Assembly (NCBI GenBank): GCA_046760505.1
Contig: JBHIEG010000009.1
Span: 8,021-72,020, forward strand
Source: CAYFZR01 sp046760505 [NCBI: Candidatus Hydrothermarchaeota archaeon]
GTDB lineage: Archaea; CAYFZR01
DNA: 64,000 nucleotides
Direction: 5' to 3'
Shown: positions 1 to 64,000 of the stretch, piece by piece
How the letters are laid out: each line of letters begins with the position of its first letter
How positions within the stretch are numbered: position 1 is the first letter of the stretch
Made by a program: the position numbers and the translations under genes
Notes under the pieces: model-generated
The model's input: only the letters and a program-made list of their open reading frames with translations
Databases searched by the model: none
Told to the model about the DNA's origin: nothing

Positions 1-606
1 ACAGTTGGGGTATGTGTGATAGACATAGTTACAAGCAGGAACCCTGTTTTCGTTGTTGATGATGTGGAAGATCTGAAGGCAAAGTCAAGAATAAAAAGAG
101 ACATAACCGATATACCTATATTCATTGGTGCTGCCAGCCCTAAGATGATTAAACTAGCGAGTTCCATAGCAGATGGTGTTTTACTGAATTATGTGCATCC
201 TGATTTTGTTGAATGGGCCTTAAGATACTTCAAGAAAAAAAACTACGTTGGAGTTTATGGTCCATCTCTTATTTTGCCTGATAAAAAATACGAGGGTCAT
301 TTGAAAATTGCAGCATCTGTAGTTGCCTCGAGCGTTAGCAAGGAGATTCAGGAAGAATTTGATATGGAAGAAAGTATAGAAGACATTAAAAATATCATTT
401 TGAAGAAGAGGTACGGAGAATTAAAAAAATATAACAATTTTTTACTCGAGAAATTTACGATCTCTGGTGATATATCTGAAATCAGGAACAGGATAGATGA
501 ATTTAAAGATATGAAGGTTGATCAGGTAATTTTCGGAGGCCCGATGTGCGAGAACATAAATTCAATCAAACAACTTAAAGGATTGTTGAACGGTTCTTCG
601 CAATAA
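1..606 (+). CDS. F420-dependent LLM-class oxidoreductase, Mer-like, 5'-truncated
   Basis: The reading frame is open to the left window edge, so only the C-terminal ~200 residues are visible. The fold is that of luciferase-like (LLM) TIM-barrel oxidoreductases that use coenzyme F420. The fragment resembles 5,10-methylenetetrahydromethanopterin reductase (Mer), with a core stretch FIGAASPKMIKLA, a GVLLNYVHPDFV segment and a terminal VIFGGPM motif. Mer reversibly reduces methylene-H4MPT to methyl-H4MPT in the cytoplasm. Other LLM enzymes, such as F420-dependent alcohol or sugar-phosphate dehydrogenases, are possible because the N-terminal substrate region is outside the window. The presence of MtrA-, Fwd- and pteroate-synthase-like genes nearby makes a C1 role plausible. 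Confidence 0.7.
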   Translation, partial: TVGVCVIDIVTSRNPVFVVDDVEDLKAKSRIKRDITDIPIFIGAASPKMIKLASSIADGVLLNYVHPDFVEWALRYFKKKNYVGVYGPSLILPDKKYEGHLKIAASVVASSVSKEIQEEFDMEESIEDIKNIILKKRYGELKKYNNFLLEKFTISGDISEIRNRIDEFKDMKVDQVIFGGPMCENINSIKQLKGLLNGSSQ

Positions 607-670
607 TTTAACTATGATTTAACTGTTTAACTGTAATAATAATTTGTTACGAGAACTTATTTTTACTTCT

Positions 671-1267
671 TCATGATTTTTTAATAAGTCTGATGATCTC
701 TTTTCCCTTTTCATAGGCATCTTTCATGGCGGTTGGATGGTTTTCTATTTTCCCCAGCTTGTCCATGTTGTTGTAAAGGAGAGTATCTGTGAATTCCATG
801 TCTATAATGTCGAAAAAAGCTGTCACTGTCATTGTTGCGCCCATGAATACTTTATCGTAGTCCATGCCAGCAACAGATATAAAAAGTCCCTTTCTCCTTC
901 TTTTTTTCTCAGGAGATATGAAAGAATCCTTTAAAACGTATTTTTTTGCCCAGAAAACCTGACATCTGTCCATTAAGGCCTTCATCTTTGCTGGTATTCC
1001 AAGGGTCATAACTGGGGTTGCTAAAAATATGCTATCTGCTTCCTTTATTTTCTCGTAGATCTCATTCATATCATCTTTGATGGGGCATTCTCCGGTTTCA
1101 ATACAATCAAATATCTCTCCACAAGGTTCAATATTTTTAAAGGCGACGTATATTTTTTCCACTTTTGCTCCTTCGCTCTTCGCTCCTTCGATTGCTCTAT
1201 CCAAGAGCCTGTCTGTATTTCCACCCTTTCTTGGACTCCCTACTAACGCTAAGACTTTTATTTTCAT
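671..1267 (-). CDS. NADPH-dependent FMN reductase / iron-sulfur flavoprotein-like protein
   Basis: A flavodoxin-fold FMN protein of about 198 residues. The N-terminal VLALVGSPRKGGNTDRLL phosphate-binding loop and the ATPVMTLGIPAKMKALMDR segment are typical of the Isf/NADPH-FMN reductase family, which moves electrons in anaerobic redox metabolism. Isf proteins normally carry a compact PCxxCxxC...C cluster site; here it reads PCGEIFDCIETGEC, so one of the four cysteines is missing and a normal [4Fe-4S] cluster is doubtful. I chose the ATG at 1267, which has GGTG just upstream, over a TTG nine bases earlier. A TATA-like CTTTATATG lies near 1335-1345. Monocistronic; divergent from nothing, downstream of merA on the same strand. 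Confidence 0.75.
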   Translation of the reverse strand: MKIKVLALVGSPRKGGNTDRLLDRAIEGAKSEGAKVEKIYVAFKNIEPCGEIFDCIETGECPIKDDMNEIYEKIKEADSIFLATPVMTLGIPAKMKALMDRCQVFWAKKYVLKDSFISPEKKRRRKGLFISVAGMDYDKVFMGATMTVTAFFDIIDMEFTDTLLYNNMDKLGKIENHPTAMKDAYEKGKEIIRLIKKS

Positions 1268-1374
1268 TTGCACCAACGTTTTATAACTCGGTAGTTCATT
1301 TTAACTTATTTTGTTGTAATTTACCTTGATTCGACATATAAAGTATGACATAAAAAGACGGTATGAAAATAAAA

Positions 1375-2772
1375 CTATTCTGCGCAACAACTCATCTTCG
1401 TTACATCTCTTTTAAAAGATGTTGCAACCAGTTTTATTGCCTCCGCCATGGTTGGAAACACATGGACCGTATCGATGATGTCATCAATGGTTAGTTTATA
1501 CTTTACCGCGAGCACTCCTTCGTGTATCATTTCAGCAGCGAAGGGGGCAAGAATATGAATGCCGAGAATGCGTTTTGTGTCTCTCTCAATGACCATCTTT
1601 ATCAAACCTCTTGTGTCTTTAATGACGTTTGCCTTTGGAACAAGTTTCATAGGCAAAGTTTTGCATACGCAGTTGTAACCTTTTTCCAATGCTTCTTTAT
1701 CTGTTAATCCTACACTTGCTACTTGGGGAGATGTGAAAACTGCGTGAGGTATTGCAAAGTAATCCATCTTTATTCCTTTATTTTTTAAAGCATTTTCAGC
1801 CGCTATAGAGCCTTCTTTTGCTGCTGTGGTCTCGAGCATCGGCTTTCCAATCACGTCTCCTGCTGCATAAATGTGTTTAGCCGTAGTTTGCATCTCGTCG
1901 TTTACTACTATGGCTCCATTTTTGTCAACTTCAACACCAACCTTGTCTAAACCCAGGCCTTCTGTGTTTGGTTTTCTTCCCGTCGCCATAAGAATCTTTT
2001 CTCCCTTGAATTCTCTTTTTTCTCCTCTAACTTCCGCTTTAACTACTTTGCAATCCCCTTCCCTTCTTACGCTTTTGATCGTAACTCCAGTATGAATCTC
2101 TATCCCCTCCTCTTCAAGGTATTTTCTCAAAGCTATAGAGATCTCTGGCTCTTCATCAGGTAATATTAATGGGCTTCTCTGCAGCATCGTAACCTCAGTA
2201 CCAAAGTGAGCATACATCTGGGCGAACTCACATGCCAATGCTCTTCCTCCTATTATGATCATTGATTCCGGCAGTTCTTTAAGATCTAATGCTTCTACAT
2301 TTGTGAGGTAATCGATCTCTTCGATTCCCTTGATTTTCATGATGTTTGGCGAAGAACCTGTTGCTACTATAAATTTTTCCCCATAAAGCGTCTTTCCGTT
2401 TACCGAAACTTCATTTTTTGATGTAAAGAAAGCCCTTCCTCTAATCAAGGAGACTCCCGGGAGTGAATTTGCAACGTCAATGTACTTCTCCTTTCTCAAA
2501 TTCTTTACTAAATTATCTTTTTCGTGCATAACTCTACCGAAGTCTAAGGTTGATCTCACCTCCAACCCTCTAAGCCCGTGATTTTCATAGTAATGAATTT
2601 CTCCGACGTGAAGTAGGTGTTTCGTTGGTATGCAGCCCACATTAACGCATGTTCCCCCTATAACTCCTCTCTCTATCATCGCTATATTCGCTCCTAAATC
2701 AGATGCCTTTATTGCAGCTCCAAATGCAGCGGACCCGCTTCCTAGAATGATCAAATCATATTTTTCCATCAT
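1375..2772 (-). CDS. merA: Mercuric reductase MerA
   Basis: A 465-residue FAD-dependent pyridine-nucleotide disulfide oxidoreductase that reduces Hg(II) to Hg(0) with NAD(P)H in the cytoplasm. The FAD-binding GSGSAAFGAA motif is near residue 11, the redox-active GGTCVNVGCIPTK with Cys42/Cys47 follows, and a second FAD motif (TTAKHIYAAGDV) is central. The deciding evidence is the C-terminal MSCCAE: a vicinal Cys pair at the C-terminus delivers Hg(II) to the active site in MerA and is absent from lipoamide or glutathione reductases. The N-terminal HMA domain found in many bacterial MerA is missing, as in short forms. It starts 22 bp after the merTP gene with GAGGT before ATGATG, so both are one operon behind the ArsR-type regulator. 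Confidence 0.9.
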   Translation of the reverse strand: MMEKYDLIILGSGSAAFGAAIKASDLGANIAMIERGVIGGTCVNVGCIPTKHLLHVGEIHYYENHGLRGLEVRSTLDFGRVMHEKDNLVKNLRKEKYIDVANSLPGVSLIRGRAFFTSKNEVSVNGKTLYGEKFIVATGSSPNIMKIKGIEEIDYLTNVEALDLKELPESMIIIGGRALACEFAQMYAHFGTEVTMLQRSPLILPDEEPEISIALRKYLEEEGIEIHTGVTIKSVRREGDCKVVKAEVRGEKREFKGEKILMATGRKPNTEGLGLDKVGVEVDKNGAIVVNDEMQTTAKHIYAAGDVIGKPMLETTAAKEGSIAAENALKNKGIKMDYFAIPHAVFTSPQVASVGLTDKEALEKGYNCVCKTLPMKLVPKANVIKDTRGLIKMVIERDTKRILGIHILAPFAAEMIHEGVLAVKYKLTIDDIIDTVHVFPTMAEAIKLVATSFKRDVTKMSCCAE

Positions 2773-2794
2773 TATACCTCAAATTAAATTATTT

Positions 2795-3352
2795 TCAATT
2801 AACTGATTTATCTTCTACTATTTCTGCCCTATATGGCTTGAACAAAGAAATAATTTCTTCTTTGGCTATTCTATCAGGATCATAGGTTACCTCTCCCTTT
2901 CCATCGTAATAACTCACCTCGGCTTTGATTATTCCTTCCTCTTTCTTCAATCTATCCTCTAAGATGGTCGCACAGGATGGGCAAGTCATTCCATCGACAC
3001 TTAAAACGATAATTCGCTGGTAGTGCTCTCTATCCCCTGGAGCAATTTCGCCTTCAAATTTAATGGCTGTAATTCTTGGAACGATTAAGAAAGTTATTAA
3101 TGTGTAGAAGGCCAAATATGTTATGAGAGTTGCGATAATAAATTTAACTCTGTTTCTCATTGTGCAACAACTTTTATTCTTCCTAAAGTACATTCCTATT
3201 GCGACTGCTAAAAAAACAAAACTCATAACGAGAAAATAGTTCTTGTATAGAGTGATTGTCAGCGCTGTTGTAACGCCGCCTATTCCAAGGATAACTATGA
3301 GTGCAGGAACGATACAACAAAGAACGGCGATTAGGCTTGATAGAGTACCCAA
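2795..3352 (-). CDS. MerT-MerP fusion mercury transporter
   Basis: A 185-residue membrane protein. The N-terminal half is MerT-like: transmembrane helix 1 contains a CC pair (Cys12-Cys13) in AVLCCIVPALIVILG, a second helix follows, and a cytoplasmic loop carries SCC (61-63) before a third helix (about 72-92). The C-terminal ~70 residues form a heavy-metal-associated domain with GMTCPSC (121-127), equivalent to MerP. In bacteria MerP is a separate periplasmic protein that hands Hg(II) to MerT, which passes it inward to MerA. Here both are one chain; after three helices the HMA domain would lie outside if the N-terminus is inside. The start is uncertain: TTG at 3352 is the only usual codon before an in-frame stop. 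Confidence 0.83.
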   Translation of the reverse strand: MGTLSSLIAVLCCIVPALIVILGIGGVTTALTITLYKNYFLVMSFVFLAVAIGMYFRKNKSCCTMRNRVKFIIATLITYLAFYTLITFLIVPRITAIKFEGEIAPGDREHYQRIIVLSVDGMTCPSCATILEDRLKKEEGIIKAEVSYYDGKGEVTYDPDRIAKEEIISLFKPYRAEIVEDKSVN

Positions 3353-3398
3353 ACCAACGGACCTAGGATCAATTTTAACTATGGAAAAACCTCCATGT

Positions 3399-3722
3399 TC
3401 AGCTCAATATTTCGCACGCTAGAATTTTCTCGAAGAGCGTTCTTACATGGTTGTCCGACAGTTTTAGTATTTCCTGAACTAAATCTCCATTTAGAGAATA
3501 GAGGATGAACTTTCCCTTTTTCTTTGTTTTCACCAAGCCGCAGTTCCTTAAACAAGCCAAGTGATGGGATATACTGCTCTGCTCTTTACCTGTCTCATCA
3601 CAGATATCAGTAACACTCATCCACCTATTTTTTCTCAAAGCCTCCAATATTTTTATCCTCGTTTCATCGCCCAAAGCCTTGAAAAATCTAGCCTTTGCCA
3701 ACGTTAGGTCTCCATCAAACAT
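3399..3722 (-). CDS. ArsR/SmtB-family metal-responsive repressor of the mer operon
   Basis: A 107-residue winged-helix repressor. FFKALGDETRIKILEAL and SSISHHLACLRNCGLV are the characteristic ArsR helices. Candidate metal thiols are Cys41 (DICDETG, next to recognition helix), Cys57, Cys61 and Cys103. ArsR proteins dissociate from DNA when metal binds. Archaeal mer operons are known to use ArsR-like rather than MerR-family regulators, so with merTP and merA directly downstream it is probably the mercury sensor. The ATG lies inside a 22-bp palindrome, and a TATA box about 25 bp upstream implies a near-leaderless, autoregulated transcript. Confidence 0.85.
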   Translation of the reverse strand: MFDGDLTLAKARFFKALGDETRIKILEALRKNRWMSVTDICDETGKEQSSISHHLACLRNCGLVKTKKKGKFILYSLNGDLVQEILKLSDNHVRTLFEKILACEILS

Positions 3723-3741
3723 ATGAAGATAGGTTCATATG
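3720..3741 (-). promoter_or_regulatory. Palindromic operator of the mer operon
   Basis: CATATGAA-N6-TTCATATG, a perfect 8-bp inverted repeat, overlaps the ArsR-type start codon. ArsR/SmtB operators typically are AT-rich dyads with ATATGAA/TTCATAT halves. An AAATATAAATAA TATA box lies at about 3744-3757, placing the predicted start site inside the dyad, so bound repressor would block initiation. Confidence 0.75.
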
Positions 3742-3771
3742 ATGTTATTTATATTTTTTTATTGTCAGTTA

Positions 3772-5028
3772 TTACTGTCTATAGGTAAGTATTCTAAGAA
3801 TAACCGTTAAATTTGAAATAACCGCTATGACTAGCAGGGAGAGTAATATCTGATTGAAGATTCCACCAAGCATTATTAGAAAAAGCCTCATGTCTCTTCT
3901 CATAATCAGGAAAAAGTTAAATCTATCTTTCTTTTCTATTAAATCAGCCCTTGCTGCTGAATAACTTATCATAAGGGATCCGATAATAGCAAATAGACCG
4001 GCTAAGAGTGTTATATCGGAGAAATTTCCTAGGATCATTCCTAAAATAATGGCAAAGTCTGCATATCTATCAAGAATAGAATCTAAGAAGGCGCCGAAAT
4101 TACTTTGAAGATTCTTTAGCCTCGCTATTTCTCCATCACAACCATCCACGATAGATGCGATCTGAGTCAAAATTCCTGCCAAGAAGTTTAGGGTAAGAAA
4201 GAATAAGTAAGCAGGCATCAATGAAAATATAAAACTTATTATGGTTAGTTGGTTTGGATTTATGTTGTATCTAACCAGAAATTTTGAAATTCTAGATGAT
4301 ATCTTTCTGTTTATATATTTAGAAACTGGACCGTCATCTTCCTTTACCAAAGAATTTTGTATGTAAATTTCTGCCTCCCTCAAGTCTTCTTCGGTATCTA
4401 TGTCTTTCCAGTAAAAATTCTCTATTTTAATTGCTCTCAGTTCTTTTTCCTTTATCAGCTCTTTCATTACATCCGAAATTGTAAAAATTTCCTTTTCTTT
4501 CGCTACTGTTGTTGTTATGTCAAATATATATGGCTGGCAAATGAACAATCCAGTGTCAATGGCGTTCCATTTTTCTATATTCTTTCCTATATCAAGAATA
4601 AAGTCCCCTTCAACATAAACCTTTGTTGCTTCTTCTTTTTCATTTATTTTTGAAACGAACAGAACGTTTTCTTTGTGTTTTTCTTTTAGAAAAGAGTATA
4701 TGCTTCTTTCAAAGTAATGATCTCCCATACAAATTAAAAAAGGCTCGTTTATAAGATCTCTCGTGAGATGCAAAGAATAACCATTTTCCCTCCAAGGATC
4801 TGGGTTATCAACATAAGTGATCTTTATTCCGAGTTTGCTTCCGTCTCCAAAGTAATCTTTTATGTTCTTCGAATCATCTGATATTACGATAATGAATTCA
4901 TCGATTGTTTCTCTAAGCGCTCTGAGTGTGTGTTCTAAAATAGGTAGTCCAAATAATCTTGCAAGCGGTTTCGGTACCTCGCCCTTAAACCTCTCGCCCT
5001 TGCCAGCAGCCAGTATAACTGCTTTCAA
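3772..5028 (-). CDS. Bifunctional CTP:inositol-1-phosphate cytidylyltransferase / di-myo-inositol-phosphate-phosphate synthase
   Basis: A 418-residue fusion. Residues 1-225 are a nucleotidyltransferase (MKAVILAAGKGERFKG signature) that makes CDP-inositol from inositol-1-phosphate and CTP. Residues 235-418 are a membrane CDP-alcohol phosphotransferase with five or six helices and the motif DGCDGEIAR (295-303) followed by Asp316 and Asp320. This domain order matches the archaeal IPCT/DIPPS enzyme known from Archaeoglobus, which joins CDP-inositol to inositol-1-phosphate en route to di-myo-inositol phosphate, a solute of hyperthermophiles. It begins with TTG overlapping the ino1 stop by four bases (TTGA), so synthesis of its substrate is translationally coupled. 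Confidence 0.9.
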   Translation of the reverse strand: MKAVILAAGKGERFKGEVPKPLARLFGLPILEHTLRALRETIDEFIIVISDDSKNIKDYFGDGSKLGIKITYVDNPDPWRENGYSLHLTRDLINEPFLICMGDHYFERSIYSFLKEKHKENVLFVSKINEKEEATKVYVEGDFILDIGKNIEKWNAIDTGLFICQPYIFDITTTVAKEKEIFTISDVMKELIKEKELRAIKIENFYWKDIDTEEDLREAEIYIQNSLVKEDDGPVSKYINRKISSRISKFLVRYNINPNQLTIISFIFSLMPAYLFFLTLNFLAGILTQIASIVDGCDGEIARLKNLQSNFGAFLDSILDRYADFAIILGMILGNFSDITLLAGLFAIIGSLMISYSAARADLIEKKDRFNFFLIMRRDMRLFLIMLGGIFNQILLSLLVIAVISNLTVILRILTYRQ

Positions 5029-6254
5029 CCAAGGTCCCCGTATACGTACTCGAGAGGTTCTTCATATTTTAAATTGGTTTTTTTACTCGAGTTAACCCAT
5101 TCAACAAGCTCCATAAACTGTTCATGAGTATTTACCTTTTTAGAGTCCATTGGGTCCTTGAAAAAGAATCCCATCTCCTTGATTACTCCATATTCGCCTC
5201 TGCGTTTCGCATACAACAATAGCCTTGCTATGTCTATGATGAGCGGTGCAGCGAGTATACAGTCTATGCCATCCCAGACAAACTGAAACTTCATTTTTGT
5301 GCCTAGAAAGCCCTTGAAATGTACGAAATCGAACGCAATTTTATTATCCACAAGGGAAGGAAATAGAGAGATCTCGCATATGCTGTGAGGAGAGTAACCT
5401 AGTATCGCTTCCAATACACTGTCTTTTGTTATTATCTTGCTTGTCTTGTTGTCTTGATGATCAAGTACTTTACCGTCGTCATCTCCTAAGATGTTAAAGC
5501 TCATCCAGCCTAGGATATCTAGGTTCCTGTAGAGAAACATAGGAACCAACGTGGTCTTGACAAGCGTTTCTCCTGTCTTTCCATCGTTCCCAGCGTGCGG
5601 AACTTTGTTTTCTAAAGCAAGTTTCTTTAATGCTGGCAAACTCGAACCAACACTAGGTGTAAAGTTTGCGTAGGGAATGCCGTTTTTTAATGCAGAATAA
5701 GCATATAGTGCGCTTGCTCTGATTTTTTCTTTTTTGTCCTCGTCCAACAATCTTTCGAAGTCGTCTGTCCTAATGTGATACTCCGGATCAATTTCTAATG
5801 GAGGCTCGGTGGAAGCTATGTTTATTATTACCGTGTCCTTCTTCTTAAACTTCTTCATATCACTCGATAGTATGTCCACGATCTCTCTAAGGGAGTAATC
5901 ATCTTCAAGTCCGCATGTTTCTCCAAGCGCTTTAATTCCCTGACCGCAATTTAACGCTGTTCCTTTTTTTGCTCTTACCTCAGAGAGGTCTTCTTTGACT
6001 TCCTCGAGTATTTCCATGTCGTAGTGTCTGTTTTGGTTCCAGTGCATCAAAGATGCCTCGTAGGCATTAAATCCCAGGTTTCTTATTTCATGCCCACCAA
6101 ATCGAAATTTCAGCGGAATTTTCTTTACGTTTGAGAACTGGGCTAATTCAGTAACCAAACCTGTTTTAGGTGCTATTCCCCTTTCAATTCCCTTTGCTCC
6201 TACCATCGTCGTGGTAGAGACTGCTCCATAAGCTCCTATCAACCATAGATCCAT
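5025..6254 (-). CDS. ino1: myo-Inositol-1-phosphate synthase
   Basis: NAD-dependent isomerase that converts glucose-6-phosphate to L-myo-inositol-1-phosphate, the precursor of both inositol ether lipids and di-myo-inositol phosphate. The N-terminal LIGAYGAVSTTTMVGAKGI is the NAD-binding glycine-rich region and GNDGKTGETLVKTTLVPMF is the conserved catalytic core; SFNILGDDDG follows. Length with ATG at 6254 is 409 residues; this start has GGGGTGGGGAAC directly upstream and gives the expected N-terminus, whereas upstream in-frame codons would add 38 unconserved residues overlapping the divergent regulator. Operon with the IPCT/DIPPS gene. Confidence 0.92.
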   Translation of the reverse strand: MDLWLIGAYGAVSTTTMVGAKGIERGIAPKTGLVTELAQFSNVKKIPLKFRFGGHEIRNLGFNAYEASLMHWNQNRHYDMEILEEVKEDLSEVRAKKGTALNCGQGIKALGETCGLEDDYSLREIVDILSSDMKKFKKKDTVIINIASTEPPLEIDPEYHIRTDDFERLLDEDKKEKIRASALYAYSALKNGIPYANFTPSVGSSLPALKKLALENKVPHAGNDGKTGETLVKTTLVPMFLYRNLDILGWMSFNILGDDDGKVLDHQDNKTSKIITKDSVLEAILGYSPHSICEISLFPSLVDNKIAFDFVHFKGFLGTKMKFQFVWDGIDCILAAPLIIDIARLLLYAKRRGEYGVIKEMGFFFKDPMDSKKVNTHEQFMELVEWVNSSKKTNLKYEEPLEYVYGDLG

Positions 6255-6343
6255 GTTCCCCACCCCTACCGTTATAAATTTAGAACGGTGTAAAAATTTA
6301 TATTGAACTTTCTTATATAAATATTTCTTTGAGGAATGAAGAT

Positions 6344-6916
6344 ATGTTGGATGAATCAAAAGAGCCAAAACAGGAAAGAATTAAGATATTAGAAAAGAAA
6401 GAGCAATATGAGGCTTTAAAAAACCCTACTAAGAAAAATATATTGAAAAAAATCTCAAAAAAGTCAAAAACGATAACAGAATTGGCTAGAGAGTTAAAAA
6501 TTCCAAAATCAGAAATAGCATATCATGTGAAGGGGCTTAGAAACAGTGGACTGATAAGACTGGAAAGAACAGAAGAAGACAAAAAGGGACTCAGAAAAAA
6601 GTACTATCTTTCAACTGCCCAAGTTTTTTTAACCAACGATGATGCACCCCAGATAGTAAAGGACGATCTGATTGCCCAGGCAGAGCTTTTTGTTATTGGA
6701 TATCTAGAAGGATTAAGGCATGTGAATAAGTTTGAAGAAGATATTTATGAAAAAATAAAAACAGAGGACCTTGCCGCAAGCGTGGTTAGGGAGTCTTTAC
6801 TTCTGAGTAAAGAACCACTCGAAGCCAAGCCTACTGTACTCGCCTCATTGTTCCGGAAGGCTCTCCAAAAAATCATTTCTCGAGATGAGAAGATTTCATA
6901 CTTACTGGATTTATAA
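6344..6916 (+). CDS. Winged-helix transcriptional regulator
   Basis: A 190-residue protein with an N-terminal ArsR-like winged helix: NPTKKNILKKI, ITELARELKIPKSEIAYHVKGL (recognition helix) and a wing GLRKKYYL. The C-terminal ~100 residues are helical and unrecognised. It is divergent from ino1 with a 90-bp spacer holding TATA boxes for both directions (CTTATATAAATATT near 6311-6324 for this gene), so it may control the inositol operon; that is inference from arrangement only. ATG at 6344 sits about 27 bp from the TATA box, suggesting a short or absent leader; TTG at 6329 is an alternative. Confidence 0.7.
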   Translation: MLDESKEPKQERIKILEKKEQYEALKNPTKKNILKKISKKSKTITELARELKIPKSEIAYHVKGLRNSGLIRLERTEEDKKGLRKKYYLSTAQVFLTNDDAPQIVKDDLIAQAELFVIGYLEGLRHVNKFEEDIYEKIKTEDLAASVVRESLLLSKEPLEAKPTVLASLFRKALQKIISRDEKISYLLDL

Positions 6917-7024
6917 ATAGAAGAAGATATATAAGACAATTTTATAAAATAATTTTAATAAACTAAATTAAACTAAATAAAAAGTTATGGAGTGTAGAAT
7001 AAAACTAAAATAAAGAGTGATCAG

Positions 7025-7531
7025 ATGAAAAGACAACACTACGGCAAGTATTCTCTTCTTGATGATAGTTTTAGAGGTATGTTGAGATCGCTGGAAGGAG
7101 AAAAAGTAGACCCTAAAGTGGCTAGAAACAGCTTAAATGCCTTGAGAGCTAGAATAGATCATATCGTGGGATTATATGAGGATTTAATGATAGAAGGAAG
7201 GGAAGAAATGAAGGAAAGAGCCAACCAGATAATCAAAGTTATGGATAATATGTTGAAGGAATTTGAAGGTATTGATGATTTGGTTCCTATGGACGGAACA
7301 TTAAGAGACCACCTCGTTCAGTTAAACGCTGCATTAGGGTCATTCGTGCTTTATGTTGGAAGAAGCGAGTTAGTAGATAAAGTCTCGGACAGATTGAGCT
7401 TACAGATATTATTAACTGAAAGTCTGAAAGGTATAGAAGATAGAATGAAAACAAAAATAGATGAGATGGAAAGTAGAATTAAAAAAATAGAAGAGGATAT
7501 TAGAAAGATCCGAAAAGAAATTAGTAAATGA
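7025..7531 (+). CDS. Unknown helical protein with C-terminal coiled coil, near oriC
   Basis: I do not recognise this 168-residue protein. It is almost wholly alpha-helical and charged, without membrane segments or cysteines. Residues about 130-168 have a heptad pattern (LKGIEDRMKTKIDEMESR onward) that predicts a coiled coil. ATG has GAGTGATCAG upstream as SD. It lies 33 bp before a small winged-helix gene and about 500 bp from a replication origin, so a link to chromosome replication or segregation is possible but unproven. Confidence 0.6.
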   Translation: MKRQHYGKYSLLDDSFRGMLRSLEGEKVDPKVARNSLNALRARIDHIVGLYEDLMIEGREEMKERANQIIKVMDNMLKEFEGIDDLVPMDGTLRDHLVQLNAALGSFVLYVGRSELVDKVSDRLSLQILLTESLKGIEDRMKTKIDEMESRIKKIEEDIRKIRKEISK

Positions 7532-7563
7532 ATTATTTAAAACTATAAGAAACTTAATAAAGA

Positions 7564-7830
7564 ATGTATATGCTGAAAGGTACTTACAGAGAAATAATGG
7601 AACTGTGTTATAGTAAAGGGGAAATCACTTCAAGAATCGTAGCAGAAAATGTATACAGTTATTTGGAGAAGAGAAAAGCTATGATCAACGCTTGTAGAGC
7701 ATTAAACTGGTTGTGTAAAAAAGGATTATTAGTAGAAGTGGATAAAGATATGGATATAAAAGTTTACGCGCCTGCTATCAGTAAAGAGAAATACAATAAA
7801 AGGGTAAGTGAAGGGTTATTGTTAGAATGA
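7564..7830 (+). CDS. Small winged-helix-like protein next to oriC
   Basis: An 88-residue protein that looks like a winged helix: ITSRIVAENVYSYLEKRKA could be helix 2 plus recognition helix, followed by ALNWLCKKGLLVEV as helix 3 and the wing. It probably binds DNA. It follows the coiled-coil gene by 33 bp (likely operon) and is the last gene before the origin region. The function is unknown; the start could be ATG 7564 or ATG 7570. Confidence 0.55.
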   Translation: MYMLKGTYREIMELCYSKGEITSRIVAENVYSYLEKRKAMINACRALNWLCKKGLLVEVDKDMDIKVYAPAISKEKYNKRVSEGLLLE

Positions 7831-7948
7831 GGTGACTGTTAAACTGTTTATAAATTAATAACAAATCCCACATTTCTTTAAATTCTTATGTTTCAAAGTT
7901 GATTAATCTATTTATAATCTATTATAATCTGTTACAATCATAGATAAT

Positions 7949-7970
7949 ACCCCTTTATTTCTAGTGGAAT
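7949..7970 (-). promoter_or_regulatory. ORB element 1 (inverted)
   Basis: Read on the minus strand this is TTCCACTAGAAATAAAGGGG followed by T, matching the ORB core with three or four substitutions. It is the left, oppositely oriented box of the origin and the weakest full-length match. Confidence 0.65.
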
Positions 7971-7993
7971 ATTCATCGGAGGTTTGTATTTTA

Positions 7994-8014
7994 TGTTTAC
8001 ATATCGCGTAAACA
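7994..8014. repeat. 21-bp dyad TGTTTAC-N7-GTAAACA, copy 1
   Basis: A perfect 7-bp inverted repeat with a 7-bp spacer (ATATCGC) inside the origin. The same arms and spacing recur at 13827-13847 in a convergent intergenic region, so this is a recurring protein-binding site rather than a chance palindrome. Confidence 0.6.
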
Positions 8015-8030
8015 ACTTGGAGTTATTAAC

Positions 8031-8054
8031 ATCTCCAGTGGAAACAAAGGACTC
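8031..8054 (+). promoter_or_regulatory. ORB element 2
   Basis: CTCCAGTGGAAACAAAGGAC: exact match to the ORB core CCAGTGGAAACAAAGG, with the terminal G-string shortened. Direct orientation. Confidence 0.8.
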
Positions 8055-8178
8055 TTGACACTCATTTCTATTTTTCTAAATAGAAGTTTTTTTAAAATTT
8101 AAAGGAGATTTTCATCTTTTTAACACTATTTACTTTAAATCATAAACAATAATCTCAATCCAACTCTTTATCAGTATT

Positions 8179-8203
8179 ATCTCCAATGGAAACAAAGGGG
8201 GTG
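8179..8203 (+). promoter_or_regulatory. ORB element 3
   Basis: CTCCAATGGAAACAAAGGGG plus GT: the most complete ORB, including the G-string that Orc1 winged helix contacts. Direct orientation, about 90 bp upstream of the orc1 start, where binding could also autoregulate orc1. Confidence 0.85.
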
Positions 8204-8238
8204 CAGCTTTACATACATTAAATCTATATACTTCCTAA

Positions 8239-8257
8239 CTTCCAGTGGAAAAGGGGG
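8239..8257 (+). promoter_or_regulatory. ORB element 4 (shortened, overlaps orc1 SD)
   Basis: CTTCCAGTGGAAAAGGGGGG retains the CCAGTGGAAA half and the G-string but lacks three bases between them. Its G-string also serves as the SD of orc1, so Orc1 binding and orc1 translation/transcription signals are superimposed. Confidence 0.7.
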
Positions 8258-8271
8258 GAAGTGGTATATTG

Positions 8272-9465
8272 ATGAGAAGTCAAAGTACGTTAGAGGGTTT
8301 GTTTGAAAGAATCTACAAGACGAAAACAATTTTTAGAAATAAGGAAGCTTTAAGACATTCTTACACGCCAGAAAATCTCCCTCACAGAGACAATCAAATA
8401 AACCAACTTGCTACCATATTAGTTTCCGCTTTAAGGAAGGAAACACCCTCAAATATAATTATGTATGGTAAAACCGGAACAGGGAAGACCGCGGTTGTAA
8501 AATACGTGGGAAAAGAATTGGAAAAAATAAGCGCAAAGTATGACGCAAATGTTCATTTCATATACATGAACTGCGAGGTCGTGGATACTCAGTATAGGGT
8601 TCTTGCAAATCTATGCAATAACTTCTGCTCTGAAAAGGTTCCTCTTACTGGTTGGCCAACAGATCAGCTCTATTCTTTATTTATTAAAGAGATTGATACC
8701 GACTCCAAGGTAGTTGTGATTGTATTAGACGAAATTGATAAACTGGTTAAGAAAAGTGGTGATGATGTTTTATACAATTTGACTAGAAGCAATGATGATC
8801 TTAAAAATGCCAAAGCAAGTATTATAGGAATATCGAATGATCTGAAGTTCACTGAGTACCTAGATCCAAGAGTAATAAGTAGTTTGGGAGAAGAAGAGAT
8901 TATTTTCCCGCCCTATGACGCAATACAGTTAGAAGACATCTTAAAACAAAGAGTCTCAATAGCATTTAAGGAAGGAGTATTGGAGGAGACAGTAGTTCCT
9001 CTATGTGCAGCATACGCGGCAAGGGAGCACGGTGATGCAAGAAAAGCTCTAGATCTCCTAAGAGTTTCTGGTGAAATAGCTGAAAGAAAGGGAAATAGAA
9101 AGGTTACTGAAGAGGATGTGAGAATGGCAAAGGACAAGATTGAACAGGATAGAATAATCGAAGTAGTAAAGACTCTACCAAAACAATCAAAATTAATCTT
9201 ATACTCAATATTACAGCTGAAAAGAGAAGACGATAGACCTATAATGACCGGAGAGGTTTTTGAAGTTTACAGGGAGTTGTGCAAGAGGACATCACTAGAT
9301 GTTTTAACCCACAGAAGAGTTAGCGATCTCATATCCGAACTAGACATGCTCGGGATCATATCGGCTAAAGTAGTTAGTAAGGGAAGATACGGAAGAACAA
9401 AAGAGATTTATCTGACGATACCTTCTTATAGAATAAAAACCCTCCTCCAGGAGGAAATTCTTTAA
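8272..9465 (+). CDS. cdc6: Origin-binding initiator Orc1/Cdc6
   Basis: A 397-residue AAA+ ATPase that binds ORB sites and loads the MCM helicase. Walker A GKTGTGKT is at about 66-73, Walker B VIVLDEIDKL at about 150-159, sensor 1 in IIGISNDLKF, and the arginine-rich LDPRVISSLG follows. The C-terminal ~90 residues form the winged helix that reads ORB DNA (RRVSDLISELDMLGIISAK). I chose ATG 8272 with the G-string GGGGGGAAG as SD; a GTG 27 bases upstream lies inside ORB 4 and would give an unconserved extension. It lies between the origin and the polymerase D small-subunit gene, as in Thermococcales. Confidence 0.95.
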   Translation: MRSQSTLEGLFERIYKTKTIFRNKEALRHSYTPENLPHRDNQINQLATILVSALRKETPSNIIMYGKTGTGKTAVVKYVGKELEKISAKYDANVHFIYMNCEVVDTQYRVLANLCNNFCSEKVPLTGWPTDQLYSLFIKEIDTDSKVVVIVLDEIDKLVKKSGDDVLYNLTRSNDDLKNAKASIIGISNDLKFTEYLDPRVISSLGEEEIIFPPYDAIQLEDILKQRVSIAFKEGVLEETVVPLCAAYAAREHGDARKALDLLRVSGEIAERKGNRKVTEEDVRMAKDKIEQDRIIEVVKTLPKQSKLILYSILQLKREDDRPIMTGEVFEVYRELCKRTSLDVLTHRRVSDLISELDMLGIISAKVVSKGRYGRTKEIYLTIPSYRIKTLLQEEIL

Positions 9466-9467
9466 AG

Positions 9468-10934
9468 ATGGATCAAACAAGCATAATACATTCTTTCCTA
9501 AAAGAAGGAGTGAACATACATCCGGATACCTTAAGAGAGATACAAAACTCAGAAAATCCGGAGTTATTGATTCAGAGTCTTTTGAGGAGGATAGCCAAAA
9601 CAGAGAAACCGCCTGTACTGCTTCCTGAACATCTCACTCCTGTAGAGAGAATAGAAAAAGACCTTTCTATAATCAAGAGTAAGGAGTTCTATCCTATAGC
9701 AAAAGATATTGAAGAAGATATAAAGATTATCTCCGATATCACAGGTAAATCTTTCTGCGAAGGAAAGATCGAGAACTTCGTAGAATTTTTTAATGACAGA
9801 TACAAGAAGATCTGTACGATCTTTAAAGAGAGAATTGATTTTAGGGATTTCATCCCTATTTCTCATGCAAAGCGGTTACCAGACAGGAGAGTGAGGGTAG
9901 TAGGTATGGTCTCCAGTATTTCGGAGACATCTAAAGGAAGAGTAATGATGAGTATAGAAGATCCTACAGGGACAATAAATGCAATTTTACCGAATCCTGG
10001 AGAAAAAGACTCTAAAATTGTAAATGATGAAGTCTTAGGATTGGAAGGCCATATAAATAGGGGCCTTTTTATTGTAGACAGATTTGCCAGACCAGACGTT
10101 CCTGTTAGAAAGACACATAAAAAGGTAGATGATCCTGTATCCGTTGTCTTGCTATCCGATCTTCATGTTGGAAGTAAAGAATTCTTGGAAAAAGAATTTT
10201 TAAGATTTTTAAGCTGGTTGAATGGAGGAATCGGCAGAGGAGACCAAAGAGCCCTTGCTGAAAGTGTAAAATACATTATCATTGCTGGGGATATCGTTGA
10301 CGGCATTGGAGTTTATCCGAATCAAGAAGAAGACCTCCTAATAGATGATGTCTCAGAGCAATACGATCAAGTGACAAGGCTGCTTTCTCATATTCCAGAG
10401 CATATAAGCATAATAATATCTCCGGGAAATCACGATGCCGTTAGATTTGCCGAACCCCAGCCTTCATTGCCAAGAGACATAGCAGGCGCTCTTTATGAGC
10501 TCCCAAATGTAACTATGGTTGGAAATCCCGCATACATTTCTCTTCATGGAATAAACTTCTTGATCTATCACGGCAGAAGCCTTGACGACATGGTGGCATC
10601 AATATCTGGATTGAGCTATCAGTCGCCTTCTGAGATCATGATTGAACTACTTAAAAGAAGACACCTTGCACCAATTTATGGCGAAAGAACATCTATTGCA
10701 CCTGAAAAGGAAGATTATTTGGTTATAGACAGGGTACCAGATGTATTTCATTCAGGACACATTCACACTGTAGGAGTCACAAACTACAGAGGAATATTGG
10801 TAGCAAACTCTGGGGCATGGCAGACCCAGACAGAATATCAGAGAACGTTAAACTTAATTCCGGATCCCTGCAGGGTTCCCGTGATAAATTTAAATACATT
10901 CCAAACAACCGTGATGAGGTTTAAATTTAACTAA
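9468..10934 (+). CDS. polB: DNA polymerase D (polymerase II) small subunit DP1
   Basis: A 488-residue exonuclease subunit of the euryarchaeal family-D replicative polymerase. An OB fold occupies about 140-215 (VRVVGMVSSI...GRVMMSIEDPTG). The calcineurin/Mre11-like phosphoesterase has all metal motifs: DLH (231-233), GD (274-275), GNHD (320-323), HGR (368-370) and HSGHIH (428-433), so the 3'-5' proofreading nuclease should be active. The N-terminal ~60 residues are a helical DP2-contact/RFC-like region. ATG is two bases after the orc1 stop; the genes are cotranscribed. The large subunit DP2 is not in the window. Confidence 0.95.
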   Translation: MDQTSIIHSFLKEGVNIHPDTLREIQNSENPELLIQSLLRRIAKTEKPPVLLPEHLTPVERIEKDLSIIKSKEFYPIAKDIEEDIKIISDITGKSFCEGKIENFVEFFNDRYKKICTIFKERIDFRDFIPISHAKRLPDRRVRVVGMVSSISETSKGRVMMSIEDPTGTINAILPNPGEKDSKIVNDEVLGLEGHINRGLFIVDRFARPDVPVRKTHKKVDDPVSVVLLSDLHVGSKEFLEKEFLRFLSWLNGGIGRGDQRALAESVKYIIIAGDIVDGIGVYPNQEEDLLIDDVSEQYDQVTRLLSHIPEHISIIISPGNHDAVRFAEPQPSLPRDIAGALYELPNVTMVGNPAYISLHGINFLIYHGRSLDDMVASISGLSYQSPSEIMIELLKRRHLAPIYGERTSIAPEKEDYLVIDRVPDVFHSGHIHTVGVTNYRGILVANSGAWQTQTEYQRTLNLIPDPCRVPVINLNTFQTTVMRFKFN

Positions 10935-11151
10935 CGTTTTCTACGGGGGATATTACTGAAACGTTGTTTCCTCTTATCACGATGGTTCCCAATTCTGTCT
11001 CCCCCTCATCAGAGATCTCTGAAGTGTTCTCCAGTATGAGATTCATAAAATTGTCAAAGCCCTTAAGTTTACCGATGAAGCGCTGTCCCCATTTCAGCTC
11101 TACGCAAACTTTCTTATTTAGCCATAACTTCAAAAGATCGTCCGCATACAA
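10927..11151 (-). CDS. LSm (Sm-like) RNA-binding protein
   Basis: A 74-residue Sm-fold protein that should form a heptameric ring binding U-rich RNA. Sm1 is VCVELKWGQRFIGKLKGFD...MNL and Sm2 is GTIVIRGNNVSVIS, including the IRG(N) RNA-contact signature. It starts with TTG immediately after the stop of a 35-residue small gene; GGAGGT six bases upstream supports this. Its 3' end overlaps the polymerase subunit gene by eight bases convergently. The surface differs from the common archaeal Sm1 in an acidic loop (SEISDEGETE). Confidence 0.85.
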   Translation of the reverse strand: MYADDLLKLWLNKKVCVELKWGQRFIGKLKGFDNFMNLILENTSEISDEGETELGTIVIRGNNVSVISPVENVS

Positions 11152-11259
11152 TTAAATACCTCCGATGTATTCTATTACAATTGCTAGTATCCAAGAGACC
11201 ATGAAGACTAGCATAAGAATCGCAAACAATTTCTTCTTATTTAGTCTTAGTCTCTTCAC
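11152..11259 (-). CDS. 35-residue single-span membrane peptide
   Basis: GTG start overlapping the end of the mmp2-like gene by 23 bases and stop immediately before the LSm TTG, giving a tight three-gene run. The peptide begins MKRLRLNKKK (positive, cytoplasmic) followed by about 20 hydrophobic residues (LFAILMLVFMVSWILAIVI) and ends EYIGGI. This is a coherent signal-anchor design rather than random sequence. Function unknown; the LSm SD lies within its last codons, so it may also couple translation. Confidence 0.5.
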   Translation of the reverse strand: MKRLRLNKKKLFAILMLVFMVSWILAIVIEYIGGI

Positions 11260-12223
11260 TTCTTAACCCCGTAATAATGTCTTCTTCGAAGTTAAATAAA
11301 ACTTCCTCTTTCGATCCATGTTTCAAAAATAATATATTTTCTTCGATTATTTTCCCTACGCAAGAGGCTGAAAAACCTCCAGCTTTCAATATATCTATTA
11401 CCTTGGTAGTTTTTTCTGAATCACAGGTAAATATGAAGCCTGTTCCAGGATAGACTCTGACCCAGTCTTTCATTTCTACCTCTTTCGGGGCAGGAATTTT
11501 TTCTACCTCAACGTAGGCTCCTTTTCTGCTTGTTTCAAGGAGCATGCCTAAAGTTCCTAGAACGCCTGGATTACTTATATCCTTGCCTGAGCGAACGAGC
11601 GCCTTTTTCGCGAGTAATCTCAGAGAACCATACAACCTTGATATCTCTTCCTTTGATTTTTTTGTGGTAGAATCCCAGTTCAGCAACTTTGGATAGAATT
11701 TCCCATCTAAATCAATTGCAAATATAATGTCGTCACCTATCCTTGCAGAGGAACTCAGTATAATCTCTTCTTTTTTCAGTGTTCCTATGATTGCCACGTC
11801 TATTGAGTTGTACGGAGAATCAGGATGTATGTGTCCTCCTAGCATTGGAACATTAAATTTCGATACTCCATCTCTCATTCCCTCTATTGCCTTAAAGCAA
11901 AATCTCTCGTTTTGCATCGAAACAACATTTACCATACCTATTGGCTCTCCTCCCATGGCATATACGTCATTGACATTTACCAGTACTGCACAATAACCCG
12001 CCCACCAAGGATCCTTTTTAATTAATCTGTCCCAAACTCCATCTGCCGCAAAGACAAGTAAGTTTTCATCCAAATCGATAACAGCCGAATCTTCGCCAAA
12101 ATCTGCAATGATTCTATCAAAGGAACAATCAGCCTCTTTTAATATATCAACTATGTTGTGGATGGGTTTTTTTCTAAGTAAGCCTTCATACTCCCTTACT
12201 GCTCTCACAATATCTTCAAGCAT
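11237..12223 (-). CDS. AIR-synthase-related protein, methanogenesis marker 2-like
   Basis: A 328-residue PurM/ThiL/SelD-fold ATP-binding protein. Visible motifs are DFGEDSAVI (metal/ATP binding), ADGVW, WWAGYCAVLVNVNDVYAMGG, GMRDGVSKFNVPMLGGHIHPD and YPGTGFIFT. The pattern DGxWxRL plus WAGYCAVLVNVND is the one I associate with the putative methanogenesis marker protein 2 family, found broadly in methanogens and of uncertain reaction, probably phosphorylation or ATP-driven dehydration. It is not PurM or ThiL by these motifs. Operon with the 35-residue gene and LSm downstream. Confidence 0.7.
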   Translation of the reverse strand: MLEDIVRAVREYEGLLRKKPIHNIVDILKEADCSFDRIIADFGEDSAVIDLDENLLVFAADGVWDRLIKKDPWWAGYCAVLVNVNDVYAMGGEPIGMVNVVSMQNERFCFKAIEGMRDGVSKFNVPMLGGHIHPDSPYNSIDVAIIGTLKKEEIILSSSARIGDDIIFAIDLDGKFYPKLLNWDSTTKKSKEEISRLYGSLRLLAKKALVRSGKDISNPGVLGTLGMLLETSRKGAYVEVEKIPAPKEVEMKDWVRVYPGTGFIFTCDSEKTTKVIDILKAGGFSASCVGKIIEENILFLKHGSKEEVLFNFEEDIITGLRSEETKTK

Positions 12224-12285
12224 AGAAATCGAACCTCTACGAGATAAAAATAAATAGGACTATATAATCTTTGCATGGTGAGATG

Positions 12286-12786
12286 ATGAGAATATCCATG
12301 ACCTTAGAGTTGAAGGATGTGCCAGGACAGTTAGTATACGCCTTAGAACCAATTTCTAAGCATAGAGGAAATATAGTGTCAGTAGTCCATCTTAGGGATA
12401 AAAAAACTAGGAAAGAATATGTACCAGTGGAAGTTACCTTTGAGGTAGAAAACAGATCTCAGCTGAATAAAATAAAAAAAGGGTTAATTGATAGAAAGAT
12501 AAGGATAGCGAAGATAGGGGAAGAAAGAGGCGAGATAAAGATATCTGTGATTCTGATAGGGCACGTCGTAGACACCGACATCAGAGATACGATAGACAGG
12601 ATAAATGAAGTAGAAGGTGTTACAGTAGCAGACCTGGATTTAGAAATGCCAGATCCATTACAAGAATCATCCGCGCACATGACCATAGTTGGTCAATCAC
12701 AGGATTCTCTGAGAAATGCTTTGAAAGCTTTGGAGGAGGTTGCAGAAGAAAAAGACCTCCTAATAATTAAGTCACTGGAGAGTTAA
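12286..12786 (+). CDS. ACT-domain regulatory protein coupled to homoserine dehydrogenase
   Basis: A 166-residue protein with two ACT-like halves: [20 protein letters not shown] at the N-terminus and a second beta-alpha-beta unit from about residue 85 ([19 protein letters not shown]). ACT domains bind amino acids. It ends one base before hom, which itself lacks a fused ACT domain, so this is probably the separate allosteric subunit sensing threonine or a related amino acid. I chose ATG 12286 with GGTGA as SD; TTG 12271 and ATG 12283 are alternatives. Confidence 0.75.
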
Positions 12787-12787
12787 A

Positions 12788-13807
12788 ATGAACATTGCCT
12801 TACTAGGTTTTGGAACCGTAGGTCAGGGGCTTGCCAAGGTAATAAAAGAAAAAAAGGAGACGCTAAAAAAGAGATATTCCATGGAAATAAATATAGTTGG
12901 AGTGGCTGATAGCAGTGGAGCAGCCCTGAATGAAAATGGATTAGACGTGGATATATTGTTAAAGTCAAAAGAAAAGGGATCTGTTTCGAACTACCCGAAA
13001 TTTGGTAGGGATCTCACAGGATCTGAACTGATAAAGGAGTCCAATGCTGATTTAATAGTTGAGGCAACTCCAACGAATATATCTGATGGAGAACCCGGAA
13101 ATACGCATATAAGATGTGCGCTAAAGGAAAAAATGCATGTCGTAACATCCAATAAAGGACCACTAGCATTGTTCTTTTCAGATCTAGTTGGGCTGGCAGA
13201 AAGAAACAAGGTAGAATTTAGATATGAAGCCTCAGTTGGAGGAGCAATGCCGATTATAAATCTAGCTAGGGAGACACTGGCGGGAAACGAGATTCTTGCT
13301 ATAGTGGGAATATTGAATGGAACGACCAATTACATACTAACAAGAATGTTAAAGGAAGAGGAACCTTTTTCTTATATTTTGAAGGAGGCCCAAGAATTGG
13401 GTATCGCAGAGGCAGATCCGACCTTAGATATTTCTGGCGTTGATACGGCTTGTAAGCTGGTAATCTTGGCAAATACTCTAATGAATATGAAGCAAAGTTA
13501 TAGAGATGTTAAGGTGGAAGGAATAACAAGAATAACTCCAGAAGCGATGGAACTTGCATGGAAGAATGGTTATGTGATCAAGTTGATCGGAGAGGCAAGA
13601 AACTCGAATTTGGAAGTAGGTCCAAGATTGGTTCCTGCTCACCATCCTCTTTCGGTAGAGGGAACACTAAATGTTGCCATGTTGGAAACAGACCTTGCTG
13701 GAGAAGTTACCGTTGTAGGTAGAGGGGCTGGACAAAAAGAGACTTGCAGCGCGTTGCTGAGTGACATCATCGCCATTCACAAAAAAATGCTAAGCGAGAT
13801 ACGATAA
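12788..13807 (+). CDS. hom: Homoserine dehydrogenase
   Basis: A 339-residue NAD(P)-dependent enzyme reducing aspartate semialdehyde to homoserine for threonine and methionine synthesis. NAD-binding [17 protein letters not shown] is at the N-terminus, [14 protein letters not shown] follows, [11 protein letters not shown] marks the nucleotide/substrate junction, [13 protein letters not shown] is catalytic, and [11 protein letters not shown] with [20 protein letters not shown] is the family signature. No ACT domain at the C-terminus; the upstream gene supplies one. Same operon. Confidence 0.95.
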
Positions 13808-13826
13808 GTTTTTGTATTTTTTTAAT

Positions 13827-13847
13827 TGTTTACACAATATGTAAACA
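13827..13847. repeat. 21-bp dyad TGTTTAC-N7-GTAAACA, copy 2
   Basis: Located in the 49-bp gap between convergent hom and the DUF89 gene. Arms and spacing are identical to the dyad in oriC (7994-8014) while the 7-bp spacer differs (ACAATAT). The T-run just upstream (13818-13823) probably ends hom transcription. Confidence 0.6.
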
Positions 13848-13856
13848 TACCAAAAA

Positions 13857-14684
13857 TCAAACCAATTTTATTATGATTTTCTTATGCTCCACGCCTAAAC
13901 TCTCTGCAACTGAGAGACACTTTGCCTTCAGAACATACAGAAGCCTGCCGGAGAGTTTTCCCTCGCACTCCGAGAGAACTTCATAGTTTCCCATCCCCTT
14001 GCTTATAATAAGATCGGCTTCTCCAAATAACTTTAAAAAATCTTTATCAGCCTCTTCAAAGTTTACTCCAACGGATTTTCCAGCAGATAAAACAGGAGCG
14101 TCTGTAAATTCTTTTACTTCTTCAATCGTCACATCGTTTATTACAGGAACCTCTTTTGCTGCAATAAAGACCTCTTTATCTCTTTTTTTCAGCTCTTCTA
14201 TGAGGAGGAGATCGAATATGAATTCTCCTGCATTGTCTGTAAGAAACAATATTTTCTGAGAGTTTTCGATTTTGTCTATAATCAGATCCGGAACAGGAAT
14301 GTCCTTTCTCAAAGAGTTCTCAATCGATTCTAACGCAAACTCGTGCCCTAGAACACCAAACTCTATTGCGTTTGCAGAGGCTGAAAGAGAAATTAACTCA
14401 TTGAGGTTTCTGTACTTAATGTTCTTGGAGATTTCTAGGGCTATTTTATTGGTAATTTCTTTCAGTTCTTTGTATGGATCAGGATTCTTTGTAACTTCTT
14501 TTATGATCCTATCCCTCATTGTTCCTAGGTGTGCAGGTACCTTGTCCCTAGAAATATTATTTGACAGAAATGCGGTAAACCTTTTTAAGATTTCAAAGTG
14601 CAAGTTTTCGTCTTCAGTTGCAAGTTCACCCTCTATTATAGCCCTTCTTATCAAACACGATATGCATCTTGGTTTTATCTTCAT
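13857..14684 (-). CDS. DUF89 / ARMT1-like metal-dependent phosphatase
   Basis: A 275-residue member of the DUF89 family, metal-dependent damage-control phosphatases that remove phosphate from harmful or misphosphorylated metabolites. Seen: CISCLIRRA near the N-terminus (archaeal subgroup CxxC), GTMRDRIIKEVTKNPDPYKELK, ASANAIEFG, the metal-binding LTDNAGEFIFDLLLIE, SAGKSVGVNF and SKGMGNYE. ATG 14684 has GAGGTG five bases upstream. The substrate is unknown. Confidence 0.8.
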   Translation of the reverse strand: MKIKPRCISCLIRRAIIEGELATEDENLHFEILKRFTAFLSNNISRDKVPAHLGTMRDRIIKEVTKNPDPYKELKEITNKIALEISKNIKYRNLNELISLSASANAIEFGVLGHEFALESIENSLRKDIPVPDLIIDKIENSQKILFLTDNAGEFIFDLLLIEELKKRDKEVFIAAKEVPVINDVTIEEVKEFTDAPVLSAGKSVGVNFEEADKDFLKLFGEADLIISKGMGNYEVLSECEGKLSGRLLYVLKAKCLSVAESLGVEHKKIIIKLV

Positions 14685-14708
14685 GATCACACCTCTAAAA
14701 TGTAAAAA

Positions 14709-15788
14709 TTAGGTAGACTTCTTCATAGCCTTTAAAACCTCTTGCATACCCTCTTTGGCGTCTAGATTCTCCTGATCAATCTTCAAAGCCATTTCAAATG
14801 ATTTAAGGGCTTCTTCATACATTCCCAAATCTTTCAGAGAATAACCTTTGCTGGACCATGCATCAGAAAGGTTTGGTTTCAGTTCCAAAGCTTTATCGAA
14901 GCATTTTATTGATTCACCAAGCATTTCCAAGGAGTATAGAGCAACACCCTTGCTGAACCATGCTATTTCATCTTCAGGATCTAATTCTATGGCTTTGTCA
15001 AAACATTCTAATGCCTCTTCGTACCTGCACTGGTTTAGGAGGTAAGTTCCTTTGTTCTTCCACGCATGAGTATAGTTGGGGTTTATTTCCAGGGCCTTAT
15101 CGTATGATTCAATACATCTCTCATCTCCTTTACTATAGAGAGTCAGACCCCTATAGTTCCATGCCTCAGCATCTTTGGGATCAAGTTCTAGTGCTCTCTC
15201 AAAACTTGTCAGCGCCTGAGTTAGCATTCCCTGATTGAGCAAAACGAGCCCCTTACCCTTCCAAGCCAACCCGTACTCCGGATTTATCTTTATGGCTTGC
15301 TCATAGCATTTCACCGATTCGTCTAATCTTCCTAGGTTGTAGAGAGCATATCCCTTACTGCTCCATGATCTGTAGTTATCGGGATTTAACTCCAATGCCT
15401 TGTCATAACAAATCAGAGACTCGTCATATCTTCCCAACTCTTGGAGAGAATCTCCCTTATCTCGCCATGCGTTAGCATAGTTTGAATCTATTTCTATTGC
15501 TTTTTCATAACAATCCAGTGCTTCTCCTAATTTACCCAGAAAATGAAGTGAGATACCTTTATTATACCAGGCTTTAGCATTCTCTGGATTTATATTAATT
15601 ACCCTTTCGTAGCATTCTATTGCTTCTTCATACTTTCCTATAACGAGAAAAGTTTCTCCTTTGTAGTTCCAAGCCTCTTCATCTTCAGGATTCAATTCTA
15701 TGGCTTTATCAAAGCATTTTATTGCCTCATCATAATTTTCCCTTCCATAAAGGGAGATGCCCTTATCCTTCCAATTTTTTACTTTCAT
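14709..15788 (-). CDS. Tetratricopeptide-repeat protein (about ten TPRs)
   Basis: A 359-residue protein built from roughly ten near-perfect 34-residue TPR units from residue 1 to the end, each with the pattern W..KG..L...G...EA...Y.KAI.I.P. It has no signal peptide, membrane span or catalytic domain, so it is a cytoplasmic scaffold for protein partners. The ATG at 15788 has an ideal SD, GAGGTGATCTC. It lies 10 bp after the PHP gene in the same direction. Confidence 0.9.
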   Translation of the reverse strand: MKVKNWKDKGISLYGRENYDEAIKCFDKAIELNPEDEEAWNYKGETFLVIGKYEEAIECYERVININPENAKAWYNKGISLHFLGKLGEALDCYEKAIEIDSNYANAWRDKGDSLQELGRYDESLICYDKALELNPDNYRSWSSKGYALYNLGRLDESVKCYEQAIKINPEYGLAWKGKGLVLLNQGMLTQALTSFERALELDPKDAEAWNYRGLTLYSKGDERCIESYDKALEINPNYTHAWKNKGTYLLNQCRYEEALECFDKAIELDPEDEIAWFSKGVALYSLEMLGESIKCFDKALELKPNLSDAWSSKGYSLKDLGMYEEALKSFEMALKIDQENLDAKEGMQEVLKAMKKST

Positions 15789-15798
15789 CGAGATCACC

Positions 15799-16443
15799 TC
15801 AAAGTTCACTCAACATCCTCTGACAAATACGCCTTAAGGAATGACTCGGAGGAATAGGATTGAAGTAAGGTTTACACTTTCCCTTCTTTATCATGCTCAG
15901 TACTTCGTCTTCATTGTTTGCCTCCAACAAGGTAAACCCTCTGCCTACCTCGTCTAGGAAATGAGCATCGCTTCCTCCAGTCATAGGCAGTTTGTTTTTT
16001 CTTGCATAAAGGGTTGAGAAAAAATTGTTTATACGAAAGAAATCTTTTGAATTATGTGTTTCTATAGCATCAATGTTTATTTTTCCTATACGGTGGAGTA
16101 GACTTTTTCTTAGAAGAGAATAGGGATGTGGAGCGATTTTTAATCCGTTTTGTTTTTCTATCTCATCCTCTATTTCCTTTAGGCCCAGATTATTGTTTAT
16201 TTCTTCGTATATTCCTAAAGCAATTAAGTGACCACTCTTGGTGGATAACTCTACTCCCGGCACGACGATTAGACCTTCAAAATCTTTTTTAAGTTTGATC
16301 GCCTCTAATGAACCCTTTAACGAGTTATGATCTGCTATACAAATTCCATCTAAGCCTATTTTCTTACAAACCTTCAATATTTCCCTTACCTTAGTGCGTG
16401 AATCGCTTGAATAGATACTGTGTACATGGAGATCATACCTCAT
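15799..16443 (-). CDS. PHP-domain metal-dependent phosphoesterase
   Basis: A 214-residue PHP protein. Metal-ligand motifs are YDLHVHSIYSSDSR (DxHxHSxxS), CIADHNSLKGSLEA, VPGVELST, KIAPHPYS and GGSDAHFLDEVG. PHP proteins hydrolyse phosphomonoesters or nucleic-acid phosphodiesters; the substrate cannot be told here. ATG 16443 overlaps the stop of the archaetidylinositol-phosphate synthase gene (ATGA), so translation is coupled. Confidence 0.85.
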   Translation of the reverse strand: MRYDLHVHSIYSSDSRTKVREILKVCKKIGLDGICIADHNSLKGSLEAIKLKKDFEGLIVVPGVELSTKSGHLIALGIYEEINNNLGLKEIEDEIEKQNGLKIAPHPYSLLRKSLLHRIGKINIDAIETHNSKDFFRINNFFSTLYARKNKLPMTGGSDAHFLDEVGRGFTLLEANNEDEVLSMIKKGKCKPYFNPIPPSHSLRRICQRMLSEL

Positions 16444-17018
16444 TTTAACATCCTCACACCGTACCACATTCTCTGAATCATTGTGAAGTAAGCTAGTAGA
16501 ACAACCAGAAGCACGCCTATGCTCAACTCATCTATAATAGAAAATAAAACAATTATCAGAATTCTTTCAGCCCTTTCTCCCAGTCCAATTCCGGTTTTTT
16601 CTATTCCAAGCGCATCAAGCTTGGCTCTCGTATAACTGACCATTATGGAGGCATGTAACGCTAAAGCACCCCATACAAATCCAGGTATTCCCAAGAAGCC
16701 AGATATTCCACCAACTATTATGCCAATAAATACCAAGCCCTCAACTATCTTGTCCAGAACAGAGTCAATGAAAGATCCAAGAGAAGTTGCTTTTTTTAAA
16801 AATCTTGCCAGAGAACCATCGATAACATCTAAAGAAGCGGAAATAAGAAGCATAATCCCACCGATTAATTCTAAGTTTACTGCATAGCAGTAACTTGCAA
16901 ATAGACCAAATACTAGCGTTAGAACAGTCAATAAATTTGGAGTTATCCCAATTCTCGCAAGCAAGGGCATTAAAGGTTCGAGATATGCTTCTACTTCTTC
17001 CCTATATTTTCCAATCAT
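16440..17018 (-). CDS. CDP-alcohol phosphatidyltransferase, probable archaetidylinositol phosphate synthase
   Basis: A 192-residue membrane enzyme with about five helices and the full CDP-alcohol motif DVIDGSLAR (64-72) with Gly81, Asp85 and Asp89. It transfers an alcohol phosphate to CDP-archaeol at the membrane. The length and TPNLLTVLTLVFGL start fit archaeal archaetidylinositol phosphate synthase, which uses inositol-1-phosphate; the ino1 gene in this window supplies that substrate. Archaetidylglycerol- or serine-forming paralogues cannot be excluded. Confidence 0.8.
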   Translation of the reverse strand: MIGKYREEVEAYLEPLMPLLARIGITPNLLTVLTLVFGLFASYCYAVNLELIGGIMLLISASLDVIDGSLARFLKKATSLGSFIDSVLDKIVEGLVFIGIIVGGISGFLGIPGFVWGALALHASIMVSYTRAKLDALGIEKTGIGLGERAERILIIVLFSIIDELSIGVLLVVLLAYFTMIQRMWYGVRMLK

Positions 17019-17058
17019 GATTTAAAGTATATCAAGAATATTTAAATAAGGTGTGATT

Positions 17059-18594
17059 ATGAGGATCTTAGCAGTAACCGGACAATTTGCTAAGGAAGAT
17101 GTAAGGAGATTTTCAAAGGATTATGACGTAGATGTTATTGATTTGCCTGTAACAGTTGCGGCGTTCCTGACACCAAAAAAAATAGCCTCTTATCTAAAAC
17201 AAAAAGACGTTACAAGGTACGATTTTTTGCTGACCCCTGGTTTGGTCAGGGGAGACGTTGGATATATAGAAAGGGAGCTAGGCATTCCAACCTACAAGGG
17301 ACCTAGAACTGCTGCAGATTTACCTGTTTTGTTGAGTTTAATAGAAAGATTCAAAAAGGTAAAATTATCGAAAACAGTTCCTGCATGTGTATTTATAAAA
17401 GAGAAACTCGAAAAAGAGATAAAAAAAGAAATAGACAGGTACAGAGAAGACAGGGAATTAATAAACAATCTTCTGGGTAGAGAAGGTAATTTTTTAATCA
17501 AAGACTTGCCATTAGGCAAAGATTTTCCAATGAGGGTGCTAGCAGAGGTTGTAAATGCCCCAATTCTAAAGAAAAGAGAGCTTATAGCGAAAGTAGAGTA
17601 TTATATTTCCAATGGAGCCGACATGATAGATTTAGGTATGATTGCAGGGGAAGATTATGCGAAGAAGGCCGGAAAACTCGTAAAGATAGTTAAGGATAAT
17701 TTTGATTGTCCGGTCAGTATAGATTCAATGAACCCTGAAGAAATATGGTCTGGGGTAAATAAAGGTGCTGATTTAGTATTAAGCGGAGACAAAAGCAATC
17801 TGGATGATCTCAGTGGTATTGATGTTCCAGTGGTCATAGTTCCAACAGACTACTCTAGGGAATACGTGCCCCATAAATTTGAGGAGAGGATTAAATTGCT
17901 AAAAGAGAACATAGATATTGCCTTGAGGAATAAAATTTTTCCTATAGCAGACCCACTTTTGGATCCAATTCATTCTACGAGTCTAAGTGAGTCTATAGCA
18001 ACATGTGTTTTATTTAGAAGAGAATTTAAAAACATTCCTTTATTTTTTGGTTTAGGAAATGTTACAGAATTGTTAGATGCCGATTCCCCGGGTGCAACCG
18101 CTGTTCTAGCGGGAATAGCCTCTGAACTGGACGCTTGCATACTATTTGCTCCAGAGGCAAGTGATAAGACAAGAAAAAATATAAGAGAACTTTCTATCGC
18201 ATCAAAGATGATGTTTATATCAAAAATAAGGAGGTCTCCACCAAAAGACATAGGAATAGATTTGCTAACGATAAAAGAAAAAAGAAAAAAAGGAGAAACA
18301 CTTGATATTGATGTAACAAAGGTAGAAGCAAAAGAGAAGAAAGGATACAGACTGGATCCTGCAGGTATTTTTAGAATAATCGTAGACAACCGTATAAGGG
18401 CGATACACTTCCTTAACGGCAAGCCTACGCTAGAAATAGTGGGAGAAAATGCCAAGGAGATATGCGACGAAATAATGAGGAGAAATTTAGTATCAATGTT
18501 AGATCATGCTTTTTACTTGGGAAGAGAACTTTGTAAAGCAGAGATAGCCTTAAAATTAGATAAAAGTTATATCCAGGACCTTCCTCTCTTCTGA
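17059..18594 (+). CDS. Dihydropteroate-synthase-related protein
   Basis: A 511-residue protein of the archaeal DHPS-related family known from methanogens and Archaeoglobus. A unique N-terminal ~150 residues precede a TIM-barrel pterin-binding domain: ISNGADMIDLGMIAGEDYAKK and CPVSIDSMNPEEI match the DHPS IDSM pattern, then VPIDPLLD-like FPIADPLLDPIHSTSLSESI and FGLGNVTELLDADSPGA, as in corrinoid methyltransferases. The C-terminal ~100 residues resemble a small regulatory domain. Role is probably in methanopterin synthesis or methyl transfer, not proven. ATG 17059 has GGTG five bases upstream. Confidence 0.8.
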   Translation: MRILAVTGQFAKEDVRRFSKDYDVDVIDLPVTVAAFLTPKKIASYLKQKDVTRYDFLLTPGLVRGDVGYIERELGIPTYKGPRTAADLPVLLSLIERFKKVKLSKTVPACVFIKEKLEKEIKKEIDRYREDRELINNLLGREGNFLIKDLPLGKDFPMRVLAEVVNAPILKKRELIAKVEYYISNGADMIDLGMIAGEDYAKKAGKLVKIVKDNFDCPVSIDSMNPEEIWSGVNKGADLVLSGDKSNLDDLSGIDVPVVIVPTDYSREYVPHKFEERIKLLKENIDIALRNKIFPIADPLLDPIHSTSLSESIATCVLFRREFKNIPLFFGLGNVTELLDADSPGATAVLAGIASELDACILFAPEASDKTRKNIRELSIASKMMFISKIRRSPPKDIGIDLLTIKEKRKKGETLDIDVTKVEAKEKKGYRLDPAGIFRIIVDNRIRAIHFLNGKPTLEIVGENAKEICDEIMRRNLVSMLDHAFYLGRELCKAEIALKLDKSYIQDLPLF

Positions 18595-18599
18595 AATTT

Positions 18600-19433
18600 C
18601 TATATCCAAAAATCATCGACATCTTTAATTTTTTTCCAGTTATCAAAGGATGAAGTCCAAACTAAATCGTGTACGGTTAATCTACCTTCTCTTATCCACT
18701 CCTTAACAGTCTTTAGATCAACAGGACCATACTTTCTTCCTTCTTTAAAAACATACCAAGTTTGAGGCTTTTCTGGTTTTTTTACGGAATCCCTGATTTT
18801 TTGTACAATTATTGCATCATCTTTTTCGAGATAGGTCCATGGCTCTCTCACCTTCCAGGTGATCTTTCCGCATATCGGGGGCTCAGGATAGGCTCCAGGA
18901 TCATACAATCTATAACCCATGAATTCGGTTGGCTCCTCTTGATAACAAGACCGAACCGCTTCCCTTATCACATCAGGGCTTCCTTCGTTTAGAAGATCGA
19001 TTAAAGTTATTTGATTCCTGAACCTTTCGATGGCTTCTATTTTTACATTATAGAGAAAAGGGGTTGGGGCTTCTGTACCAATTATTTTTCTTTTTTTGTC
19101 CACTCCGTTTTTTATAAAGGCTATAAAAGCATCTCCTGTTAGATGTCCCAAAGATTCTCTTCCGCAGAGAATTATGTATCGGATGTTGGGGTTCGCCACC
19201 ACGTTTGTTATGATCTTTTCTATTCCTATGTTTTCTGTTTGTAACATTCCGGCCAATGCTGCGCCAGTTTCTATAGAAACCCTGACGATTTCTTCTAGAT
19301 ATAGAGGTATTTCTGTGTCCCATGTATTGAGAATCGCAACAACAGCCACGGGAGAATAATCGTTTCCTCTCAGATATCTTCCTTCTTCGGGAGGGTAATC
19401 TGGACAGGGCTTTACCTTCAGTATCTCCTCCAC
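18600..19433 (-). CDS. MtrA-like corrinoid protein fused to a GYF_2 domain
   Basis: Residues about 15-185 match the cobamide-binding subunit of tetrahydromethanopterin S-methyltransferase: NDYSPVAVVAIL, TENIGIEKIITNVVANPNIRYIILCG and CGRESLGHLTGDAF, where His aligns with the cobalt ligand of MtrA. Canonical MtrA ends in a membrane helix; here residues about 225-270 instead form a GYF_2-like module (WYVFKEGRKYGPVDLKTVKE...DLVWTSSFDNWKKI), normally a peptide-binding domain. The protein should therefore be soluble, a cytoplasmic corrinoid carrier tethered to partners through GYF_2. No other mtr subunit is nearby. GTG 19433 lies in GGTGGAGGAG, so the exact start is uncertain. Confidence 0.82.
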   Translation of the reverse strand: MEEILKVKPCPDYPPEEGRYLRGNDYSPVAVVAILNTWDTEIPLYLEEIVRVSIETGAALAGMLQTENIGIEKIITNVVANPNIRYIILCGRESLGHLTGDAFIAFIKNGVDKKRKIIGTEAPTPFLYNVKIEAIERFRNQITLIDLLNEGSPDVIREAVRSCYQEEPTEFMGYRLYDPGAYPEPPICGKITWKVREPWTYLEKDDAIIVQKIRDSVKKPEKPQTWYVFKEGRKYGPVDLKTVKEWIREGRLTVHDLVWTSSFDNWKKIKDVDDFWI

Positions 19434-19580
19434 CTATATCTTTTCTTTAATTAATTTTACTTAAGACTTACAAGTGGTTAAGATCTTTCGTAACTAAAAT
19501 CATGGATAAGAGTCCTTGCATGATTTTTACGGTAAAAAAGGAGCAAAGATCACCGATGTAGATCTTTTGTTAAAAGAAGT

Positions 19581-19796
19581 TTAGCACTTTTCTGTCTCTA
19601 TATATTCTAATTTCAAGACTCCGTTCTTACATCCTTCAACACATATGGTACACATATCTCGCTGGCAGCATTTTTCAACATCGACCTTGAATTCTATACC
19701 ATCGTACTCAATAGCCCCTAGAGGACATGTGTTTACACAAATCATGCACATGCTGCAATTTTTTTTGTCAGTTAACCTTGGTATGGCAACTTCCAT
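19581..19796 (-). CDS. Small ferredoxin-like protein with two Cys clusters
   Basis: 71 residues. The first cluster is a full [4Fe-4S] motif, CSMCMICVNTCP. The second is irregular: CCQRDMCTICVEGCKNG has CxxxxxCxxCxxxC with no proline after the last Cys, and a further Cys at the C-terminus. It may hold one or two clusters. It sits between a thioredoxin-like gene and the MtrA-like gene, all leftward, so it could supply electrons in that group. ATG has GAGG eight bases upstream. Confidence 0.75.
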   Translation of the reverse strand: MEVAIPRLTDKKNCSMCMICVNTCPLGAIEYDGIEFKVDVEKCCQRDMCTICVEGCKNGVLKLEYIETEKC

Positions 19797-19806
19797 TTAA
19801 TTAGCC

Positions 19807-20466
19807 TCATGGCACCTCTTTTTTGTGGAGGATCCAAGGGATCGTAATACTGAGTATGTATTCTCCCCATTCCTCAGAAATCCTTAATGCTTCTTTTATA
19901 TTCTCAATAAATTCTTTGTAGTCATTTTTTTCAAAAGATTTGACCGAATCATCTGTTTTTTTATCTAAAATCTCTAAATATCCTATGGATTTCTCACACC
20001 AGTTTTTTGAAGGAGCTATCTTTTTTGAATTTTCGATCTGACTCTTTAAAATATTTAGAAGTGATTTCATGATGTTTTCTTTGAGTATATCTTCCTTGAA
20101 GGTTTCTAGGATTTCCAATATACACTTTAGGGAGGTAGAAATACTGGTGTTCCTGATTAAAAGAGATTGCATTCTTTCCCATGTCATAGCTGTTTTCACC
20201 TTTAATTCGTGGGCTCGCTCTACCATGCTTCTTAGTTTGTCTGCATCTGGAACTCCAACAATTGCTAGTTTATTGTCTATCGCAATGCTGGGTACTCCAG
20301 GTATTCCATATTCCATTGCTTTTTTCTGACCCTTTTCCGTGGCTGTGTTTAATAAAACATACTCCAGTTTATCAGACATCTCATTGGCTATCTCTTTTAC
20401 CACGTCCTCTGCATATGGACAGTATGGACATGTGGGCGAGATAAATAGTTCGAGCAATACCTTCAC
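19807..20466 (-). CDS. Thioredoxin-like protein with helical C-terminal domain
   Basis: 219 residues. The N-terminal ~80 residues are a thioredoxin/glutaredoxin fold with CPYC (VLLELFISPTCPYCPYAEDVV), the cis-Pro segment GVPSIAIDNKLAIVGVP and a short length typical of archaeal redoxins. The remaining ~130 residues are charged helices with one Cys-containing stretch, unrecognised. A paralogous N-terminus occurs in the DsrE fusion at 43436-44308. I chose GTG 20466 because GGTGGT precedes it and the paralogue starts at the same residue; longer forms would overlap the divergent promoter. Confidence 0.75.
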   Translation of the reverse strand: MKVLLELFISPTCPYCPYAEDVVKEIANEMSDKLEYVLLNTATEKGQKKAMEYGIPGVPSIAIDNKLAIVGVPDADKLRSMVERAHELKVKTAMTWERMQSLLIRNTSISTSLKCILEILETFKEDILKENIMKSLLNILKSQIENSKKIAPSKNWCEKSIGYLEILDKKTDDSVKSFEKNDYKEFIENIKEALRISEEWGEYILSITIPWILHKKEVP

Positions 20467-20480
20467 GACTACCACCTTCT

Positions 20481-20497
20481 GTTCATATTTATTGAAC
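20481..20497. promoter_or_regulatory. Dyad over the TATA box of the thioredoxin-like gene
   Basis: GTTCATATTTATTGAAC is a 5-bp inverted repeat around an AT core that forms the minus-strand TATA box. A second symmetrical TATA, AAGTATTTATACTT (20514-20527), serves the rightward FwdG-like gene and lies about 27 bp before its predicted start. The two divergent groups could share a regulator. Confidence 0.45.
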
Positions 20498-20554
20498 AAT
20501 AGTGAATTAGGATAAGTATTTATACTTTCCCCCTTAGATAACTTTGTGATCTTT

Positions 20555-21025
20555 ATGACCGAGCTATCTCCCTTAAGCATATTGATGAAACTTCCCAAGA
20601 CTAATTGTAAAAAGTGTGGATTACCAACATGCATGGCCTTCGCAGTCTCATTGATCCAAAGGAAGAAGGAGTTGGAAGAATGTACTCCCTTGTTCGAAGA
20701 TGCTAAGTACGCTAAGAACAGGGAAGAATTACAGGAGATGTTAAAACCCCTCAAAGAAGTAAGTACAGAAACCGGTTTGATAGTTAACGAAGATCTGTGC
20801 TTTGGATGTGGAAACTGCGTTATAGCATGTCCAGTTAATGTGGCGGAAGAGCCTTACAGGGTAGGACAGGGAAAAGGACCCCAATCTGATAAGTATATAT
20901 TACACACTGAAGATGGCGTTGTAAAAGCTATAAATGTAAAATCCTGCAGACGCTTTGGTGAACACAGAGTTTTGTGCGAGGCATGTATTGTAACTTGTCC
21001 AAGCAAAGCCATAAAGTTTGTTTGA
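20555..21025 (+). CDS. FwdG-like polyferredoxin with N-terminal ACS/CODH-gamma-type Fe-S domain
   Basis: 156 residues with up to three [4Fe-4S] sites: an N-terminal Cys18/21/26/43 motif (NCKKCGLPTCMAFAV) of the kind at the start of the corrinoid Fe-S protein of acetyl-CoA decarbonylase/synthase; Cys82/85/88/92 (CFGCGNCVIACP); and Cys131/141/144/148, with an expanded first spacing. It is immediately upstream of FwdB- and FwdD-like genes, so it probably carries electrons to or from them, in the place of FwdG/FwdF. ATG 20555 is preceded by GTGATC as SD. Confidence 0.75.
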   Translation: MTELSPLSILMKLPKTNCKKCGLPTCMAFAVSLIQRKKELEECTPLFEDAKYAKNREELQEMLKPLKEVSTETGLIVNEDLCFGCGNCVIACPVNVAEEPYRVGQGKGPQSDKYILHTEDGVVKAINVKSCRRFGEHRVLCEACIVTCPSKAIKFV

Positions 21026-21034
21026 GGTCTCTTT

Positions 21035-22108
21035 ATGGAGGTAATTTGTTCAGGATGCAGTTGCTTGTGCGACGACATTGAAATAAAAGGCACCGTCTTC
21101 TGGAATGCTTGCAGAAAAGGAACCGGGAGACTTAAGCCGGTAGAAGGAGAAACCGATGTTAAAAAAATAAATGAGGCGATAGATCTCTTAAATTCTTCTA
21201 AAAAAATAGGAATCTACGGTGGTGCAAACCTGTCTAACGAAGGAATAAAAATCCTATTCGATCTAGCAGAAAACCTAGGAGCTATTTTTTGGAACAGAGA
21301 TTTAATCCAAAGAAATTTGTTTTTGAAAGCGTACGAAGAATGGGAAATCGCAAAACTTGACGAAATAAAGGATTATGGAAGATTTATTATGTGCTGGGGA
21401 TCGGATAACATGAACACTCATCCAAGGCTTTTGAGCAGGTACATTTACTTTACTCATGGAGAAAAGACCCCAAAAGGCTATGAAGACAGGATCTTAGTTC
21501 CAATAGACATCGAATTAACCCCAACAGCAGTTATTTCATTGCCATACTACGTCAAATTGAAGAAAGGAACCATATCTGAGATAGAGAAAGCGGACAAAAA
21601 GGAGACTAAATTGGTTAAACATGCTCTAGAGAAGGCTGAACACAGGTATATTATAATTGGAGAGAGAATAATAGAAGAGGAAGACGAACTGGATAGGTTC
21701 ATAAAAGAGTACGAAATGAAGGTTTTGCCCTTAGCGCATGGATTCAACCACTACTCATTGTTTGAAGAACTCTTGAAAAGAACAAAGAATATCTCTCCCT
21801 ATGACTTTGAAAACAAAGAGATAGCTAAAGAGTACAAAGTTGATGTACTCTTGATTGTGGGGGGAAATCCTTTTGCAAAGGTGCCTGACTCGCAAGAATG
21901 GGCTGAAAAAATTATAACACTAGATCCTTTCAGATCATACACCGCGTTGAAATCAGAAGTCTGGATAAAGAGTGCACTTAATGGAGTTTGTGTATCGACA
22001 AATGCAAAAAGAATGGATGGGGAGGATGTTTCCATAGAGGCATTGTATCAAGGAAAGTTGCTCTCTGATGAGGAGATTCTCAGGAGTATTTTGGAGGGAA
22101 CCACATGA
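21035..22108 (+). CDS. Formylmethanofuran dehydrogenase subunit B-like protein, metal-ligand Cys absent
   Basis: 357 residues, shorter than usual FwdB (about 430). It starts with a [4Fe-4S] motif, CSGCSCLCDDIEI plus Cys26, as in FwdB. The segment KDYGRFIMCWGSDNMNTHPRLLSRY corresponds to the FwdB WGCNPMxxHPRHxSR region, and VLLIVGGNPFAKVPDSQEW to the later molybdopterin-binding loop. In catalytic FwdB a CHGPS motif with Cys or Sec ligating Mo/W precedes this; here the aligned stretch is DLIQRNLF (89-96) with no Cys or Sec. It therefore may bind the cofactor without normal formate/formyl chemistry, or be structural. Operon with FwdD (ATGA overlap). Confidence 0.75.
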   Translation: MEVICSGCSCLCDDIEIKGTVFWNACRKGTGRLKPVEGETDVKKINEAIDLLNSSKKIGIYGGANLSNEGIKILFDLAENLGAIFWNRDLIQRNLFLKAYEEWEIAKLDEIKDYGRFIMCWGSDNMNTHPRLLSRYIYFTHGEKTPKGYEDRILVPIDIELTPTAVISLPYYVKLKKGTISEIEKADKKETKLVKHALEKAEHRYIIIGERIIEEEDELDRFIKEYEMKVLPLAHGFNHYSLFEELLKRTKNISPYDFENKEIAKEYKVDVLLIVGGNPFAKVPDSQEWAEKIITLDPFRSYTALKSEVWIKSALNGVCVSTNAKRMDGEDVSIEALYQGKLLSDEEILRSILEGTT

Positions 22109-22428
22109 GAATTAGCGTGTTTGTTGGAGATTATGTATTCCAAACTGCAAGGGACGCCTTGAGTAAAGATTACGTTGATTCCTCTGCCATATGTATATTA
22201 AGCGAAGAAACCGCAAAGAAATTAAATGTTAAAGGCGAAGATAGAGTTGAACTAAATATTAACGGAAAATCACTGGTTTTAAAGGTAAAGATAACTGAAA
22301 GAAAAGTAGATTATGCTTTTGTCCCGCTAAGCCCATGGATCGTGGATTTGGTAACGCAGGAACAGATAGAAAAAGGATTTATTTCAGATATCCAAAAAAC
22401 CACAAGGGAGATTGAGCCGTTACCTTAA
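22105..22428 (+). CDS. fwdD: Formylmethanofuran dehydrogenase subunit D-like protein
   Basis: 107 residues forming one molybdopterin-dinucleotide-binding beta-barrel: SAICILSEETAKKLNVKGEDRVELNI is the typical SxxxMxxxxAxxLGVxxGDxVxV pattern, followed by AFVPLSPWIVDLVT. In Fwd/Fmd enzymes this subunit completes the pterin pocket formed by FwdB. The start overlaps the FwdB-like stop. FwdA, FwdC and FwdF are not in the window. Confidence 0.8.
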   Translation: MRISVFVGDYVFQTARDALSKDYVDSSAICILSEETAKKLNVKGEDRVELNINGKSLVLKVKITERKVDYAFVPLSPWIVDLVTQEQIEKGFISDIQKTTREIEPLP

Positions 22429-22511
22429 GATTCCAACTTTATTTTTTACTCAGTACCTAATCCGTTTTTTAAATAATAATTTGATGCAGTTTTTAGCTTT
22501 TAAATATCCAT

Positions 22512-22583
22512 TTATTTCCCACGTCTTCTTTTTCTTTTTCTCTTTTGCCTCCTCTGTCTCTTCTTCTTCCATTTTTTTCTCAA
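22512..22583 (-). CDS. Ribosomal protein L41e-like peptide
   Basis: A 23-residue, extremely basic peptide: MRKKWKKKRQRRQKRKRKRR plus RGK. Composition, length and the early Trp match archaeal/eukaryotic L41e, the smallest ribosomal protein, which sits at the subunit interface. It begins with TTG, has AGAGGGG five bases upstream and a TATA box (TTTTTATAATACC) about 27 bp before the predicted start site, so it is an independent transcription unit in an otherwise empty 270-bp gap. Confidence 0.7.
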   Translation of the reverse strand: MRKKWKKKRQRRQKRKRKRRRGK

Positions 22584-22698
22584 GGCGACCCCTCTGAATT
22601 CAAAAAATTTTCCAGGTATTATAAAAATTACGCAAAGAATACATTAATTTTGTATGGCTAGGAACTTATAAGTAATCAGGTATAAACTAATCTAAGAT

Positions 22699-23961
22699 AT
22701 GAAAAGGGTGAGTTTGCTACCTGGAGAGTATTTAACCATAGAGGGAGCTGCAAGATTAAACATAAAAGAAGGTGAAGTTTTAATCGGTGAAAAGGAATAT
22801 TTTGAAGGTGAAGAATACATAATTTTGCGTGGCGATAAGATCTTTGTTAAAGCGATGAAAGAATCAACTCTAGAAATATTTCTAGGCACTGGTGGTTCTA
22901 TAAAAAAAGTTGAGCAGGTAATACCAGAGAGTTGGGTTAAAGCGGCTAAAGCAATCTTAGATCATGAAAAACCATGCGTGTCCATGATAGTTGGAGGAGT
23001 GGATACAGGAAAGACAACTTTAACTACTTATATCGCAAATCAATGTTTTGAAAACAACTTAAGGACGATAGTTATAGATGCCGACCTTGGACAATCCAGT
23101 ATAGGACCTCCAACCACGATTTCTTTGGGAATCGTGAATAGGAAAATAAGCAGATTGTCCGATTTGAACATGGAAAGCGGATTCTTTGTAGGTTCTACTT
23201 CTCCAAATCACCATTTATTACAGTGCATATCTGGTTTAAGGTTGCTTCTAGACAAGGCACTTCAGCTCAAAGGAGATGTGATACTGATAGATACATCTGG
23301 AATGATATCGGGAGGTCCTGGAAGGGCTTTAAAGATTCATAAAACCATGCTAATAAAGCCAAATTTCTTATTTATTCTCAGAAAAGGGAAAGAACTGGAT
23401 TACCTCATTAATATATTTCGAAATATAAATGTTCGCCCGCTAGAAGTACCAGAAGAAGTCAGGGGAACATCTAGAGAAGAAAGGAGATTTTTCAGGGAAT
23501 TGGCATTCAGAAACTACTTCTCAAATGCCAGAGAAATAGAATTTGATCTGAAAAAAGTAAAGGTTATTGGAACATTTTTTGGCACAGGCACCGTTGATGA
23601 AGAAATGAAATACAAAATCTCTTCATTCTTTAAGGAAAAAATAAATTATTGTGAGAATTTGGGTGAAGGGTATTTAATTGTAACTGAAAAACCTAGGCAA
23701 GGAAGAGTTAGAAACGATTTTGATAGGCAGTTTAAAGTTTTAGAAAAAGGTTTTGAAGAGCAAATTCTCGTTGGATTGTTGGACGGAGATCAAGAACTTC
23801 TAGATCTAGGAATAATGAGAAGAATTGACTATTCAAATAAAAAAGCATATGTTTACTCCCCGACTATCGATCCTGATAAAATCAATACGATAAAGTTGGG
23901 TTCAATAAGGATAAAAGAGGATGGAAAGGAAATAGGCTTCATTCCTTTGGGTAGTTTTTGA
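22699..23961 (+). CDS. Clp1/Grc3-type polynucleotide 5'-hydroxyl kinase
   Basis: 420 residues. Walker A is IVGGVDTGKTTLTT (about 97-110), Walker B-like VILIDTSGMI and the lid RGTSREERRFF follow, with a small N-terminal beta domain (1-70) and a C-terminal domain, the organisation of the archaeal Clp1 RNA kinases. It phosphorylates RNA or DNA 5'-OH ends, and could counterbalance or feed RNA ligation; an RtcB-like gene lies 6 kb away. A TATA box at 22663-22672 is about 27 bp before the ATG, suggesting a leaderless mRNA. Confidence 0.88.
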   Translation: MKRVSLLPGEYLTIEGAARLNIKEGEVLIGEKEYFEGEEYIILRGDKIFVKAMKESTLEIFLGTGGSIKKVEQVIPESWVKAAKAILDHEKPCVSMIVGGVDTGKTTLTTYIANQCFENNLRTIVIDADLGQSSIGPPTTISLGIVNRKISRLSDLNMESGFFVGSTSPNHHLLQCISGLRLLLDKALQLKGDVILIDTSGMISGGPGRALKIHKTMLIKPNFLFILRKGKELDYLINIFRNINVRPLEVPEEVRGTSREERRFFRELAFRNYFSNAREIEFDLKKVKVIGTFFGTGTVDEEMKYKISSFFKEKINYCENLGEGYLIVTEKPRQGRVRNDFDRQFKVLEKGFEEQILVGLLDGDQELLDLGIMRRIDYSNKKAYVYSPTIDPDKINTIKLGSIRIKEDGKEIGFIPLGSF

Positions 23962-24969
23962 TCAAGGACCTTCCATGTAGTCGTATAGGTCCCCATCAAC
24001 TCTTTCCTCGTAGATTATATTCTTATCTTTGATTAATTCTATTCTGAATAGATTTGACTTGTACCATCTTTTGGTTGGCTCCGGGACTTCTTCAGAAACG
24101 CCTTCTCCCCTATATAATTTGGCAATCTCTGGATAAAGTTCGTACGTGCTGAAGTTTCTTCTTATATCGGTAACTACGAATCCCATGTCCATTAAAGATT
24201 TTTCTACAAAATACCATCTTGAAAGAGGCGCATCTGTGAAGGTCATTGAGAAGTATCCGGAACCTTCCTCCTTTAAGCATTCTAATCCTCTACATACAAA
24301 CAAAGTTAGTGCAATCGCTGTATCAGGAGGATCTGTGGTAAAACAATCGAATTTATCTCTCAGATCTCTAGGAATCGGATCTCTAAGGTCAAATCTAATG
24401 GTTTTAATTCCAAGTTCCTGATCGTTTATGAATTCCAATATCCTTTCGTCAATATCTATTGCTGTCACTTTCTTTGCCAAGCCAGTCATTGCAATCGCTA
24501 TGCTTACAAGATCATCGTCTCCCAAAACGATGATGTTCTTTCCATCTATATCTCCATAGTTGAGCATGAATAAAACCCTTGCAATTGTGGAATCTGTAGT
24601 TATGAATGATTGATCGTATTCAGGCACGTTGTAAGGTCTGTTTCTAGAAATTTCCTCGAATTCTTTAAGAAAATCATCATCGATTGCTATTCCTCTTCCA
24701 TCACACTCTGGACAAACTTTATCTCCCACTTCTTTTACACCTAATTCTTCCGCAAAATTCTCTCCCTCTTTAGTAAGAGAGAATCTATAATTATTCTCGT
24801 CAACGTAACCATTTTTTCTAAGGATCTTGAGTGTTTTTGTTAGTTCTCGCATTGGTACTGCGGAAAATGAGGCAATCTCCCAAATATCCAAATCTTTTTT
24901 AAGCAGAGCCCTCAAAATTTCTCTAACATATCTCATTCTTGTTACTCCCATCTCTCTTATCGTCTTCAC
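23962..24969 (-). CDS. bpsA: N4-bis(aminopropyl)spermidine synthase (branched-chain polyamine synthase)
   Basis: A 335-residue aminopropyltransferase. An N-terminal winged helix (about 15-70) precedes a CPECDGRG zinc-like site (86-93) and a Rossmann domain with GDDDL (150-154) and DPPD (213-216), the aspartate-rich signatures of BpsA from Thermococcus. It adds aminopropyl groups to the internal nitrogen of spermidine, giving branched polyamines that stabilise nucleic acids in hyperthermophiles. The gene abuts the convergent Clp1 gene without a gap. The start is ambiguous: GTG 24969 overlaps GGAGGTG; ATG 24951 or 24936 are possible. Confidence 0.88.
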   Translation of the reverse strand: MKTIREMGVTRMRYVREILRALLKKDLDIWEIASFSAVPMRELTKTLKILRKNGYVDENNYRFSLTKEGENFAEELGVKEVGDKVCPECDGRGIAIDDDFLKEFEEISRNRPYNVPEYDQSFITTDSTIARVLFMLNYGDIDGKNIIVLGDDDLVSIAIAMTGLAKKVTAIDIDERILEFINDQELGIKTIRFDLRDPIPRDLRDKFDCFTTDPPDTAIALTLFVCRGLECLKEEGSGYFSMTFTDAPLSRWYFVEKSLMDMGFVVTDIRRNFSTYELYPEIAKLYRGEGVSEEVPEPTKRWYKSNLFRIELIKDKNIIYEERVDGDLYDYMEGP

Positions 24970-25135
24970 CTCCGGTGTGATAATTTAGCCTAGATTATTG
25001 CTTTTCGTTTTTGGTCGATAAAACTTATGGTGTATTTCAAGATTTAATCAAAAATGTAAAAAAAGTCTACAAGGTTTTTTAAGCAAAAAAAACATTTTGA
25101 CACTTTCCTGTTAAGAATAGAGCCGAATAGAAAAG

Positions 25136-25143
25136 TTTATATC
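25136..25143 (+). promoter_or_regulatory. TATA box of the structured RNA gene
   Basis: TTTATATC preceded by a purine-rich BRE-like GAAAAG. Its centre is about 27 bp upstream of the first base of the long closing stem at 25166, the normal archaeal TATA-to-start distance. Confidence 0.65.
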
Positions 25144-25165
25144 TTTAAAGTTACACTTCATATTT

Positions 25166-25333
25166 GCCCCAAGCAGATCGGGAAAACTTGCGACGAGGTG
25201 AACCGCTCAGCATCGAGAATTCGATGTTGAACGGGGTGGTAGTTGCAAGAACGATACCACGATGCAAAGAACCAGTTGAAAAACTGGGGAAGGTGTCGGT
25301 GGCCAGTATCGAAGTACCGAGACTGCTTGGGGC
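25166..25333 (+). ncRNA. Candidate stable structured RNA, about 168 nt, unknown class
   Basis: The ends pair perfectly: GCCCCAAGCAG (25166-25176) with CTGCTTGGGGC (25323-25333), followed by TTTTTTA. Inside, CTTGCGAC pairs with GTTGCAAG; within it a 10-bp hairpin TCAGCATCGA/TCGATGTTGA closes a 4-nt loop; CCAGTT-GAAA-AACTGG is a GNRA hairpin; CGATAC pairs with GTATCG and TCGGT with ACCGA near the 3' end. It lies in a 396-bp gene-free gap of higher GC than its surroundings, with its own TATA box and no sensible reading frame. I could not match it to RNase P, SRP, tRNA, H/ACA or C/D RNAs. Confidence 0.7.
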
Positions 25334-25340
25334 TTTTTTA
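25323..25340 (+). terminator. T-run terminator after the structured RNA
   Basis: The 3' arm of the 11-bp GC-rich closing stem is followed at once by TTTTTTATTG. Archaeal RNA polymerase terminates at such T-runs, so the transcript should end around 25334-25340. Confidence 0.6.
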
Positions 25341-25365
25341 TTGTTTCTTCTAACTTATTGATAGT

Positions 25366-26157
25366 TTAATTTTTCAAAGCACTTGCAAGCGCAACAGCAT
25401 TTTCGTAGTTTGGGCTTACTCTGGAGGTATCGACGAACACCCTGTCTATGTTTACTACTGGAGCGCCAAAGCCCTTTCCTCCCCCTAAAAGGACTAGGGT
25501 TCTGAAGATAAGGTTTCCTGTTATTCCATCTGGCACTATAATAATGTTAGCCTCTTTCACTGCATCTTCTATAAGTATTTCATAGTGCTTGCAATCCACC
25601 TTTTCTTTTAGTATGCTAGCCAGATATTCGCCTTCCATCAATGTTTTATCAACTCTTTCGTCTCTTCCCAAGTCCTGCTTCCTACCTCCAGATATTATAC
25701 CAACCCTTGGCTTTATATCGATTTTTTTTGCAATCTCTGCTCCGAATTCCACGAATTCTAATTTCTCCAAAGGTGTTCTGCCTTCATCTATTCCGACCGG
25801 GGCAAGAAAAAAATATCTGTCCTTTGGAGTACCCAGCAAAGCCATTCTCAATATTTTCGGATAATATTTTTTAAGGAAAGATAACGTATCGCTAGCGGGT
25901 AGAGACCCCCTCACTGCTCCCTCTACATCTCCCTTCATCAACAACTCTATCAGAGTCAAACATGGGTCATCGCTCACTATAGTTTCGACAAGCCTAGATT
26001 TTTTTTGAGAAACCAAAACCACGTCAGCATATCCTTTTTCGATTGCGCTAATCGCCTTTTCTTCAGCTCTTTCAAAATATCCTTTTTTTTCTGTTCCCGC
26101 TCCTAAGGCTATTCTAGCCTTATTCCTTTTTGCCATTTCGTATATTTTTTGGATCAT
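25366..26157 (-). CDS. mtxX: MtxX-like protein (methanogenesis marker 4), phosphate acyltransferase fold
   Basis: 263 residues resembling the phosphate acetyl/butyryltransferase fold but belonging to the MtxX/marker-4 group: [20 protein letters not shown] at the N-terminus, [28 protein letters not shown] in the middle, [15 protein letters not shown] and [32 protein letters not shown]. Such genes are widely conserved in methanogens and named from linkage to methyltransferase genes, but the reaction is not established. It could also be a plain acyl-phosphate-forming acyltransferase. Eighteen bases separate it from the upstream phosphoribosyltransferase gene. Confidence 0.75.
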
Positions 26158-26174
26158 GCTAGAAATTGATGGGA

Positions 26175-26852
26175 TTAGATAATATCTTTTTCGAGATTTG
26201 ATGTTATTTCTCTAATTTCATTCAATTTTTTTTCTAAGTATTCAATGACTTCTTCATCTGTTAAATCGGGAAAACTTTCGTAGAAACTTGCGACTGCAAA
26301 AAATGGTCTGTCATCTGATATTAAATTTACAATTTCATCTGCTTCAGGCTCAACAACCTCAATTGCTCTTGCAGAGGCAGTAGGAACTGCTATTATTATC
26401 TTTCTGGGGTTAAACTTTTTCAAATATTTTAAAGCCGCGAGCATAGTAAAGCCGCTTGCCAGTCCATCATCCACAACTATGACATTCTTGCCAGTTATTT
26501 CAGGGAATGGTTTTTCTTTACGATATTTTTTTATCCTCCTACTCACTTCCATCATTACCTTTCTTGCCAAGAATTCGATTTCTCTTGGTTCTAGTCTTAA
26601 GTAAGAGACAAGGGGTTCATTAAGAACTATTGTTCCATCTGCGGTTACAGCCCCAAATCCTGCCTCAGGATCACTTGGTATGGGAATCTTCCTTACGACT
26701 ACAACATCCAAAGGCGCGTTAATCTTTTTTGAAATTCTGTAGGCTACTGGGACTCCACCCCGGGGTATGGCTAAAACTATTGCATCCTCCTTATATTCAG
26801 CCAATTTTTCCCCGAGTATTTTCCCGGCTTCCTCTCTATCTTTAAATATCAT
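26175..26852 (-). CDS. Phosphoribosyltransferase-family protein
   Basis: 225 residues of the type I PRTase fold. The PRPP-binding loop is VIVVDDGLASGFTMLAAL; AIPRGGVPVAYRIS is the flexible loop and VVVVRKIPIPSDPEAGFGAV follows. The family is often annotated as predicted phosphoribosyltransferase; base specificity is unknown. Probably cotranscribed with mtxX. Confidence 0.85.
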   Translation of the reverse strand: MIFKDREEAGKILGEKLAEYKEDAIVLAIPRGGVPVAYRISKKINAPLDVVVVRKIPIPSDPEAGFGAVTADGTIVLNEPLVSYLRLEPREIEFLARKVMMEVSRRIKKYRKEKPFPEITGKNVIVVDDGLASGFTMLAALKYLKKFNPRKIIIAVPTASARAIEVVEPEADEIVNLISDDRPFFAVASFYESFPDLTDEEVIEYLEKKLNEIREITSNLEKDII

Positions 26853-27126
26853 ATTCCAGATCTTTCTTTTACTACTTTCTTTAAAAATGCATTACTATAC
26901 AAACATGCTTCAGATATATCTGAGCTGATGTATTCTATAAAAATAAGAAATATTATAAAAAATTATAAAAAAATAGGTGGGGAGGGTGTGGGGCTAAGGC
27001 AGGCGATATAAATGTGTGTTAACCATAAAATAAATTCTTCCTATACATTTTTGCTAAGAATTCGTGAAAATCTGTTCAGATCAATTTTAATTTTCGACCC
27101 CTCAGAGGGCAACAATTATCTAAGGA
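26853..27126. other. Gene-free 274-bp interval with a TATA box and G-rich tract
   Basis: No credible reading frame was found. Two TATA-like stretches (TATTATAAAAAATTATAAAA, about 26951-26970) precede a G-rich run, GGTGGGGAGGGTGTGGGG (26976-26993), unusual in this AT-rich sequence. A symmetric TCAGATATATCTGA occurs near 26910-26924. It may drive a short transcript, but nothing defines its end. Confidence 0.35.
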
Positions 27127-28275
27127 TTACCTAAAGAAGTACAAAAGCAAACTTATTGCTCTTTCAAACAGCGACATTTCTTCTTTCGATCTTACAATAA
27201 ATTTAATTTGGAAGTCTTTTCCAACACCTTCATTGCTTTTCAAACTTGCAGTAAAATCGTACTCACCTAAGAATGGAGGGGGGATATTTAATTTAACCAA
27301 AAAGTATTCTGTCTTATTTGATTCTAAAATTAAGCTCTCAGGCTCAATTTTAACTATCCACTTCCTTAATTCCGGAGGAAATTCTAGGGTTACATTGTGC
27401 AAGGGCTCTTTTTTTATTTTGCTTTTCATAGATACCGGTATTTTAATATTTACCTCCTCACCTTGGTAAACTTCTACTGGTTCTTTAAGATCCACAATGA
27501 TTTTCCTATCATCTACCACTTTTTTACCCACATATTTCTTCCCATCTTCAATGTTTTCTTTCAATTCTTCGAGGCTGTTACCAACCGCGAAAATTACAGG
27601 AATCTCAAATTCCTTTATTACATTTTTAGCATCCCACTGAAGGGCAATTGCTGGGTCGTCTATGTTTGTTTTGAGAGCGTTGTTAAGACTGTCATTTTTT
27701 ATATGAAGCCATAGTTTGGAGTAAGGAGTGCTTAAGTCATGCCTTGATGGTTTTATGGGAGATGAAATACCAACGTAGGTTTTCTCGTGTATATAAGCGA
27801 TATCGTTTAATTCGTCATATTTTCCATAATCAAAGTTTACTGTGGCATCTACATCGAAATCTACTCCCTGATAGAACTTTATCGATTCTAAAGGTCTTTT
27901 TGGAACTATTTTATAACTTATTATGAGCCACTTTCTGTCTGGCGGCAAAAAGATATTCCTTTCAACTGATATTTCGTCGTCTGAAAAGATGGATCTGGTT
28001 TTGTTTATTATGTTTCCTTTCAAAACCCTTAGATTTTTTAAAGGATAAGTATTCTCAGACGTATAGATCTTTTTTCCGTATCTTATGCAGAATCTCTCCA
28101 AATAAAGGTGATCCGCATTTCTATAAAATAAATTTGTTGAAGATCCTAGGCTCGCTTCCAACTTCATAACATCGTTGGAAACGATGAGTTCTTCTTTTTT
28201 CAAAATTTCTGGTTTCTGAGAGAAGCCAATTATAATTATAGTGGTTAGCAGAGATACAATCACCAAATTTCTCAT
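27127..28275 (-). CDS. Predicted secreted or surface protein, unknown function
   Basis: 382 residues. A signal peptide is visible (MRNLVIVSLLTTIIIIGFSQ) and the rest is beta-rich. Residues about 40-230 contain a large unrecognised domain; about 255-360 resembles an immunoglobulin/CARDB-like or NPCBM-associated fold (VEVYQGEEVNIKIPVSMKS ... LPFPPELRKW-like segment ... LGEYDFTASLKS). The C-terminus ends hydrophobically (RAISLLLYFFR), possibly a membrane anchor. It lies 10 bp upstream of purE's far end on the same strand, with no functional link evident. Confidence 0.65.
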   Translation of the reverse strand: MRNLVIVSLLTTIIIIGFSQKPEILKKEELIVSNDVMKLEASLGSSTNLFYRNADHLYLERFCIRYGKKIYTSENTYPLKNLRVLKGNIINKTRSIFSDDEISVERNIFLPPDRKWLIISYKIVPKRPLESIKFYQGVDFDVDATVNFDYGKYDELNDIAYIHEKTYVGISSPIKPSRHDLSTPYSKLWLHIKNDSLNNALKTNIDDPAIALQWDAKNVIKEFEIPVIFAVGNSLEELKENIEDGKKYVGKKVVDDRKIIVDLKEPVEVYQGEEVNIKIPVSMKSKIKKEPLHNVTLEFPPELRKWIVKIEPESLILESNKTEYFLVKLNIPPPFLGEYDFTASLKSNEGVGKDFQIKFIVRSKEEMSLFERAISLLLYFFR

Positions 28276-28284
28276 TGTAACACC

Positions 28285-28749
28285 TTATAAATTTAAATCT
28301 CTCTCCACTACGTTCTTTTCTTTTCTATATTGGATCAATTTAGCCTTTATATTATCGTTGAAAAGGGCAAGTATTTTTACTGCCAGGAGAGAAGCGTTTT
28401 CCGCGTTATCTATACCTACAACTCCCACTGGGATCCCTCTTGGCATCTGGACCATGGAGAGTAATGAATCAATGCCCAGTAAATTAGAAGAAACTGGAAG
28501 CCCGATTACAGGCTTCAACGTCTTTGATGCAACTATTCCCGGAAGATGAGCAGACATTCCTGCCACGCATATGTAAATCATTGTCCCCTTGCTCTCTGCG
28601 TAATCAATCAACTTATCCAACTCTTCGGGAGATCTGTGAGCAGAAACAATATTTAGAGAATAATTAAGATCAAATTTCTTTAAAATTGAAGAAATCTTCT
28701 TTCCAACTTCCAAATCACTTTTACTTCCAAGTATTACGCAAACATCCAT
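28285..28749 (-). CDS. purE: 5-(Carboxyamino)imidazole ribonucleotide mutase / AIR carboxylase PurE
   Basis: 154 residues, purine biosynthesis. VILGSKSDLEVGKKISSIL, IVSAHRSPEELDKLI, YICVAGMSAHLPGIVASKTLKPVIGLPV and VQMPRGIPVGVVGIDNAENA are the PurE signatures. Because archaeal PurE can act as class II AIR carboxylase using CO2 directly when PurK is absent, which class applies cannot be decided without the rest of the genome. Confidence 0.93.
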   Translation of the reverse strand: MDVCVILGSKSDLEVGKKISSILKKFDLNYSLNIVSAHRSPEELDKLIDYAESKGTMIYICVAGMSAHLPGIVASKTLKPVIGLPVSSNLLGIDSLLSMVQMPRGIPVGVVGIDNAENASLLAVKILALFNDNIKAKLIQYRKEKNVVERDLNL

Positions 28750-28771
28750 TAGGACACCAATTTAATTCTAT

Positions 28772-29128
28772 CTATTCTAGCAACTCACTCATTCTTTTAT
28801 ACATGTCTTCTAAATTTTCTTTCATCTTCTTCTTTATTCCTTCTTCAGGAGATGCGTAGTACTTATAGTAGTAACCGCCCTCATCTTTGGATAGTGATTT
28901 CCTGTAGGCTAACCCCTTACTCACTAAATTTTGAAGTATCCTTTGTGCGCTACTTCTATTTCTATTTATACTTTCAGCCAAACTCTTTACATCCTTAGAT
29001 CCTTCTCTCAATGCAAAGTAGGCTTCTATTTCAATGGGCCTTAGATCTAGTAGACATTGCATTGCGTCTCTCAAAGTTAGATCACGATTGCTAATTATTG
29101 ATCGTAAATCTTCAAATCCCATGAACAT
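28772..29128 (-). CDS. Small winged-helix regulator
   Basis: 118 residues with a central winged helix: LRPIEIEAYFALREGSKDVKSLAE, NRNRSSAQRILQNLVSKGLAYRK as recognition helix, and a wing ending YYYKYYASP. The C-terminal helix (KKKMKENLEDMYKRMSELL) probably dimerises. Related to TrmB/MarR-like archaeal regulators. ATG 29128 has GAAGGA five bases upstream. Targets unknown. Confidence 0.75.
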   Translation of the reverse strand: MFMGFEDLRSIISNRDLTLRDAMQCLLDLRPIEIEAYFALREGSKDVKSLAESINRNRSSAQRILQNLVSKGLAYRKSLSKDEGGYYYKYYASPEEGIKKKMKENLEDMYKRMSELLE

Positions 29129-29184
29129 TTTTTCCTTCTTTTAATAAAAAAACCTTTTGATCATAGTTCATTTTCCTCTGGATA

Positions 29185-30372
29185 TTAAACTTTAAATGAG
29201 CAAACTTGTTTGAACTCAGCCAGAGGCTCTCCTAATGCACATTCTTCGATTTTTTGGAGAACTTCCATCCCTCTGTAGGTGTAAGGAACTTCTCTGGGAT
29301 TGGAAAGAATGAAGGTTCGATCTTTGGCAAGGATCTTGAAGTATCTGGAATTTTTTATCTGGACCGCTTTTACCTCCTTACATGATGTGTTAAGTGTATA
29401 GCCTCCTCCATGAGGCAGAACGTTCACATATTTGATGAATTCCTCAAGACCTAACTCTTCCGCCCTTTCTTGAAATCTTAGTCGCTCAACGGTTCCTTGT
29501 GAAAGATTTGGATAGCCCCTTATCAATATAACTGGAAGATCCCATCCTAGGGCAAGAGGAAATAAGGGAGCATTTAGGCTACAAGTTGACTTATCGGTGG
29601 AATCGTAAACTCCAAGGCGCATAACATTTGCATCGAATAATCCCTGATGAATGGGATTACATATAATATTGCAGTCTCCGAATATCTCTGCTAGGAGAAG
29701 TTTTCTTTTTTTCTCTGAAAATGCCTCAAGTTTTCTGTATTGATTGTAGTACTTCTTCGCCTCTTTTCCTTCCAAAACATAGCATTTTCCGAATGGAGTT
29801 TCTTCCCATGTACCCTCGTAGTTTTCAAAATTATAGAGTAGATGTTTTATTTCAGAAGCAGATGTATGAATCAAGGCTAGTAAAGACCCTTCTGGGATGC
29901 TATCTAACCTAGACCATTTAACCGAAAGAACTTCTATGAAGTGGTTTCCTTTGTTTAAGTCCCATTTGATGGAAACTCCATTTACACATAAGTCCATTTT
30001 CTTTGTTTCGTATATCATTTCGAGTATCTCTGCATCAGACAGCGCTTCATTCAAAATGGCTAAAATCATTCCACAAGCATTTGGCCTAACCTCTGGAAAA
30101 ATGATTTTGTCATATTTTTTTCCTGGCCAGTGGATGATACACCCATATCCAAAGCCGCTCATCCATCTATCATAGTTCCTCGTTATCGTTGCATCAGGTC
30201 CGAGAAGTGAGAAAGTTTCAGTTTTATCGATACCGTAACTTCTGAGGACATGGATAATTTTTGCTATTCCGTATCTCATATTCAAGTAAGAAAGTGTGGA
30301 AGCAGTATCGCCTAGACCAAGGGAAAAAATTCTTTTTTCAGATTCTTTAAGGAGTTCTTCTTCCCCAAGCAA
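29185..30372 (-). CDS. Divergent RtcB-like protein
   Basis: 395 residues. Motif order matches the RNA ligase RtcB: VRPNACGMILA (RtcB DxGCGM, Cys100), KGNHFIEV (His144), LIHTSASEI (RtcB HxGSRG, His169), ICNPIHQGLF (His242), LGVYDSTDKSTCSLNAPLFPLALGWDLPVILIRG (RtcB TRKGA...PGSMG...IVRG region) and VLPHGGGYTLN (RtcB SHGAGRxxSR, His321). All metal/GMP histidines and the Cys are kept, while Asp before GCGM, the HGSRG Arg and the GAGR/SR residues are changed. It may bind Mn and nucleotide yet act on a different substrate. TTG 30372 has GAGG upstream. Canonical RtcB is not in this window. Confidence 0.6.
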   Translation of the reverse strand: MLGEEELLKESEKRIFSLGLGDTASTLSYLNMRYGIAKIIHVLRSYGIDKTETFSLLGPDATITRNYDRWMSGFGYGCIIHWPGKKYDKIIFPEVRPNACGMILAILNEALSDAEILEMIYETKKMDLCVNGVSIKWDLNKGNHFIEVLSVKWSRLDSIPEGSLLALIHTSASEIKHLLYNFENYEGTWEETPFGKCYVLEGKEAKKYYNQYRKLEAFSEKKRKLLLAEIFGDCNIICNPIHQGLFDANVMRLGVYDSTDKSTCSLNAPLFPLALGWDLPVILIRGYPNLSQGTVERLRFQERAEELGLEEFIKYVNVLPHGGGYTLNTSCKEVKAVQIKNSRYFKILAKDRTFILSNPREVPYTYRGMEVLQKIEECALGEPLAEFKQVCSFKV

Positions 30373-30441
30373 TGTTAGTCCTCTTTGCTGAACTTGAGCC
30401 CAACTAAAACTATTTAAAGTTTATCTCTCAATAAGGCTTAC

Positions 30442-31287
30442 ATGGGTGATAATGACATTCCAGAGAGAATCAAGAGACTTTTGATCACATATGATGACTT
30501 GGTTAGTGAACTAAAAGAATTTTCTGGATTAAATTTAGATTTTTACCCTTCTTTGCCTAAAGATATTCCCGTAGTTCGCATAGGAAACTCAAACAAAGTC
30601 ATCATGTTTGTCGCGAGGATCCATGGAGACGAACCTACAGGCACAGAAGCGTGTAGGTGGTTTATCAGAAGTAAAGAGCCTAATGACTTTGCTTATGTCC
30701 TCTTTCCTCTAGTGAACACATACGGGTGTGAATATAACAAGAGAGAAAACATCCATAACATAGACATTACTCGAGATTTTATGGTAAGCAAGGAGTTTGA
30801 AACACTTGCTTTAAAAAATGCGATAGAAAAATTTAAGCCAAGATTTATATTGGACCTACATAACACCAACTTTCTGACACCCCTCTCGAAGAATCCAAGA
30901 GGATATCTTCAACCCGCTAACGACAATGAATCTATCAGGGCGGCATTGCAAATTAAGAGTTACCTAGATAAACACGGCTTATCGAATCTTATTAGGAAAG
31001 ATATGCTTCCAGAATGTTTTCTAAATCCAAAAGGAGGCAAACACACAAATTACAAGAAGATAGATGACGGTGTATTCGTGAGATATAAGGGTGAAACAGG
31101 TTTCAAGGAATACACAATGAAGTTGGGAATTCCCCATATATGCGTAGAATCTCCTGCTAAAACAAAGAATTTCTTCTTTAGAGAAAAGGAAGAAATAGAG
31201 AGATATGAAAAGAATTTCAAGAGCTATGTGAATTTCCATTATCTCAGCATGCTTGGTGTGATAGAATATCTCAAGGCAAGGAGGTAG
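30442..31287 (+). CDS. M14-like zinc carboxypeptidase / succinylglutamate desuccinylase-type hydrolase
   Basis: 281 residues. The zinc site is HGDEPTG (HxxE) and DLHNTN (distal His), with VNTYGCEYNKRENIHNIDITRDF replacing the NPxGxxxxxR...NR segment and CVESPAKT giving the catalytic Glu. Members cleave acyl groups from amino acids or trim C-terminal residues. It is 4 bp upstream of an ATP-grasp-like gene, a pairing that suggests making and trimming of an amide-linked product. A TATA-like CTATTTAAAG lies about 30 bp before ATG. Confidence 0.8.
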   Translation: MGDNDIPERIKRLLITYDDLVSELKEFSGLNLDFYPSLPKDIPVVRIGNSNKVIMFVARIHGDEPTGTEACRWFIRSKEPNDFAYVLFPLVNTYGCEYNKRENIHNIDITRDFMVSKEFETLALKNAIEKFKPRFILDLHNTNFLTPLSKNPRGYLQPANDNESIRAALQIKSYLDKHGLSNLIRKDMLPECFLNPKGGKHTNYKKIDDGVFVRYKGETGFKEYTMKLGIPHICVESPAKTKNFFFREKEEIERYEKNFKSYVNFHYLSMLGVIEYLKARR

Positions 31288-31291
31288 TAAG

Positions 31292-32836
31292 ATGGACATC
31301 ACTGATCTGTCCATCGAGTTGTACGAGTCACATCAAAGAATGATCAATTCAGAAAAGAAAAATTTCGTGAAAGAGGTTGAGAGTTTTCAGAAATATCTTG
31401 ATAAAATCAGCGAGATATTTGGTATTGATCAATACAATCTCGCAAGATACGGGTATTTTTTGGACATGAGATTGATGAGAGAGACCTACTTGGAATTACT
31501 TGAGGAAAGACCAGATATCGCAGAAGTAAGAAAGAGTGAAAATTTACCCGTTCTTATGAGCGTAGATATGATGGATTGTGGCGGTAAGATAGCAGTGATA
31601 GAAACAAACGGATTTACTTGCAGGGGATTCAGTTGCGGGGATGTTGAGATGATTGTTAGTTCTCTAAAAAATGTACTCAAAGATGGAAAGGTTACATTTG
31701 CAATCGGATATCCATTTGAGGAAGGAAAATCAAGAAAATCTGATGACCTTGTATACGAAAAAATATTGTACTGCGGTGCATTGGCTAAGAAGATGAGAGA
31801 ACATGGAAAGAAGGTAAAAGTTGAGAAATTTGATGATAGAATAGATAGTGGTAGAATAAATAATGACTTTGATATACTGATGCTCTTGATACCAAAAAAC
31901 ATGTCAGAGAATTTTGAGATAAGAGATAACCGAGTCTTTCTTGAAAATGTAAGAATCGACTTCATATCTGATAACATAGCAAGGACAAGAAACGAATTGG
32001 TAGACTATGTAATTAACATCAATCCCAATGGTAAGATTTCAGACAGCAAGCATCTAACATATAAGGCAGTCGAAAGTTTTTTAAAATCTTTGAAAAGAAA
32101 GTCTCCAGTCCATGCTCTTTACTCTCATCGAATAAATGTCAAAGAATTAGGTGACAAAGAAATTAGAGAAGAAGTTAAGAAAGCTACAAGGAATATTCTT
32201 GCCATGGGGAGAAATATCCTTGTAAAACCAGATAAGGGGTCTGGTGGTGGCGGTATCTTTGTTTGCAGTACCGAAGAGGAAGTTTTTGAGAGAATTAAAT
32301 TAGCAGAGCCCTATGCACCCGATGGAAATATTTTAATAATGGAATGTGCGCCCGTAGTTCCAGTGGATCTTGATTTGGATGTAGGTAAGATTAGGTCTGG
32401 AGATTTGCTTGAAAAGGTAATCAGAGAGATCCATCAACACGCTCTGGAAGAAGGTATTCCTGAGAACTTTTTAAAAGGCAAACATGCGGTAGATTTCAGA
32501 TTCTATGTTGTATGTCTGAAAGGGAAAGAAATAATCGAAAAATACGGTGTAAAGAAAATTAACGGAGAAAGTTTTTATTTGGCCCCTCTTGCAGCAATTC
32601 TCAGGATGGCTCCAGGAATCTGGATTGATGATTCGAAGTTTTTGGTAGAAGATCCAACAATAATAAAGACCAATATCAGCCAAGAAGTGAAAGATAAGGG
32701 TGCAAAGGTAGAACACGGCATACTTAGATTTTTTGTCCCCTTCAAAGAAATCCTTGAAGCATTCAACTATAGAGAGAGATATAAAGACTTTATGATTGCT
32801 TCTTTCGATGCGGTAAAGGCAACGATTTATTACTAG
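31292..32836 (+). CDS. ATP-grasp-like ligase, substrate unknown
   Basis: 514 residues. The C-terminal half has ATP-grasp features: NILVKPDKGSGGGGIFV (nucleotide-binding glycine loop), ILIMECAPVVPVDLD, KHAVDFRFYVVCLKG (metal/ATP strand) and EDPTIIKTNIS (Asn metal ligand). The N-terminal ~250 residues carry a Cys/Gly-rich stretch (MMDCGGKIAVIETNGFTCRGFSCGD), unrecognised. ATP-grasp enzymes join carboxylates to amines through acyl-phosphates. AGGAGGT precedes ATG. It is cotranscribed with the M14-like hydrolase. Confidence 0.65.
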   Translation: MDITDLSIELYESHQRMINSEKKNFVKEVESFQKYLDKISEIFGIDQYNLARYGYFLDMRLMRETYLELLEERPDIAEVRKSENLPVLMSVDMMDCGGKIAVIETNGFTCRGFSCGDVEMIVSSLKNVLKDGKVTFAIGYPFEEGKSRKSDDLVYEKILYCGALAKKMREHGKKVKVEKFDDRIDSGRINNDFDILMLLIPKNMSENFEIRDNRVFLENVRIDFISDNIARTRNELVDYVININPNGKISDSKHLTYKAVESFLKSLKRKSPVHALYSHRINVKELGDKEIREEVKKATRNILAMGRNILVKPDKGSGGGGIFVCSTEEEVFERIKLAEPYAPDGNILIMECAPVVPVDLDLDVGKIRSGDLLEKVIREIHQHALEEGIPENFLKGKHAVDFRFYVVCLKGKEIIEKYGVKKINGESFYLAPLAAILRMAPGIWIDDSKFLVEDPTIIKTNISQEVKDKGAKVEHGILRFFVPFKEILEAFNYRERYKDFMIASFDAVKATIYY

Positions 32837-32855
32837 CCATTTTTTTAATCCTAAA

Positions 32856-33674
32856 TCAGGATTCTTTAGCTATTTCCCAGAGCATATCCCAGAAAAGCAT
32901 GAAAGACTTTGCAAAGCTGTCATTTTCAAAATATAATCCTGTGACATTCAAGAGAGCATCACCCTTTATTCCTGGCAAACAAATGAATATAGCCTTTGAA
33001 TCCACGAGAGTTATCTTAATGGGGGGCATTATCCCTTCTTTTTCTCCAAACCTTATGAGGGGAGATATAGTTCTAATTATTCCCTCTTTTTTGAGTTTTT
33101 CAAGATCTTTCTCATCGAGACTATCAGGGATGATAGGTCTTTTGCGAGCCACTATCTTGACCCTGGCATTTCTATCTTTTTTTTCCATGATGATATTTTC
33201 TATGATTTTAAATTCGTTTCTAAGGAAGTATCCATTGACAATTCGAATCTCTTTTTTCGCGCTCCTTAATATTTCTTCCAATTTTATTAGATAATTCTGT
33301 TCTCCGCTGACTATCCAGACAGTTGTTTCCTCTTCTCGAGTCTCCCTTCTCTTCAAGTAGATCTGGTTGATATAGGGTATAATTTGATCACTCATTTCTT
33401 GAAGTTCATTTGATCTCGTTAGAACAAAGTTCTTCAGCGCGTTATTTGGATCAAGCGCTCGGAAGACTTTAGGTCTTTTGTACTGTACTTCAAGCAGCCC
33501 CCACTTCGTAAGTTTATCCAGGGCTTCGTAGACTTTTGGACGGGAAAAACCTGATAGTTTGCTCAGTTCTCCAGCTGTGGCCTGATTTCGCGATAGTAGT
33601 AGGAGATATGTCTTTGTCTCTGCTTCTGTCATTCCCAAATCCTGCAGTTGCCTTTGAATTTCATGCAACTTCAT
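32856..33674 (-). CDS. TrmB-family transcriptional regulator
   Basis: 272 residues. N-terminal winged helix LGMTEAETKTYLLLLSRNQATAGELSKLSGFSRPKVYEALDKL is the TrmB type, followed by a coiled coil and a C-terminal sensor domain of phospholipase-D-like fold (TVWIVSGEQNYLIKLEEILRSA). TrmB proteins sense sugars or other ligands. It is divergent from an ABC exporter, with symmetrical sequences around the exporter TATA box, so it likely controls that operon. ATG 33674 has GGTGA five bases upstream. Confidence 0.85.
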   Translation of the reverse strand: MKLHEIQRQLQDLGMTEAETKTYLLLLSRNQATAGELSKLSGFSRPKVYEALDKLTKWGLLEVQYKRPKVFRALDPNNALKNFVLTRSNELQEMSDQIIPYINQIYLKRRETREEETTVWIVSGEQNYLIKLEEILRSAKKEIRIVNGYFLRNEFKIIENIIMEKKDRNARVKIVARKRPIIPDSLDEKDLEKLKKEGIIRTISPLIRFGEKEGIMPPIKITLVDSKAIFICLPGIKGDALLNVTGLYFENDSFAKSFMLFWDMLWEIAKES

Positions 33675-33726
33675 TGACCTCACCATTAATGTTGTCAAGT
33701 AAGTTGTTTACAATAGAAAGGTTTAT

Positions 33727-33748
33727 AAGTTTCTTTATATATAAACTT
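33727..33748. promoter_or_regulatory. Dyad around the ABC exporter TATA box
   Basis: AAGTTT-N10-AAACTT, whose centre CTTTATATAT is the TATA box of the exporter operon. A wider pair, GTCAAGT (33694-33700) and ACTTGAC (33745-33751), also spans the divergent region. Binding by the adjacent TrmB protein is a natural inference. Confidence 0.5.
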
Positions 33749-33778
33749 GACTGGCTAATTAAAAAAGGAGCACTGAAG

Positions 33779-34699
33779 TTGCGAGCCATAGTTGAGACCT
33801 TCAACTTAACAAAGGAGTTCAACGGACTTATTGCAGTAGATAATATAAACTTTAAAATAAAAAAAGGCGAGATATTCGGTTTACTAGGACCTAATGGTGC
33901 AGGAAAATCCACCCTAGTTAATATGCTTTGCTGTTTGTTGAAACCTACGAGAGGGACCGCTAGAATAGCCGGAATAGACATATTGGAGGAACCAGAGGCG
34001 GTAAAGTCAGTGATAGGGGTAGTTCCCCAAGAACATTGCTTGTATGATAATCTCACGCTGTATGAAAATCTTGATTTTATGGCAGAGATGTACGAGATTC
34101 CAAAAGAAAAGAGAAAATTACTGATAAAACAAGCCCTTGATTTAATGTTCCTTTATGAGAGGAGAAATGATCCTATAGGAACATTCTCCGGGGGAATGAA
34201 GCAAAGATCGAACATAGCAAGTGGCTTGATCAATGAACCTGAGATACTTTTTCTAGACGAGCCTACTACAGGTATTGATCCTCAAAATAGACAGGCAATC
34301 TGGGATTTCATAAGAAGACTCAACCAAGAGGAAGGAGTTACCATTTTTATAACCACACATTACATGGACGAGGCAGATCTTCTCTGCGATCGCGTCGCCA
34401 TAATGGATCATGGCAAAATCATAGCCTTAGATACTCCTAGAGAGCTAAAGGGCTTACTAAAAGGAGACATCATTGAGATAGAATCTGATATAATCGATAT
34501 AGACCTAATTAAATCTTTAGAAGGCGTTAGCGAGATCATTGAAACTAAACCTGCAAAAATCATCGTTGAAGATGCAGATTCCGTTTTGCCCGATATAATA
34601 AAAAATGTTCCAAATATAAAATCCATTAGAGTAGAAAAACCAACTTTGCAGGACGTATTCTTGAAATTGACAGGAAGGGAGCTTCGGGACCGTGCGTGA
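33779..34699 (+). CDS. ABC-2 type exporter ATP-binding protein
   Basis: 306 residues. Walker A GLLGPNGAGKST, Q-loop VVPQEHCLYDNLTLYENL, signature FSGGMKQRSNIA and Walker B ILFLDEPTTGIDP are all present, and the C-terminal ~80 residues are the DrrA-type extension. TTG 33779 follows GGAG by eight bases; earlier in-frame codons lie in the divergent regulator. Pairs with the permease 27 bp downstream. Confidence 0.92.
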   Translation: MRAIVETFNLTKEFNGLIAVDNINFKIKKGEIFGLLGPNGAGKSTLVNMLCCLLKPTRGTARIAGIDILEEPEAVKSVIGVVPQEHCLYDNLTLYENLDFMAEMYEIPKEKRKLLIKQALDLMFLYERRNDPIGTFSGGMKQRSNIASGLINEPEILFLDEPTTGIDPQNRQAIWDFIRRLNQEEGVTIFITTHYMDEADLLCDRVAIMDHGKIIALDTPRELKGLLKGDIIEIESDIIDIDLIKSLEGVSEIIETKPAKIIVEDADSVLPDIIKNVPNIKSIRVEKPTLQDVFLKLTGRELRDRA

Positions 34700-34726
34700 T
34701 ATAAAATTTCAAAACTGGGAGATCTC

Positions 34727-35866
34727 ATGAGTCTTAAAAGGGATTTGCATCATGCAAAAACTATAGCGAAAAAAGACCTGCGAGAACTGAGCAAAGTCCC
34801 CCATGTGTATATCGCCTTAACGCTCTTTCCACTAATAATGGTATCAATAATAGCTTGGGGGTTTGGTGGAGATATAGATCATATAAAGGTAGCATTTGTT
34901 GACGAGGATAGTACTGCTATTTCCATTGACTTAATGGAAGAATTTCAGAGTTCCAAAATCTTAGACGTCATAGAAGTTAATGGAGTGGATCAGGCAAGAA
35001 AGATGCTGGAAGACGAGAGAGTATTTGGAGTCATAGTTATTCCCGAAGGATTTGGTAAGAATTTTGAAGAGTCCCGGTACAAGATTGATCTATATCTAGA
35101 TGGATCGCGGTACACCATAATGAACATAATCTCCAGAGAAGTAGAAAGAATAACATCCGCGTATGCGAGCGGTATATCACTGGAAATTTTATCAAAATAC
35201 CATGAGGATCCTGAAGTTATTTTCAAACCAGTTGATCTCCAAAAAGACTATCTCTTCGGCGGTAATTCGGAGTATCTCGATTTTATAATTCCCGGAGGAA
35301 TCGCGTTTGCCATTGCAGTTGGAGTGATGCTCAGGATGGGGGATATGATTGTAAGAGAGAGGGAGAGAGGCACAATCCAAAGGATTTTAATCACTCCCGC
35401 TACCAATAGAGCGATAATCCTCGGCAAAACTCTTTCAAGTTTGGCAATAGATATTCCTCGTGCTTTCATAGTAACTATCCTTGCATTCATGATTTTTCCC
35501 ATTTATCTCAGGGGTAGCTTCTTTTCCTTAATGGTAATCGAGTTTCTGGAAATCCTCATATTCATAGGAATCGGATTCATGATTTCTAGTAGAATAAAAT
35601 CCATGGCGGAGTACATACCCATTGCATTGCCCTTAACCATACCTCCAGCATTTATTTCCGGTGTTTTTTTCCCGATAGAGGCCCTTCCATGGATTTTAAA
35701 CAAATTCGCTTATTTATTGCCCCTAACGTATGTGGCCCATGCTTTAAGAGAAATAACAATAAAGGGCTATGGACTCTCTATGATCATGACTGATGTTACC
35801 GCTCTTTCAATATACGCGATTATAGCAATGGGACTTGGAGTATTAACATTCCAGAGAGAAGTTTGA
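34727..35866 (+). CDS. ABC-2 type exporter permease
   Basis: 379 residues with one N-terminal helix (about 27-46), a large extracytoplasmic domain (50-180) and five C-terminal helices: the DrrB/YhgE-like ABC-2 layout. ERERGTIQRILITPATNRAIILGK is the coupling region and PLTYVAHALREI the conserved C-terminal motif. It should export a lipid, drug or polysaccharide; substrate unknown. It ends 11 bp before the CARDB protein gene. Confidence 0.88.
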   Translation: MSLKRDLHHAKTIAKKDLRELSKVPHVYIALTLFPLIMVSIIAWGFGGDIDHIKVAFVDEDSTAISIDLMEEFQSSKILDVIEVNGVDQARKMLEDERVFGVIVIPEGFGKNFEESRYKIDLYLDGSRYTIMNIISREVERITSAYASGISLEILSKYHEDPEVIFKPVDLQKDYLFGGNSEYLDFIIPGGIAFAIAVGVMLRMGDMIVRERERGTIQRILITPATNRAIILGKTLSSLAIDIPRAFIVTILAFMIFPIYLRGSFFSLMVIEFLEILIFIGIGFMISSRIKSMAEYIPIALPLTIPPAFISGVFFPIEALPWILNKFAYLLPLTYVAHALREITIKGYGLSMIMTDVTALSIYAIIAMGLGVLTFQREV

Positions 35867-35877
35867 GGTGATAATAT

Positions 35878-37437
35878 ATGAGGAAAACATATTTTTTGAT
35901 AATTACAATAATCTTAATATCTCAAATAGGATTTTCTCAAATATCTGGGAGAATTTGCTGTCCTGAGCCGGAGATAGAGGGAGGAATAAAACAGGAAACC
36001 TCAGGACCTTTTGCAATTACACTCGTTACATCTGATCCTTCTCCAATAAGACCTGGAGACAGGGACGTACAACTGAATATCTGGATTGAGTACAGAGAAG
36101 AGAGAACTATAGAGGATTTGAGCGTTCAATTGGCTATAGATAAACCGTTTTCTCTAGCAAGAAAAGGTGGCTCTTTGGCGTATATCGGCATGCTTGGACA
36201 GTACGGAGAAGGAAAATGCGAGTTTTACGTAAACGTTGATGAATCCGCTATATCCAACGTTTATGAATTGGAACTTTTATTTTCTTATTTAAAGGACGGC
36301 GAAAGAGTTTTTTCAAAAGAAAAAGTAAAGATACCTGTAGAAGGAAAGGCAGAGATAGTTTTAACGAATTTAAAAACAGAGCCCGAGACAGTTTCACCGG
36401 GAGAAAGCGCATTGGTTTCCATGAGCATAGAAAATAGTGGAACCGGAGATGCAAGAAGTTTCTGGATTGTATTGGAGCCAGAATATCCTTTTACAGTAGA
36501 TAAGAATGAATACTACTTAGGAACATTAAATCCCGGCGAGAAGAATGATTTAAAATTTTTACTATACGTAGACGATCTGGCAGAAGAAAAGACCTATCCA
36601 TTGAATTTAGATATAAGATACGAAGACGAATCCGGAGGTATACACGAAGCAACACGAAGGATGGGTATTTCTGTTCAAGAAAAAGATTCTCTGATGGTAG
36701 AAAAAACCATTACCGACCCAAAAAAAATAAAACCCGGAGATGAAAATGTCCTGTTGAAAATTTTTATTGTAAATGCTGGTGGAAAAATTCTAAAAAACGT
36801 GGATGCCAAACTATTAACTTTTGAAGGAATAAAACCTTCTTGGACTGGGGCAGAAAGGAAATTCCTAGGAAATTTATTACCCTATCACTCAGCGGAATGC
36901 GATTTCTATTTGGACATAGATGATGACATGAAATCAGGCATATATCCCCTTAAACTTGAATTAGTTTACAGTGGAGGGAGCACTACAAAAGTAATACAGA
37001 CCAAGGTCTCTGCTCACGCAAGATTTGAGATAGGAAACTTAACACATAACAAGGCGGTTCAGGGCGGCTCAGTCAAGATCCATATCCCAGTAAAAAATGT
37101 TGGAGATGAAAAAGCAGAATCTGTTAAAGTACAGCTAAAAACACCAAATTATTTCACAGGATACAAAACGAGTTATCTTGGAACAATAGGACCAGGAGAG
37201 AGCGATACCGCTGTTTTTGATCTAGATATCGACAAAGAGGCGGAACCAGATGAGTACCTGATAGATGTAAAGATATTCTGGGACGAGGATGAGGAAAGAT
37301 ACACGGATACAGAGACCTTCTCCTTGCGCGTATACAAGAGCTGGATGAGAATGTATCTTTTTTTGGTACTTACTATACTCGTTATTTTGCTTATAAGCGT
37401 GGCTATAAAGGTAAAAAAACAGAGAAAGGAGGAGTAA
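35878..37437 (+). CDS. CARDB-repeat surface protein with C-terminal anchor
   Basis: 519 residues. Signal peptide (MRKTYFLIITIILISQIGFS), then four tandem beta-sandwich repeats of the CARDB/S-layer-associated type (each with a LxxxPxxIxPGD... NxGxxxxxxV pattern, near 40, 165, 285 and 395) and a C-terminal helix MYLFLVLTILVILLISVAI followed by basic residues. It is extracellular and membrane-anchored. As the third gene of the exporter operon it may be an accessory for substrate capture or an exported cargo scaffold. Confidence 0.8.
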   Translation: MRKTYFLIITIILISQIGFSQISGRICCPEPEIEGGIKQETSGPFAITLVTSDPSPIRPGDRDVQLNIWIEYREERTIEDLSVQLAIDKPFSLARKGGSLAYIGMLGQYGEGKCEFYVNVDESAISNVYELELLFSYLKDGERVFSKEKVKIPVEGKAEIVLTNLKTEPETVSPGESALVSMSIENSGTGDARSFWIVLEPEYPFTVDKNEYYLGTLNPGEKNDLKFLLYVDDLAEEKTYPLNLDIRYEDESGGIHEATRRMGISVQEKDSLMVEKTITDPKKIKPGDENVLLKIFIVNAGGKILKNVDAKLLTFEGIKPSWTGAERKFLGNLLPYHSAECDFYLDIDDDMKSGIYPLKLELVYSGGSTTKVIQTKVSAHARFEIGNLTHNKAVQGGSVKIHIPVKNVGDEKAESVKVQLKTPNYFTGYKTSYLGTIGPGESDTAVFDLDIDKEAEPDEYLIDVKIFWDEDEERYTDTETFSLRVYKSWMRMYLFLVLTILVILLISVAIKVKKQRKEE

Positions 37438-37530
37438 AGGCACTCAAATTTATAGATACCATCAACCCTAATCACCATTTATTTTACATTTGAAAAAAGA
37501 TTAAATATTACTAAAACAAGAGATGCACTC

Positions 37531-37827
37531 ATGTCTGGCGCGGTTAAAAAATACCATGAGATCTACAACAACCTGTTCAGAAGCAAATATACGGGCTTAG
37601 CGCTCTTAATACTAATTGAAAATGAAGGTAAACTTGAAAGACCAAAATTACGTAAGCTCGTTGAATGTAGAGATTTTAACAGATATGTAATGATTCCTCT
37701 CCTAGATAATGAATACATAGAAGTGGTTCAGGATAAAAGCAAGTATCCATACAAAACCTACGTAGCGCTAACCGATAAGGGAAGGAAAATTGCAGAAAAG
37801 GTAAAGTCATGCATCGATGAGTTCTAG
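37531..37827 (+). CDS. Winged-helix DNA-binding protein
   Basis: 98 residues, single winged-helix domain: TGLALLILIENEGKLERPKLRKLVECRDFN (helices 1-2), YVMIPLLDNEYIEVV (helix 3 and strand) and a wing KTYVALTDKGRKIAEKV typical of MarR/PadR-type archaeal regulators. It precedes the oxygen-defence genes by 44 bp and could regulate them. Confidence 0.75.
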   Translation: MSGAVKKYHEIYNNLFRSKYTGLALLILIENEGKLERPKLRKLVECRDFNRYVMIPLLDNEYIEVVQDKSKYPYKTYVALTDKGRKIAEKVKSCIDEF

Positions 37828-37871
37828 ATGTTCTTAACCAAGTTTAACGAACTAGATCAGGAGGTAAAAAT

Positions 37872-39059
37872 TTGGCTGTTGAATTGAAGAAGGGAGTCTA
37901 CTGGGTAGGTGCCATAGACTGGAATATAAGGGATTTCCATGGATATTTAACTCCAAAAGGAACCACATACAACGCGTATCTTATTGTAGATGACAAAATA
38001 ACGCTTGTTGATACGGTAAGGCATGGATTCTTTGATGAAATGCTTAGGAGGATCAAAGAAATTGTTGATCCCAGAGAAATCGATTTTGTAGTTTCTAATC
38101 ATGTTGAAAAAGATCATTCAGGCTCTCTAATCGACATAATGAGATTGGCCAAAAATGCAGAAATTTATGCCACGAGAAAAGGGAAAGATGGCCTAATAAA
38201 ATACTACAAAAAAGATTGGCCTTTCAACATTGTTAAAACAGGAGACGAATTAGATATAGGCAAAAAAACCCTGATGTTCATCGAGGCGCCGATGTTGCAT
38301 TGGCCAGATAGTATGTTCACATACATAAAGGAGGATCATATTCTACTGCCAAACGATGCGTTTGGACAACATGTAGCGAGTCATCAAAGGTTTGATGATG
38401 AAGTAGACGTTATGGAAGACGCAGCCACCTATTATGCAAACATACTAATGCCTTTTGCTCCTATGATACTTAGGAAAATAGAAGAAGTGGTATATCTAGG
38501 AATCAAAATAGATATGATAGGACCAAGTCACGGGATAATATGGCGGAAGGAACCAGATAAAATAATCAAGGCATACGTTGATTGGAGCAAAGGAATCACA
38601 AGAGATAAGATCATAATCGTCTACGATACCATGTGGGGGAGCACAGAAAAAATAGCCAGATCAATCCTTCGAGGAATAAAAAGAGAAGGAATAGAGGCCA
38701 AATTGTTGAAGCTGAGAGAGAATCACAGGAGTTATGTTGTAAGAGAAGTTCTTGATTCTAAGGTAGTTTTGGTTGGCTCGCCAACAATTAACAATGGAAT
38801 TTTCCCTACGGTAGCAGATTTCATCACCTATCTTAAGGGCTTGAAACCCAAAAAGAAAATTGGAGCTTCTTTTGGTTCCTACGGCTGGGGAGGTGGCGCA
38901 TGTAATATTTTAAACAAAGAATTAAGAGAAATGGGTTTTGAAGTTTTAGATGCAAATCTAGAGTTTAAATACGCTCCGGATGAAAGTGAATTGCAGAAAT
39001 GCGTTGATTTTGGAAGAGAACTTGTAAAAAAGATGAGCACTCATATACCCAGCAATTAA
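37872..39059 (+). CDS. fprA: F420H2:oxygen oxidoreductase / flavodiiron protein FprA
   Basis: 395 residues. Metallo-beta-lactamase diiron domain with ligands His77, Glu79, Asp81, His82 (NHVEKDHSG), His143, Asp162 and His220; flavodoxin domain from about 245 (IIVYDTMWGSTEKIA) with FMN loops GSPTINNGIFP and FGSYGWGGG. Such enzymes reduce O2 to water using F420H2 or rubredoxin. A rubredoxin, rubrerythrin and superoxide reductase follow. TTG 37872 has AGGAGGT six bases upstream. Confidence 0.93.
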   Translation: MAVELKKGVYWVGAIDWNIRDFHGYLTPKGTTYNAYLIVDDKITLVDTVRHGFFDEMLRRIKEIVDPREIDFVVSNHVEKDHSGSLIDIMRLAKNAEIYATRKGKDGLIKYYKKDWPFNIVKTGDELDIGKKTLMFIEAPMLHWPDSMFTYIKEDHILLPNDAFGQHVASHQRFDDEVDVMEDAATYYANILMPFAPMILRKIEEVVYLGIKIDMIGPSHGIIWRKEPDKIIKAYVDWSKGITRDKIIIVYDTMWGSTEKIARSILRGIKREGIEAKLLKLRENHRSYVVREVLDSKVVLVGSPTINNGIFPTVADFITYLKGLKPKKKIGASFGSYGWGGGACNILNKELREMGFEVLDANLEFKYAPDESELQKCVDFGRELVKKMSTHIPSN

Positions 39060-39127
39060 TAAACAATTTTGAAAGAACATTGAAGAGTTAAATACGAATT
39101 GAGGCGTATTGTGCAGTAAATATGACT

Positions 39128-39153
39128 AATTTCGTACAGAAATTTATATAAAT
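39128..39153 (+). promoter_or_regulatory. Dyad plus TATA box of the rubrerythrin operon
   Basis: AATTTC-GTACA-GAAATT (39128-39144) abuts the TATA box TTTATATAAATC. A second similar arrangement, ATTTATATGGAAATTCGTAT, follows at 39160-39180. The repeated GAAATT(CGTA) half-sites are candidate binding sites for a redox-responsive regulator. Confidence 0.5.
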
Positions 39154-39198
39154 CACAATAATTTATATGGAAATTCGTATAAATTTAGGGGGAATTGT

Positions 39199-39702
39199 AT
39201 GGAGAAAATCGAAGAAAAATTGCAAACCGCCTTTGCAGGAGAGAGCCAAGCAAACAGGAAGTATCTTGCATACTCAAAGAAAGCGGATGAAGAGGGCTAC
39301 AAGCAAATTGCAAGGTTATTCCGTGCAGTTGCAGCAGCAGAGACAATTCACGCGCATAACCATTTAAGAATAATGGGAGGCATCAAAACTACAGAAGAGA
39401 ATTTGAAGGCAGCGATAGAGGGCGAACACTACGAGTTTACGAAAATGTACCCAGAGTTTATAGAACAAGCAAATAAAGAGAGCAAAAAAAGAGCGGCTAG
39501 AAGTTTTGAGTGGGCAAACGAGGTAGAGAAAGTACATGGAGAGCTTTACTCCAAGTACCTCGAGAGGCTAAAGGCAGGCGAGAAATTTGAAGAGGAGGAC
39601 TTCTATGTTTGTGAGGTTTGTGGCTATACTGGAGAGGGAGAAACACCAGATAAATGCCCTGTATGCAGAGCTGTTAAAGAAAAATTTATGAAAATTGAAT
39701 AA
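39199..39702 (+). CDS. rbr: Rubrerythrin
   Basis: 167 residues. N-terminal four-helix diiron domain with E..N.KYLAYSKKADEEG, AAAETIHAHNH, ENLKAAIEGEHYEFTKMYPEF and EWANEVEKVHGELY; C-terminal rubredoxin domain with CEVCGYTGEGETPDKCPVC. Reduces H2O2 to water with electrons from rubredoxin. First gene of a peroxide/superoxide defence operon. Confidence 0.95.
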   Translation: MEKIEEKLQTAFAGESQANRKYLAYSKKADEEGYKQIARLFRAVAAAETIHAHNHLRIMGGIKTTEENLKAAIEGEHYEFTKMYPEFIEQANKESKKRAARSFEWANEVEKVHGELYSKYLERLKAGEKFEEEDFYVCEVCGYTGEGETPDKCPVCRAVKEKFMKIE

Positions 39703-39729
39703 TTTAGTGAAAATAGGATAGGGGTTTTT

Positions 39730-39894
39730 ATGGCAGAAAAATGGAGATGTACGATATGTGAATATGTCTATGATCCTGAAGAAGGGGATCCAGACGGCGG
39801 AATAGAAGCAGGCGTTAAATTCGAAGATTTACCAGGAGATTGGACCTGTCCTGTTTGTGGAGCATCAAAAGATATGTTTGAAAAAATCGAGTAA
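39730..39894 (+). CDS. Rubredoxin
   Basis: 54 residues, ATG 39730 to TAA 39894. Two CxxC knuckles, [20 protein letters not shown] and [17 protein letters not shown], with the usual acidic loops and PGTxFEDLPxDW-like KFEDLPGDW. One-electron carrier to rubrerythrin, FprA and superoxide reductase. It starts 28 bp after rbr. Confidence 0.95.
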
Positions 39895-39903
39895 GGTGAT
39901 AAA

Positions 39904-40281
39904 ATGGAAGAAAAATCTTGTGGAGAAAATCTCTTTTGTGGTTTGAATAAACCTGCGAATATAAAAAGTATGAGCGATTTGGAGAAAAAACATACTCCAG
40001 TAATCGAGTCACCATCTAGGGTAAAAAAAGAAGAAGTATTCGAGGTTAGCGTAGAGATTGGAAAACTCCTAAAGCATCCAAACGAAATAGGACATTTTAT
40101 CCAGTGGATAGAACTTTACTGTGGAGATACTTTTCTAACGAGAGTTGATTTAACTCCTGAATTTACTGAACCAAAGATTACTGTTCCAGTACGTTTAACT
40201 CATGCTCATCCATTGAGAGCGATAGGAAGATGCAACCTCCACGGTCTTTGGGAGAATACCAAAGAAATTAATGTAGAATAA
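39904..40281 (+). CDS. Superoxide reductase (neelaredoxin/desulfoferrodoxin type)
   Basis: 125 residues. Iron ligands of the SOR centre are visible: His30 (EKKHTPVIE), His58 and His64 (KHPNEIGHFIQWIELYCGDTF), Cys110 and His113 (GRCNLHGLWE). The CxxC of desulfoferrodoxin domain I is absent, though Cys6/Cys12 occur at the N-terminus. Reduces superoxide to peroxide, which rubrerythrin then removes. Nine bases after rubredoxin. Confidence 0.9.
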   Translation: MEEKSCGENLFCGLNKPANIKSMSDLEKKHTPVIESPSRVKKEEVFEVSVEIGKLLKHPNEIGHFIQWIELYCGDTFLTRVDLTPEFTEPKITVPVRLTHAHPLRAIGRCNLHGLWENTKEINVE

Positions 40282-40307
40282 TCTTGAGGAAATTCTAAGT
40301 GATTAGC

Positions 40308-40730
40308 ATGAAGATAAATAAGGAAAAATTAGTAGAGTTGCTCAACGATGATCTCTCGTGGGAATATACAGCGTTGGTACAGTATGTGCAACACAGTGGA
40401 GTCATGACAGGCGCAGAATATGGGGACATTGTGAAAGAGATTAAAATTCATGCTACCGAGGAACTTCAGCATGCCTTAATATTGGTGGACCAGATCGATT
40501 ATTTGGGGGGTACACCAACCGCCAAAGTATATCTTGCCAAAACATCACGGGATCCGAGGGAGATGTTGCAACAAGATTTAGATGGTGAAGAAGACGCAAT
40601 AAGAAGATATAGAGAAAGAATAGAGCAGGCAGAAGAGCTTAAAGAATTTGCATTGGCCCAAAAACTCCGTGAAATATTGACTATGGAACAGGAACACGCC
40701 ATGGATCTTAAATTTGCTTTGGGGAGGTAG
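40308..40730 (+). CDS. Ferritin-like diiron protein
   Basis: 140 residues, four-helix bundle with diiron motifs: DLSWEYTALVQYVQHSG, HATEELQHALILVDQI (ExxH), DGEEDAIRRYRERIEQA and LTMEQEHAMDLK (second ExxH). Length and motifs fit bacterioferritin-like or Dps-like iron storage proteins of anaerobes; heme ligand Met is not evident. Last gene of the oxygen-defence cluster. ATG 40308 has GTGAT four bases upstream. Confidence 0.8.
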   Translation: MKINKEKLVELLNDDLSWEYTALVQYVQHSGVMTGAEYGDIVKEIKIHATEELQHALILVDQIDYLGGTPTAKVYLAKTSRDPREMLQQDLDGEEDAIRRYRERIEQAEELKEFALAQKLREILTMEQEHAMDLKFALGR

Positions 40731-40805
40731 TGTACAACCTCATTTTTTTTCTTACTATTTTCTCTGATATCTAACTTTACGAGACTGCTCAAAATTTAAA
40801 AAAAG

Positions 40806-41630
40806 ATGGTGAAAGAGATTAAAATCCAAGATCCATTTGCTAGGTTAAAGAAGGTAATAACTTCTCCTCCTTTATACCTCAGACCAGAGCCTATAGATGA
40901 GATATCTAGCAAGTGGTCTAGGATAGGCGATTTTGATAAAAATTTGGCGTTGGAGCAATATGAGAACTTTGTTGATACATTGAAATCTGAGGGAGTGAAA
41001 GTTAAAATTTTAGAACCTTCTCCTGTAAAATGGAATCAAACATTTGTCAGAGACGTGGGATTTTCCTTAAAAAATGGAGTAATCATAGGAAGAATGAAAG
41101 AACATGGAAGAATGGGGGAGGAAGATCTTCTGATGAAGTTTTTAAAACTTATAGACATACCTGTAATCCATAGGGTAGAGAGGGGATTTTTGGAAGGCGG
41201 GGACATCCTTTTTATAAACGAGAAAGTATTCATTGGTCATGGGAACAGAACAGATCACGAGGGTATAAGAGAGATTAAAGATTTTTTAGGTGATTTGGAG
41301 ATAGATACCATTCATCTGAAGAAAGAATTTGTTCATTTGGATTTGGCTATGAATGTGGTAGATGATTCAACCATCTTGATGTTTCCAAACGCTTTTCATG
41401 CGGAAATTAAAATTTCTGACTGGAACACCATACTCGCAAGCGAAAAAGAATACCTTACTATTCCAGCAAATGTATTACTTCTTAGAGAAGGGAAGGTAAT
41501 AGCATCAGAGGAGAATCATCTTACAAATAAACTGCTGGAAAAAGAGGGAATAGATGTAGTTAGGGTAGAAATCAACGAAATTCTAAAAGCAGGTGGAGGT
41601 CCAAGGTGTCTAACCTTTCCAATATATTGA
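40806..41630 (+). CDS. DDAH/amidinotransferase-family hydrolase
   Basis: 274 residues, pentein fold. Catalytic-type residues are FVRDVGF, FLEGGDILF, IGHGNRTD, HLDLAMNVVDD (His/Asp) and the terminal GGGPRCLTFPI with the nucleophile Cys. These match dimethylarginine dimethylaminohydrolase-like proteins, which hydrolyse guanidines to ureido products; arginine deiminase-like or amidinotransferase activity is possible. Monocistronic. Confidence 0.8.
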   Translation: MVKEIKIQDPFARLKKVITSPPLYLRPEPIDEISSKWSRIGDFDKNLALEQYENFVDTLKSEGVKVKILEPSPVKWNQTFVRDVGFSLKNGVIIGRMKEHGRMGEEDLLMKFLKLIDIPVIHRVERGFLEGGDILFINEKVFIGHGNRTDHEGIREIKDFLGDLEIDTIHLKKEFVHLDLAMNVVDDSTILMFPNAFHAEIKISDWNTILASEKEYLTIPANVLLLREGKVIASEENHLTNKLLEKEGIDVVRVEINEILKAGGGPRCLTFPIY

Positions 41631-41736
41631 GGATAATCAGCTCAAGTTTTAACTTCATTCATTTTATTTCTCCATTGCCGCAAAATAGAGAGGATCTCGC
41701 TTCGAAGTGTTAAAGCGATGTACTATCTATAAGGAG

Positions 41737-42150
41737 TTATATGAAGAGATTAATCTCTGAGTCTTTGGCGGTATTGATGTAGGTTCCGATACCTGCTACT
41801 TCTACATCATCGACGAAATCTTCTTTTTTAATACCCATTATCTCCATGGACATATCGCAAGCAATCATCTTTACACCAAGCTCTCTAAGATCATCAAACT
41901 GCTCTTGTAAGAGTGGAACATTTTTTTCTTTCATTTTCTTTTTCATAAATCTACTTCCAATGCCGAGATAATCTTTTTTTGAAAGAGTTATGTTTTTGAG
42001 TCCATCTTTCTTAATCGCTTCTAATCCCCAAAATGTAAAGAATATTGTTACGTCCATTCCGAATGAAGCCGCGCCATTTGCTATATTGAATGCGGCATAC
42101 ACTCTCTCAAAATCATTACTAGAACATATAATTGTAAGTTTTTTCGCCAT
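41737..42150 (-). CDS. DsrE-family sulfur-relay protein
   Basis: 137 residues, DsrE/DsrF-like fold: KKLTIICSSNDFERVYAAFNIANGAASFGMDVTIFFTFWGL, then a KKKMKEKNVPLLQE linker and GVKMIACDMSMEIMGIK. The Cys in ACDMSM is at the conserved persulfide-carrying position; Cys in IICSS is extra. Members exchange persulfide with TusA. Last of five leftward sulfur genes; starts immediately before the tusA stop. Confidence 0.85.
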   Translation of the reverse strand: MAKKLTIICSSNDFERVYAAFNIANGAASFGMDVTIFFTFWGLEAIKKDGLKNITLSKKDYLGIGSRFMKKKMKEKNVPLLQEQFDDLRELGVKMIACDMSMEIMGIKKEDFVDDVEVAGIGTYINTAKDSEINLFI

Positions 42151-42387
42151 TTACTCACCTGTTTTTTTAATTATGATCTTCCAACCACCTTCGGGAAGAT
42201 CTAATATTTCTAAGACGGTATTCCCGGATTCTTTCATTGCAAGGGGCAATTCTTTCCTAGAGATATCGTGATCTATTAGTATTTCAAGAATGTCGCCATG
42301 ATTCATCTTAATCAACTTCTTTCTTGCTTCTACAAGTGGTTTTGGGCACAAGAGTCCTTTTGCATCCACGAAAAATGTGTTGGGCAT
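42151..42387 (-). CDS. tusA: TusA-family sulfur carrier
   Basis: 78 residues with the defining DAKGLLCPKPLVEARKKL motif (CPxP, Cys14) and the beta-alpha fold NHGDILEILIDHD. TusA proteins carry sulfane sulfur as a Cys persulfide. Abuts the DsrE gene, supporting a carrier pair. Confidence 0.92.
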   Translation of the reverse strand: MPNTFFVDAKGLLCPKPLVEARKKLIKMNHGDILEILIDHDISRKELPLAMKESGNTVLEILDLPEGGWKIIIKKTGE

Positions 42388-42396
42388 GGAACCACA

Positions 42397-42834
42397 TTAA
42401 AACGTCAATATCAGATTGTGATTCTCTATTTCCTTTACGAGTTCTCTATTTTCTATGAGTTTTACTCCATCTATCAAATCTTCGATGGATAACCCCCTTT
42501 TCTCAAGGGAGGATTTCAATGCATACAGAGTTCCTTGCAATTCGAGGAAATCTGATATGATTTCTAGGTTATTTGGTAAATGTATATCCTCTGGATTTTG
42601 ATGTTTTACTGCGCAATATACTCCGTCGCCCATTAAGATTATGGTAGCTTTCTGTTGTTTTGCGATAGCGGCATTTCCCACGTATATGGAGCCAAGAACA
42701 TCATCGATGTATCCATATGTTCCATGCGTGATAAGTATAAGCAAAGAAGGTACATCTCTCGTGGGTGGCGCTATTTTATCCAAATCTATAGTGCTCAAAT
42801 CTGGCTCGCATTCATCACAATATTCTTCCTCCAT
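42397..42834 (-). CDS. DsrE-like protein with N-terminal CxxC extension
   Basis: 145 residues. The core (LLILITHGTYGYIDDVLGSIYVGNAAIAKQQKATIILMGDGVYCAVKHQNP) is DsrE/TusD-like with Cys in GVYCAVKHQ. A 30-residue N-terminal extension starts MEEEYCDECEPD, a CxxC that could bind metal or form a disulfide. ATG has GGTGAG three bases upstream. Confidence 0.8.
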   Translation of the reverse strand: MEEEYCDECEPDLSTIDLDKIAPPTRDVPSLLILITHGTYGYIDDVLGSIYVGNAAIAKQQKATIILMGDGVYCAVKHQNPEDIHLPNNLEIISDFLELQGTLYALKSSLEKRGLSIEDLIDGVKLIENRELVKEIENHNLILTF

Positions 42835-42838
42835 ACTC

Positions 42839-43426
42839 TCACCCCGGAAAACTAATGGATTGATGAGACTCTTTTAGCCAATATATGAGATCGTAAAGTC
42901 CTACAAGGGGCAAATCCCCAACGATCACATCTTGTGTGAGTCCTCTAGCCTCTGCACATCTGGCGCATACTTTAATGTTGACTCCTTTTTCTATCATCTT
43001 CTTGAAGTGTTCTTCGATGTTTGGAAAATTCTTTGGGTTTTGTTTTTTGTGGGGAGCCCATACACCATCTATGTAAAGATAGAGATTTACATTGTACCCT
43101 TTCTCCCTGGCTTTTAGGGCGAGATTTAGAGCCACATCTGTATATTCAGATATGTAAGGACCTCTATTTAGCACTACTGTTAAAGTTTTCGCTTTTTTCT
43201 TTAAATAGATCTTTATCGCTTCTTCCGATTTTTCAATTCCTAAAACTTCATGTTTTTGATCTTTCGCCCATTCAGATATGTTATCAGGTGCATCTGGGTC
43301 TGTAGTGATTATTTCTAAAATATCTCCATGATTTAGTTTTTCTATCTCGGTTTTTGTAATAACTAGAGGATAGGGACACTTCTTTCCTCTAACGTCTATC
43401 GAACGAGTAGGTTTTATTTCATCCAT
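42839..43426 (-). CDS. TusA-DsrE fusion protein
   Basis: 195 residues. N-terminal TusA domain (SIDVRGKKCPYPLVITKTEIEKL, CPYP) is joined to a DsrE domain from about residue 80 (LTVVLNRGPYISEYTDVALNLALKAREKGYNVNLYLYIDGVWAP) that ends with INIKVCARCAEARGLT-type NIKVCARCAEARG, two Cys near the active position. The fusion directly supports persulfide passage between TusA and DsrE. ATG 43426 has AGGTGA five bases upstream, better than GTG 43435. Confidence 0.87.
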   Translation of the reverse strand: MDEIKPTRSIDVRGKKCPYPLVITKTEIEKLNHGDILEIITTDPDAPDNISEWAKDQKHEVLGIEKSEEAIKIYLKKKAKTLTVVLNRGPYISEYTDVALNLALKAREKGYNVNLYLYIDGVWAPHKKQNPKNFPNIEEHFKKMIEKGVNIKVCARCAEARGLTQDVIVGDLPLVGLYDLIYWLKESHQSISFPG

Positions 43427-43435
43427 ATTCTTCAC

Positions 43436-44308
43436 CTAAAAGAGCAAAACCCTATCCCATTGCTCCATAATCAAATCAACTAGATCATCGTAGGGTCTTT
43501 CCGTAATTTTTATGTTCTCCATTAGCATTTCTTTAATTAAACCATTGGCTTTGAGATGTGGATCACTTGCTGTGATCTCTCCTCCTTTTTCCAGAAAGGT
43601 TTTAAGCAGAGGCTCAATCTGTGATCCCTTCTTTGCAGTCCAGACGCCATCACTTAGAAGAAAAATTTCTGCTCCATTTTCCTCTTTGAGTAAGTCAACC
43701 GCTAACATCAAAGCATTTTCTATATTCTCGTTATTAAAAGGAGGTTTTGTAATTATTATCCCAATTTTGTTCTTCTTCTTACCCAAAATCTCATCTATAA
43801 TCTCTATAACTTCCTCCGGAGATAAAACTCCTTCTATTGCTTTTCCATTGAAAATGGAAGTGGGTGCTTTGATTATTCCTCTCTTCTCAGCCTCAGGAGA
43901 TGGAAAAGAGAGTAACTTTACCGTGATGTTTTCTTTTTTATCGTAAATAGCCTCAAAAATGTTCTTAGTTAGTGTTTGGCATCTCTTTCCTGGAGGTACA
44001 TTTCTAAAGATCTCTATCAATATTCCTTTTTCTTCCAAGGCTTTTCTAACTTCCATTGCATGTTTTATTTTTTCTATGAGTTCTTCCTCGCTCGGTACGC
44101 CAACTATAACCAGTTTATTATCTATTGCTATGGATGGAGTTCGAGTGACACCATATCTTGCTGCTTTTATTTTTCCTTCTTCTTCGTCGGTGCTTATTTC
44201 CACGTATTCTACCTCTGGCATCTCACCTACTACTTTTTCTATGATTTCTTTTGCGTATGGACAATCGCGACATTTTGAGGCTGTGAACAACTCTAATAGA
44301 ACTTTCAT
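43436..44308 (-). CDS. Double thioredoxin-like plus DsrE fusion protein
   Basis: 290 residues. First redoxin domain (MKVLLELFTASKCRDCPYAK, CxxC) closely resembles the protein at 19807-20466, including TPSIAIDNKLVIVGVPS. A second redoxin-like unit follows (about 95-185; KGILIEIFRNVPPGKRCQTL, then IIKAPTSIFNGKAIEGVL) that has lost the CxxC. The last ~100 residues are a DsrE-like domain (KIGIIITKPPFNNENIENALMLAV ... FLLSDGVWTAKKG) lacking the usual Cys. It could reduce or receive persulfide on one chain. ATG 44308 has GGAG six bases upstream. First gene of the leftward operon. Confidence 0.82.
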   Translation of the reverse strand: MKVLLELFTASKCRDCPYAKEIIEKVVGEMPEVEYVEISTDEEEGKIKAARYGVTRTPSIAIDNKLVIVGVPSEEELIEKIKHAMEVRKALEEKGILIEIFRNVPPGKRCQTLTKNIFEAIYDKKENITVKLLSFPSPEAEKRGIIKAPTSIFNGKAIEGVLSPEEVIEIIDEILGKKKNKIGIIITKPPFNNENIENALMLAVDLLKEENGAEIFLLSDGVWTAKKGSQIEPLLKTFLEKGGEITASDPHLKANGLIKEMLMENIKITERPYDDLVDLIMEQWDRVLLF

Positions 44309-44373
44309 TTGTATCTCCATGGAAGCTGCTATTTTTCTATAATTTTACCTTATGAATCATATGCAAGCAACTA

Positions 44374-44403
44374 TAAATATTTTACCACCAATAAGTGGTG
44401 TTA
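44374..44403 (-). promoter_or_regulatory. Operator-promoter copy A (leftward sulfur operon)
   Basis: TACCACCAATAAGTGGT-type dyad (ACCAC-N6-GTGGT) fused to a minus-strand TATA box, AATATTTATAG. Its reverse complement matches copy B (44461-44490) at 26 of 30 positions, including the TATA box, so both divergent promoters carry the same operator at the same distance. Confidence 0.75.
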
Positions 44404-44460
44404 CTTTGAAATAAATAAATCCTAGAGATAGAGTGTAATAAGTCCAATAAATCTAAAATT

Positions 44461-44490
44461 TAACACCACTTTCCAGTGGTAAAATATTTA
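44461..44490 (+). promoter_or_regulatory. Operator-promoter copy B (rightward TrmB/sulfur operon)
   Basis: AACACCACTTTCCAGTGGTA dyad (ACCAC-N5/6-GTGGT) followed by AAAATATTTATATAA, the TATA box of the TrmB gene. Inverted copy of 44374-44403. The encoded TrmB regulator is the obvious candidate binder, giving coordinated control of both halves of the sulfur island. Confidence 0.75.
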
Positions 44491-44550
44491 TATAATTAGT
44501 AGGAGAATAGTACAAGCCTAGAGAAAGGTTAACAATCAACCGGTGGGAAA

Positions 44551-45294
44551 ATGGATATTGAAGAATCGTTAGTCCAGTTAGGTCTAAACAGATATGAGGT
44601 CAAGACCTATCTTGCAATACTAAAAAGTTCGGAGATATCTGCACCTTCAATAAGCAATATTTCTGGAGTTCCGTTTTCAAGGATATATGATACTCTTTCG
44701 AGTTTAGAAAGAATAGGTCTGGTAGAATGTAAGTTGCAAAGACCTAAACTCTATCGCGCAAGCGATCCAAGCATTGCCATTGAAAATTTACTCAAAAATT
44801 TGGAGAAGAAGCAGAAAAAAGAATTGGAATATAAGAGCCGAATTGCAAAGAAGATTCTTCCATCTTTGGTAGAAATTTACAACGAAAAATCTGAGGCGGA
44901 TGAAACAATATGGACGATTCGAGGAAATGAAAATGTTATGAAAAAGATTGATGAGATAGTTCCAAAGACAAGAGAAATTCTTAGAATTGCAGGAAAAAAA
45001 CCATTTTTCATGTTAGAATGTGGTGAGGTGGTTGAAAAGGCGGCTCTTAAGGGAGTCAAGATTAAGGCCATTGGAGAGTTCAATCCTGAGTGCATCGAAC
45101 TCCTTAATCGCATTCATGCTAAATACAAAGAGTTTCAATTCATGTATCAGTATCTCTTAATAGGAGATGAGAAGTTTGTACTTATCGTTGTCCACGATCA
45201 AAGTGGAATTCCTCTTGGAATATATAGTGAAAACGCTGATTTTGTCAAAGCAAATTTAGAACTGTTTGAGCGCATGTGGAAGGAGATAGAATAA
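44551..45294 (+). CDS. TrmB-family regulator of the sulfur island
   Basis: 247 residues. N-terminal TrmB winged helix (LGLNRYEVKTYLAILKSSEISAPSISNISGVPFSRIYDTLSSLERIGLV), a coiled coil (about 85-105) and a C-terminal sensor (TIWTIRGNENVMKKI ... LIVVHDQSGIPLGIYS) of the shortened TrmB type. A Cys in FMLECGEVVEK and another in FNPECIELL could make it thiol-responsive, which is speculation. It lies directly behind operator copy B. Confidence 0.87.
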   Translation: MDIEESLVQLGLNRYEVKTYLAILKSSEISAPSISNISGVPFSRIYDTLSSLERIGLVECKLQRPKLYRASDPSIAIENLLKNLEKKQKKELEYKSRIAKKILPSLVEIYNEKSEADETIWTIRGNENVMKKIDEIVPKTREILRIAGKKPFFMLECGEVVEKAALKGVKIKAIGEFNPECIELLNRIHAKYKEFQFMYQYLLIGDEKFVLIVVHDQSGIPLGIYSENADFVKANLELFERMWKEIE

Positions 45295-45384
45295 CATTGG
45301 CACACCTTTTTTAGGCTAAATCATACGAAAGTGATGGAAAGAAAAACTTTTTTCGTTATTTAACAAAATAATAGATGATTAGAT

Positions 45385-45465
45385 ATGATTGGAGAAGAAG
45401 TTGAAAAAACTGTTAGGGTTAGACTAAGGACTGTCGCCAATATCGATAAGGGGAATTTTCTATGA
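45385..45465 (+). CDS. Possible 26-residue leader ORF
   Basis: ATG 45385 to TGA 45465, peptide MIGEEVEKTVRVRLRTVANI plus DKGNFL. Its stop overlaps the ATG of the following fusion gene (ATGA), as true coupled genes do here. It has no clear SD of its own and no Cys, so it may be chance or a coupling leader. Confidence 0.3.
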   Translation: MIGEEVEKTVRVRLRTVANIDKGNFL

Positions 45466-47306
45466 ATGTTAAGGTCTATAGTTTATCCACTTGTCCTTAT
45501 TGTAGATTAGTAGAGAGTTTTTTGAACACTCATGGAGTAAAATATGAGAGAATAATGATAGACGAACTCAAGGGAGAGGAACAGAAAAAGGCAATCGCAG
45601 AGGCCTATCGTTTAAGCGGTCAGAGAAGCTTTCCTGTTACTCGTATAAACGAGAAAACAATTATCGGCTTCGACGAGTCAATGTTAACGAAGGCTTTAGG
45701 CCTTAAGGAAAAGGAAGTTGACCTATCAACACGAATAGATGAGGAAAAAAAGACAGATATCCAGCAATACTATGATCTCATAAGAAAAGATGCTGAGAAA
45801 ACCGGATACATCTTAAATCCAAATAGAGAATTTGTAGACATGATATTGTTGGGCCTTCTAGAAAATAGAGAACGCTATGGCTATGCCACCTGCCCCTGTA
45901 GATTGGCTAGCGGAAAAATAGAAGAGGACAATGAGATAATCTGTCCATGCACAAACAGAGATCTTTATCTCCAAAGATATGATCGTTGTCTCTGCGGACT
46001 TTATGTCACCGAGAATTACAACCCGTATGATCCCACGAGCCCTTTTTGCCTCGCAGAGTATCATGAAGAAATGCTAGAACACGATGTTTCTACTCCAACT
46101 TACGTTAAGGTATTTGGTTACTCTATGATGGGCGTTAACGAAGAAAGCATCAAAAATAACTTCAAACAGGTGGTAAGTTCATGTGAATTAAACCCGGAAT
46201 ATATAAGATGGAGAGAGAAGGATGCTTTAATTTCTAAAATCTTTGAAGATAGATACCGAGTAACTTTAAAAATGAATATCTCCAGAGATTTTTATACCTA
46301 TCAGGTGTGGGCAATCTCAGTGAAAGAATCGCCATCTGAAATATTCAATTTAATAGATCTCTTTGCCTCACTGGATTTCTCTTGGAATCACAATCAATTA
46401 TTTGCTTTAGATATCCTTTTGAATGAGAAGGATTTTTTCGATGAAAACCTAGATGATCTCCTACCAAAATCAGATAGGGTTGGAAGCAAACTCCGTGACG
46501 GTATTTGGATAATGACCAGCGACCAAGAAAAGAGGATAGGAAGGGAAAGATATATCGTCACTCCCATTCGAGGAGATATCGTTGAGGATATAATAACCAT
46601 AGAATCCAGTTATCACCTCTTAAATCTAGAGAAGCAAAAATATACTCTGATATCCGATCGTTTGAGTCGAATCGAGGATGAAACAGTATCTAAATTGGGA
46701 TCTATAAGCATAAGCCTACCCAAAGCAAGCCACGAACTCCTAAAGGACTGGATGCATGAAATTAGCAACAGTTTCTCTGAGATAGCAGGCATTACTGAGG
46801 AGGTGAACCACCACTATCTCGATGCAACATCACATAGAGATAGCTTAAAATCGATATTCGAAGAGTGGAATGAAAGTACCATAGACAATCTTCCATTGAT
46901 CTCATCTTCCATTCTAAGCAAGGTTAGGGATATCGAGAGAGATTACGAAAGACTGTACAATAGAATAGATGGCATACGCAAGGAAATGGAAGACACTATC
47001 AATATTTTAAGAACAAAAATAGATTTGATTCAACAGAAACAGAGTTTTGACCTCCAGAAAAGTATGCATGTTACTACACAGACACAACTGGATCTACAGA
47101 AAGCGGTCAAAGGAGTGTATGTATTTTTAGTGGCATTTTATTTCACTGAACTTGCAAGAATAGTTTTCGAGGCAATGGAAGCGAGAGGAATAATTCATAT
47201 TGCACCCTCCATACCAACTGCCTTGTTCATTCCGGTGGCGCTTTTTTTGGGATGGTTACTATCGATGAAGACAGAAAAATTGATCAGAAGGAAAAGGGAG
47301 CATTGA
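45462..47306 (+). CDS. Glutaredoxin / ferredoxin:thioredoxin reductase-like / membrane-anchored fusion
   Basis: 614 residues, three parts. 1-80: glutaredoxin with CPYC (11-14) and FPVTRINEKTIIGF. 100-200: ferredoxin:thioredoxin reductase catalytic-chain-like domain with CPC (144-146), CPC (161-163) and CLC (176-178); plant FTR has CPC-X16-CPC-X8-CHC, so spacing differs (X14, X12) and the His is Leu, but the [4Fe-4S]/redox-disulfide set is complete. 220-545: a DUF3422-like region with long coiled coils, ending in two membrane helices (about 547-569 and 578-601). Inferred role: electrons from ferredoxin pass via FTR to the glutaredoxin and then to thiols or persulfides at the membrane. Ferredoxin gene follows. 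I know no standard protein with this architecture. Confidence 0.8.
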   Translation: MNVKVYSLSTCPYCRLVESFLNTHGVKYERIMIDELKGEEQKKAIAEAYRLSGQRSFPVTRINEKTIIGFDESMLTKALGLKEKEVDLSTRIDEEKKTDIQQYYDLIRKDAEKTGYILNPNREFVDMILLGLLENRERYGYATCPCRLASGKIEEDNEIICPCTNRDLYLQRYDRCLCGLYVTENYNPYDPTSPFCLAEYHEEMLEHDVSTPTYVKVFGYSMMGVNEESIKNNFKQVVSSCELNPEYIRWREKDALISKIFEDRYRVTLKMNISRDFYTYQVWAISVKESPSEIFNLIDLFASLDFSWNHNQLFALDILLNEKDFFDENLDDLLPKSDRVGSKLRDGIWIMTSDQEKRIGRERYIVTPIRGDIVEDIITIESSYHLLNLEKQKYTLISDRLSRIEDETVSKLGSISISLPKASHELLKDWMHEISNSFSEIAGITEEVNHHYLDATSHRDSLKSIFEEWNESTIDNLPLISSSILSKVRDIERDYERLYNRIDGIRKEMEDTINILRTKIDLIQQKQSFDLQKSMHVTTQTQLDLQKAVKGVYVFLVAFYFTELARIVFEAMEARGIIHIAPSIPTALFIPVALFLGWLLSMKTEKLIRRKREH

Positions 47307-47377
47307 AAATGTTAGGCGCCATCTTTATATAGGTGTAAAAATTCTCCCCAATTATACAAAAAATTCGAGGTGATTGC

Positions 47378-47557
47378 ATGCCTCCAGTTGTAGATCATGA
47401 AAAATGCGATGGCGATGGAATTTGCGTGGATGTATGTCCAACTGAAGTATTTGAACTTGAAGAAGGAAAATCCATTGTTGCACGTCCAGAAGAATGTATA
47501 GAATGCGAAGTGTGCGTTGATGAATGCCCTCAAGGAGCGATAACCTTAGAAGAATGA
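47378..47557 (+). CDS. Two-cluster ferredoxin with Asp-ligated first cluster
   Basis: 59 residues. First site CDGDGICVDVCP lacks the second Cys and has Asp13, the same CxxDxxC arrangement as Pyrococcus furiosus ferredoxin; second site CIECEVCVDECP is complete. GAGGTGATTGC precedes ATG, and CTTTATATAGG at 47321-47331 is its TATA box. It is placed to reduce the FTR-like fusion upstream. Confidence 0.88.
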   Translation: MPPVVDHEKCDGDGICVDVCPTEVFELEEGKSIVARPEECIECEVCVDECPQGAITLEE

Positions 47558-47766
47558 AATTTGAAGGGATAATAAGCACAATAACCTGTTCGATGGACAG
47601 TTTTTAATTACTACTCATCCTTCCTTTCCTTAATGGATTCAGAAAATTACCTTTTTCACAAAAACCTAACATATCAGTTAGTGCTAGTGTTACGTAAGGT
47701 TAAGACAAAAAACTTTTAAAACATCTACGCAAACTATTTTCGAACAAATTTCCGAGAGAAAAGATA

Positions 47767-48009
47767 ATGAAAAGAAATTTAAAGCCAGATAGATCAATAG
47801 ATCTAATTGGATTATACTGTCCAGTTCCAATTCTTAAGACAAGGGAAGCATTAGATGAGATGAAGGTAGGGGAAATCCTAGAGGTTCTCGCCGATGACCC
47901 GGCTGCAGAAGAGGACTTAATTCGTTTCGCAAAAAGAACAGGACAAGAACTTCTTGAAATAAAAAAGGAAGATGAGATCATTCGTTTCCTCTTCAAGAAA
48001 GCAAAATAG
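47767..48009 (+). CDS. TusA-family sulfur carrier
   Basis: 80 residues with SIDLIGLYCPVPILKTREAL (CPVP, Cys18) and KVGEILEVLADDPAAEEDL. Second stand-alone TusA in the island. A TATA-like AACTTTTAAAAC (47711-47722) lies upstream in an otherwise empty 209-bp gap that also holds an imperfect AACCTAAC/GTAAGGTT dyad, so a separate transcript for the tusA-dsrE-iscSU set is likely. Confidence 0.9.
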   Translation: MKRNLKPDRSIDLIGLYCPVPILKTREALDEMKVGEILEVLADDPAAEEDLIRFAKRTGQELLEIKKEDEIIRFLFKKAK

Positions 48010-48030
48010 AATAAAAAGGAGTTGTTATTC

Positions 48031-48402
48031 ATGCCTGAACATAGAAAGAAAATAATGTATGTACAAACAAGTGGAGTAAATACTCCAGAAAGACTATATT
48101 CTCCATTTATACTGGCACAAACAGCCAAAACAATGGATATCGATGCCATTATTTATTTCCTAGGTATGGGAGTTACCGTTCTTAAGAAAGGAGAGGCTGA
48201 AAAAATAAAACTTGGCAGTTTTCCCAGTCTTAAAGAGGTGATAGACCAAACCATCAAAATGGGTATTGAGTTCTATGTATGTGAACAGAGTACTCAGCTT
48301 TTGAACATGGAGAGAGGAGATTTTATAGAGGGGACTAAGATAGTCGGAGCAGCCACCTTGAATGATCTTGTGTTGGAAGTAGATGGAGTAATGTGGTTTT
48401 AG
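48031..48402 (+). CDS. DsrE-family sulfur-relay protein
   Basis: 123 residues: KKIMYVQTSGVNTPERLYSPFILAQTAKTMDIDAIIYFLGMGVTVL and IEFYVCEQSTQLLNME, with Cys at the conserved persulfide position. ATG 48031 follows GGAG by nine bases. Between TusA and IscS, it probably passes sulfur from one to the other. Confidence 0.87.
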   Translation: MPEHRKKIMYVQTSGVNTPERLYSPFILAQTAKTMDIDAIIYFLGMGVTVLKKGEAEKIKLGSFPSLKEVIDQTIKMGIEFYVCEQSTQLLNMERGDFIEGTKIVGAATLNDLVLEVDGVMWF

Positions 48403-48416
48403 AGGGAAATGGAAAA

Positions 48417-49577
48417 ATGAAAAAAGTATACATGGACTATGCTGCATCTTCTCCAACGGATCCGCGTGTTATTGAAGCAATGATTCCGTACTACATCGAG
48501 AAGTATGGAAATCCATCATCAATATACTCATTTGCCCATGAAGACAAATTAGCGGTAGAAGAATCTAGAAAAAAGGTGGCAGAACTCATTGGAGCTAGAG
48601 ACGATGAGATTATCTTTACTTCAGGCGCAACTGAGAGTATTAACTTGGCTTTAAAGGGAGTAGCCTACAGAAATAAAGAGAAAGGAAACCATATCATTAC
48701 CTCAAAAATAGAGCATATTTCAGTTCTGAACACATGCAAGTATTTGCAGAGAGAAGGCTTCAAGGTCTCGTATATCCCGGTAGACGAATATGGAACGGTT
48801 GATGTGGAGAAGTTAAAGGAGGAGATATCAGATAAAACCATACTCATTTCTATCATGTATGCTAACAACGAGATAGGGACAATACAACCAATTAGGGAGA
48901 TAGGAGAGATAGCCAGTGACAAGGGAATTTATTTCCATGTTGACTCGGTTTCTTCCTTGGGGAAGGTACCAATAGATGTTGTAAGAGAGAATATAGATTT
49001 GTTATCGATGTCATCGAACGATATCTACGGTCCTAAAGGTAAAGGAGCCTTGTATATTAAAAAAGGAACTAAAATAGTTCCCATTTTACATGGGGGTGGA
49101 CAGGAACACGGTTTGAGATCCGGTACCGAAGACGTTCCAGGCATTGTTGGTATGGGTAAGGCTGCTGAAATTATGAAAGAAGAGATGGAAGAGGAGAGTA
49201 AAAGGCTGAAAAAATTGAGAGATATGATAATTAAAGGCGCCACTGAGAGCATAGACCATTGCTATCTAAATGGTCATCCAACAAATAGACTTCCAAACAA
49301 TGTAAATCTTAGGTTTAACTACATAGAAGGAGAGTCTTTAATTCTGAGCCTCGATATGTATGGAATTTATGCTTCTACAGGCTCTGCATGTACTTCGAAG
49401 ACTTTAGAGCCTTCTCACGTTCTTATTGGAATAGGATTGTCACATGAACTGGCACATGGATCGCTACAACTCACGCTTGGAAAATCGAATGATGAAGGGG
49501 ATGTCAAATATTTTTTAGAAGTTCTGCCAGAAGTAGTGAGCAAGTTAAGAGAACTGTCTCCATTAACACCGAGGTGA
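48417..49577 (+). CDS. iscS: IscS/NifS-type cysteine desulfurase homologue with Asp at the PLP-lysine position
   Basis: 386 residues. Family motifs are YMDYAASSPTDP, FTSGATESINLALK, HVDSVSS, HGGGQEHGLRSGTEDVPG and the mobile loop STGSACTSKTLEPSHVL with Cys325. However the PLP Schiff-base lysine (SxHKxxGPKG) is replaced: SMSSNDIYGPKGKGALYI has Asn201-Asp202. The same substitution (Asp199) is known in Archaeoglobus fulgidus IscS, which cannot act as a normal desulfurase but still binds IscU and cluster. Probably an assembly scaffold that uses external sulfide or TusA/DsrE persulfide. Linked to iscU by 4 bp. Confidence 0.9.
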   Translation: MKKVYMDYAASSPTDPRVIEAMIPYYIEKYGNPSSIYSFAHEDKLAVEESRKKVAELIGARDDEIIFTSGATESINLALKGVAYRNKEKGNHIITSKIEHISVLNTCKYLQREGFKVSYIPVDEYGTVDVEKLKEEISDKTILISIMYANNEIGTIQPIREIGEIASDKGIYFHVDSVSSLGKVPIDVVRENIDLLSMSSNDIYGPKGKGALYIKKGTKIVPILHGGGQEHGLRSGTEDVPGIVGMGKAAEIMKEEMEEESKRLKKLRDMIIKGATESIDHCYLNGHPTNRLPNNVNLRFNYIEGESLILSLDMYGIYASTGSACTSKTLEPSHVLIGIGLSHELAHGSLQLTLGKSNDEGDVKYFLEVLPEVVSKLRELSPLTPR

Positions 49578-49581
49578 TTTA

Positions 49582-49959
49582 ATGTATAGCGAAAAAGTGA
49601 TGGAACACTTCAGAAATCCTCGAAACGTAGGAGTAATTCCAGACGCGGATGGAGTAGGAACAGTGGGAAATCCCGTTTGTGGAGATCTCATGAGCGTCTA
49701 CATAAAAGTAGAGAATAATATTCTAAAAGACGTTAAATTCCAGACTTTTGGATGCGGCGCAGCAATAGCCACAAGCAGCATGATTACCGAATTAGCAAAA
49801 GGAAAAACCATAGATGAGGCGCTAAAAATCACAAAAAAAGATGTTGCAGAAGCTTTAGAAGGTTTACCCCCAGTAAAAATGCATTGTTCTAATCTTGCTG
49901 CAGATGCATTGCATGCTGCAATAGAAGATTATAAGAAGAAAAGATCTCAGGAGAGTTGA
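49582..49959 (+). CDS. iscU: Fe-S cluster scaffold IscU
   Basis: 125 residues. Cluster ligands Cys33 (NPVCGDLM, with Asp35), Cys58 (TFGCGAAIATSSM) and Cys102 (VKMHCSNLA) are all present, as is the N-terminal YSEKVMEHFRNPRNVG. Builds [2Fe-2S]/[4Fe-4S] clusters on the scaffold. The IscU LPPVK motif, recognised by Hsc-type chaperones, is also visible (GLPPVKM). Confidence 0.94.
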   Translation: MYSEKVMEHFRNPRNVGVIPDADGVGTVGNPVCGDLMSVYIKVENNILKDVKFQTFGCGAAIATSSMITELAKGKTIDEALKITKKDVAEALEGLPPVKMHCSNLAADALHAAIEDYKKKRSQES

Positions 49960-49963
49960 TAAG

Positions 49964-50113
49964 GTGGCTTGTGAATTTTGTAGTAAGGAAATCCTTCCAG
50001 AAGATTGTCTCTTCGCCCTACATAAGAAGATTATAGATGATAAGGAATACGTTTTTTGCTGCTCAATTTGTCTTGAAGCCTTTGAAAAGAAAGAAAAAGG
50101 GGTGAAAGAATGA
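49964..50113 (+). CDS. Small Cys-rich protein between iscU and nfu
   Basis: 49 residues, GTG start in AAGGTGG, stop overlapping the nfu ATG (ATGA). Cysteines at 3, 6, 15, 32, 33 and 36 (MACEFCSKEI, YVFCCSICLEAF) form two CxxC-like pairs, as in TRASH/zinc-ribbon metal-binding peptides. Its tight coupling to iscU and nfu suggests an Fe or cluster handling role. I do not recognise a named family. Confidence 0.6.
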   Translation: MACEFCSKEILPEDCLFALHKKIIDDKEYVFCCSICLEAFEKKEKGVKE

Positions 50114-50340
50114 AAGAAGAAGTAGAAAAAGTAATCAATGAATACATCAGACCAAGCCTCAAAGCAGACGGAGGAGACATAGAATTAGTCGATATAGACG
50201 AGAAAAACGATATCGTAAAGGTAAGATTGGTTGGAGCCTGTGCTGGCTGTCCAATGTCTCAATTTACTGCTCTTAATGTGGTAGAGAGTACACTGAAAAG
50301 GTTTGTTAAGGATACTATAATAGTGGAGACCGTTATTTAG
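50110..50340 (+). CDS. NifU C-terminal domain / Nfu-type Fe-S carrier
   Basis: 76 residues: VEKVINEYIRPSLKADGGDIELVDI and GACAGCPMSQFTALNVVE, with the CxxC that bridges a [4Fe-4S] cluster between two subunits. Delivers clusters from IscU to target proteins. Last gene of the rightward island. Confidence 0.92.
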   Translation: MKEEVEKVINEYIRPSLKADGGDIELVDIDEKNDIVKVRLVGACAGCPMSQFTALNVVESTLKRFVKDTIIVETVI

Positions 50341-50349
50341 CAAATATAT

Positions 50350-50988
50350 TTACATCGGGTATCTGACATCGTAAAAAGGCTTTTCCAAGTCCTCAATTAT
50401 TTTAGAAGGTATATCCACGACTTTTTTAGACTTCTTAATCAAAACGTGATCGCTCGTTGCGATACATTCAAAACTCAAAAGGTCCCTATCACAATGTTTT
50501 GACGTGATTGCAGTGCCATTTAAACCTTTTTTCTCTATAAAATCTTTTACCTTGCTCGACAGTTCTCCGCTCTTTCTGACAGGACTATCAAAAACAAAAA
50601 CTACTTCTCTTGGAGGATAATGACTCAAGACATCTAAAATGAGATTCATTGCCTTCATTGTATATTCATTTATCCTATACTTTCCAAAAGAGGCTTCAAC
50701 GTCCCTTATGAATGAGTCATCGCATTTTATTAAAGGTCTATCCATTAGTATGCACTCCGTGGTGATCAAAACGTTATATCCATCGATCCCTAAATTTAAG
50801 TTCTCTAATTCATTCATTTTTATGCGCCTTTTGCAAAGCAATTCTGCCTCTTTCTTAGAAAATACAGCTCTAGCAAGAAGATTTCTTTCCTTCGGTGAAA
50901 GCATATGGTGATCTGAAACGAACTTTAGGGCGCTTTTCTTCTTGTAACCATGATTTAAAAGAAATCTAAGCTCATTGGCAGCTTTCAA
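50350..50988 (-). CDS. DUF434/DUF5616-type conserved archaeal protein
   Basis: About 212 residues. N-terminal part LRFLLNHGYKKKSALKFVSDHHMLSPKERNLLARAVFS resembles the archaeal DUF434 family; the following NLGIDGYNVLITTE and EVVFVFDSPVRKSGELSS with acidic residues is reminiscent of a PIN/NYN nuclease-like fold (IDGYNV), so an RNA-processing role is possible. TTG 50988 is the first codon after the leuS stop; longer frames overlap leuS and are unconserved-looking. Function unknown. Confidence 0.65.
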   Translation of the reverse strand: MKAANELRFLLNHGYKKKSALKFVSDHHMLSPKERNLLARAVFSKKEAELLCKRRIKMNELENLNLGIDGYNVLITTECILMDRPLIKCDDSFIRDVEASFGKYRINEYTMKAMNLILDVLSHYPPREVVFVFDSPVRKSGELSSKVKDFIEKKGLNGTAITSKHCDRDLLSFECIATSDHVLIKKSKKVVDIPSKIIEDLEKPFYDVRYPM

Positions 50989-50992
50989 TACT

Positions 50993-53851
50993 TTATTCCA
51001 TGTAAATTGCTGGTTTAAATGGTTTTGCGTGTTTTCTCTTATTTTTTGGGTCATATGCTTCTTCTTCCGTAACAATATGGATATTTGTTTTTGTTTGATC
51101 TGATAAAAAGTCTTTCGATTCCCACAAAATGTCTTTTTCTTCTAGAGAAAAATCTAGGATTTTTTTAATTCTCTCGGGATGCATCTTGTTTACTTCATCT
51201 ATGATGAGCAAGGCAAATTTTTTTATTTCTTCTGTATAACTCTTCAATTCTTCATCTTTTTTAAAGGCATCCAAAATTTTAGGAAACTCTATCTTTCCTT
51301 TCAGTCTTTCTTTCAGCATTACTCGGTAGACCTTGTCTTTCCATGGCGGAGCCAGATATATGTAGGTGTTTTTTGGCGTTATATTTGTTATTTTAAGTAT
51401 GGCTTCTATATCCGCCATGAGATTATCAATATATTCTTCTGCCAATTCTACATTGTAATCAATTAGTTTTTCATCAACTTTTGGCCATTCCGCGTTGAAT
51501 ACAAAACCTGAGTTACCCATTCTCTCCCATAACTCCTCACACATATGGGGTATGAATGGAGCAAGCAATCTTATCCAGACATTCATTACCCGCATTAGCA
51601 CTTCTTTGTTTGGCTTTTTTGCTCTTCTTAAATATCTCCTAACATCGCGCATCAAAGAAAAGAAAGACTCTTGAACCGCTCTTCTTGTTTGAAAAGAGTT
51701 CAATGAGTTTGTTGTCTCTCTTATCCTTTCCTGAAGTCTACTTAGTAGCCATCTATCTATAGATCTAACCTCGTCTTCATATGAATCCATGTCTATGATA
51801 TCGTTGGCAAGTTTCCAGAATCTCTGAAGATTTTGCTCCATGGATCTTATTTGCCTCTCCTGCCAGTCGAAGTCTTGCCATGGATCTGCTGAGAACATCA
51901 GGTACATTCTTGTGGTATCTCCTCCATACCTCTCCAAGGCATCTTGGAACAGGATTACGTTTCCTTTGGACGATGACATTTTTTCTCCTTCTAAAAGACC
52001 TATTCCAAAGACCACAATCCCACGGGGCCAGTTTTCTTCAGGGAATATCGCGGTATGGTGAAAGATGTGGAATGAGAGGTGGTTTCCTATCAAATCCTTT
52101 GCGGAGAATCTTATGTTCACCGGATACCAGTAGGTGAATTCTCTTCTCATCGCCTTCAATGCGTGGATGCTTATGTTTTTTTTCTCTGAGATTTCTTCAG
52201 GGGAGCCTAAACCAAAGAAAATATAATCGAATACATTATCGTCAAGTTGGTCTGGACTCAGGTTTTTTATTATGTGGGATATGGTGTAGTAAGCCATGTA
52301 GACAGTAGAATCGCTCAGAGGCTCTACTATCCAGTTTAAATCCCAAGGTATCCTTGTTCCAAGACCGATCTTCCTAGCGCAGGCCCAGTCATTCAGCCAG
52401 TCTATTACATAGAGAAAGTTTGCTCTCACTTCCTCAGGTACAATTATCATCTGGTTAAGACATTTTCTCGCTGATTCCTTCCACTCTTTATCGGAGTACT
52501 TCAGAAACCACTGATCGCTCAATAGCTTAACCAAACACTTTGTGCCGCATCTGCATATTACAGGCTTTTCTGAGAAATCCCACATTAAATTGGCTTTATT
52601 TTCTTTTATAAAATCGTTTTTGACCATTTCTCTTGCTTCAAATACGCTATAATTACCATATTTTGGAATATTTCCTAGCATACGCCCTTTTGCAAATTCA
52701 ATTCTGTATATTTCTTCTGTCAATTCTTCTAATTTTTTATCATTCTGATCATTTACGTTGTATTTTTCTACGATCTCTTTTGCAGGATATTCTCCGTAAC
52801 CCTCTACTTCTATGAGAGAAATAGGTTCTATTTGACTCACATCAATATTGTATTCTTCAAGAAAAGAAGAATCATCTTTCAATTGTTTCAACGCGACGTA
52901 ATCATAGGGTGCATGAGCAGGAACGCTCATTACTATGCCGCTAGCATAATCAGGATCCACGAAGGAGGCGGGGAGTATAATTAACTGATTACCAAGAGCA
53001 GGATTCTTTGCGTATTTTCCAACAAGAACTTTTCCGCTTATGATTTTTTCTTTATGGACATTATATCCCTGTTCTTTAAGTTTTTCCACTGATTCTTCGC
53101 TTATTATCCACTTTTCCCCGTCTACATCTGCGACAATGTAATCAATATCGGGTCTAACCCACAGATTTGTGGCACCAAAAACTGTTTCTGGTCTTAAGGT
53201 TCCGCATGGAATCTTGTAATCATTGTACTCAAATTTTAGTAGGGTAAATGCTAATATGTTGGCTTCTTCACCTTCCAGTAGATCGTGATCTCCTACAGGA
53301 TTTTTGTCATTTGGACACCATTTTACCGGGTGCTCTCCCCTAGCAACATATCCTTTCTCTCTTAATTTTCTAAACTGCCATTCTATGAATTTATTGTACT
53401 GAGGATCAGTTGTAGTGAATTCTCTTCTCCAATCTATAGAGTAACCAATTCTGTTCATGTTATTCTTGTATTCCCTGCAGAAATATTCCACAATCTTGTG
53501 CGGATTGGTAAACATGGACAGAGTCTTTTCATCAACCCGGTAGAGATCTTTGTAGAGACTTAATACACTTTGATCTCCTCGCTGAAACCTACTTGCAATT
53601 CCAACTACCGGTGCACCAGTAACGTGCCAAGCCATTGGAAACAATACATTGTAACCCTGCATTCTTTTAAAACGGGCGATTACATCAGGTACGGTATATG
53701 TTCTCCCATGTCCTACATGCATTGAACCGGATGGATAGGGGTAGGCAACAGTGATGTAGAACTTTGGTTTTTCTTGGGGCTTTGAATGGTGAAGACCTTC
53801 CTTTTTCCAAATCTCTTGCCATTTTGCTTCGAATTCTCTCCACTCTGACAT
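50993..53851 (-). CDS. leuS: Leucyl-tRNA synthetase
   Basis: About 952 residues, class I synthetase of archaeal/eukaryotic type. HIGH motif is HVGHGR in [23 protein letters not shown] is [24 protein letters not shown] and the CP1 editing region ([15 protein letters not shown]) are clear. Charges tRNA-Leu and edits mischarged amino acids. ATG 53851 has GGAGTG six bases upstream, inside the alaS end. Confidence 0.97.
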
Positions 53852-53856
53852 GACTT

Positions 53857-56544
53857 TCACTCCAGAATCGTGCGAAGGTATGATAGAATATCTTTCAGCG
53901 CATCATCTTCCCATTTTTTCACACTTCCTTTGGCAAGATTCTTTTTTCCGCCTCCTCCGCCACCCATTCTTGAGGTAATCTCCTTAATTAAATCGTTCGC
54001 GCTTACATCAATGGATTCTCCAACGCTTACAACTACATAATTTTTGGGATTTCTTAGAATTGATATCGTATCTCTTCTTTTATTCATCATCTGAATAGCT
54101 GTTTTTTCAAGTTCTTTGTCGGATAAATCAAGTTTTTCTTTTATTACCAATGATTTCCCTATTTTTTCTCCTTTTTTCACAAGTTCTTCGACTTTCAGAG
54201 AAGCTAATTCTTCTTGGAGTCTCTCAACGTCCTTTTTAAGTTCCTTCCATTCCGTAAAGAAACGTCTAGCGGTTTCTGGAGTTTGCGTTATGGGTACCTT
54301 AAAAATACCTGCAGTGCTTTCCAGAGTTTCTTCCAATTCTTGAATCTGCTCTATGGCAGGCAGTCCTGCTGAAAACTCAAATCTTTCAACGCCGTCTTGG
54401 ATTCTTTCATTTCTTATTATTTTGATAGTCCCAATCTCTCCGGTATAATCTACATGTGTTCCAGCACAAGCCTGAGCATCTACGTTGTTGATTTCTAGGA
54501 TGCGTATGTTCTTTCCCGGAACAACTCCTCCCTGATACAATCTAAATCCATATTTCTTTTCAGCCTGATTTCTTTCCATCCAAATCTTACGTACTGGCAG
54601 GTTTTTCATAACGTATTCATTTGCAAGCCTTTCGATTTGTCTTAATTGTTGTTTGGTAACTCGTTGGTAGTGTGTTAAATCAATTCTGGCGCTTTTCTCT
54701 CCTTTTTGGGCTCCAGCCTGCCAGATGTGATTTCCTAATACATTTCTTGCAGCAGCCATTACCAAATGAGTGGCAGTGTGATGCCTAACGTGAGCCAATC
54801 TTCTCTCTTTATTTATTTTACCAAGAATCTCTCCGTATTCGACTTTTCCTCTTATCCTATGCACGACCACATTCTTTACCTTTTGTACATCTATGACTTC
54901 TACTTCCCTACCGTTTTGTTCGAAGTAACCTGTGTCGCATGGTTGACCTCCTCCCTCTGGATAGAAGTACGTCTTATCTAGTATGACAAAATCCCCTTCT
55001 AGTCCAATTACGTTTGCTTTGAATTCGAAAACATTTGGATCTTTGTAAAATAGTAATTCTGTAGGCGGGTATTCTTTAATCTCAATTTTTTCTTCCTTTA
55101 TTTCTTCCTCTCTTTTTTGATGGAGCTCCGCTACCTTGGCATAAAAATCGTCAGGAATATTTACTTCTATATCATCCTTTGCAATTTCCCTAACTATCTC
55201 CGGAGGTATTCCCTGCGAGTCATATAGATTTATAAGTGTGGTGACATCTAACTCCTTTTTACCTCTCTTTTTGATAGCACTGACTGTTCTTAAAACGAGC
55301 CTTTCTCCTCTCTTCAAAGTTTCTTTATATCTTTTTTCTTCTACGTTTACCTCATCCAGTATGGTGTCCATGTTTTCTATTAATTCTGGAAAACTGGAAC
55401 CTAAGTACTCTATTTGCATCGCCACGATCTCAGAGAAAGAGAGATCCAACTCTAATTCTTTTAGAAATCTTAAGGCACGTCTCAATACGAGTCTTGCCAG
55501 ATAACCTTCTCTAACATTGGAAGGGACTATTCCATCTCCAAACATGAATGATATACATCTTGAGTGGTCTGCTAGTGTATAAATCGATTCTAGTGGCTCC
55601 ATTATTTTTGATAGTTCGACAACGTCGATCCCGATTTTTTCTGCTACCTTTTTTCTTAATTTTCGCACGTCTGCGAGTGTCATTATGTCCATCAGACCAG
55701 CTAATTTAGCGTGTTCGATTACGATATCCTTTTCTTCCTTTACTCCAGCCAATTTTTTTAATTTAACAAGAAAAGCATCGAAAACAGCATCATATGCGGT
55801 AGGAGTACCTTGAGAAACCCACGTAAATCTTTCCAGGCCGTAGCCAGTATCAACGACCTTCATGTCCATCTCACGATATTCTCCGTTTATGGGCCCCTCA
55901 TACTGCATAAAAACTAAGGTGGCTAATTCTGCGCCATCTACTATAGCCTCAAAACACGGGCCTGCGTTGCCACCACCCTCCCACCATTCCTCTATATAAG
56001 TAATCCTTTCTGGCTTTACTCCTAGTCTGTCTGTTAAAAGTTCGTGACACAGCCTAACCGTATCATCTTTGAAGTAAATGTAGCGATCCTTTGTGTTAAA
56101 TGCATGATGTGCCATCATCTCAAATAGGGTGAAATGTCTTCCAGTTCTTCCCACGTTGTCTATGTCATTCAATCTTATACTTGGCTGAGACATGGTAAGG
56201 GGATTATACGGTGGATCGACCTCTCCGGATAAGACCCATGGCTGGAAACATGCTATTGATGCTATGGTCAGTAGAATATCATCTCTCCATCTTGCAACAA
56301 CAGGGTATCTATTTATTCTCGTATGATCGTTATCTTCGAAAAATTTGAGGTACTCTTCTCTCATCCTATGCAAGCTATAAGGTTTCTTCATGGGACTATT
56401 CTCTATAAATGTATATTCGTCGCAGGGCGGCTCACCGCATGTTTTTCTTTCGGGAACCAGCGTCCAGAACGCTCTCTTACAACTCTCGCACTCCTTTCTG
56501 ACGAAGTCCAGTTCTCTAAATAATTCGACTTCGTATTCGCTCAA
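53857..56544 (-). CDS. alaS: Alanyl-tRNA synthetase
   Basis: About 895 residues, archaeal type: an N-terminal zinc-like [23 protein letters not shown], class II catalytic core ([47 protein letters not shown]), editing domain HTATH ([18 protein letters not shown]) and CAGTHVD, and a C-Ala domain with [14 protein letters not shown] 56544 follows GGAGGA by six bases; a longer frame starts within rpl12. It edits Ser/Gly-tRNA-Ala. Confidence 0.96.
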
Positions 56545-56575
56545 AAAAATTCCTCCGAAGTTTGAGGAAGAGGAT

Positions 56576-56887
56576 TTAGCCAAATAGCGCGGCTAATCCT
56601 GCTGCTACTTCTTCCTCTTCTTTTTCCTCCTCCTCTTTCTTTTTCTTTTCTTCTTTCTTTTCTTTCACTTCTGCTTTTTCTTCCGGACGAGGAATCTCTA
56701 CGGTAGGAACCGTTGTGACGGATTCTATTGCTTTATCTATGTCAACATCTTCTAGTGCGGCTACCAAAGACTTTATTCTGGCATCGTTTGGCTCAATGCC
56801 TGCACCTTCTAAAACTTTTTTAACGTTGTCTTCGTTGATCTCTTTTTTCGCAGAGTGTAACAGCATAGCAGCATAAATGTATTCCAA
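56576..56887 (-). CDS. rpl12: Ribosomal protein L12 (P1-type stalk protein)
   Basis: 103 residues: [25 protein letters not shown] N-terminal dimerisation helices, alanine/acidic hinge with a long Lys/Glu run, and the conserved terminus [14 protein letters not shown] that binds translation factors. TTG 56887 follows GGAGGT by seven bases and matches the usual N-terminus. Ends in the alaS start region (8-base overlap of the longest frame). Confidence 0.95.
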
Positions 56888-56899
56888 AATTCTCACCTC

Positions 56900-57886
56900 C
56901 TAACCAAAGAGTGCTGAAAGACCAGAAGCTACCTTATCTTCCTCTTCTTTTTCTACTTTCTTTTCTTCCACCTTCTTTTCCTCTTTCGAGACCTCTTTTC
57001 TAGTCAAAATGGACTTTAGATGATCTGGTAGGGCATCAGGCTTTTTGCTTGCCAAGAAGGATACGAGGTTAAGGGCTCTTAGATAAACATTTGATATCAT
57101 TGTACCCATGGTTTCCTTTGTAGGTATACCTGCGTTTAAAGAGAGATTTCTTGCATTAAGGAATGCGTTTTTCAGTAAAATTTCTGTGGTGTATCTGGTT
57201 GGTATACACGCGTTGATTGAGAGATTTAATCCGCTTGAGAAGCAATCCCTTATCTTTGCAACGATTTCTTCAGTATCTACGTGAAGGTGTTCAGGAGCCA
57301 ATATAGAACCATCTTCATAAACCGCGAGCAAATCTAATCCAACTTCCATAGGCTCAATTCCCAGTCGATTCAGGACGTTGGCTATGAGAGGGGTAACCTT
57401 CATCCCTTTTTTCAGAACAACTGTATCCTCCGTAATTACGATTTTACCTTTTTGAATCTCGATAGGCAAACCAGCTCTCTGAAACTCTCCTAAAATAGGT
57501 CCAGGTGGAAATGGAGTTTCTCCTTTGGGGACTACTATATCATTGGGGGCTACCTGTCCTACCTTTGCAGAAGCAGTCGTCTTGTTCTTTTGTATCACCC
57601 TGTATAACTTGAATGGACTCATATTTGTAAATATGAATCCTGGACGCCCTTTCATGTAATCAGATAATTCTTTTATGTGATCATTTCCCTTGGAAACTTC
57701 GTTTAGGGCGATATTCATTAGAGATTTTTTAGAAATCCTCAATAGTGCTTGCCCTGTCAGCTCGCTCCTTATCCTTTGAAGTTGTCTTGCGGGTATGTTT
57801 CCAACATCTACGACTCCTATTACAGGCCATCGTTTCAATTCGTTCTTTAGTTTTTCTACTTCTTTGATTTTCCACTCAGTGACCAT
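56900..57886 (-). CDS. rpl10: Ribosomal protein L10 (P0)
   Basis: 328 residues: VIGVVDVGNIPARQLQRIRSEL, GQALLRISKKSLMNIALNE and GRPGFIFTNMSPFKLYRVIQ are P0 signatures; the C-terminus EEDKVASGLSALFG is the same factor-binding tail as L12. Anchors L12 dimers to the 50S stalk. ATG 57886 has AGGTGG five bases upstream. Confidence 0.95.
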   Translation of the reverse strand: MVTEWKIKEVEKLKNELKRWPVIGVVDVGNIPARQLQRIRSELTGQALLRISKKSLMNIALNEVSKGNDHIKELSDYMKGRPGFIFTNMSPFKLYRVIQKNKTTASAKVGQVAPNDIVVPKGETPFPPGPILGEFQRAGLPIEIQKGKIVITEDTVVLKKGMKVTPLIANVLNRLGIEPMEVGLDLLAVYEDGSILAPEHLHVDTEEIVAKIRDCFSSGLNLSINACIPTRYTTEILLKNAFLNARNLSLNAGIPTKETMGTMISNVYLRALNLVSFLASKKPDALPDHLKSILTRKEVSKEEKKVEEKKVEKEEEDKVASGLSALFG

Positions 57887-57895
57887 CTTTTCCAC

Positions 57896-58534
57896 CTATT
57901 TTACCTTTATCGGTGCGCCCATTGTTGTTTTGATGAAGATATTTTTGATGTGATGAGAACCTTTTTCAAGCTTGCGCTCTATTGCGCTGATCACTGCCTC
58001 ACAGTTTTCAGAAATTTTGTCATCATCCATTTCTTCGGTTCCAACTGGCACGCTTATCACCGGCTGATCTTTCATCTTTATTCTAACTGTCCTACTGTAT
58101 CTATCAAACAAGGGCTTTAGATCTGCAGTAGGAGGTATTGGTTTGGCCATCTTTCCTCTAGGACCAAGGACAGGACCTAATATCTTACCGACCATCGGCA
58201 TCATATCTGCCTGAGCAATAAAGAAATCATATTTCTTCGCTATTTCCTTACATAATCTTCTATTTTTCTGAAGTTCCTTTAATTTCTCCTTTGTGATTAC
58301 CATGTCTGTGAAATCTCTTGCCTTCATCGCCAAATCACCATCTGCTATGACACCTATTTTTACTGGTTTTCCTTTTCCATGTGGAAGAACTAATTCCTCA
58401 TTAATCCTGTTTTTGGGGTTATTGAGATCAATTTCTTTGAGAGATATAGTAATATCTATGCTCTGTGTAAAATTTCGCTTTTTTGAGTTTTCCTTCGCTT
58501 TTTTAATGCCTTCAACGATCTTTGATCGATCCAT
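57896..58534 (-). CDS. rpl1: Ribosomal protein L1
   Basis: 212 residues: RNFTQSIDITISLKEIDLNNPKNRINEELVLPHGKGK and GPVLGPRGKMAKPIP are L1 signatures. In archaea L1 often represses its own operon by binding the mRNA; a site here was not identified. Gene 2 bp downstream of rpl11. Confidence 0.96.
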   Translation of the reverse strand: MDRSKIVEGIKKAKENSKKRNFTQSIDITISLKEIDLNNPKNRINEELVLPHGKGKPVKIGVIADGDLAMKARDFTDMVITKEKLKELQKNRRLCKEIAKKYDFFIAQADMMPMVGKILGPVLGPRGKMAKPIPPTADLKPLFDRYSRTVRIKMKDQPVISVPVGTEEMDDDKISENCEAVISAIERKLEKGSHHIKNIFIKTTMGAPIKVK

Positions 58535-58536
58535 TT

Positions 58537-59019
58537 TCAGAGCTCCCGTATCTCATATAATCCTTCATCTATTTCTTTCTGTACTTCCCTTGGATCTTTG
58601 CCCTCTACGGTAATTCCCATGCTGACACATGTCCCGATTACTTCCTTAACCGCTTTTTTCAGGTCGTGTGAAAGCAAGTCTCCCATCTTCATCTTCGCAA
58701 TCTTGGTAACTTGTTCTATTTTAAGATTACCAACTTTCTTTTCAAGAGGGTGTTCAGATCCCTTTTCTAAACCTAGTTCTTTTTTTATGAGTGCGGTGCA
58801 TGGGGGTGTACCAACACTTATCTCAAATTCCTTTGTTTTTTTATCAACGATGATTTTTACAGGAACTTTCATGCCTTCAAAGTCTTTTGTAACTTCATTT
58901 ATTCTTTTTACCGCCTCTCCGATGTTAATACCCATCGGACCCAGTGAAGGACCCAAAGGCGGACCTGGAGAAGCCTTTCCGCCATCTACTAGGACTTCTA
59001 GGATTTCTTTGTCCTTCAA
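58537..59019 (-). CDS. rpl11: Ribosomal protein L11
   Basis: 160 residues: [27 protein letters not shown] and [14 protein letters not shown], with the C-terminal rRNA-binding domain [19 protein letters not shown]. Begins with TTG overlapping the nusG stop (TTGA). Binds the GTPase-associated region of 23S rRNA. Confidence 0.96.
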
Positions 59020-59471
59020 CCTTTTCCCTCCTTTGATAGGACTCTTACATGATCTCCTCGAACAGTAACCGGTATTGAAACCGTTGCCTCTAGCAATTCT
59101 ACCGTTATTTCACCTTTTCCTTCATCAAACCTCACTACTTTCGCTTTTTCACCTTTGAATGGGCCAGCAATGAGTTCTACAATGTCTCCATTTTCAACAC
59201 CCGCTATAGCGGGCTTTGGCTCCAGGAAATGTTTAATCTCTTCAATAGATACTGATTCTGGTAGAACTCCCCTGACGTGGGGCACACCAGCCACTCCACT
59301 CTCAATGATACCCTGATTCTCGGCTTCAACGAAGATGTATCCTTTCAATTCTTCTGGAACCAGTATTGCCTTGATATCGATTTTGTATCTTCTCATTTTA
59401 GCGGCTATAAGTTCTGCCACATTTTTTTCTTGACCAATCGTCGTTCTTAGGGGAAATAGCTGTGTTTCCAT
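59016..59471 (-). CDS. nusG: Transcription elongation factor NusG/Spt5
   Basis: 151 residues. NGN domain with [30 protein letters not shown] and VRGVLP, followed by a KOW domain [35 protein letters not shown]. Binds RNA polymerase with Spt4 and couples to ribosomes. ATG 59471 lies five bases after the secE stop codon region. Confidence 0.95.
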
Positions 59472-59475
59472 TTTA

Positions 59476-59646
59476 TCATCCACTTGTAATTTGTACAATC
59501 ATCCTGACGATAAATCCTATTGCACCGATCAGTATTATACCAAAGCCGGTAATCTTAGATACGTTTGCGAACTCAAATCTGTTCGGACGTCTCGCTATCC
59601 TCAGGACTCTAACATATTCCCTGAAGATCTCCCTAACCTTTGCCAA
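59476..59646 (-). CDS. secE: Preprotein translocase subunit SecE
   Basis: 56 residues, TTG start directly after the ftsZ stop (TAATTG) with GGTGG five bases upstream. Amphipathic N-terminal helix (EIFREYVRVLRIARRPNRFEF) and one membrane helix (GFGIILIGAIGFIVRMIVQI), the archaeal Sec61-gamma layout; RRPNRFEF...VSKITGFGI is the conserved junction. The clamp of the SecY channel. Confidence 0.93.
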   Translation of the reverse strand: MAKVREIFREYVRVLRIARRPNRFEFANVSKITGFGIILIGAIGFIVRMIVQITSG

Positions 59647-60765
59647 TTATTCCACCCGCTTAAGACCAAGCCAGGTGCCTATGTCAGCTTCTCCAACCAA
59701 ATGTTCTTCTTCATAGATATCGCGATATTTCACCCCAGTCACAACAACCATTGTCCTTACGTTTCTATCCATAGAAGGATCAATTTGAGCTCCCCAGATT
59801 ATGGTGGCCTCTGGATCTAACTTACTGGCAACAACGTTGATTATTTTTTCTGATTCTTCCACGGAGAGGTCATCGCCACCGGTAATATTAATAAGAGCAC
59901 CCTTTGCTCCTGAGATGTCTATGTCCAATAATGGACTTACGATTGCTTTGTTTACGGAGTCAAGAGCCCTGTTGTCTGAATCAGAATCTCCTATGCCCAT
60001 CATCGCTAATCCTCCATCCTTTACCACCGCTTTTACATCTGCGAAGTCTAGGTTTACTAGTCCTGGCTTTGTAATCATCTCGGTAATCCCCTTCACTGCT
60101 TGCATCAGAATTTCGTCAGCCACCTTGAAAGCCGCGTTTATTGGAAAATTTGGCACAATTTTTAGGAGTTTGTCGTTAGGTATGACAATTGCAGTATCTA
60201 CAACTTTCATAAGTTTTGATAATCCTTCTTGAGCATTTCTTTTTCTTACGATACCTTCTATGGTAAATGGGAGGGTTACAACCGCTACTGTAAGTGCTCC
60301 TAACTTCTTCGCTATTTGCGCTATGATTGGGGCAGAACCTGTTCCTGTTCCACCACCCAATCCGCAGGTGACGAATACCATGTCTGAACCTTGTAATAGT
60401 GCTTTTATCTCTGGTTCATTCTCCTTTGCGGCTTCTTCTCCTAAAAGAGGGACATTTCCTGCACCAAGTCCCTGAGTTACTTCTCTTCCAATGAGAAGCT
60501 TGTGATGAGACTTTGTGTACAAAAGATCCTGTGCATCCGTATTGATACAGATCGTTTCTGCTCCCTCAATCCCAGCCTCCATAATCCTTGTTACTGTGTT
60601 TCCTCCTGCGCCCCCGGTTCCTACTACAGATATGTTTGTCTTGAGTTTAGTTAGCAAGTCCTCTAGTTCTTCATCAATTGGATCAAATTTTTTCTCTCGT
60701 GCCTCCTTTTTTTCTCTGGTTTCATCCTCAATCCTCTTCATCACGTCCTCAACGATCTTTTCCAA
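59647..60765 (-). CDS. ftsZ: Cell-division GTPase FtsZ
   Basis: 372 residues. GTP-binding [25 protein letters not shown], the tubulin signature [24 protein letters not shown] and the T7 loop [11 protein letters not shown] are intact, with N-terminal extension 1-40 typical of archaeal FtsZ. TTG 60765 follows GGAGGT by six bases; a TATA box TAATTTATACG (about 60797-60807) heads the long ftsZ-secE-nusG-ribosomal protein-synthetase transcript. Confidence 0.97.
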
Positions 60766-60875
60766 TTTACGACCTCCAGAATTTATTTTTTATTATCGTA
60801 TAAATTATCTTGGTTTTAGTTGGATATTTTGTGTGCAGAAATAAATATTCTTTCATTGCAAGCCACACTTTTCCC

Positions 60876-61673
60876 TTAGTTCTCAGAGCTTCTAATATCT
60901 CTTTCTCTTATCACCTCTACACCCAGTTTGTCACACATATTCAAAATCTTTTTCCTCTCCATGCTTCTCATTCCTTTCCAGTCAAGTATGACTTTGTTAA
61001 TATTTTCTACATTCCTATGAAGAACTTCCTCAAATACTTTTTCAGTGATGTCTCCTAATAGATAAGAAGGCAATATATGACCGACTGCGATTTTCGTATT
61101 TAAAACGATTCTAGTATGAGTAGGAGCATAGTGAGGACCGCCTATACCTAAATAAGAATCAAATTTAACATCTCTCGTAGCATCCATTATGGCGTGGGAG
61201 ACAACCTCGCATGCTTTGAGATCGCTCCAGGCTTCCAGATCACTTCCAATTTCAATGAAAGTTACTGGCTTTTCCAGAGTACTTGGACCATGATGTGTGG
61301 CCTCTAATGATACTAGATAGTTGAGGTTTAATTCACTCCTTAATTCATGAAGTTTCATTATAGCGAGTTTAATTGAAGATGGATCTGCGATACCAAACTG
61401 GTTTATATTTCCCGGTGCGTGGACCGTTAGACAAGGTATTTTTTTCTTACTTTCGTGTCTAGAGGCAAAAATCCATGTTTTAGGCATGAAATATTTTTCT
61501 AGGTGATTTGCTTTTGTTAGTTCTTCTCTTGTTGTTATTATCATTGTATCTCCAAGTATGTAAGTTGGAAAACCCTCAAATTCTCCCTCTTTTTCAAATG
61601 GGAAGTGTTCTATGAGAGATTCCAAAATGTTCATACTGGCTCTATCAACCGAGGAAGTCACTACAATCTTCAT
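60876..61673 (-). CDS. dtdA: D-aminoacyl-tRNA deacylase, archaeal DtdA/DTD2 type
   Basis: 265 residues: FASRHESKKKIPCLTVHAPGN, VSLEATHHGPSTLEKPVTFIEIGS and GIGGPHYAPTHTRI are the DtdA signatures. Removes D-amino acids mischarged onto tRNA. It overlaps the end of the upstream sugar kinase by 29 bases on the same strand. Confidence 0.93.
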   Translation of the reverse strand: MKIVVTSSVDRASMNILESLIEHFPFEKEGEFEGFPTYILGDTMIITTREELTKANHLEKYFMPKTWIFASRHESKKKIPCLTVHAPGNINQFGIADPSSIKLAIMKLHELRSELNLNYLVSLEATHHGPSTLEKPVTFIEIGSDLEAWSDLKACEVVSHAIMDATRDVKFDSYLGIGGPHYAPTHTRIVLNTKIAVGHILPSYLLGDITEKVFEEVLHRNVENINKVILDWKGMRSMERKKILNMCDKLGVEVIRERDIRSSEN

Positions 61674-62535
61674 CTCTTTCCCTCAGAAAGCTAAGTACTT
61701 CACTCAGAGTCGGTGAGTTTCTTGCACCGATTTTTGTTGTTTTGAGTGCTGCACATGCATTTGCAAGTTTCAGGGCTTTTTTCACGTCATAGTTTAGTAT
61801 TCCATATATAAAGCCAGCGGCAAATGAATCTCCTGCCCCTGTTGTATCAACAACCTCTACTTCGTACCCCTTACAACGTATGGTTTCCTTTCCGATCAAA
61901 AGACTTCCCTGTTTACCCAAGGTAATGATGAACTCGGATCTGTATCTCTTAGCTTCTTCCAAATTTTCTCCAAATAATTTTAAAGCCTCTCCTTTGTTCA
62001 GAAAAACATATTTGCAGTAGTTGAATATGTCTTCTATGTAATCTAGCCCAAAATCAACCATTATACTTCCCGGCGAATAGCTTAACTTTCCACAATATTT
62101 ACAAACCTTCATGATGATATCTCTCTCAACGCTTGCTACGTGAATCCAGTCAAAAAGGGACAAAAAATCCTTGTTCAAGTCGTCCGGATTCAGATTTTTA
62201 TTTGCCCCCCGATATGCAAACATTCTGTTTTCTCCAGTTTTGTCGACTAATACTACTACGAGACCGGATTTTCCCTCCACATTTTTTAGATAGGATGTAT
62301 CGACCTTGTTTCTATCCAATTCTTTTTTAAGAAGATCTCCATATACGTCATTTCCAACTGCTCCGAAAAAACTAACATTCATTCCTAATTTACTTAAAGC
62401 AACCGCGAAATTTGCGGCAGAACCTCCATGCATTTCGTAAAGATCTTTTATAAGTACTTCGCTGTCTAACTCGGGAAAGTCTTCTATTTGAACAACGATA
62501 TCTATATTTAGAGAGCCTATTGAAAGGACCCGCAT
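61645..62535 (-). CDS. PfkB-family carbohydrate/nucleoside kinase
   Basis: 296 residues, ribokinase fold: IGSLNIDIVVQIEDFP, HGGSAANFAVALSKLG (PfkB signature 1), ANKNLNPDDLN and the anion-hole/base motif DTTGAGDSFAAGFIYG. Archaeal members include ADP-dependent-like sugar kinases, nucleoside and ribose-1,5-bisphosphate-pathway kinases; the substrate is not clear from motifs. Divergent from rpl18e. Confidence 0.88.
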   Translation of the reverse strand: MRVLSIGSLNIDIVVQIEDFPELDSEVLIKDLYEMHGGSAANFAVALSKLGMNVSFFGAVGNDVYGDLLKKELDRNKVDTSYLKNVEGKSGLVVVLVDKTGENRMFAYRGANKNLNPDDLNKDFLSLFDWIHVASVERDIIMKVCKYCGKLSYSPGSIMVDFGLDYIEDIFNYCKYVFLNKGEALKLFGENLEEAKRYRSEFIITLGKQGSLLIGKETIRCKGYEVEVVDTTGAGDSFAAGFIYGILNYDVKKALKLANACAALKTTKIGARNSPTLSEVLSFLRERDEDCSDFLG

Positions 62536-62661
62536 GGAAAAAATAAGGGAGGATAACTTAAAGTTTTTACCTTCACAGATACTACTTCAATAAAGGTGTA
62601 TCTTTCAAGACAAAATTCTTTTATATTAGTTAACAAGATTAGTGAAAAAGTCGAATGTAAG

Positions 62662-62679
62662 GATGGCGCCATCAGCGCC
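62662..62679 (+). promoter_or_regulatory. Leader hairpin before rpl18e
   Basis: GATGGCGCCATC is a 12-bp palindrome and GGCGC-CATCA-GCGCC a 5-bp hairpin ending just before the SD AGGAGG. The TATA box TTTTATATTAG at 62619-62629 places it in the mRNA leader. Such a GC-rich stem could be a ribosomal-protein autoregulatory site. Confidence 0.45.
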
Positions 62680-62694
62680 GAAGGAGGATAGAAA

Positions 62695-63060
62695 ATGGCG
62701 CGAGTCATTAGGACCACAAACCCTCTGTTAAAGGACACAATAATAAAACTTGAAAAGATTTCTAAGGAAAATAGTGTAAATATCTGGAGAGATCTGGCAG
62801 AGAGACTGAAAAAACCCAGGAGAATGAGGGCTGAAGTAAATTTAAGCAAGATAAACCGATACAGCAAGCCAAACGATACTGTAGCGGTTCCCGGGAAAGT
62901 TCTTGGGAGCGGTTCAATTTCGCATCCGGTTAGTGTTGGAGCATTTGGTTTTTCAAAGAGTGCCATCGAGAAGATTAAAGATTCCGGAGGAGAATGCCTC
63001 TCTTTGGTGGAACTCGCGAAAAAAAATCCTAAGGGTACCGGTGTAATAATTATGGAGTGA
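62695..63060 (+). CDS. rpl18e: Ribosomal protein L18e
   Basis: 121 residues: RTTNPLLKDTIIKLEKISKENSVNIWRDLAERLKKPRRMRAEVNLSKINRYS and VPGKVLGSGSISHPVSVGAFGFS match archaeal L18e. First gene of the conserved rpl18e-rpl13-rps9 operon. Confidence 0.96.
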   Translation: MARVIRTTNPLLKDTIIKLEKISKENSVNIWRDLAERLKKPRRMRAEVNLSKINRYSKPNDTVAVPGKVLGSGSISHPVSVGAFGFSKSAIEKIKDSGGECLSLVELAKKNPKGTGVIIME

Positions 63061-63064
63061 TACT

Positions 63065-63490
63065 ATGATAATAGACGGCGAAAGACATGTTCTTGGAAGG
63101 CTTGCAAGCTTCGTTGCCAAGAGACTTCTGGAAGGAGAAAAGATACAGGTGATAAACGCTGAAAAGATAGTTATTACTGGAAAGAAGGAAACAATCTTAA
63201 GAGAGTACAAAGAGTTAATGAATAAAAAGAATATAGATAGTTACAAAAAAGGACCACACAGGCCGAAAAAACCAGATGGATTGTTTAGAAGAACGGTAAG
63301 GGGAATGCTGCCTTACAAGAAAGAAAGAGGGAGAAAAGCATTGAAAGGATTAAAAGTATATGTAGGTACCCCAAGAGAATTTGAAGGAAAAGAAGTAAGG
63401 AGAGTAGATGAGGCTGACGCAATAAAGCTGGGAAGAACAAAGTTAATAACCCTTGGAGAGTTATGCAAACTCCTCGGATCAGATAGGTGA
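63065..63490 (+). CDS. rpl13: Ribosomal protein L13
   Basis: 141 residues: [62 protein letters not shown]. Archaeal-type 50S protein. Starts 4 bp after rpl18e. Confidence 0.96.
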
Positions 63491-63497
63491 TAATATC

Positions 63498-63902
63498 ATG
63501 AGTAAAAATATTGTAATTTCAGTTGGAAAGAGAAAGACATCAATTGCAAGGGCGGTTATAAGAAAAGGTAATGGAAGAATAAGGATAAATAAGATACCCG
63601 TCCAATTAATAGAGCCTGAATTAGCTAGATTAAATGTAATGGAACCTGTATTACTGGCTAAAGACGTAGTAAATAACGTAGACATAGACGTGAACGTAAG
63701 GGGTGGAGGGGTTATGTCGAGAGCAGAGGCTTGCAAAGTTGCCATTGCTAGAGGATTAGTGGATTGGACAAACGATATTTCACTAAAGAACACTTTCTTG
63801 GAGTACGATAGAAATCTACTAATATGGGATAAAAGGAGGACAGAACCAAAGAAATATGGGGGGAGAAAGGCTAGGGCAAGGAGACAAAAATCATATAGGT
63901 GA
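63498..63902 (+). CDS. rps9: Ribosomal protein S9
   Basis: 134 residues from ATG 63498, which has AGGTGAT six bases upstream; an earlier in-frame ATG lies inside rpl13. [47 protein letters not shown] and the C-terminal basic tail [22 protein letters not shown] reach the P-site tRNA. Confidence 0.96.
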
Positions 63903-63906
63903 TCAA

Positions 63907-63984
63907 GGGGCCGTGGGGTAGTTTGGTCCATCCTCTCGGACTGGGGGTCCGGTGACTCGAGTTCAAATCTCGGCGGCCCCACCA
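63907..63984 (+). tRNA. tRNA-Pro (anticodon GGG), CCA encoded
   Basis: Acceptor stem GGGGCCG pairs with CGGCCCC; anticodon stem TCGGA/TCCGG holds loop CTGGGGG with anticodon GGG; T-arm TCGAG-TTCAAAT-CTCGG (one T-G pair); discriminator A then encoded CCA (63982-63984). No intron. Lies four bases after rps9, so it may be co-transcribed. Confidence 0.93.
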
Positions 63985-64000
63985 CGACCTTCTAAAAGGT

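What the first reader, a model, noticed from the sequence alone, without database searches (positions are those of the whole stretch)
41737..50340. Divergent sulfur-trafficking and Fe-S assembly island under one duplicated operator
Fourteen or fifteen genes combine three TusA domains, four DsrE-type proteins or domains, redoxin fusions, an FTR-like membrane fusion, a Lys-less IscS, IscU, a Cys-rich peptide and Nfu. The two halves diverge from a region with two inverted 30-bp operator-TATA units (26 of 30 identical) beside a TrmB regulator. TusA/DsrE relays and Isc assembly are known separately; a co-regulated set with a glutaredoxin-FTR membrane protein is, to my knowledge, not described. Inferred job: take sulfane sulfur or sulfide, pass it along persulfide carriers and feed Fe-S assembly without cysteine desulfuration.
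Basis: partly seen in the sequence, partly recalled or inferred. Interest (0 to 1): 0.9.

Follow-up and report, generated by a model that had tools for sequence, protein, structure and literature searches.

The report
Sulfur-relay-fed iron-sulfur cluster assembly island
An uncultured archaeon carries a gene island that probably builds iron-sulfur clusters from sulfur handed over by carrier proteins instead of from cysteine, and its core (two sulfur carriers, a desulfurase that has lost its catalytic lysine, and the scaffold protein) recurs widely in archaea and anaerobic bacteria, including the organism whose 'dead' desulfurase was already crystallised.

Summary
The genes are there, with five DsrE-type domains rather than four. 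TusA and/or DsrE adjoin 46 of 50 such IscS copies but 1 of 41 lysine-type copies of the same genomes (33 genomes with both types: 30 to 0). The dead IscS is nearly one clade. Archaeoglobus fulgidus, whose desulfurase-dead IscS-IscU is solved (4EB5), has the same arrangement; my searches found no paper saying so. Oxygen-defence genes adjoin the window island and 17 of 50 relatives, against 0 of 41 controls; Grx with FTR recur in 4 of 50. Not found elsewhere so far: the DUF3422 membrane part on Grx-FTR, and the TusA-DsrE and Trx-DsrH fusions. The paired operator serves the divergent promoter only; common control of both arms is not shown. Best reading: persulfide carriers feed IscU, the dead IscS is docking or ligand partner, and ferredoxin via FTR/Grx supplies electrons. 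The chemistry is inferred.

The parts
37872..40730 (+). Oxygen-defence set: flavodiiron-type protein (ODP + flavodoxin, 37872-39059), rubrerythrin (39199-39702), rubredoxin (39730-39894), superoxide reductase (39904-40281), ferritin-like (40299-40730)
   Evidence: Pfam; families recur beside Asp-type IscS
41737..42150 (-). DsrE2-like (DrsE_2, PF13686 141 bits)
42151..42387 (-). TusA
   Evidence: CPKP motif
42397..42834 (-). DsrE/TusC-TusB-like protein
   Evidence: below NCBIfam equivalog cut-offs
42839..43426 (-). TusA-DsrE fusion with VCARC motif in the DsrE half
43436..44320 (-). Thioredoxin-type repeats fused to a DsrH-like domain
44372..44403 (.). Left operator unit (palindrome ACCACCAATAAGTGGT at 44384-44399) with a TATA-like stretch on its gene side
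   Evidence: its TATA-like stretch scored below my scan threshold on the minus strand
44461..44492 (.). Right operator unit (palindrome ACCACTTTCCAGTGGT at 44465-44480; TATA-like TTTATATA from 44487)
44551..45294 (+). TrmB-family regulator (HTH PF01978; no sugar-binding domain hit; three Cys)
45462..47306 (+). Grx (CPYC) - FTR beta (CPC/CPC/CLC) - DUF3422 membrane protein fusion
   Evidence: no full-length relative found
47378..47557 (+). Two-cluster ferredoxin
   Evidence: TATA-like box at 47324
47767..48009 (+). TusA of the conserved core
48031..48402 (+). DsrE of the conserved core (Cys84)
48417..49577 (+). IscS with catalytic Lys replaced by Asp (SSNDIYGPKG), loop Cys325 kept
49582..49959 (+). 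IscU scaffold (Cys33, 58, 102; CGD)
49964..50113 (+). TRASH-type Cys-rich peptide, 49 aa (GTG start)
   Evidence: beside 12 of 50 Asp-type and 0 of 41 Lys-type IscS
50110..50340 (+). Nfu (NifU C-terminal type)
   Evidence: not enriched beside Asp-type IscS (5 of 50 against 4 of 41)

Best explanation
The core tusA-dsrE-iscS-iscU (here also TRASH and nfu) is an iron-sulfur assembly unit that does not take sulfur from cysteine through its own IscS. Shown: IscS has lost the lysine that makes the Schiff base with PLP, as well as the neighbouring His and the Gln, but keeps the mobile-loop cysteine; TusA and DsrE with intact carrier cysteines are its regular neighbours; IscU is intact. Inferred: sulfane sulfur (from sulfide oxidation, polysulfide or another persulfide source) is loaded on DsrE and TusA; TusA or DsrE docks on the IscS-IscU complex and hands sulfur to the IscS loop cysteine and/or IscU; the loop cysteine serves as persulfide relay or cluster ligand; electrons that turn S0 into sulfide come from ferredoxin through the Grx-FTR protein (elsewhere perhaps from NAD(P)H through a flavoprotein-type domain fused to IscU). 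The left arm is a second carrier set of DsrEFH/TusBCD type, controlled at the TrmB promoter, that may load sulfur into the pool. The oxygen-defence neighbours suggest that the unit makes or remakes clusters when an anaerobe meets oxygen.
For: TusA and/or DsrE on the same strand within 1.5 kb: 46 of 50 Asp-type IscS, 1 of 41 Lys-type IscS of the same genomes; 33 genomes with both types, 30 discordant one way, 0 the other (the looser count with more distant relatives is 46 of 50 against 2 of 44, flanks 14.0 and 13.9 kb). Carrier cysteines: TusA CPxP 44 of 45, DsrE Cys 35 of 35, IscS loop Cys 51 of 51; Gln183 (E. coli numbering, recalled) is lost in 51 of 51 Asp-type and kept in 42 of 44 Lys-type copies, a change not fixed by my pattern. 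Nearly one clade in a tree with the motif masked. A. fulgidus IscS, reported to lack desulfurase activity and to ligate the cluster through a cysteine (passages of PMC7585200), has DsrE or TusA-DsrE directly before both its genes and no close lysine-type relative. Grx or FTR near 5 of 50 against 0 of 44. Oxygen-defence genes 17 of 50 against 0 of 41, paired 14 to 0.
Against: No biochemistry. In E. coli sulfur flows the other way, from IscS to TusA (passage of PMC9769115). Four of 50 Asp-type loci have neither carrier gene adjacent. 33 of the 50 genomes also hold a lysine-type IscS, so cysteine-derived sulfur could still reach the carriers. A figure legend shows the A. fulgidus complex with PLP as well as a cluster, so some PLP chemistry is not excluded. 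His-to-Asn and Lys-to-Asp were fixed by my search pattern. FTR enrichment alone is not significant (Fisher p 0.058). Nfu and ferredoxin are not enriched (5 and 8 of 50 against 4 and 9 of 41). No link between a left-arm-type cluster and an Isc operon was seen elsewhere.
Confidence: 0.6

Rival explanations
1. Two independent neighbours: a DsrEFH/TusBCD-like sulfur relay (left arm) for tRNA thiolation, cofactor synthesis or sulfur energy metabolism, controlled at the TrmB promoter, and a separate Isc module (right arm) that merely lie side by side.
For: Operators only at the divergent promoter; left-arm-type DsrE and TusA genes sit close together in other places of some of the 50 genomes, such as ANME-2d.
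Against: The right arm has its own conserved TusA-DsrE pair, so a sulfur relay is part of the Isc module in any case.
Confidence: 0.4
2. The module detoxifies excess sulfide or polysulfide, or mends oxygen-damaged clusters, with the dead IscS as sulfur sink or storage partner, rather than making clusters de novo.
For: Oxygen-defence neighbours in the window and in 17 of 50 loci; FUR, AhpC/TSA and Prismane genes in L191.
Against: 17 of 50 genomes show no lysine-type IscS at E 1e-55 (two of them have an Arg-type copy); 15 of the 17 searched deeper show only distant class V aminotransferases of at most 114 bits, so the module may be their only Isc machine. These are mostly draft genomes, and SufBC/SmsBC was not checked.
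Confidence: 0.25
3. TusA and DsrE are clients: a lysine-type desulfurase elsewhere, or free sulfide, loads IscU, and the carriers take sulfur out for tRNA or cofactor thiolation.
For: Known direction in E. coli (passage); 33 of 50 genomes also have a lysine-type IscS.
Against: A dead IscS cannot load TusA from cysteine; carriers avoid the lysine-type copies in the same genomes (30 to 0).
Confidence: 0.15

Closest known systems
Archaeoglobus fulgidus desulfurase-dead IscS-IscU (PDB 4EB5, 4EB7, 4HVK; 4R5F reads SSNKIYG at the motif)
   Same: Best PDB match of the window IscS (477 bits); identical SSNDIYGPKG motif; loop Cys; IscU next door; DsrE or TusA-DsrE directly upstream in its genome
   Different: The accounts I could see (passages) treat IscS-IscU alone; the window adds Nfu, TRASH peptide, Grx-FTR-DUF3422 and a second carrier arm
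ISC and the minimal MIS system
   Same: IscS-fold protein + IscU scaffold
   Different: [quoted passage not shown] here the desulfurase lysine is gone and carriers are added
SMS (SmsBC/SufBC) sulfide-fed assembly in methanogens
   Same: Cluster assembly without cysteine desulfurase, sulfide as source (passages of PMC12192291)
   Different: Unrelated scaffold; the words TusA and DsrE do not occur in that paper's main text
TusBCD / DsrEFH sulfur relays with TusA
   Same: Left-arm domain types; carrier cysteines in TusA and in the DsrE half of the fusion
   Different: Scores lie below the TusB, TusC and TusD equivalog cut-offs; fused to TusA and to thioredoxin domains
FTR / FtrB with neighbouring or fused glutaredoxin
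   Same: FTR beta cysteines. Grx and FTR are neighbouring genes beside Asp-type IscS in L164, L168, L191, L200; one Grx-FTR single frame of 201 aa exists in another genome (L128)
   Different: DUF3422 membrane part added in the window protein

Membership tests
Cysteine desulfurase IscS/NifS (ISC, MIS) | PLP-binding lysine in S-x-H-K | tested here: not met
   D202 in place of Lys, although the NifS model scores 545.2 over its cut-off 530.75
Cysteine desulfurase IscS/NifS (ISC, MIS) | Mobile-loop catalytic cysteine | tested here: met
   Cys325; 51 of 51 Asp-type copies, window included
A. fulgidus-type dead IscS | Asp at the lysine position, loop Cys kept, IscU next door | tested here: met
   A. 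fulgidus itself was not a row of the tree
A. fulgidus-type dead IscS | No desulfurase activity; Cys ligates the cluster | not testable with these tools
   reported for A. fulgidus, seen as passages of PMC7585200
IscU / NifU_N scaffold | Three cluster cysteines and CGD aspartate | tested here: met
   Cys33, 58, 102; PF01592 175 bits
TusA | CPxP carrier motif | tested here: met
   all three window domains
DsrEFH / TusBCD complex | DsrE, DsrF and DsrH subunits over curated equivalog cut-offs | tested here: not met
   hits, but all under NCBIfam cut-offs; Pfam DsrE or DsrH cut-offs are met
Ferredoxin:thioredoxin reductase, catalytic chain | Six cysteines in three CxC pairs | tested here: met
   Cys144/146, 161/163, 176/178; PF02943 71 bits
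TrmB sugar-responsive regulator | HTH plus C-terminal sugar-binding domain | tested here: inconclusive
   HTH met (68 bits); no sugar-binding family hit at E 0.05
DUF3422 | Score over Pfam cut-off | tested here: met
   61.2 bits, cut-off 25, profile 71-411 of 418

The most novel reading that the evidence does not exclude
TusA-DsrE-IscS(Asp)-IscU is a separate class of iron-sulfur assembly machine, old and shared by archaea and anaerobic bacteria, that takes sulfur from persulfide carriers instead of cysteine and is used against oxygen; in the window lineage it is driven by a membrane-anchored, ferredoxin-powered Grx-FTR-DUF3422 protein that reduces persulfides and gives DUF3422 a first suggested role.
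Probability: 0.4. Interest if true: 0.88.

Novelty: new variant of a known kind. Interest (0 to 1): 0.74.

Why it matters
How anaerobes feed sulfur to cluster assembly without a cysteine desulfurase is an open question: A. fulgidus has a dead IscS in its solved complex, and Methanococcus is said to use sulfide through factors still unknown (passages of PMC7585200). A conserved partner pair, TusA and DsrE, beside exactly the dead IscS and not beside the live one makes that question directly testable, in a system with solved structures. The oxygen-defence neighbourhood suggests when the unit is used.

Tried and rejected
Rejected or without yield: (1) The window's own genome is not held; the Grx-FTR protein found no relative in the collection scan; AlaS places the window as a lone branch beside Halobacteriota and Thermoplasmata rows, support 87/88 (20 other rows). 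(2) A CorA-like reading of DUF3422 from its two C-terminal hydrophobic segments: the single-sequence model is useless (pLDDT 40) and no PDB chain matches (best E 0.23). (3) Plasmid tblastn: 125 records, Rhizobium and others, 20-24% identity in the rows shown, mostly annotated DUF3422; their architecture was not inspected. No held paper has the word DUF3422. (4) The full Grx-FTR-DUF3422 protein: in 294, 28, 194 and 23 genomes (phyla of Methanoperedens, a Hadesarchaeon, a Thermoplasmatota MAG and BMS3Abin16) no listed match runs past query residue 252; the match list is cut and only the best candidates per genome were scored. DUF3422 family query: 0 of 398 (phylum of a Bathyarchaeon) and 0 of 9. 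(5) Left-arm fusions in 50 genomes: no listed match spans TusA-DsrE without a stop, and none spans Trx-DsrH. (6) TrmB: 0 of 50 Asp-type, 1 of 41 Lys-type neighbourhoods (profile from few sequences); 2 of 118 loci.

Limits of the counts: I picked the 50 genomes out of 118 loci for long contigs and spread, after seeing the TusA/DsrE hits; over all 118 often truncated loci 87 show TusA or DsrE. Copies with Arg (2) or Asn (1) at the lysine position were left out of the tables. One search counts 44 Lys-type copies because it holds four more distant relatives and lacks one partial copy; one search mends this to the 41 lysine-type places and asks for 60% profile coverage for neighbours within 8.5 kb, which removes cross-hits such as rubredoxin tails of FTR proteins counted. 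Genomes are related, so p-values are rough.
Full report
What is in the window. Left arm, minus strand: DsrE2-like 41737-42150, TusA 42151-42387, DsrE/TusC-like 42397-42834, TusA-DsrE fusion 42839-43426, Thioredoxin_3-DsrH fusion 43436-44320. Right arm, plus strand: TrmB 44551-45294, Grx-FTR-DUF3422 45462-47306, ferredoxin 47378-47557, then a tight run TusA 47767-48009, DsrE 48031-48402, IscS 48417-49577, IscU 49582-49959, TRASH peptide 49964-50113, Nfu 50110-50340. There are five DsrE-type domains, one more than stated. The C-terminal part of the FTR protein matches DUF3422 (PF11902) at 61 bits over a cut-off of 25. To the left, ending tail to tail with the left arm across a DDAH-type gene, lie an ODP-flavodoxin flavodiiron protein, rubrerythrin, rubredoxin, superoxide reductase and a ferritin-like protein.

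The operator. Two exact ACCAC-N6-GTGGT palindromes lie at 44384 and 44465, in 32-nt arms that are 88% complementary. They are the only copies in 64 kb, also with one mismatch; 9 of 100 shuffles give two or more, so the case rests on their place and pairing. Each arm carries a TATA-like stretch on its gene side; in my scan the right one scores 8 of 8 and the left one, read on the minus strand, falls below the threshold of 7. No copy lies before grx-ftr, ferredoxin (TATA-like TTTATATA at 47324) or tusA (209-bp gap). The sequence supports joint control of the left arm and trmB, and says nothing for control of the Isc operon. That TrmB is the binder is inference from adjacency.

The IscS has no lysine, and that is known in one organism. 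The nearest solved chain is A. fulgidus IscS (4EB5, 477 bits), with the same SSNDIYGPKG. Passages of PMC7585200 report that A. fulgidus IscS lacks desulfurase activity because an aspartate replaces the lysine, that it gives a cysteine ligand to the cluster on IscU, and that M. acetivorans IscS1 lacks the lysine too. The primary papers were seen only as entries of that reference list.

The module is widespread. Their record titles name Bathyarchaeota, ANME-2 and Methanoperedens, Thermoplasmata, Methanomassiliicoccales, Hadesarchaea, Thaumarchaeota and Asgard groups, and in bacteria Deltaproteobacteria, WOR-3, Aminicenantes, Stahlbacteria, Eisenbacteria and Aerophobetes. All 118 match IscS; 78 show TusA, 58 DsrE, 87 either, 88 IscU and 24 TRASH within the DNA held, which is often cut (maps).

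The control. In 50 of these genomes I searched for IscS relatives at E 1e-55 (94 places) and fetched up to about 8.5 kb on each side of all of them in 93 stretches. With profiles seeded from the window, TusA and/or DsrE lie on the same strand within 1.5 kb of 46 of 50 Asp-type copies and 1 of 41 Lys-type copies. In the 33 genomes with both types, 30 are discordant in the expected direction, none in the other, 2 have carriers at neither and 1 at both (sign test 1.9e-9). A first count that also held four more distant lysine-type relatives gave 46 of 50 against 2 of 44, with mean flanks of 14.0 and 13.9 kb. IscU is adjacent in 43 of 50 against 19 of 41; TRASH lies near 12 against 0; Nfu 5 against 4; ferredoxin 8 against 9. 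Asp-type loci without adjacent carriers: L152, L174, L184, L201; Lys-type locus with one: L230.

Residues. In 51 Asp-type copies (window included) the loop Cys and the Asp under the PLP ring are kept in 51, and the Gln that contacts PLP (E. coli 183, recalled) is lost in 51, against kept in 42 of 44 Lys-type copies. His-to-Asn and Lys-to-Asp were fixed by the search pattern and prove nothing by themselves. Neighbouring TusA has CPxP in 44 of 45, DsrE its Cys in 35 of 35. With the motif masked, the Asp-type copies form almost one clade (51 Asp rows and one long-branched Asn row, SH-aLRT 94) nested among lysine types.

Archaeoglobus fulgidus. A search with its IscS sequence in 392 genomes of the phylum of Methanoperedens gave one 100% match, taken as A. 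fulgidus. Both its IscS genes are SND; one is directly preceded by DsrE (TusA about 5.9 kb upstream), the other by TusA-DsrE. Of 20 regions fetched (20 of the best 24 places), 20 are SND, 18 have TusA adjacent and 10 DsrE. L310 also has rubrerythrin, superoxide reductase, FTR and Grx within about 4 kb upstream. A. fulgidus showed no other relative above 48 bits. 17 of the 50 genomes hold no lysine-type IscS at E 1e-55, two of them with an Arg-type copy; 15 of the 17, searched deeper, show only relatives of at most 114 bits.

Redox partners and oxygen defence. Grx with FTR lie near 4 of 50 Asp-type copies (FTR alone near a fifth) and near no Lys-type copy; the FTR difference alone gives p 0.058. 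In L164, L168, L191 and L200 they are neighbouring genes. By open-frame length, 22 of 44 IscU beside Asp-type IscS run on for more than 100 aa past the IscU domain (18 frames of 252-347 aa, 4 of 461-474 aa). Of five scanned, L161 carries a full pyridine nucleotide-disulfide oxidoreductase (150 bits), three carry short, mostly sub-threshold pieces of that fold, and one (L196) a weak zinc-ribbon-like tail. With 60% profile coverage asked for, at least one of flavodiiron, rubrerythrin, rubredoxin, superoxide reductase and ferritin-like genes lies near 17 of 50 Asp-type and 0 of 41 Lys-type copies (Fisher 1.3e-5; paired 14 to 0, p 1.2e-4; two or more in 9 of 50). The window has all five. L191 adds FUR, AhpC/TSA and Prismane, L200 three more rubrerythrin-family genes.

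How it most likely works. Passages of PMC9769115 state that four electrons are needed to turn two S0 into sulfide for one [2Fe-2S] and that ferredoxin likely supplies reducing equivalents in the isc system. A review (PMC11763069: abstract and passages) gives Trx and Grx systems a role in reducing persulfides. Put together: carriers DsrE and TusA bring sulfane sulfur to a dead IscS that still docks IscU and still has its loop cysteine; ferredoxin, FTR and Grx bring electrons; TRASH may bring metal (a guess from the family). The DUF3422 part would place the reductase at the membrane. Each transfer step is inference.

What is new. Searches for TusA/DsrE with IscS/IscU in archaea or with Archaeoglobus listed no paper that, by title and abstract start or by the passages I opened, describes this operon; of the two papers I opened passages of one (PMC9769115) and not the other (PMC5176006). 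TusA and DsrE do not occur in the main text of PMC7585200 or PMC12192291. The 2022 paper that defined MIS is not held, so a mention there, or in other subscription papers, cannot be excluded. I rate it a new variant of a known kind: an ISC-like machine whose desulfurase has become a partner of sulfur carriers. A Grx-FTR fusion without DUF3422 exists elsewhere (L128); the DUF3422 addition and the left-arm fusions were not seen outside the window in the samples searched.

Noticed in passing
L227 and L231 (genomes G560, G568 of Lokiarchaeota and Thorarchaeota MAGs): IscS copies with Arg in place of the PLP lysine (AHRIHGPKG) next to IscU; a second way of losing the lysine.
   Followed up: no
L161, L156, L172, L157: IscU beside Asp-type IscS runs on into a long C-terminal region (461-474 aa frames); L161 was confirmed as a full Pyr_redox_2 flavoprotein domain.
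   Followed up: partly
L128 (genome G051): A 201-aa Grx-FTR fusion in one frame, without DUF3422.
   Followed up: partly
window 40806-41630: Arginine deiminase/DDAH-type gene between the oxygen-defence set and the left arm.
   Followed up: no
window 32856-33698: A second TrmB-type regulator (PF01978 67.9 bits); the ACCAC-N6-GTGGT operator is not found near it.
   Followed up: no
window 19807-20754: Another Thioredoxin_3 protein with a CPYC motif, similar by eye to the N-terminal part of 43436-44320.
   Followed up: no
window 50350-51075: DUF434 + DUF5616 protein directly after Nfu on the opposite strand.
   Followed up: no
L314 4408-8006: Lysine-type IscS (AHK) divergent from a TusA-DsrE-IscS(Asp)-IscU run, a natural pair for comparison.
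   Followed up: no
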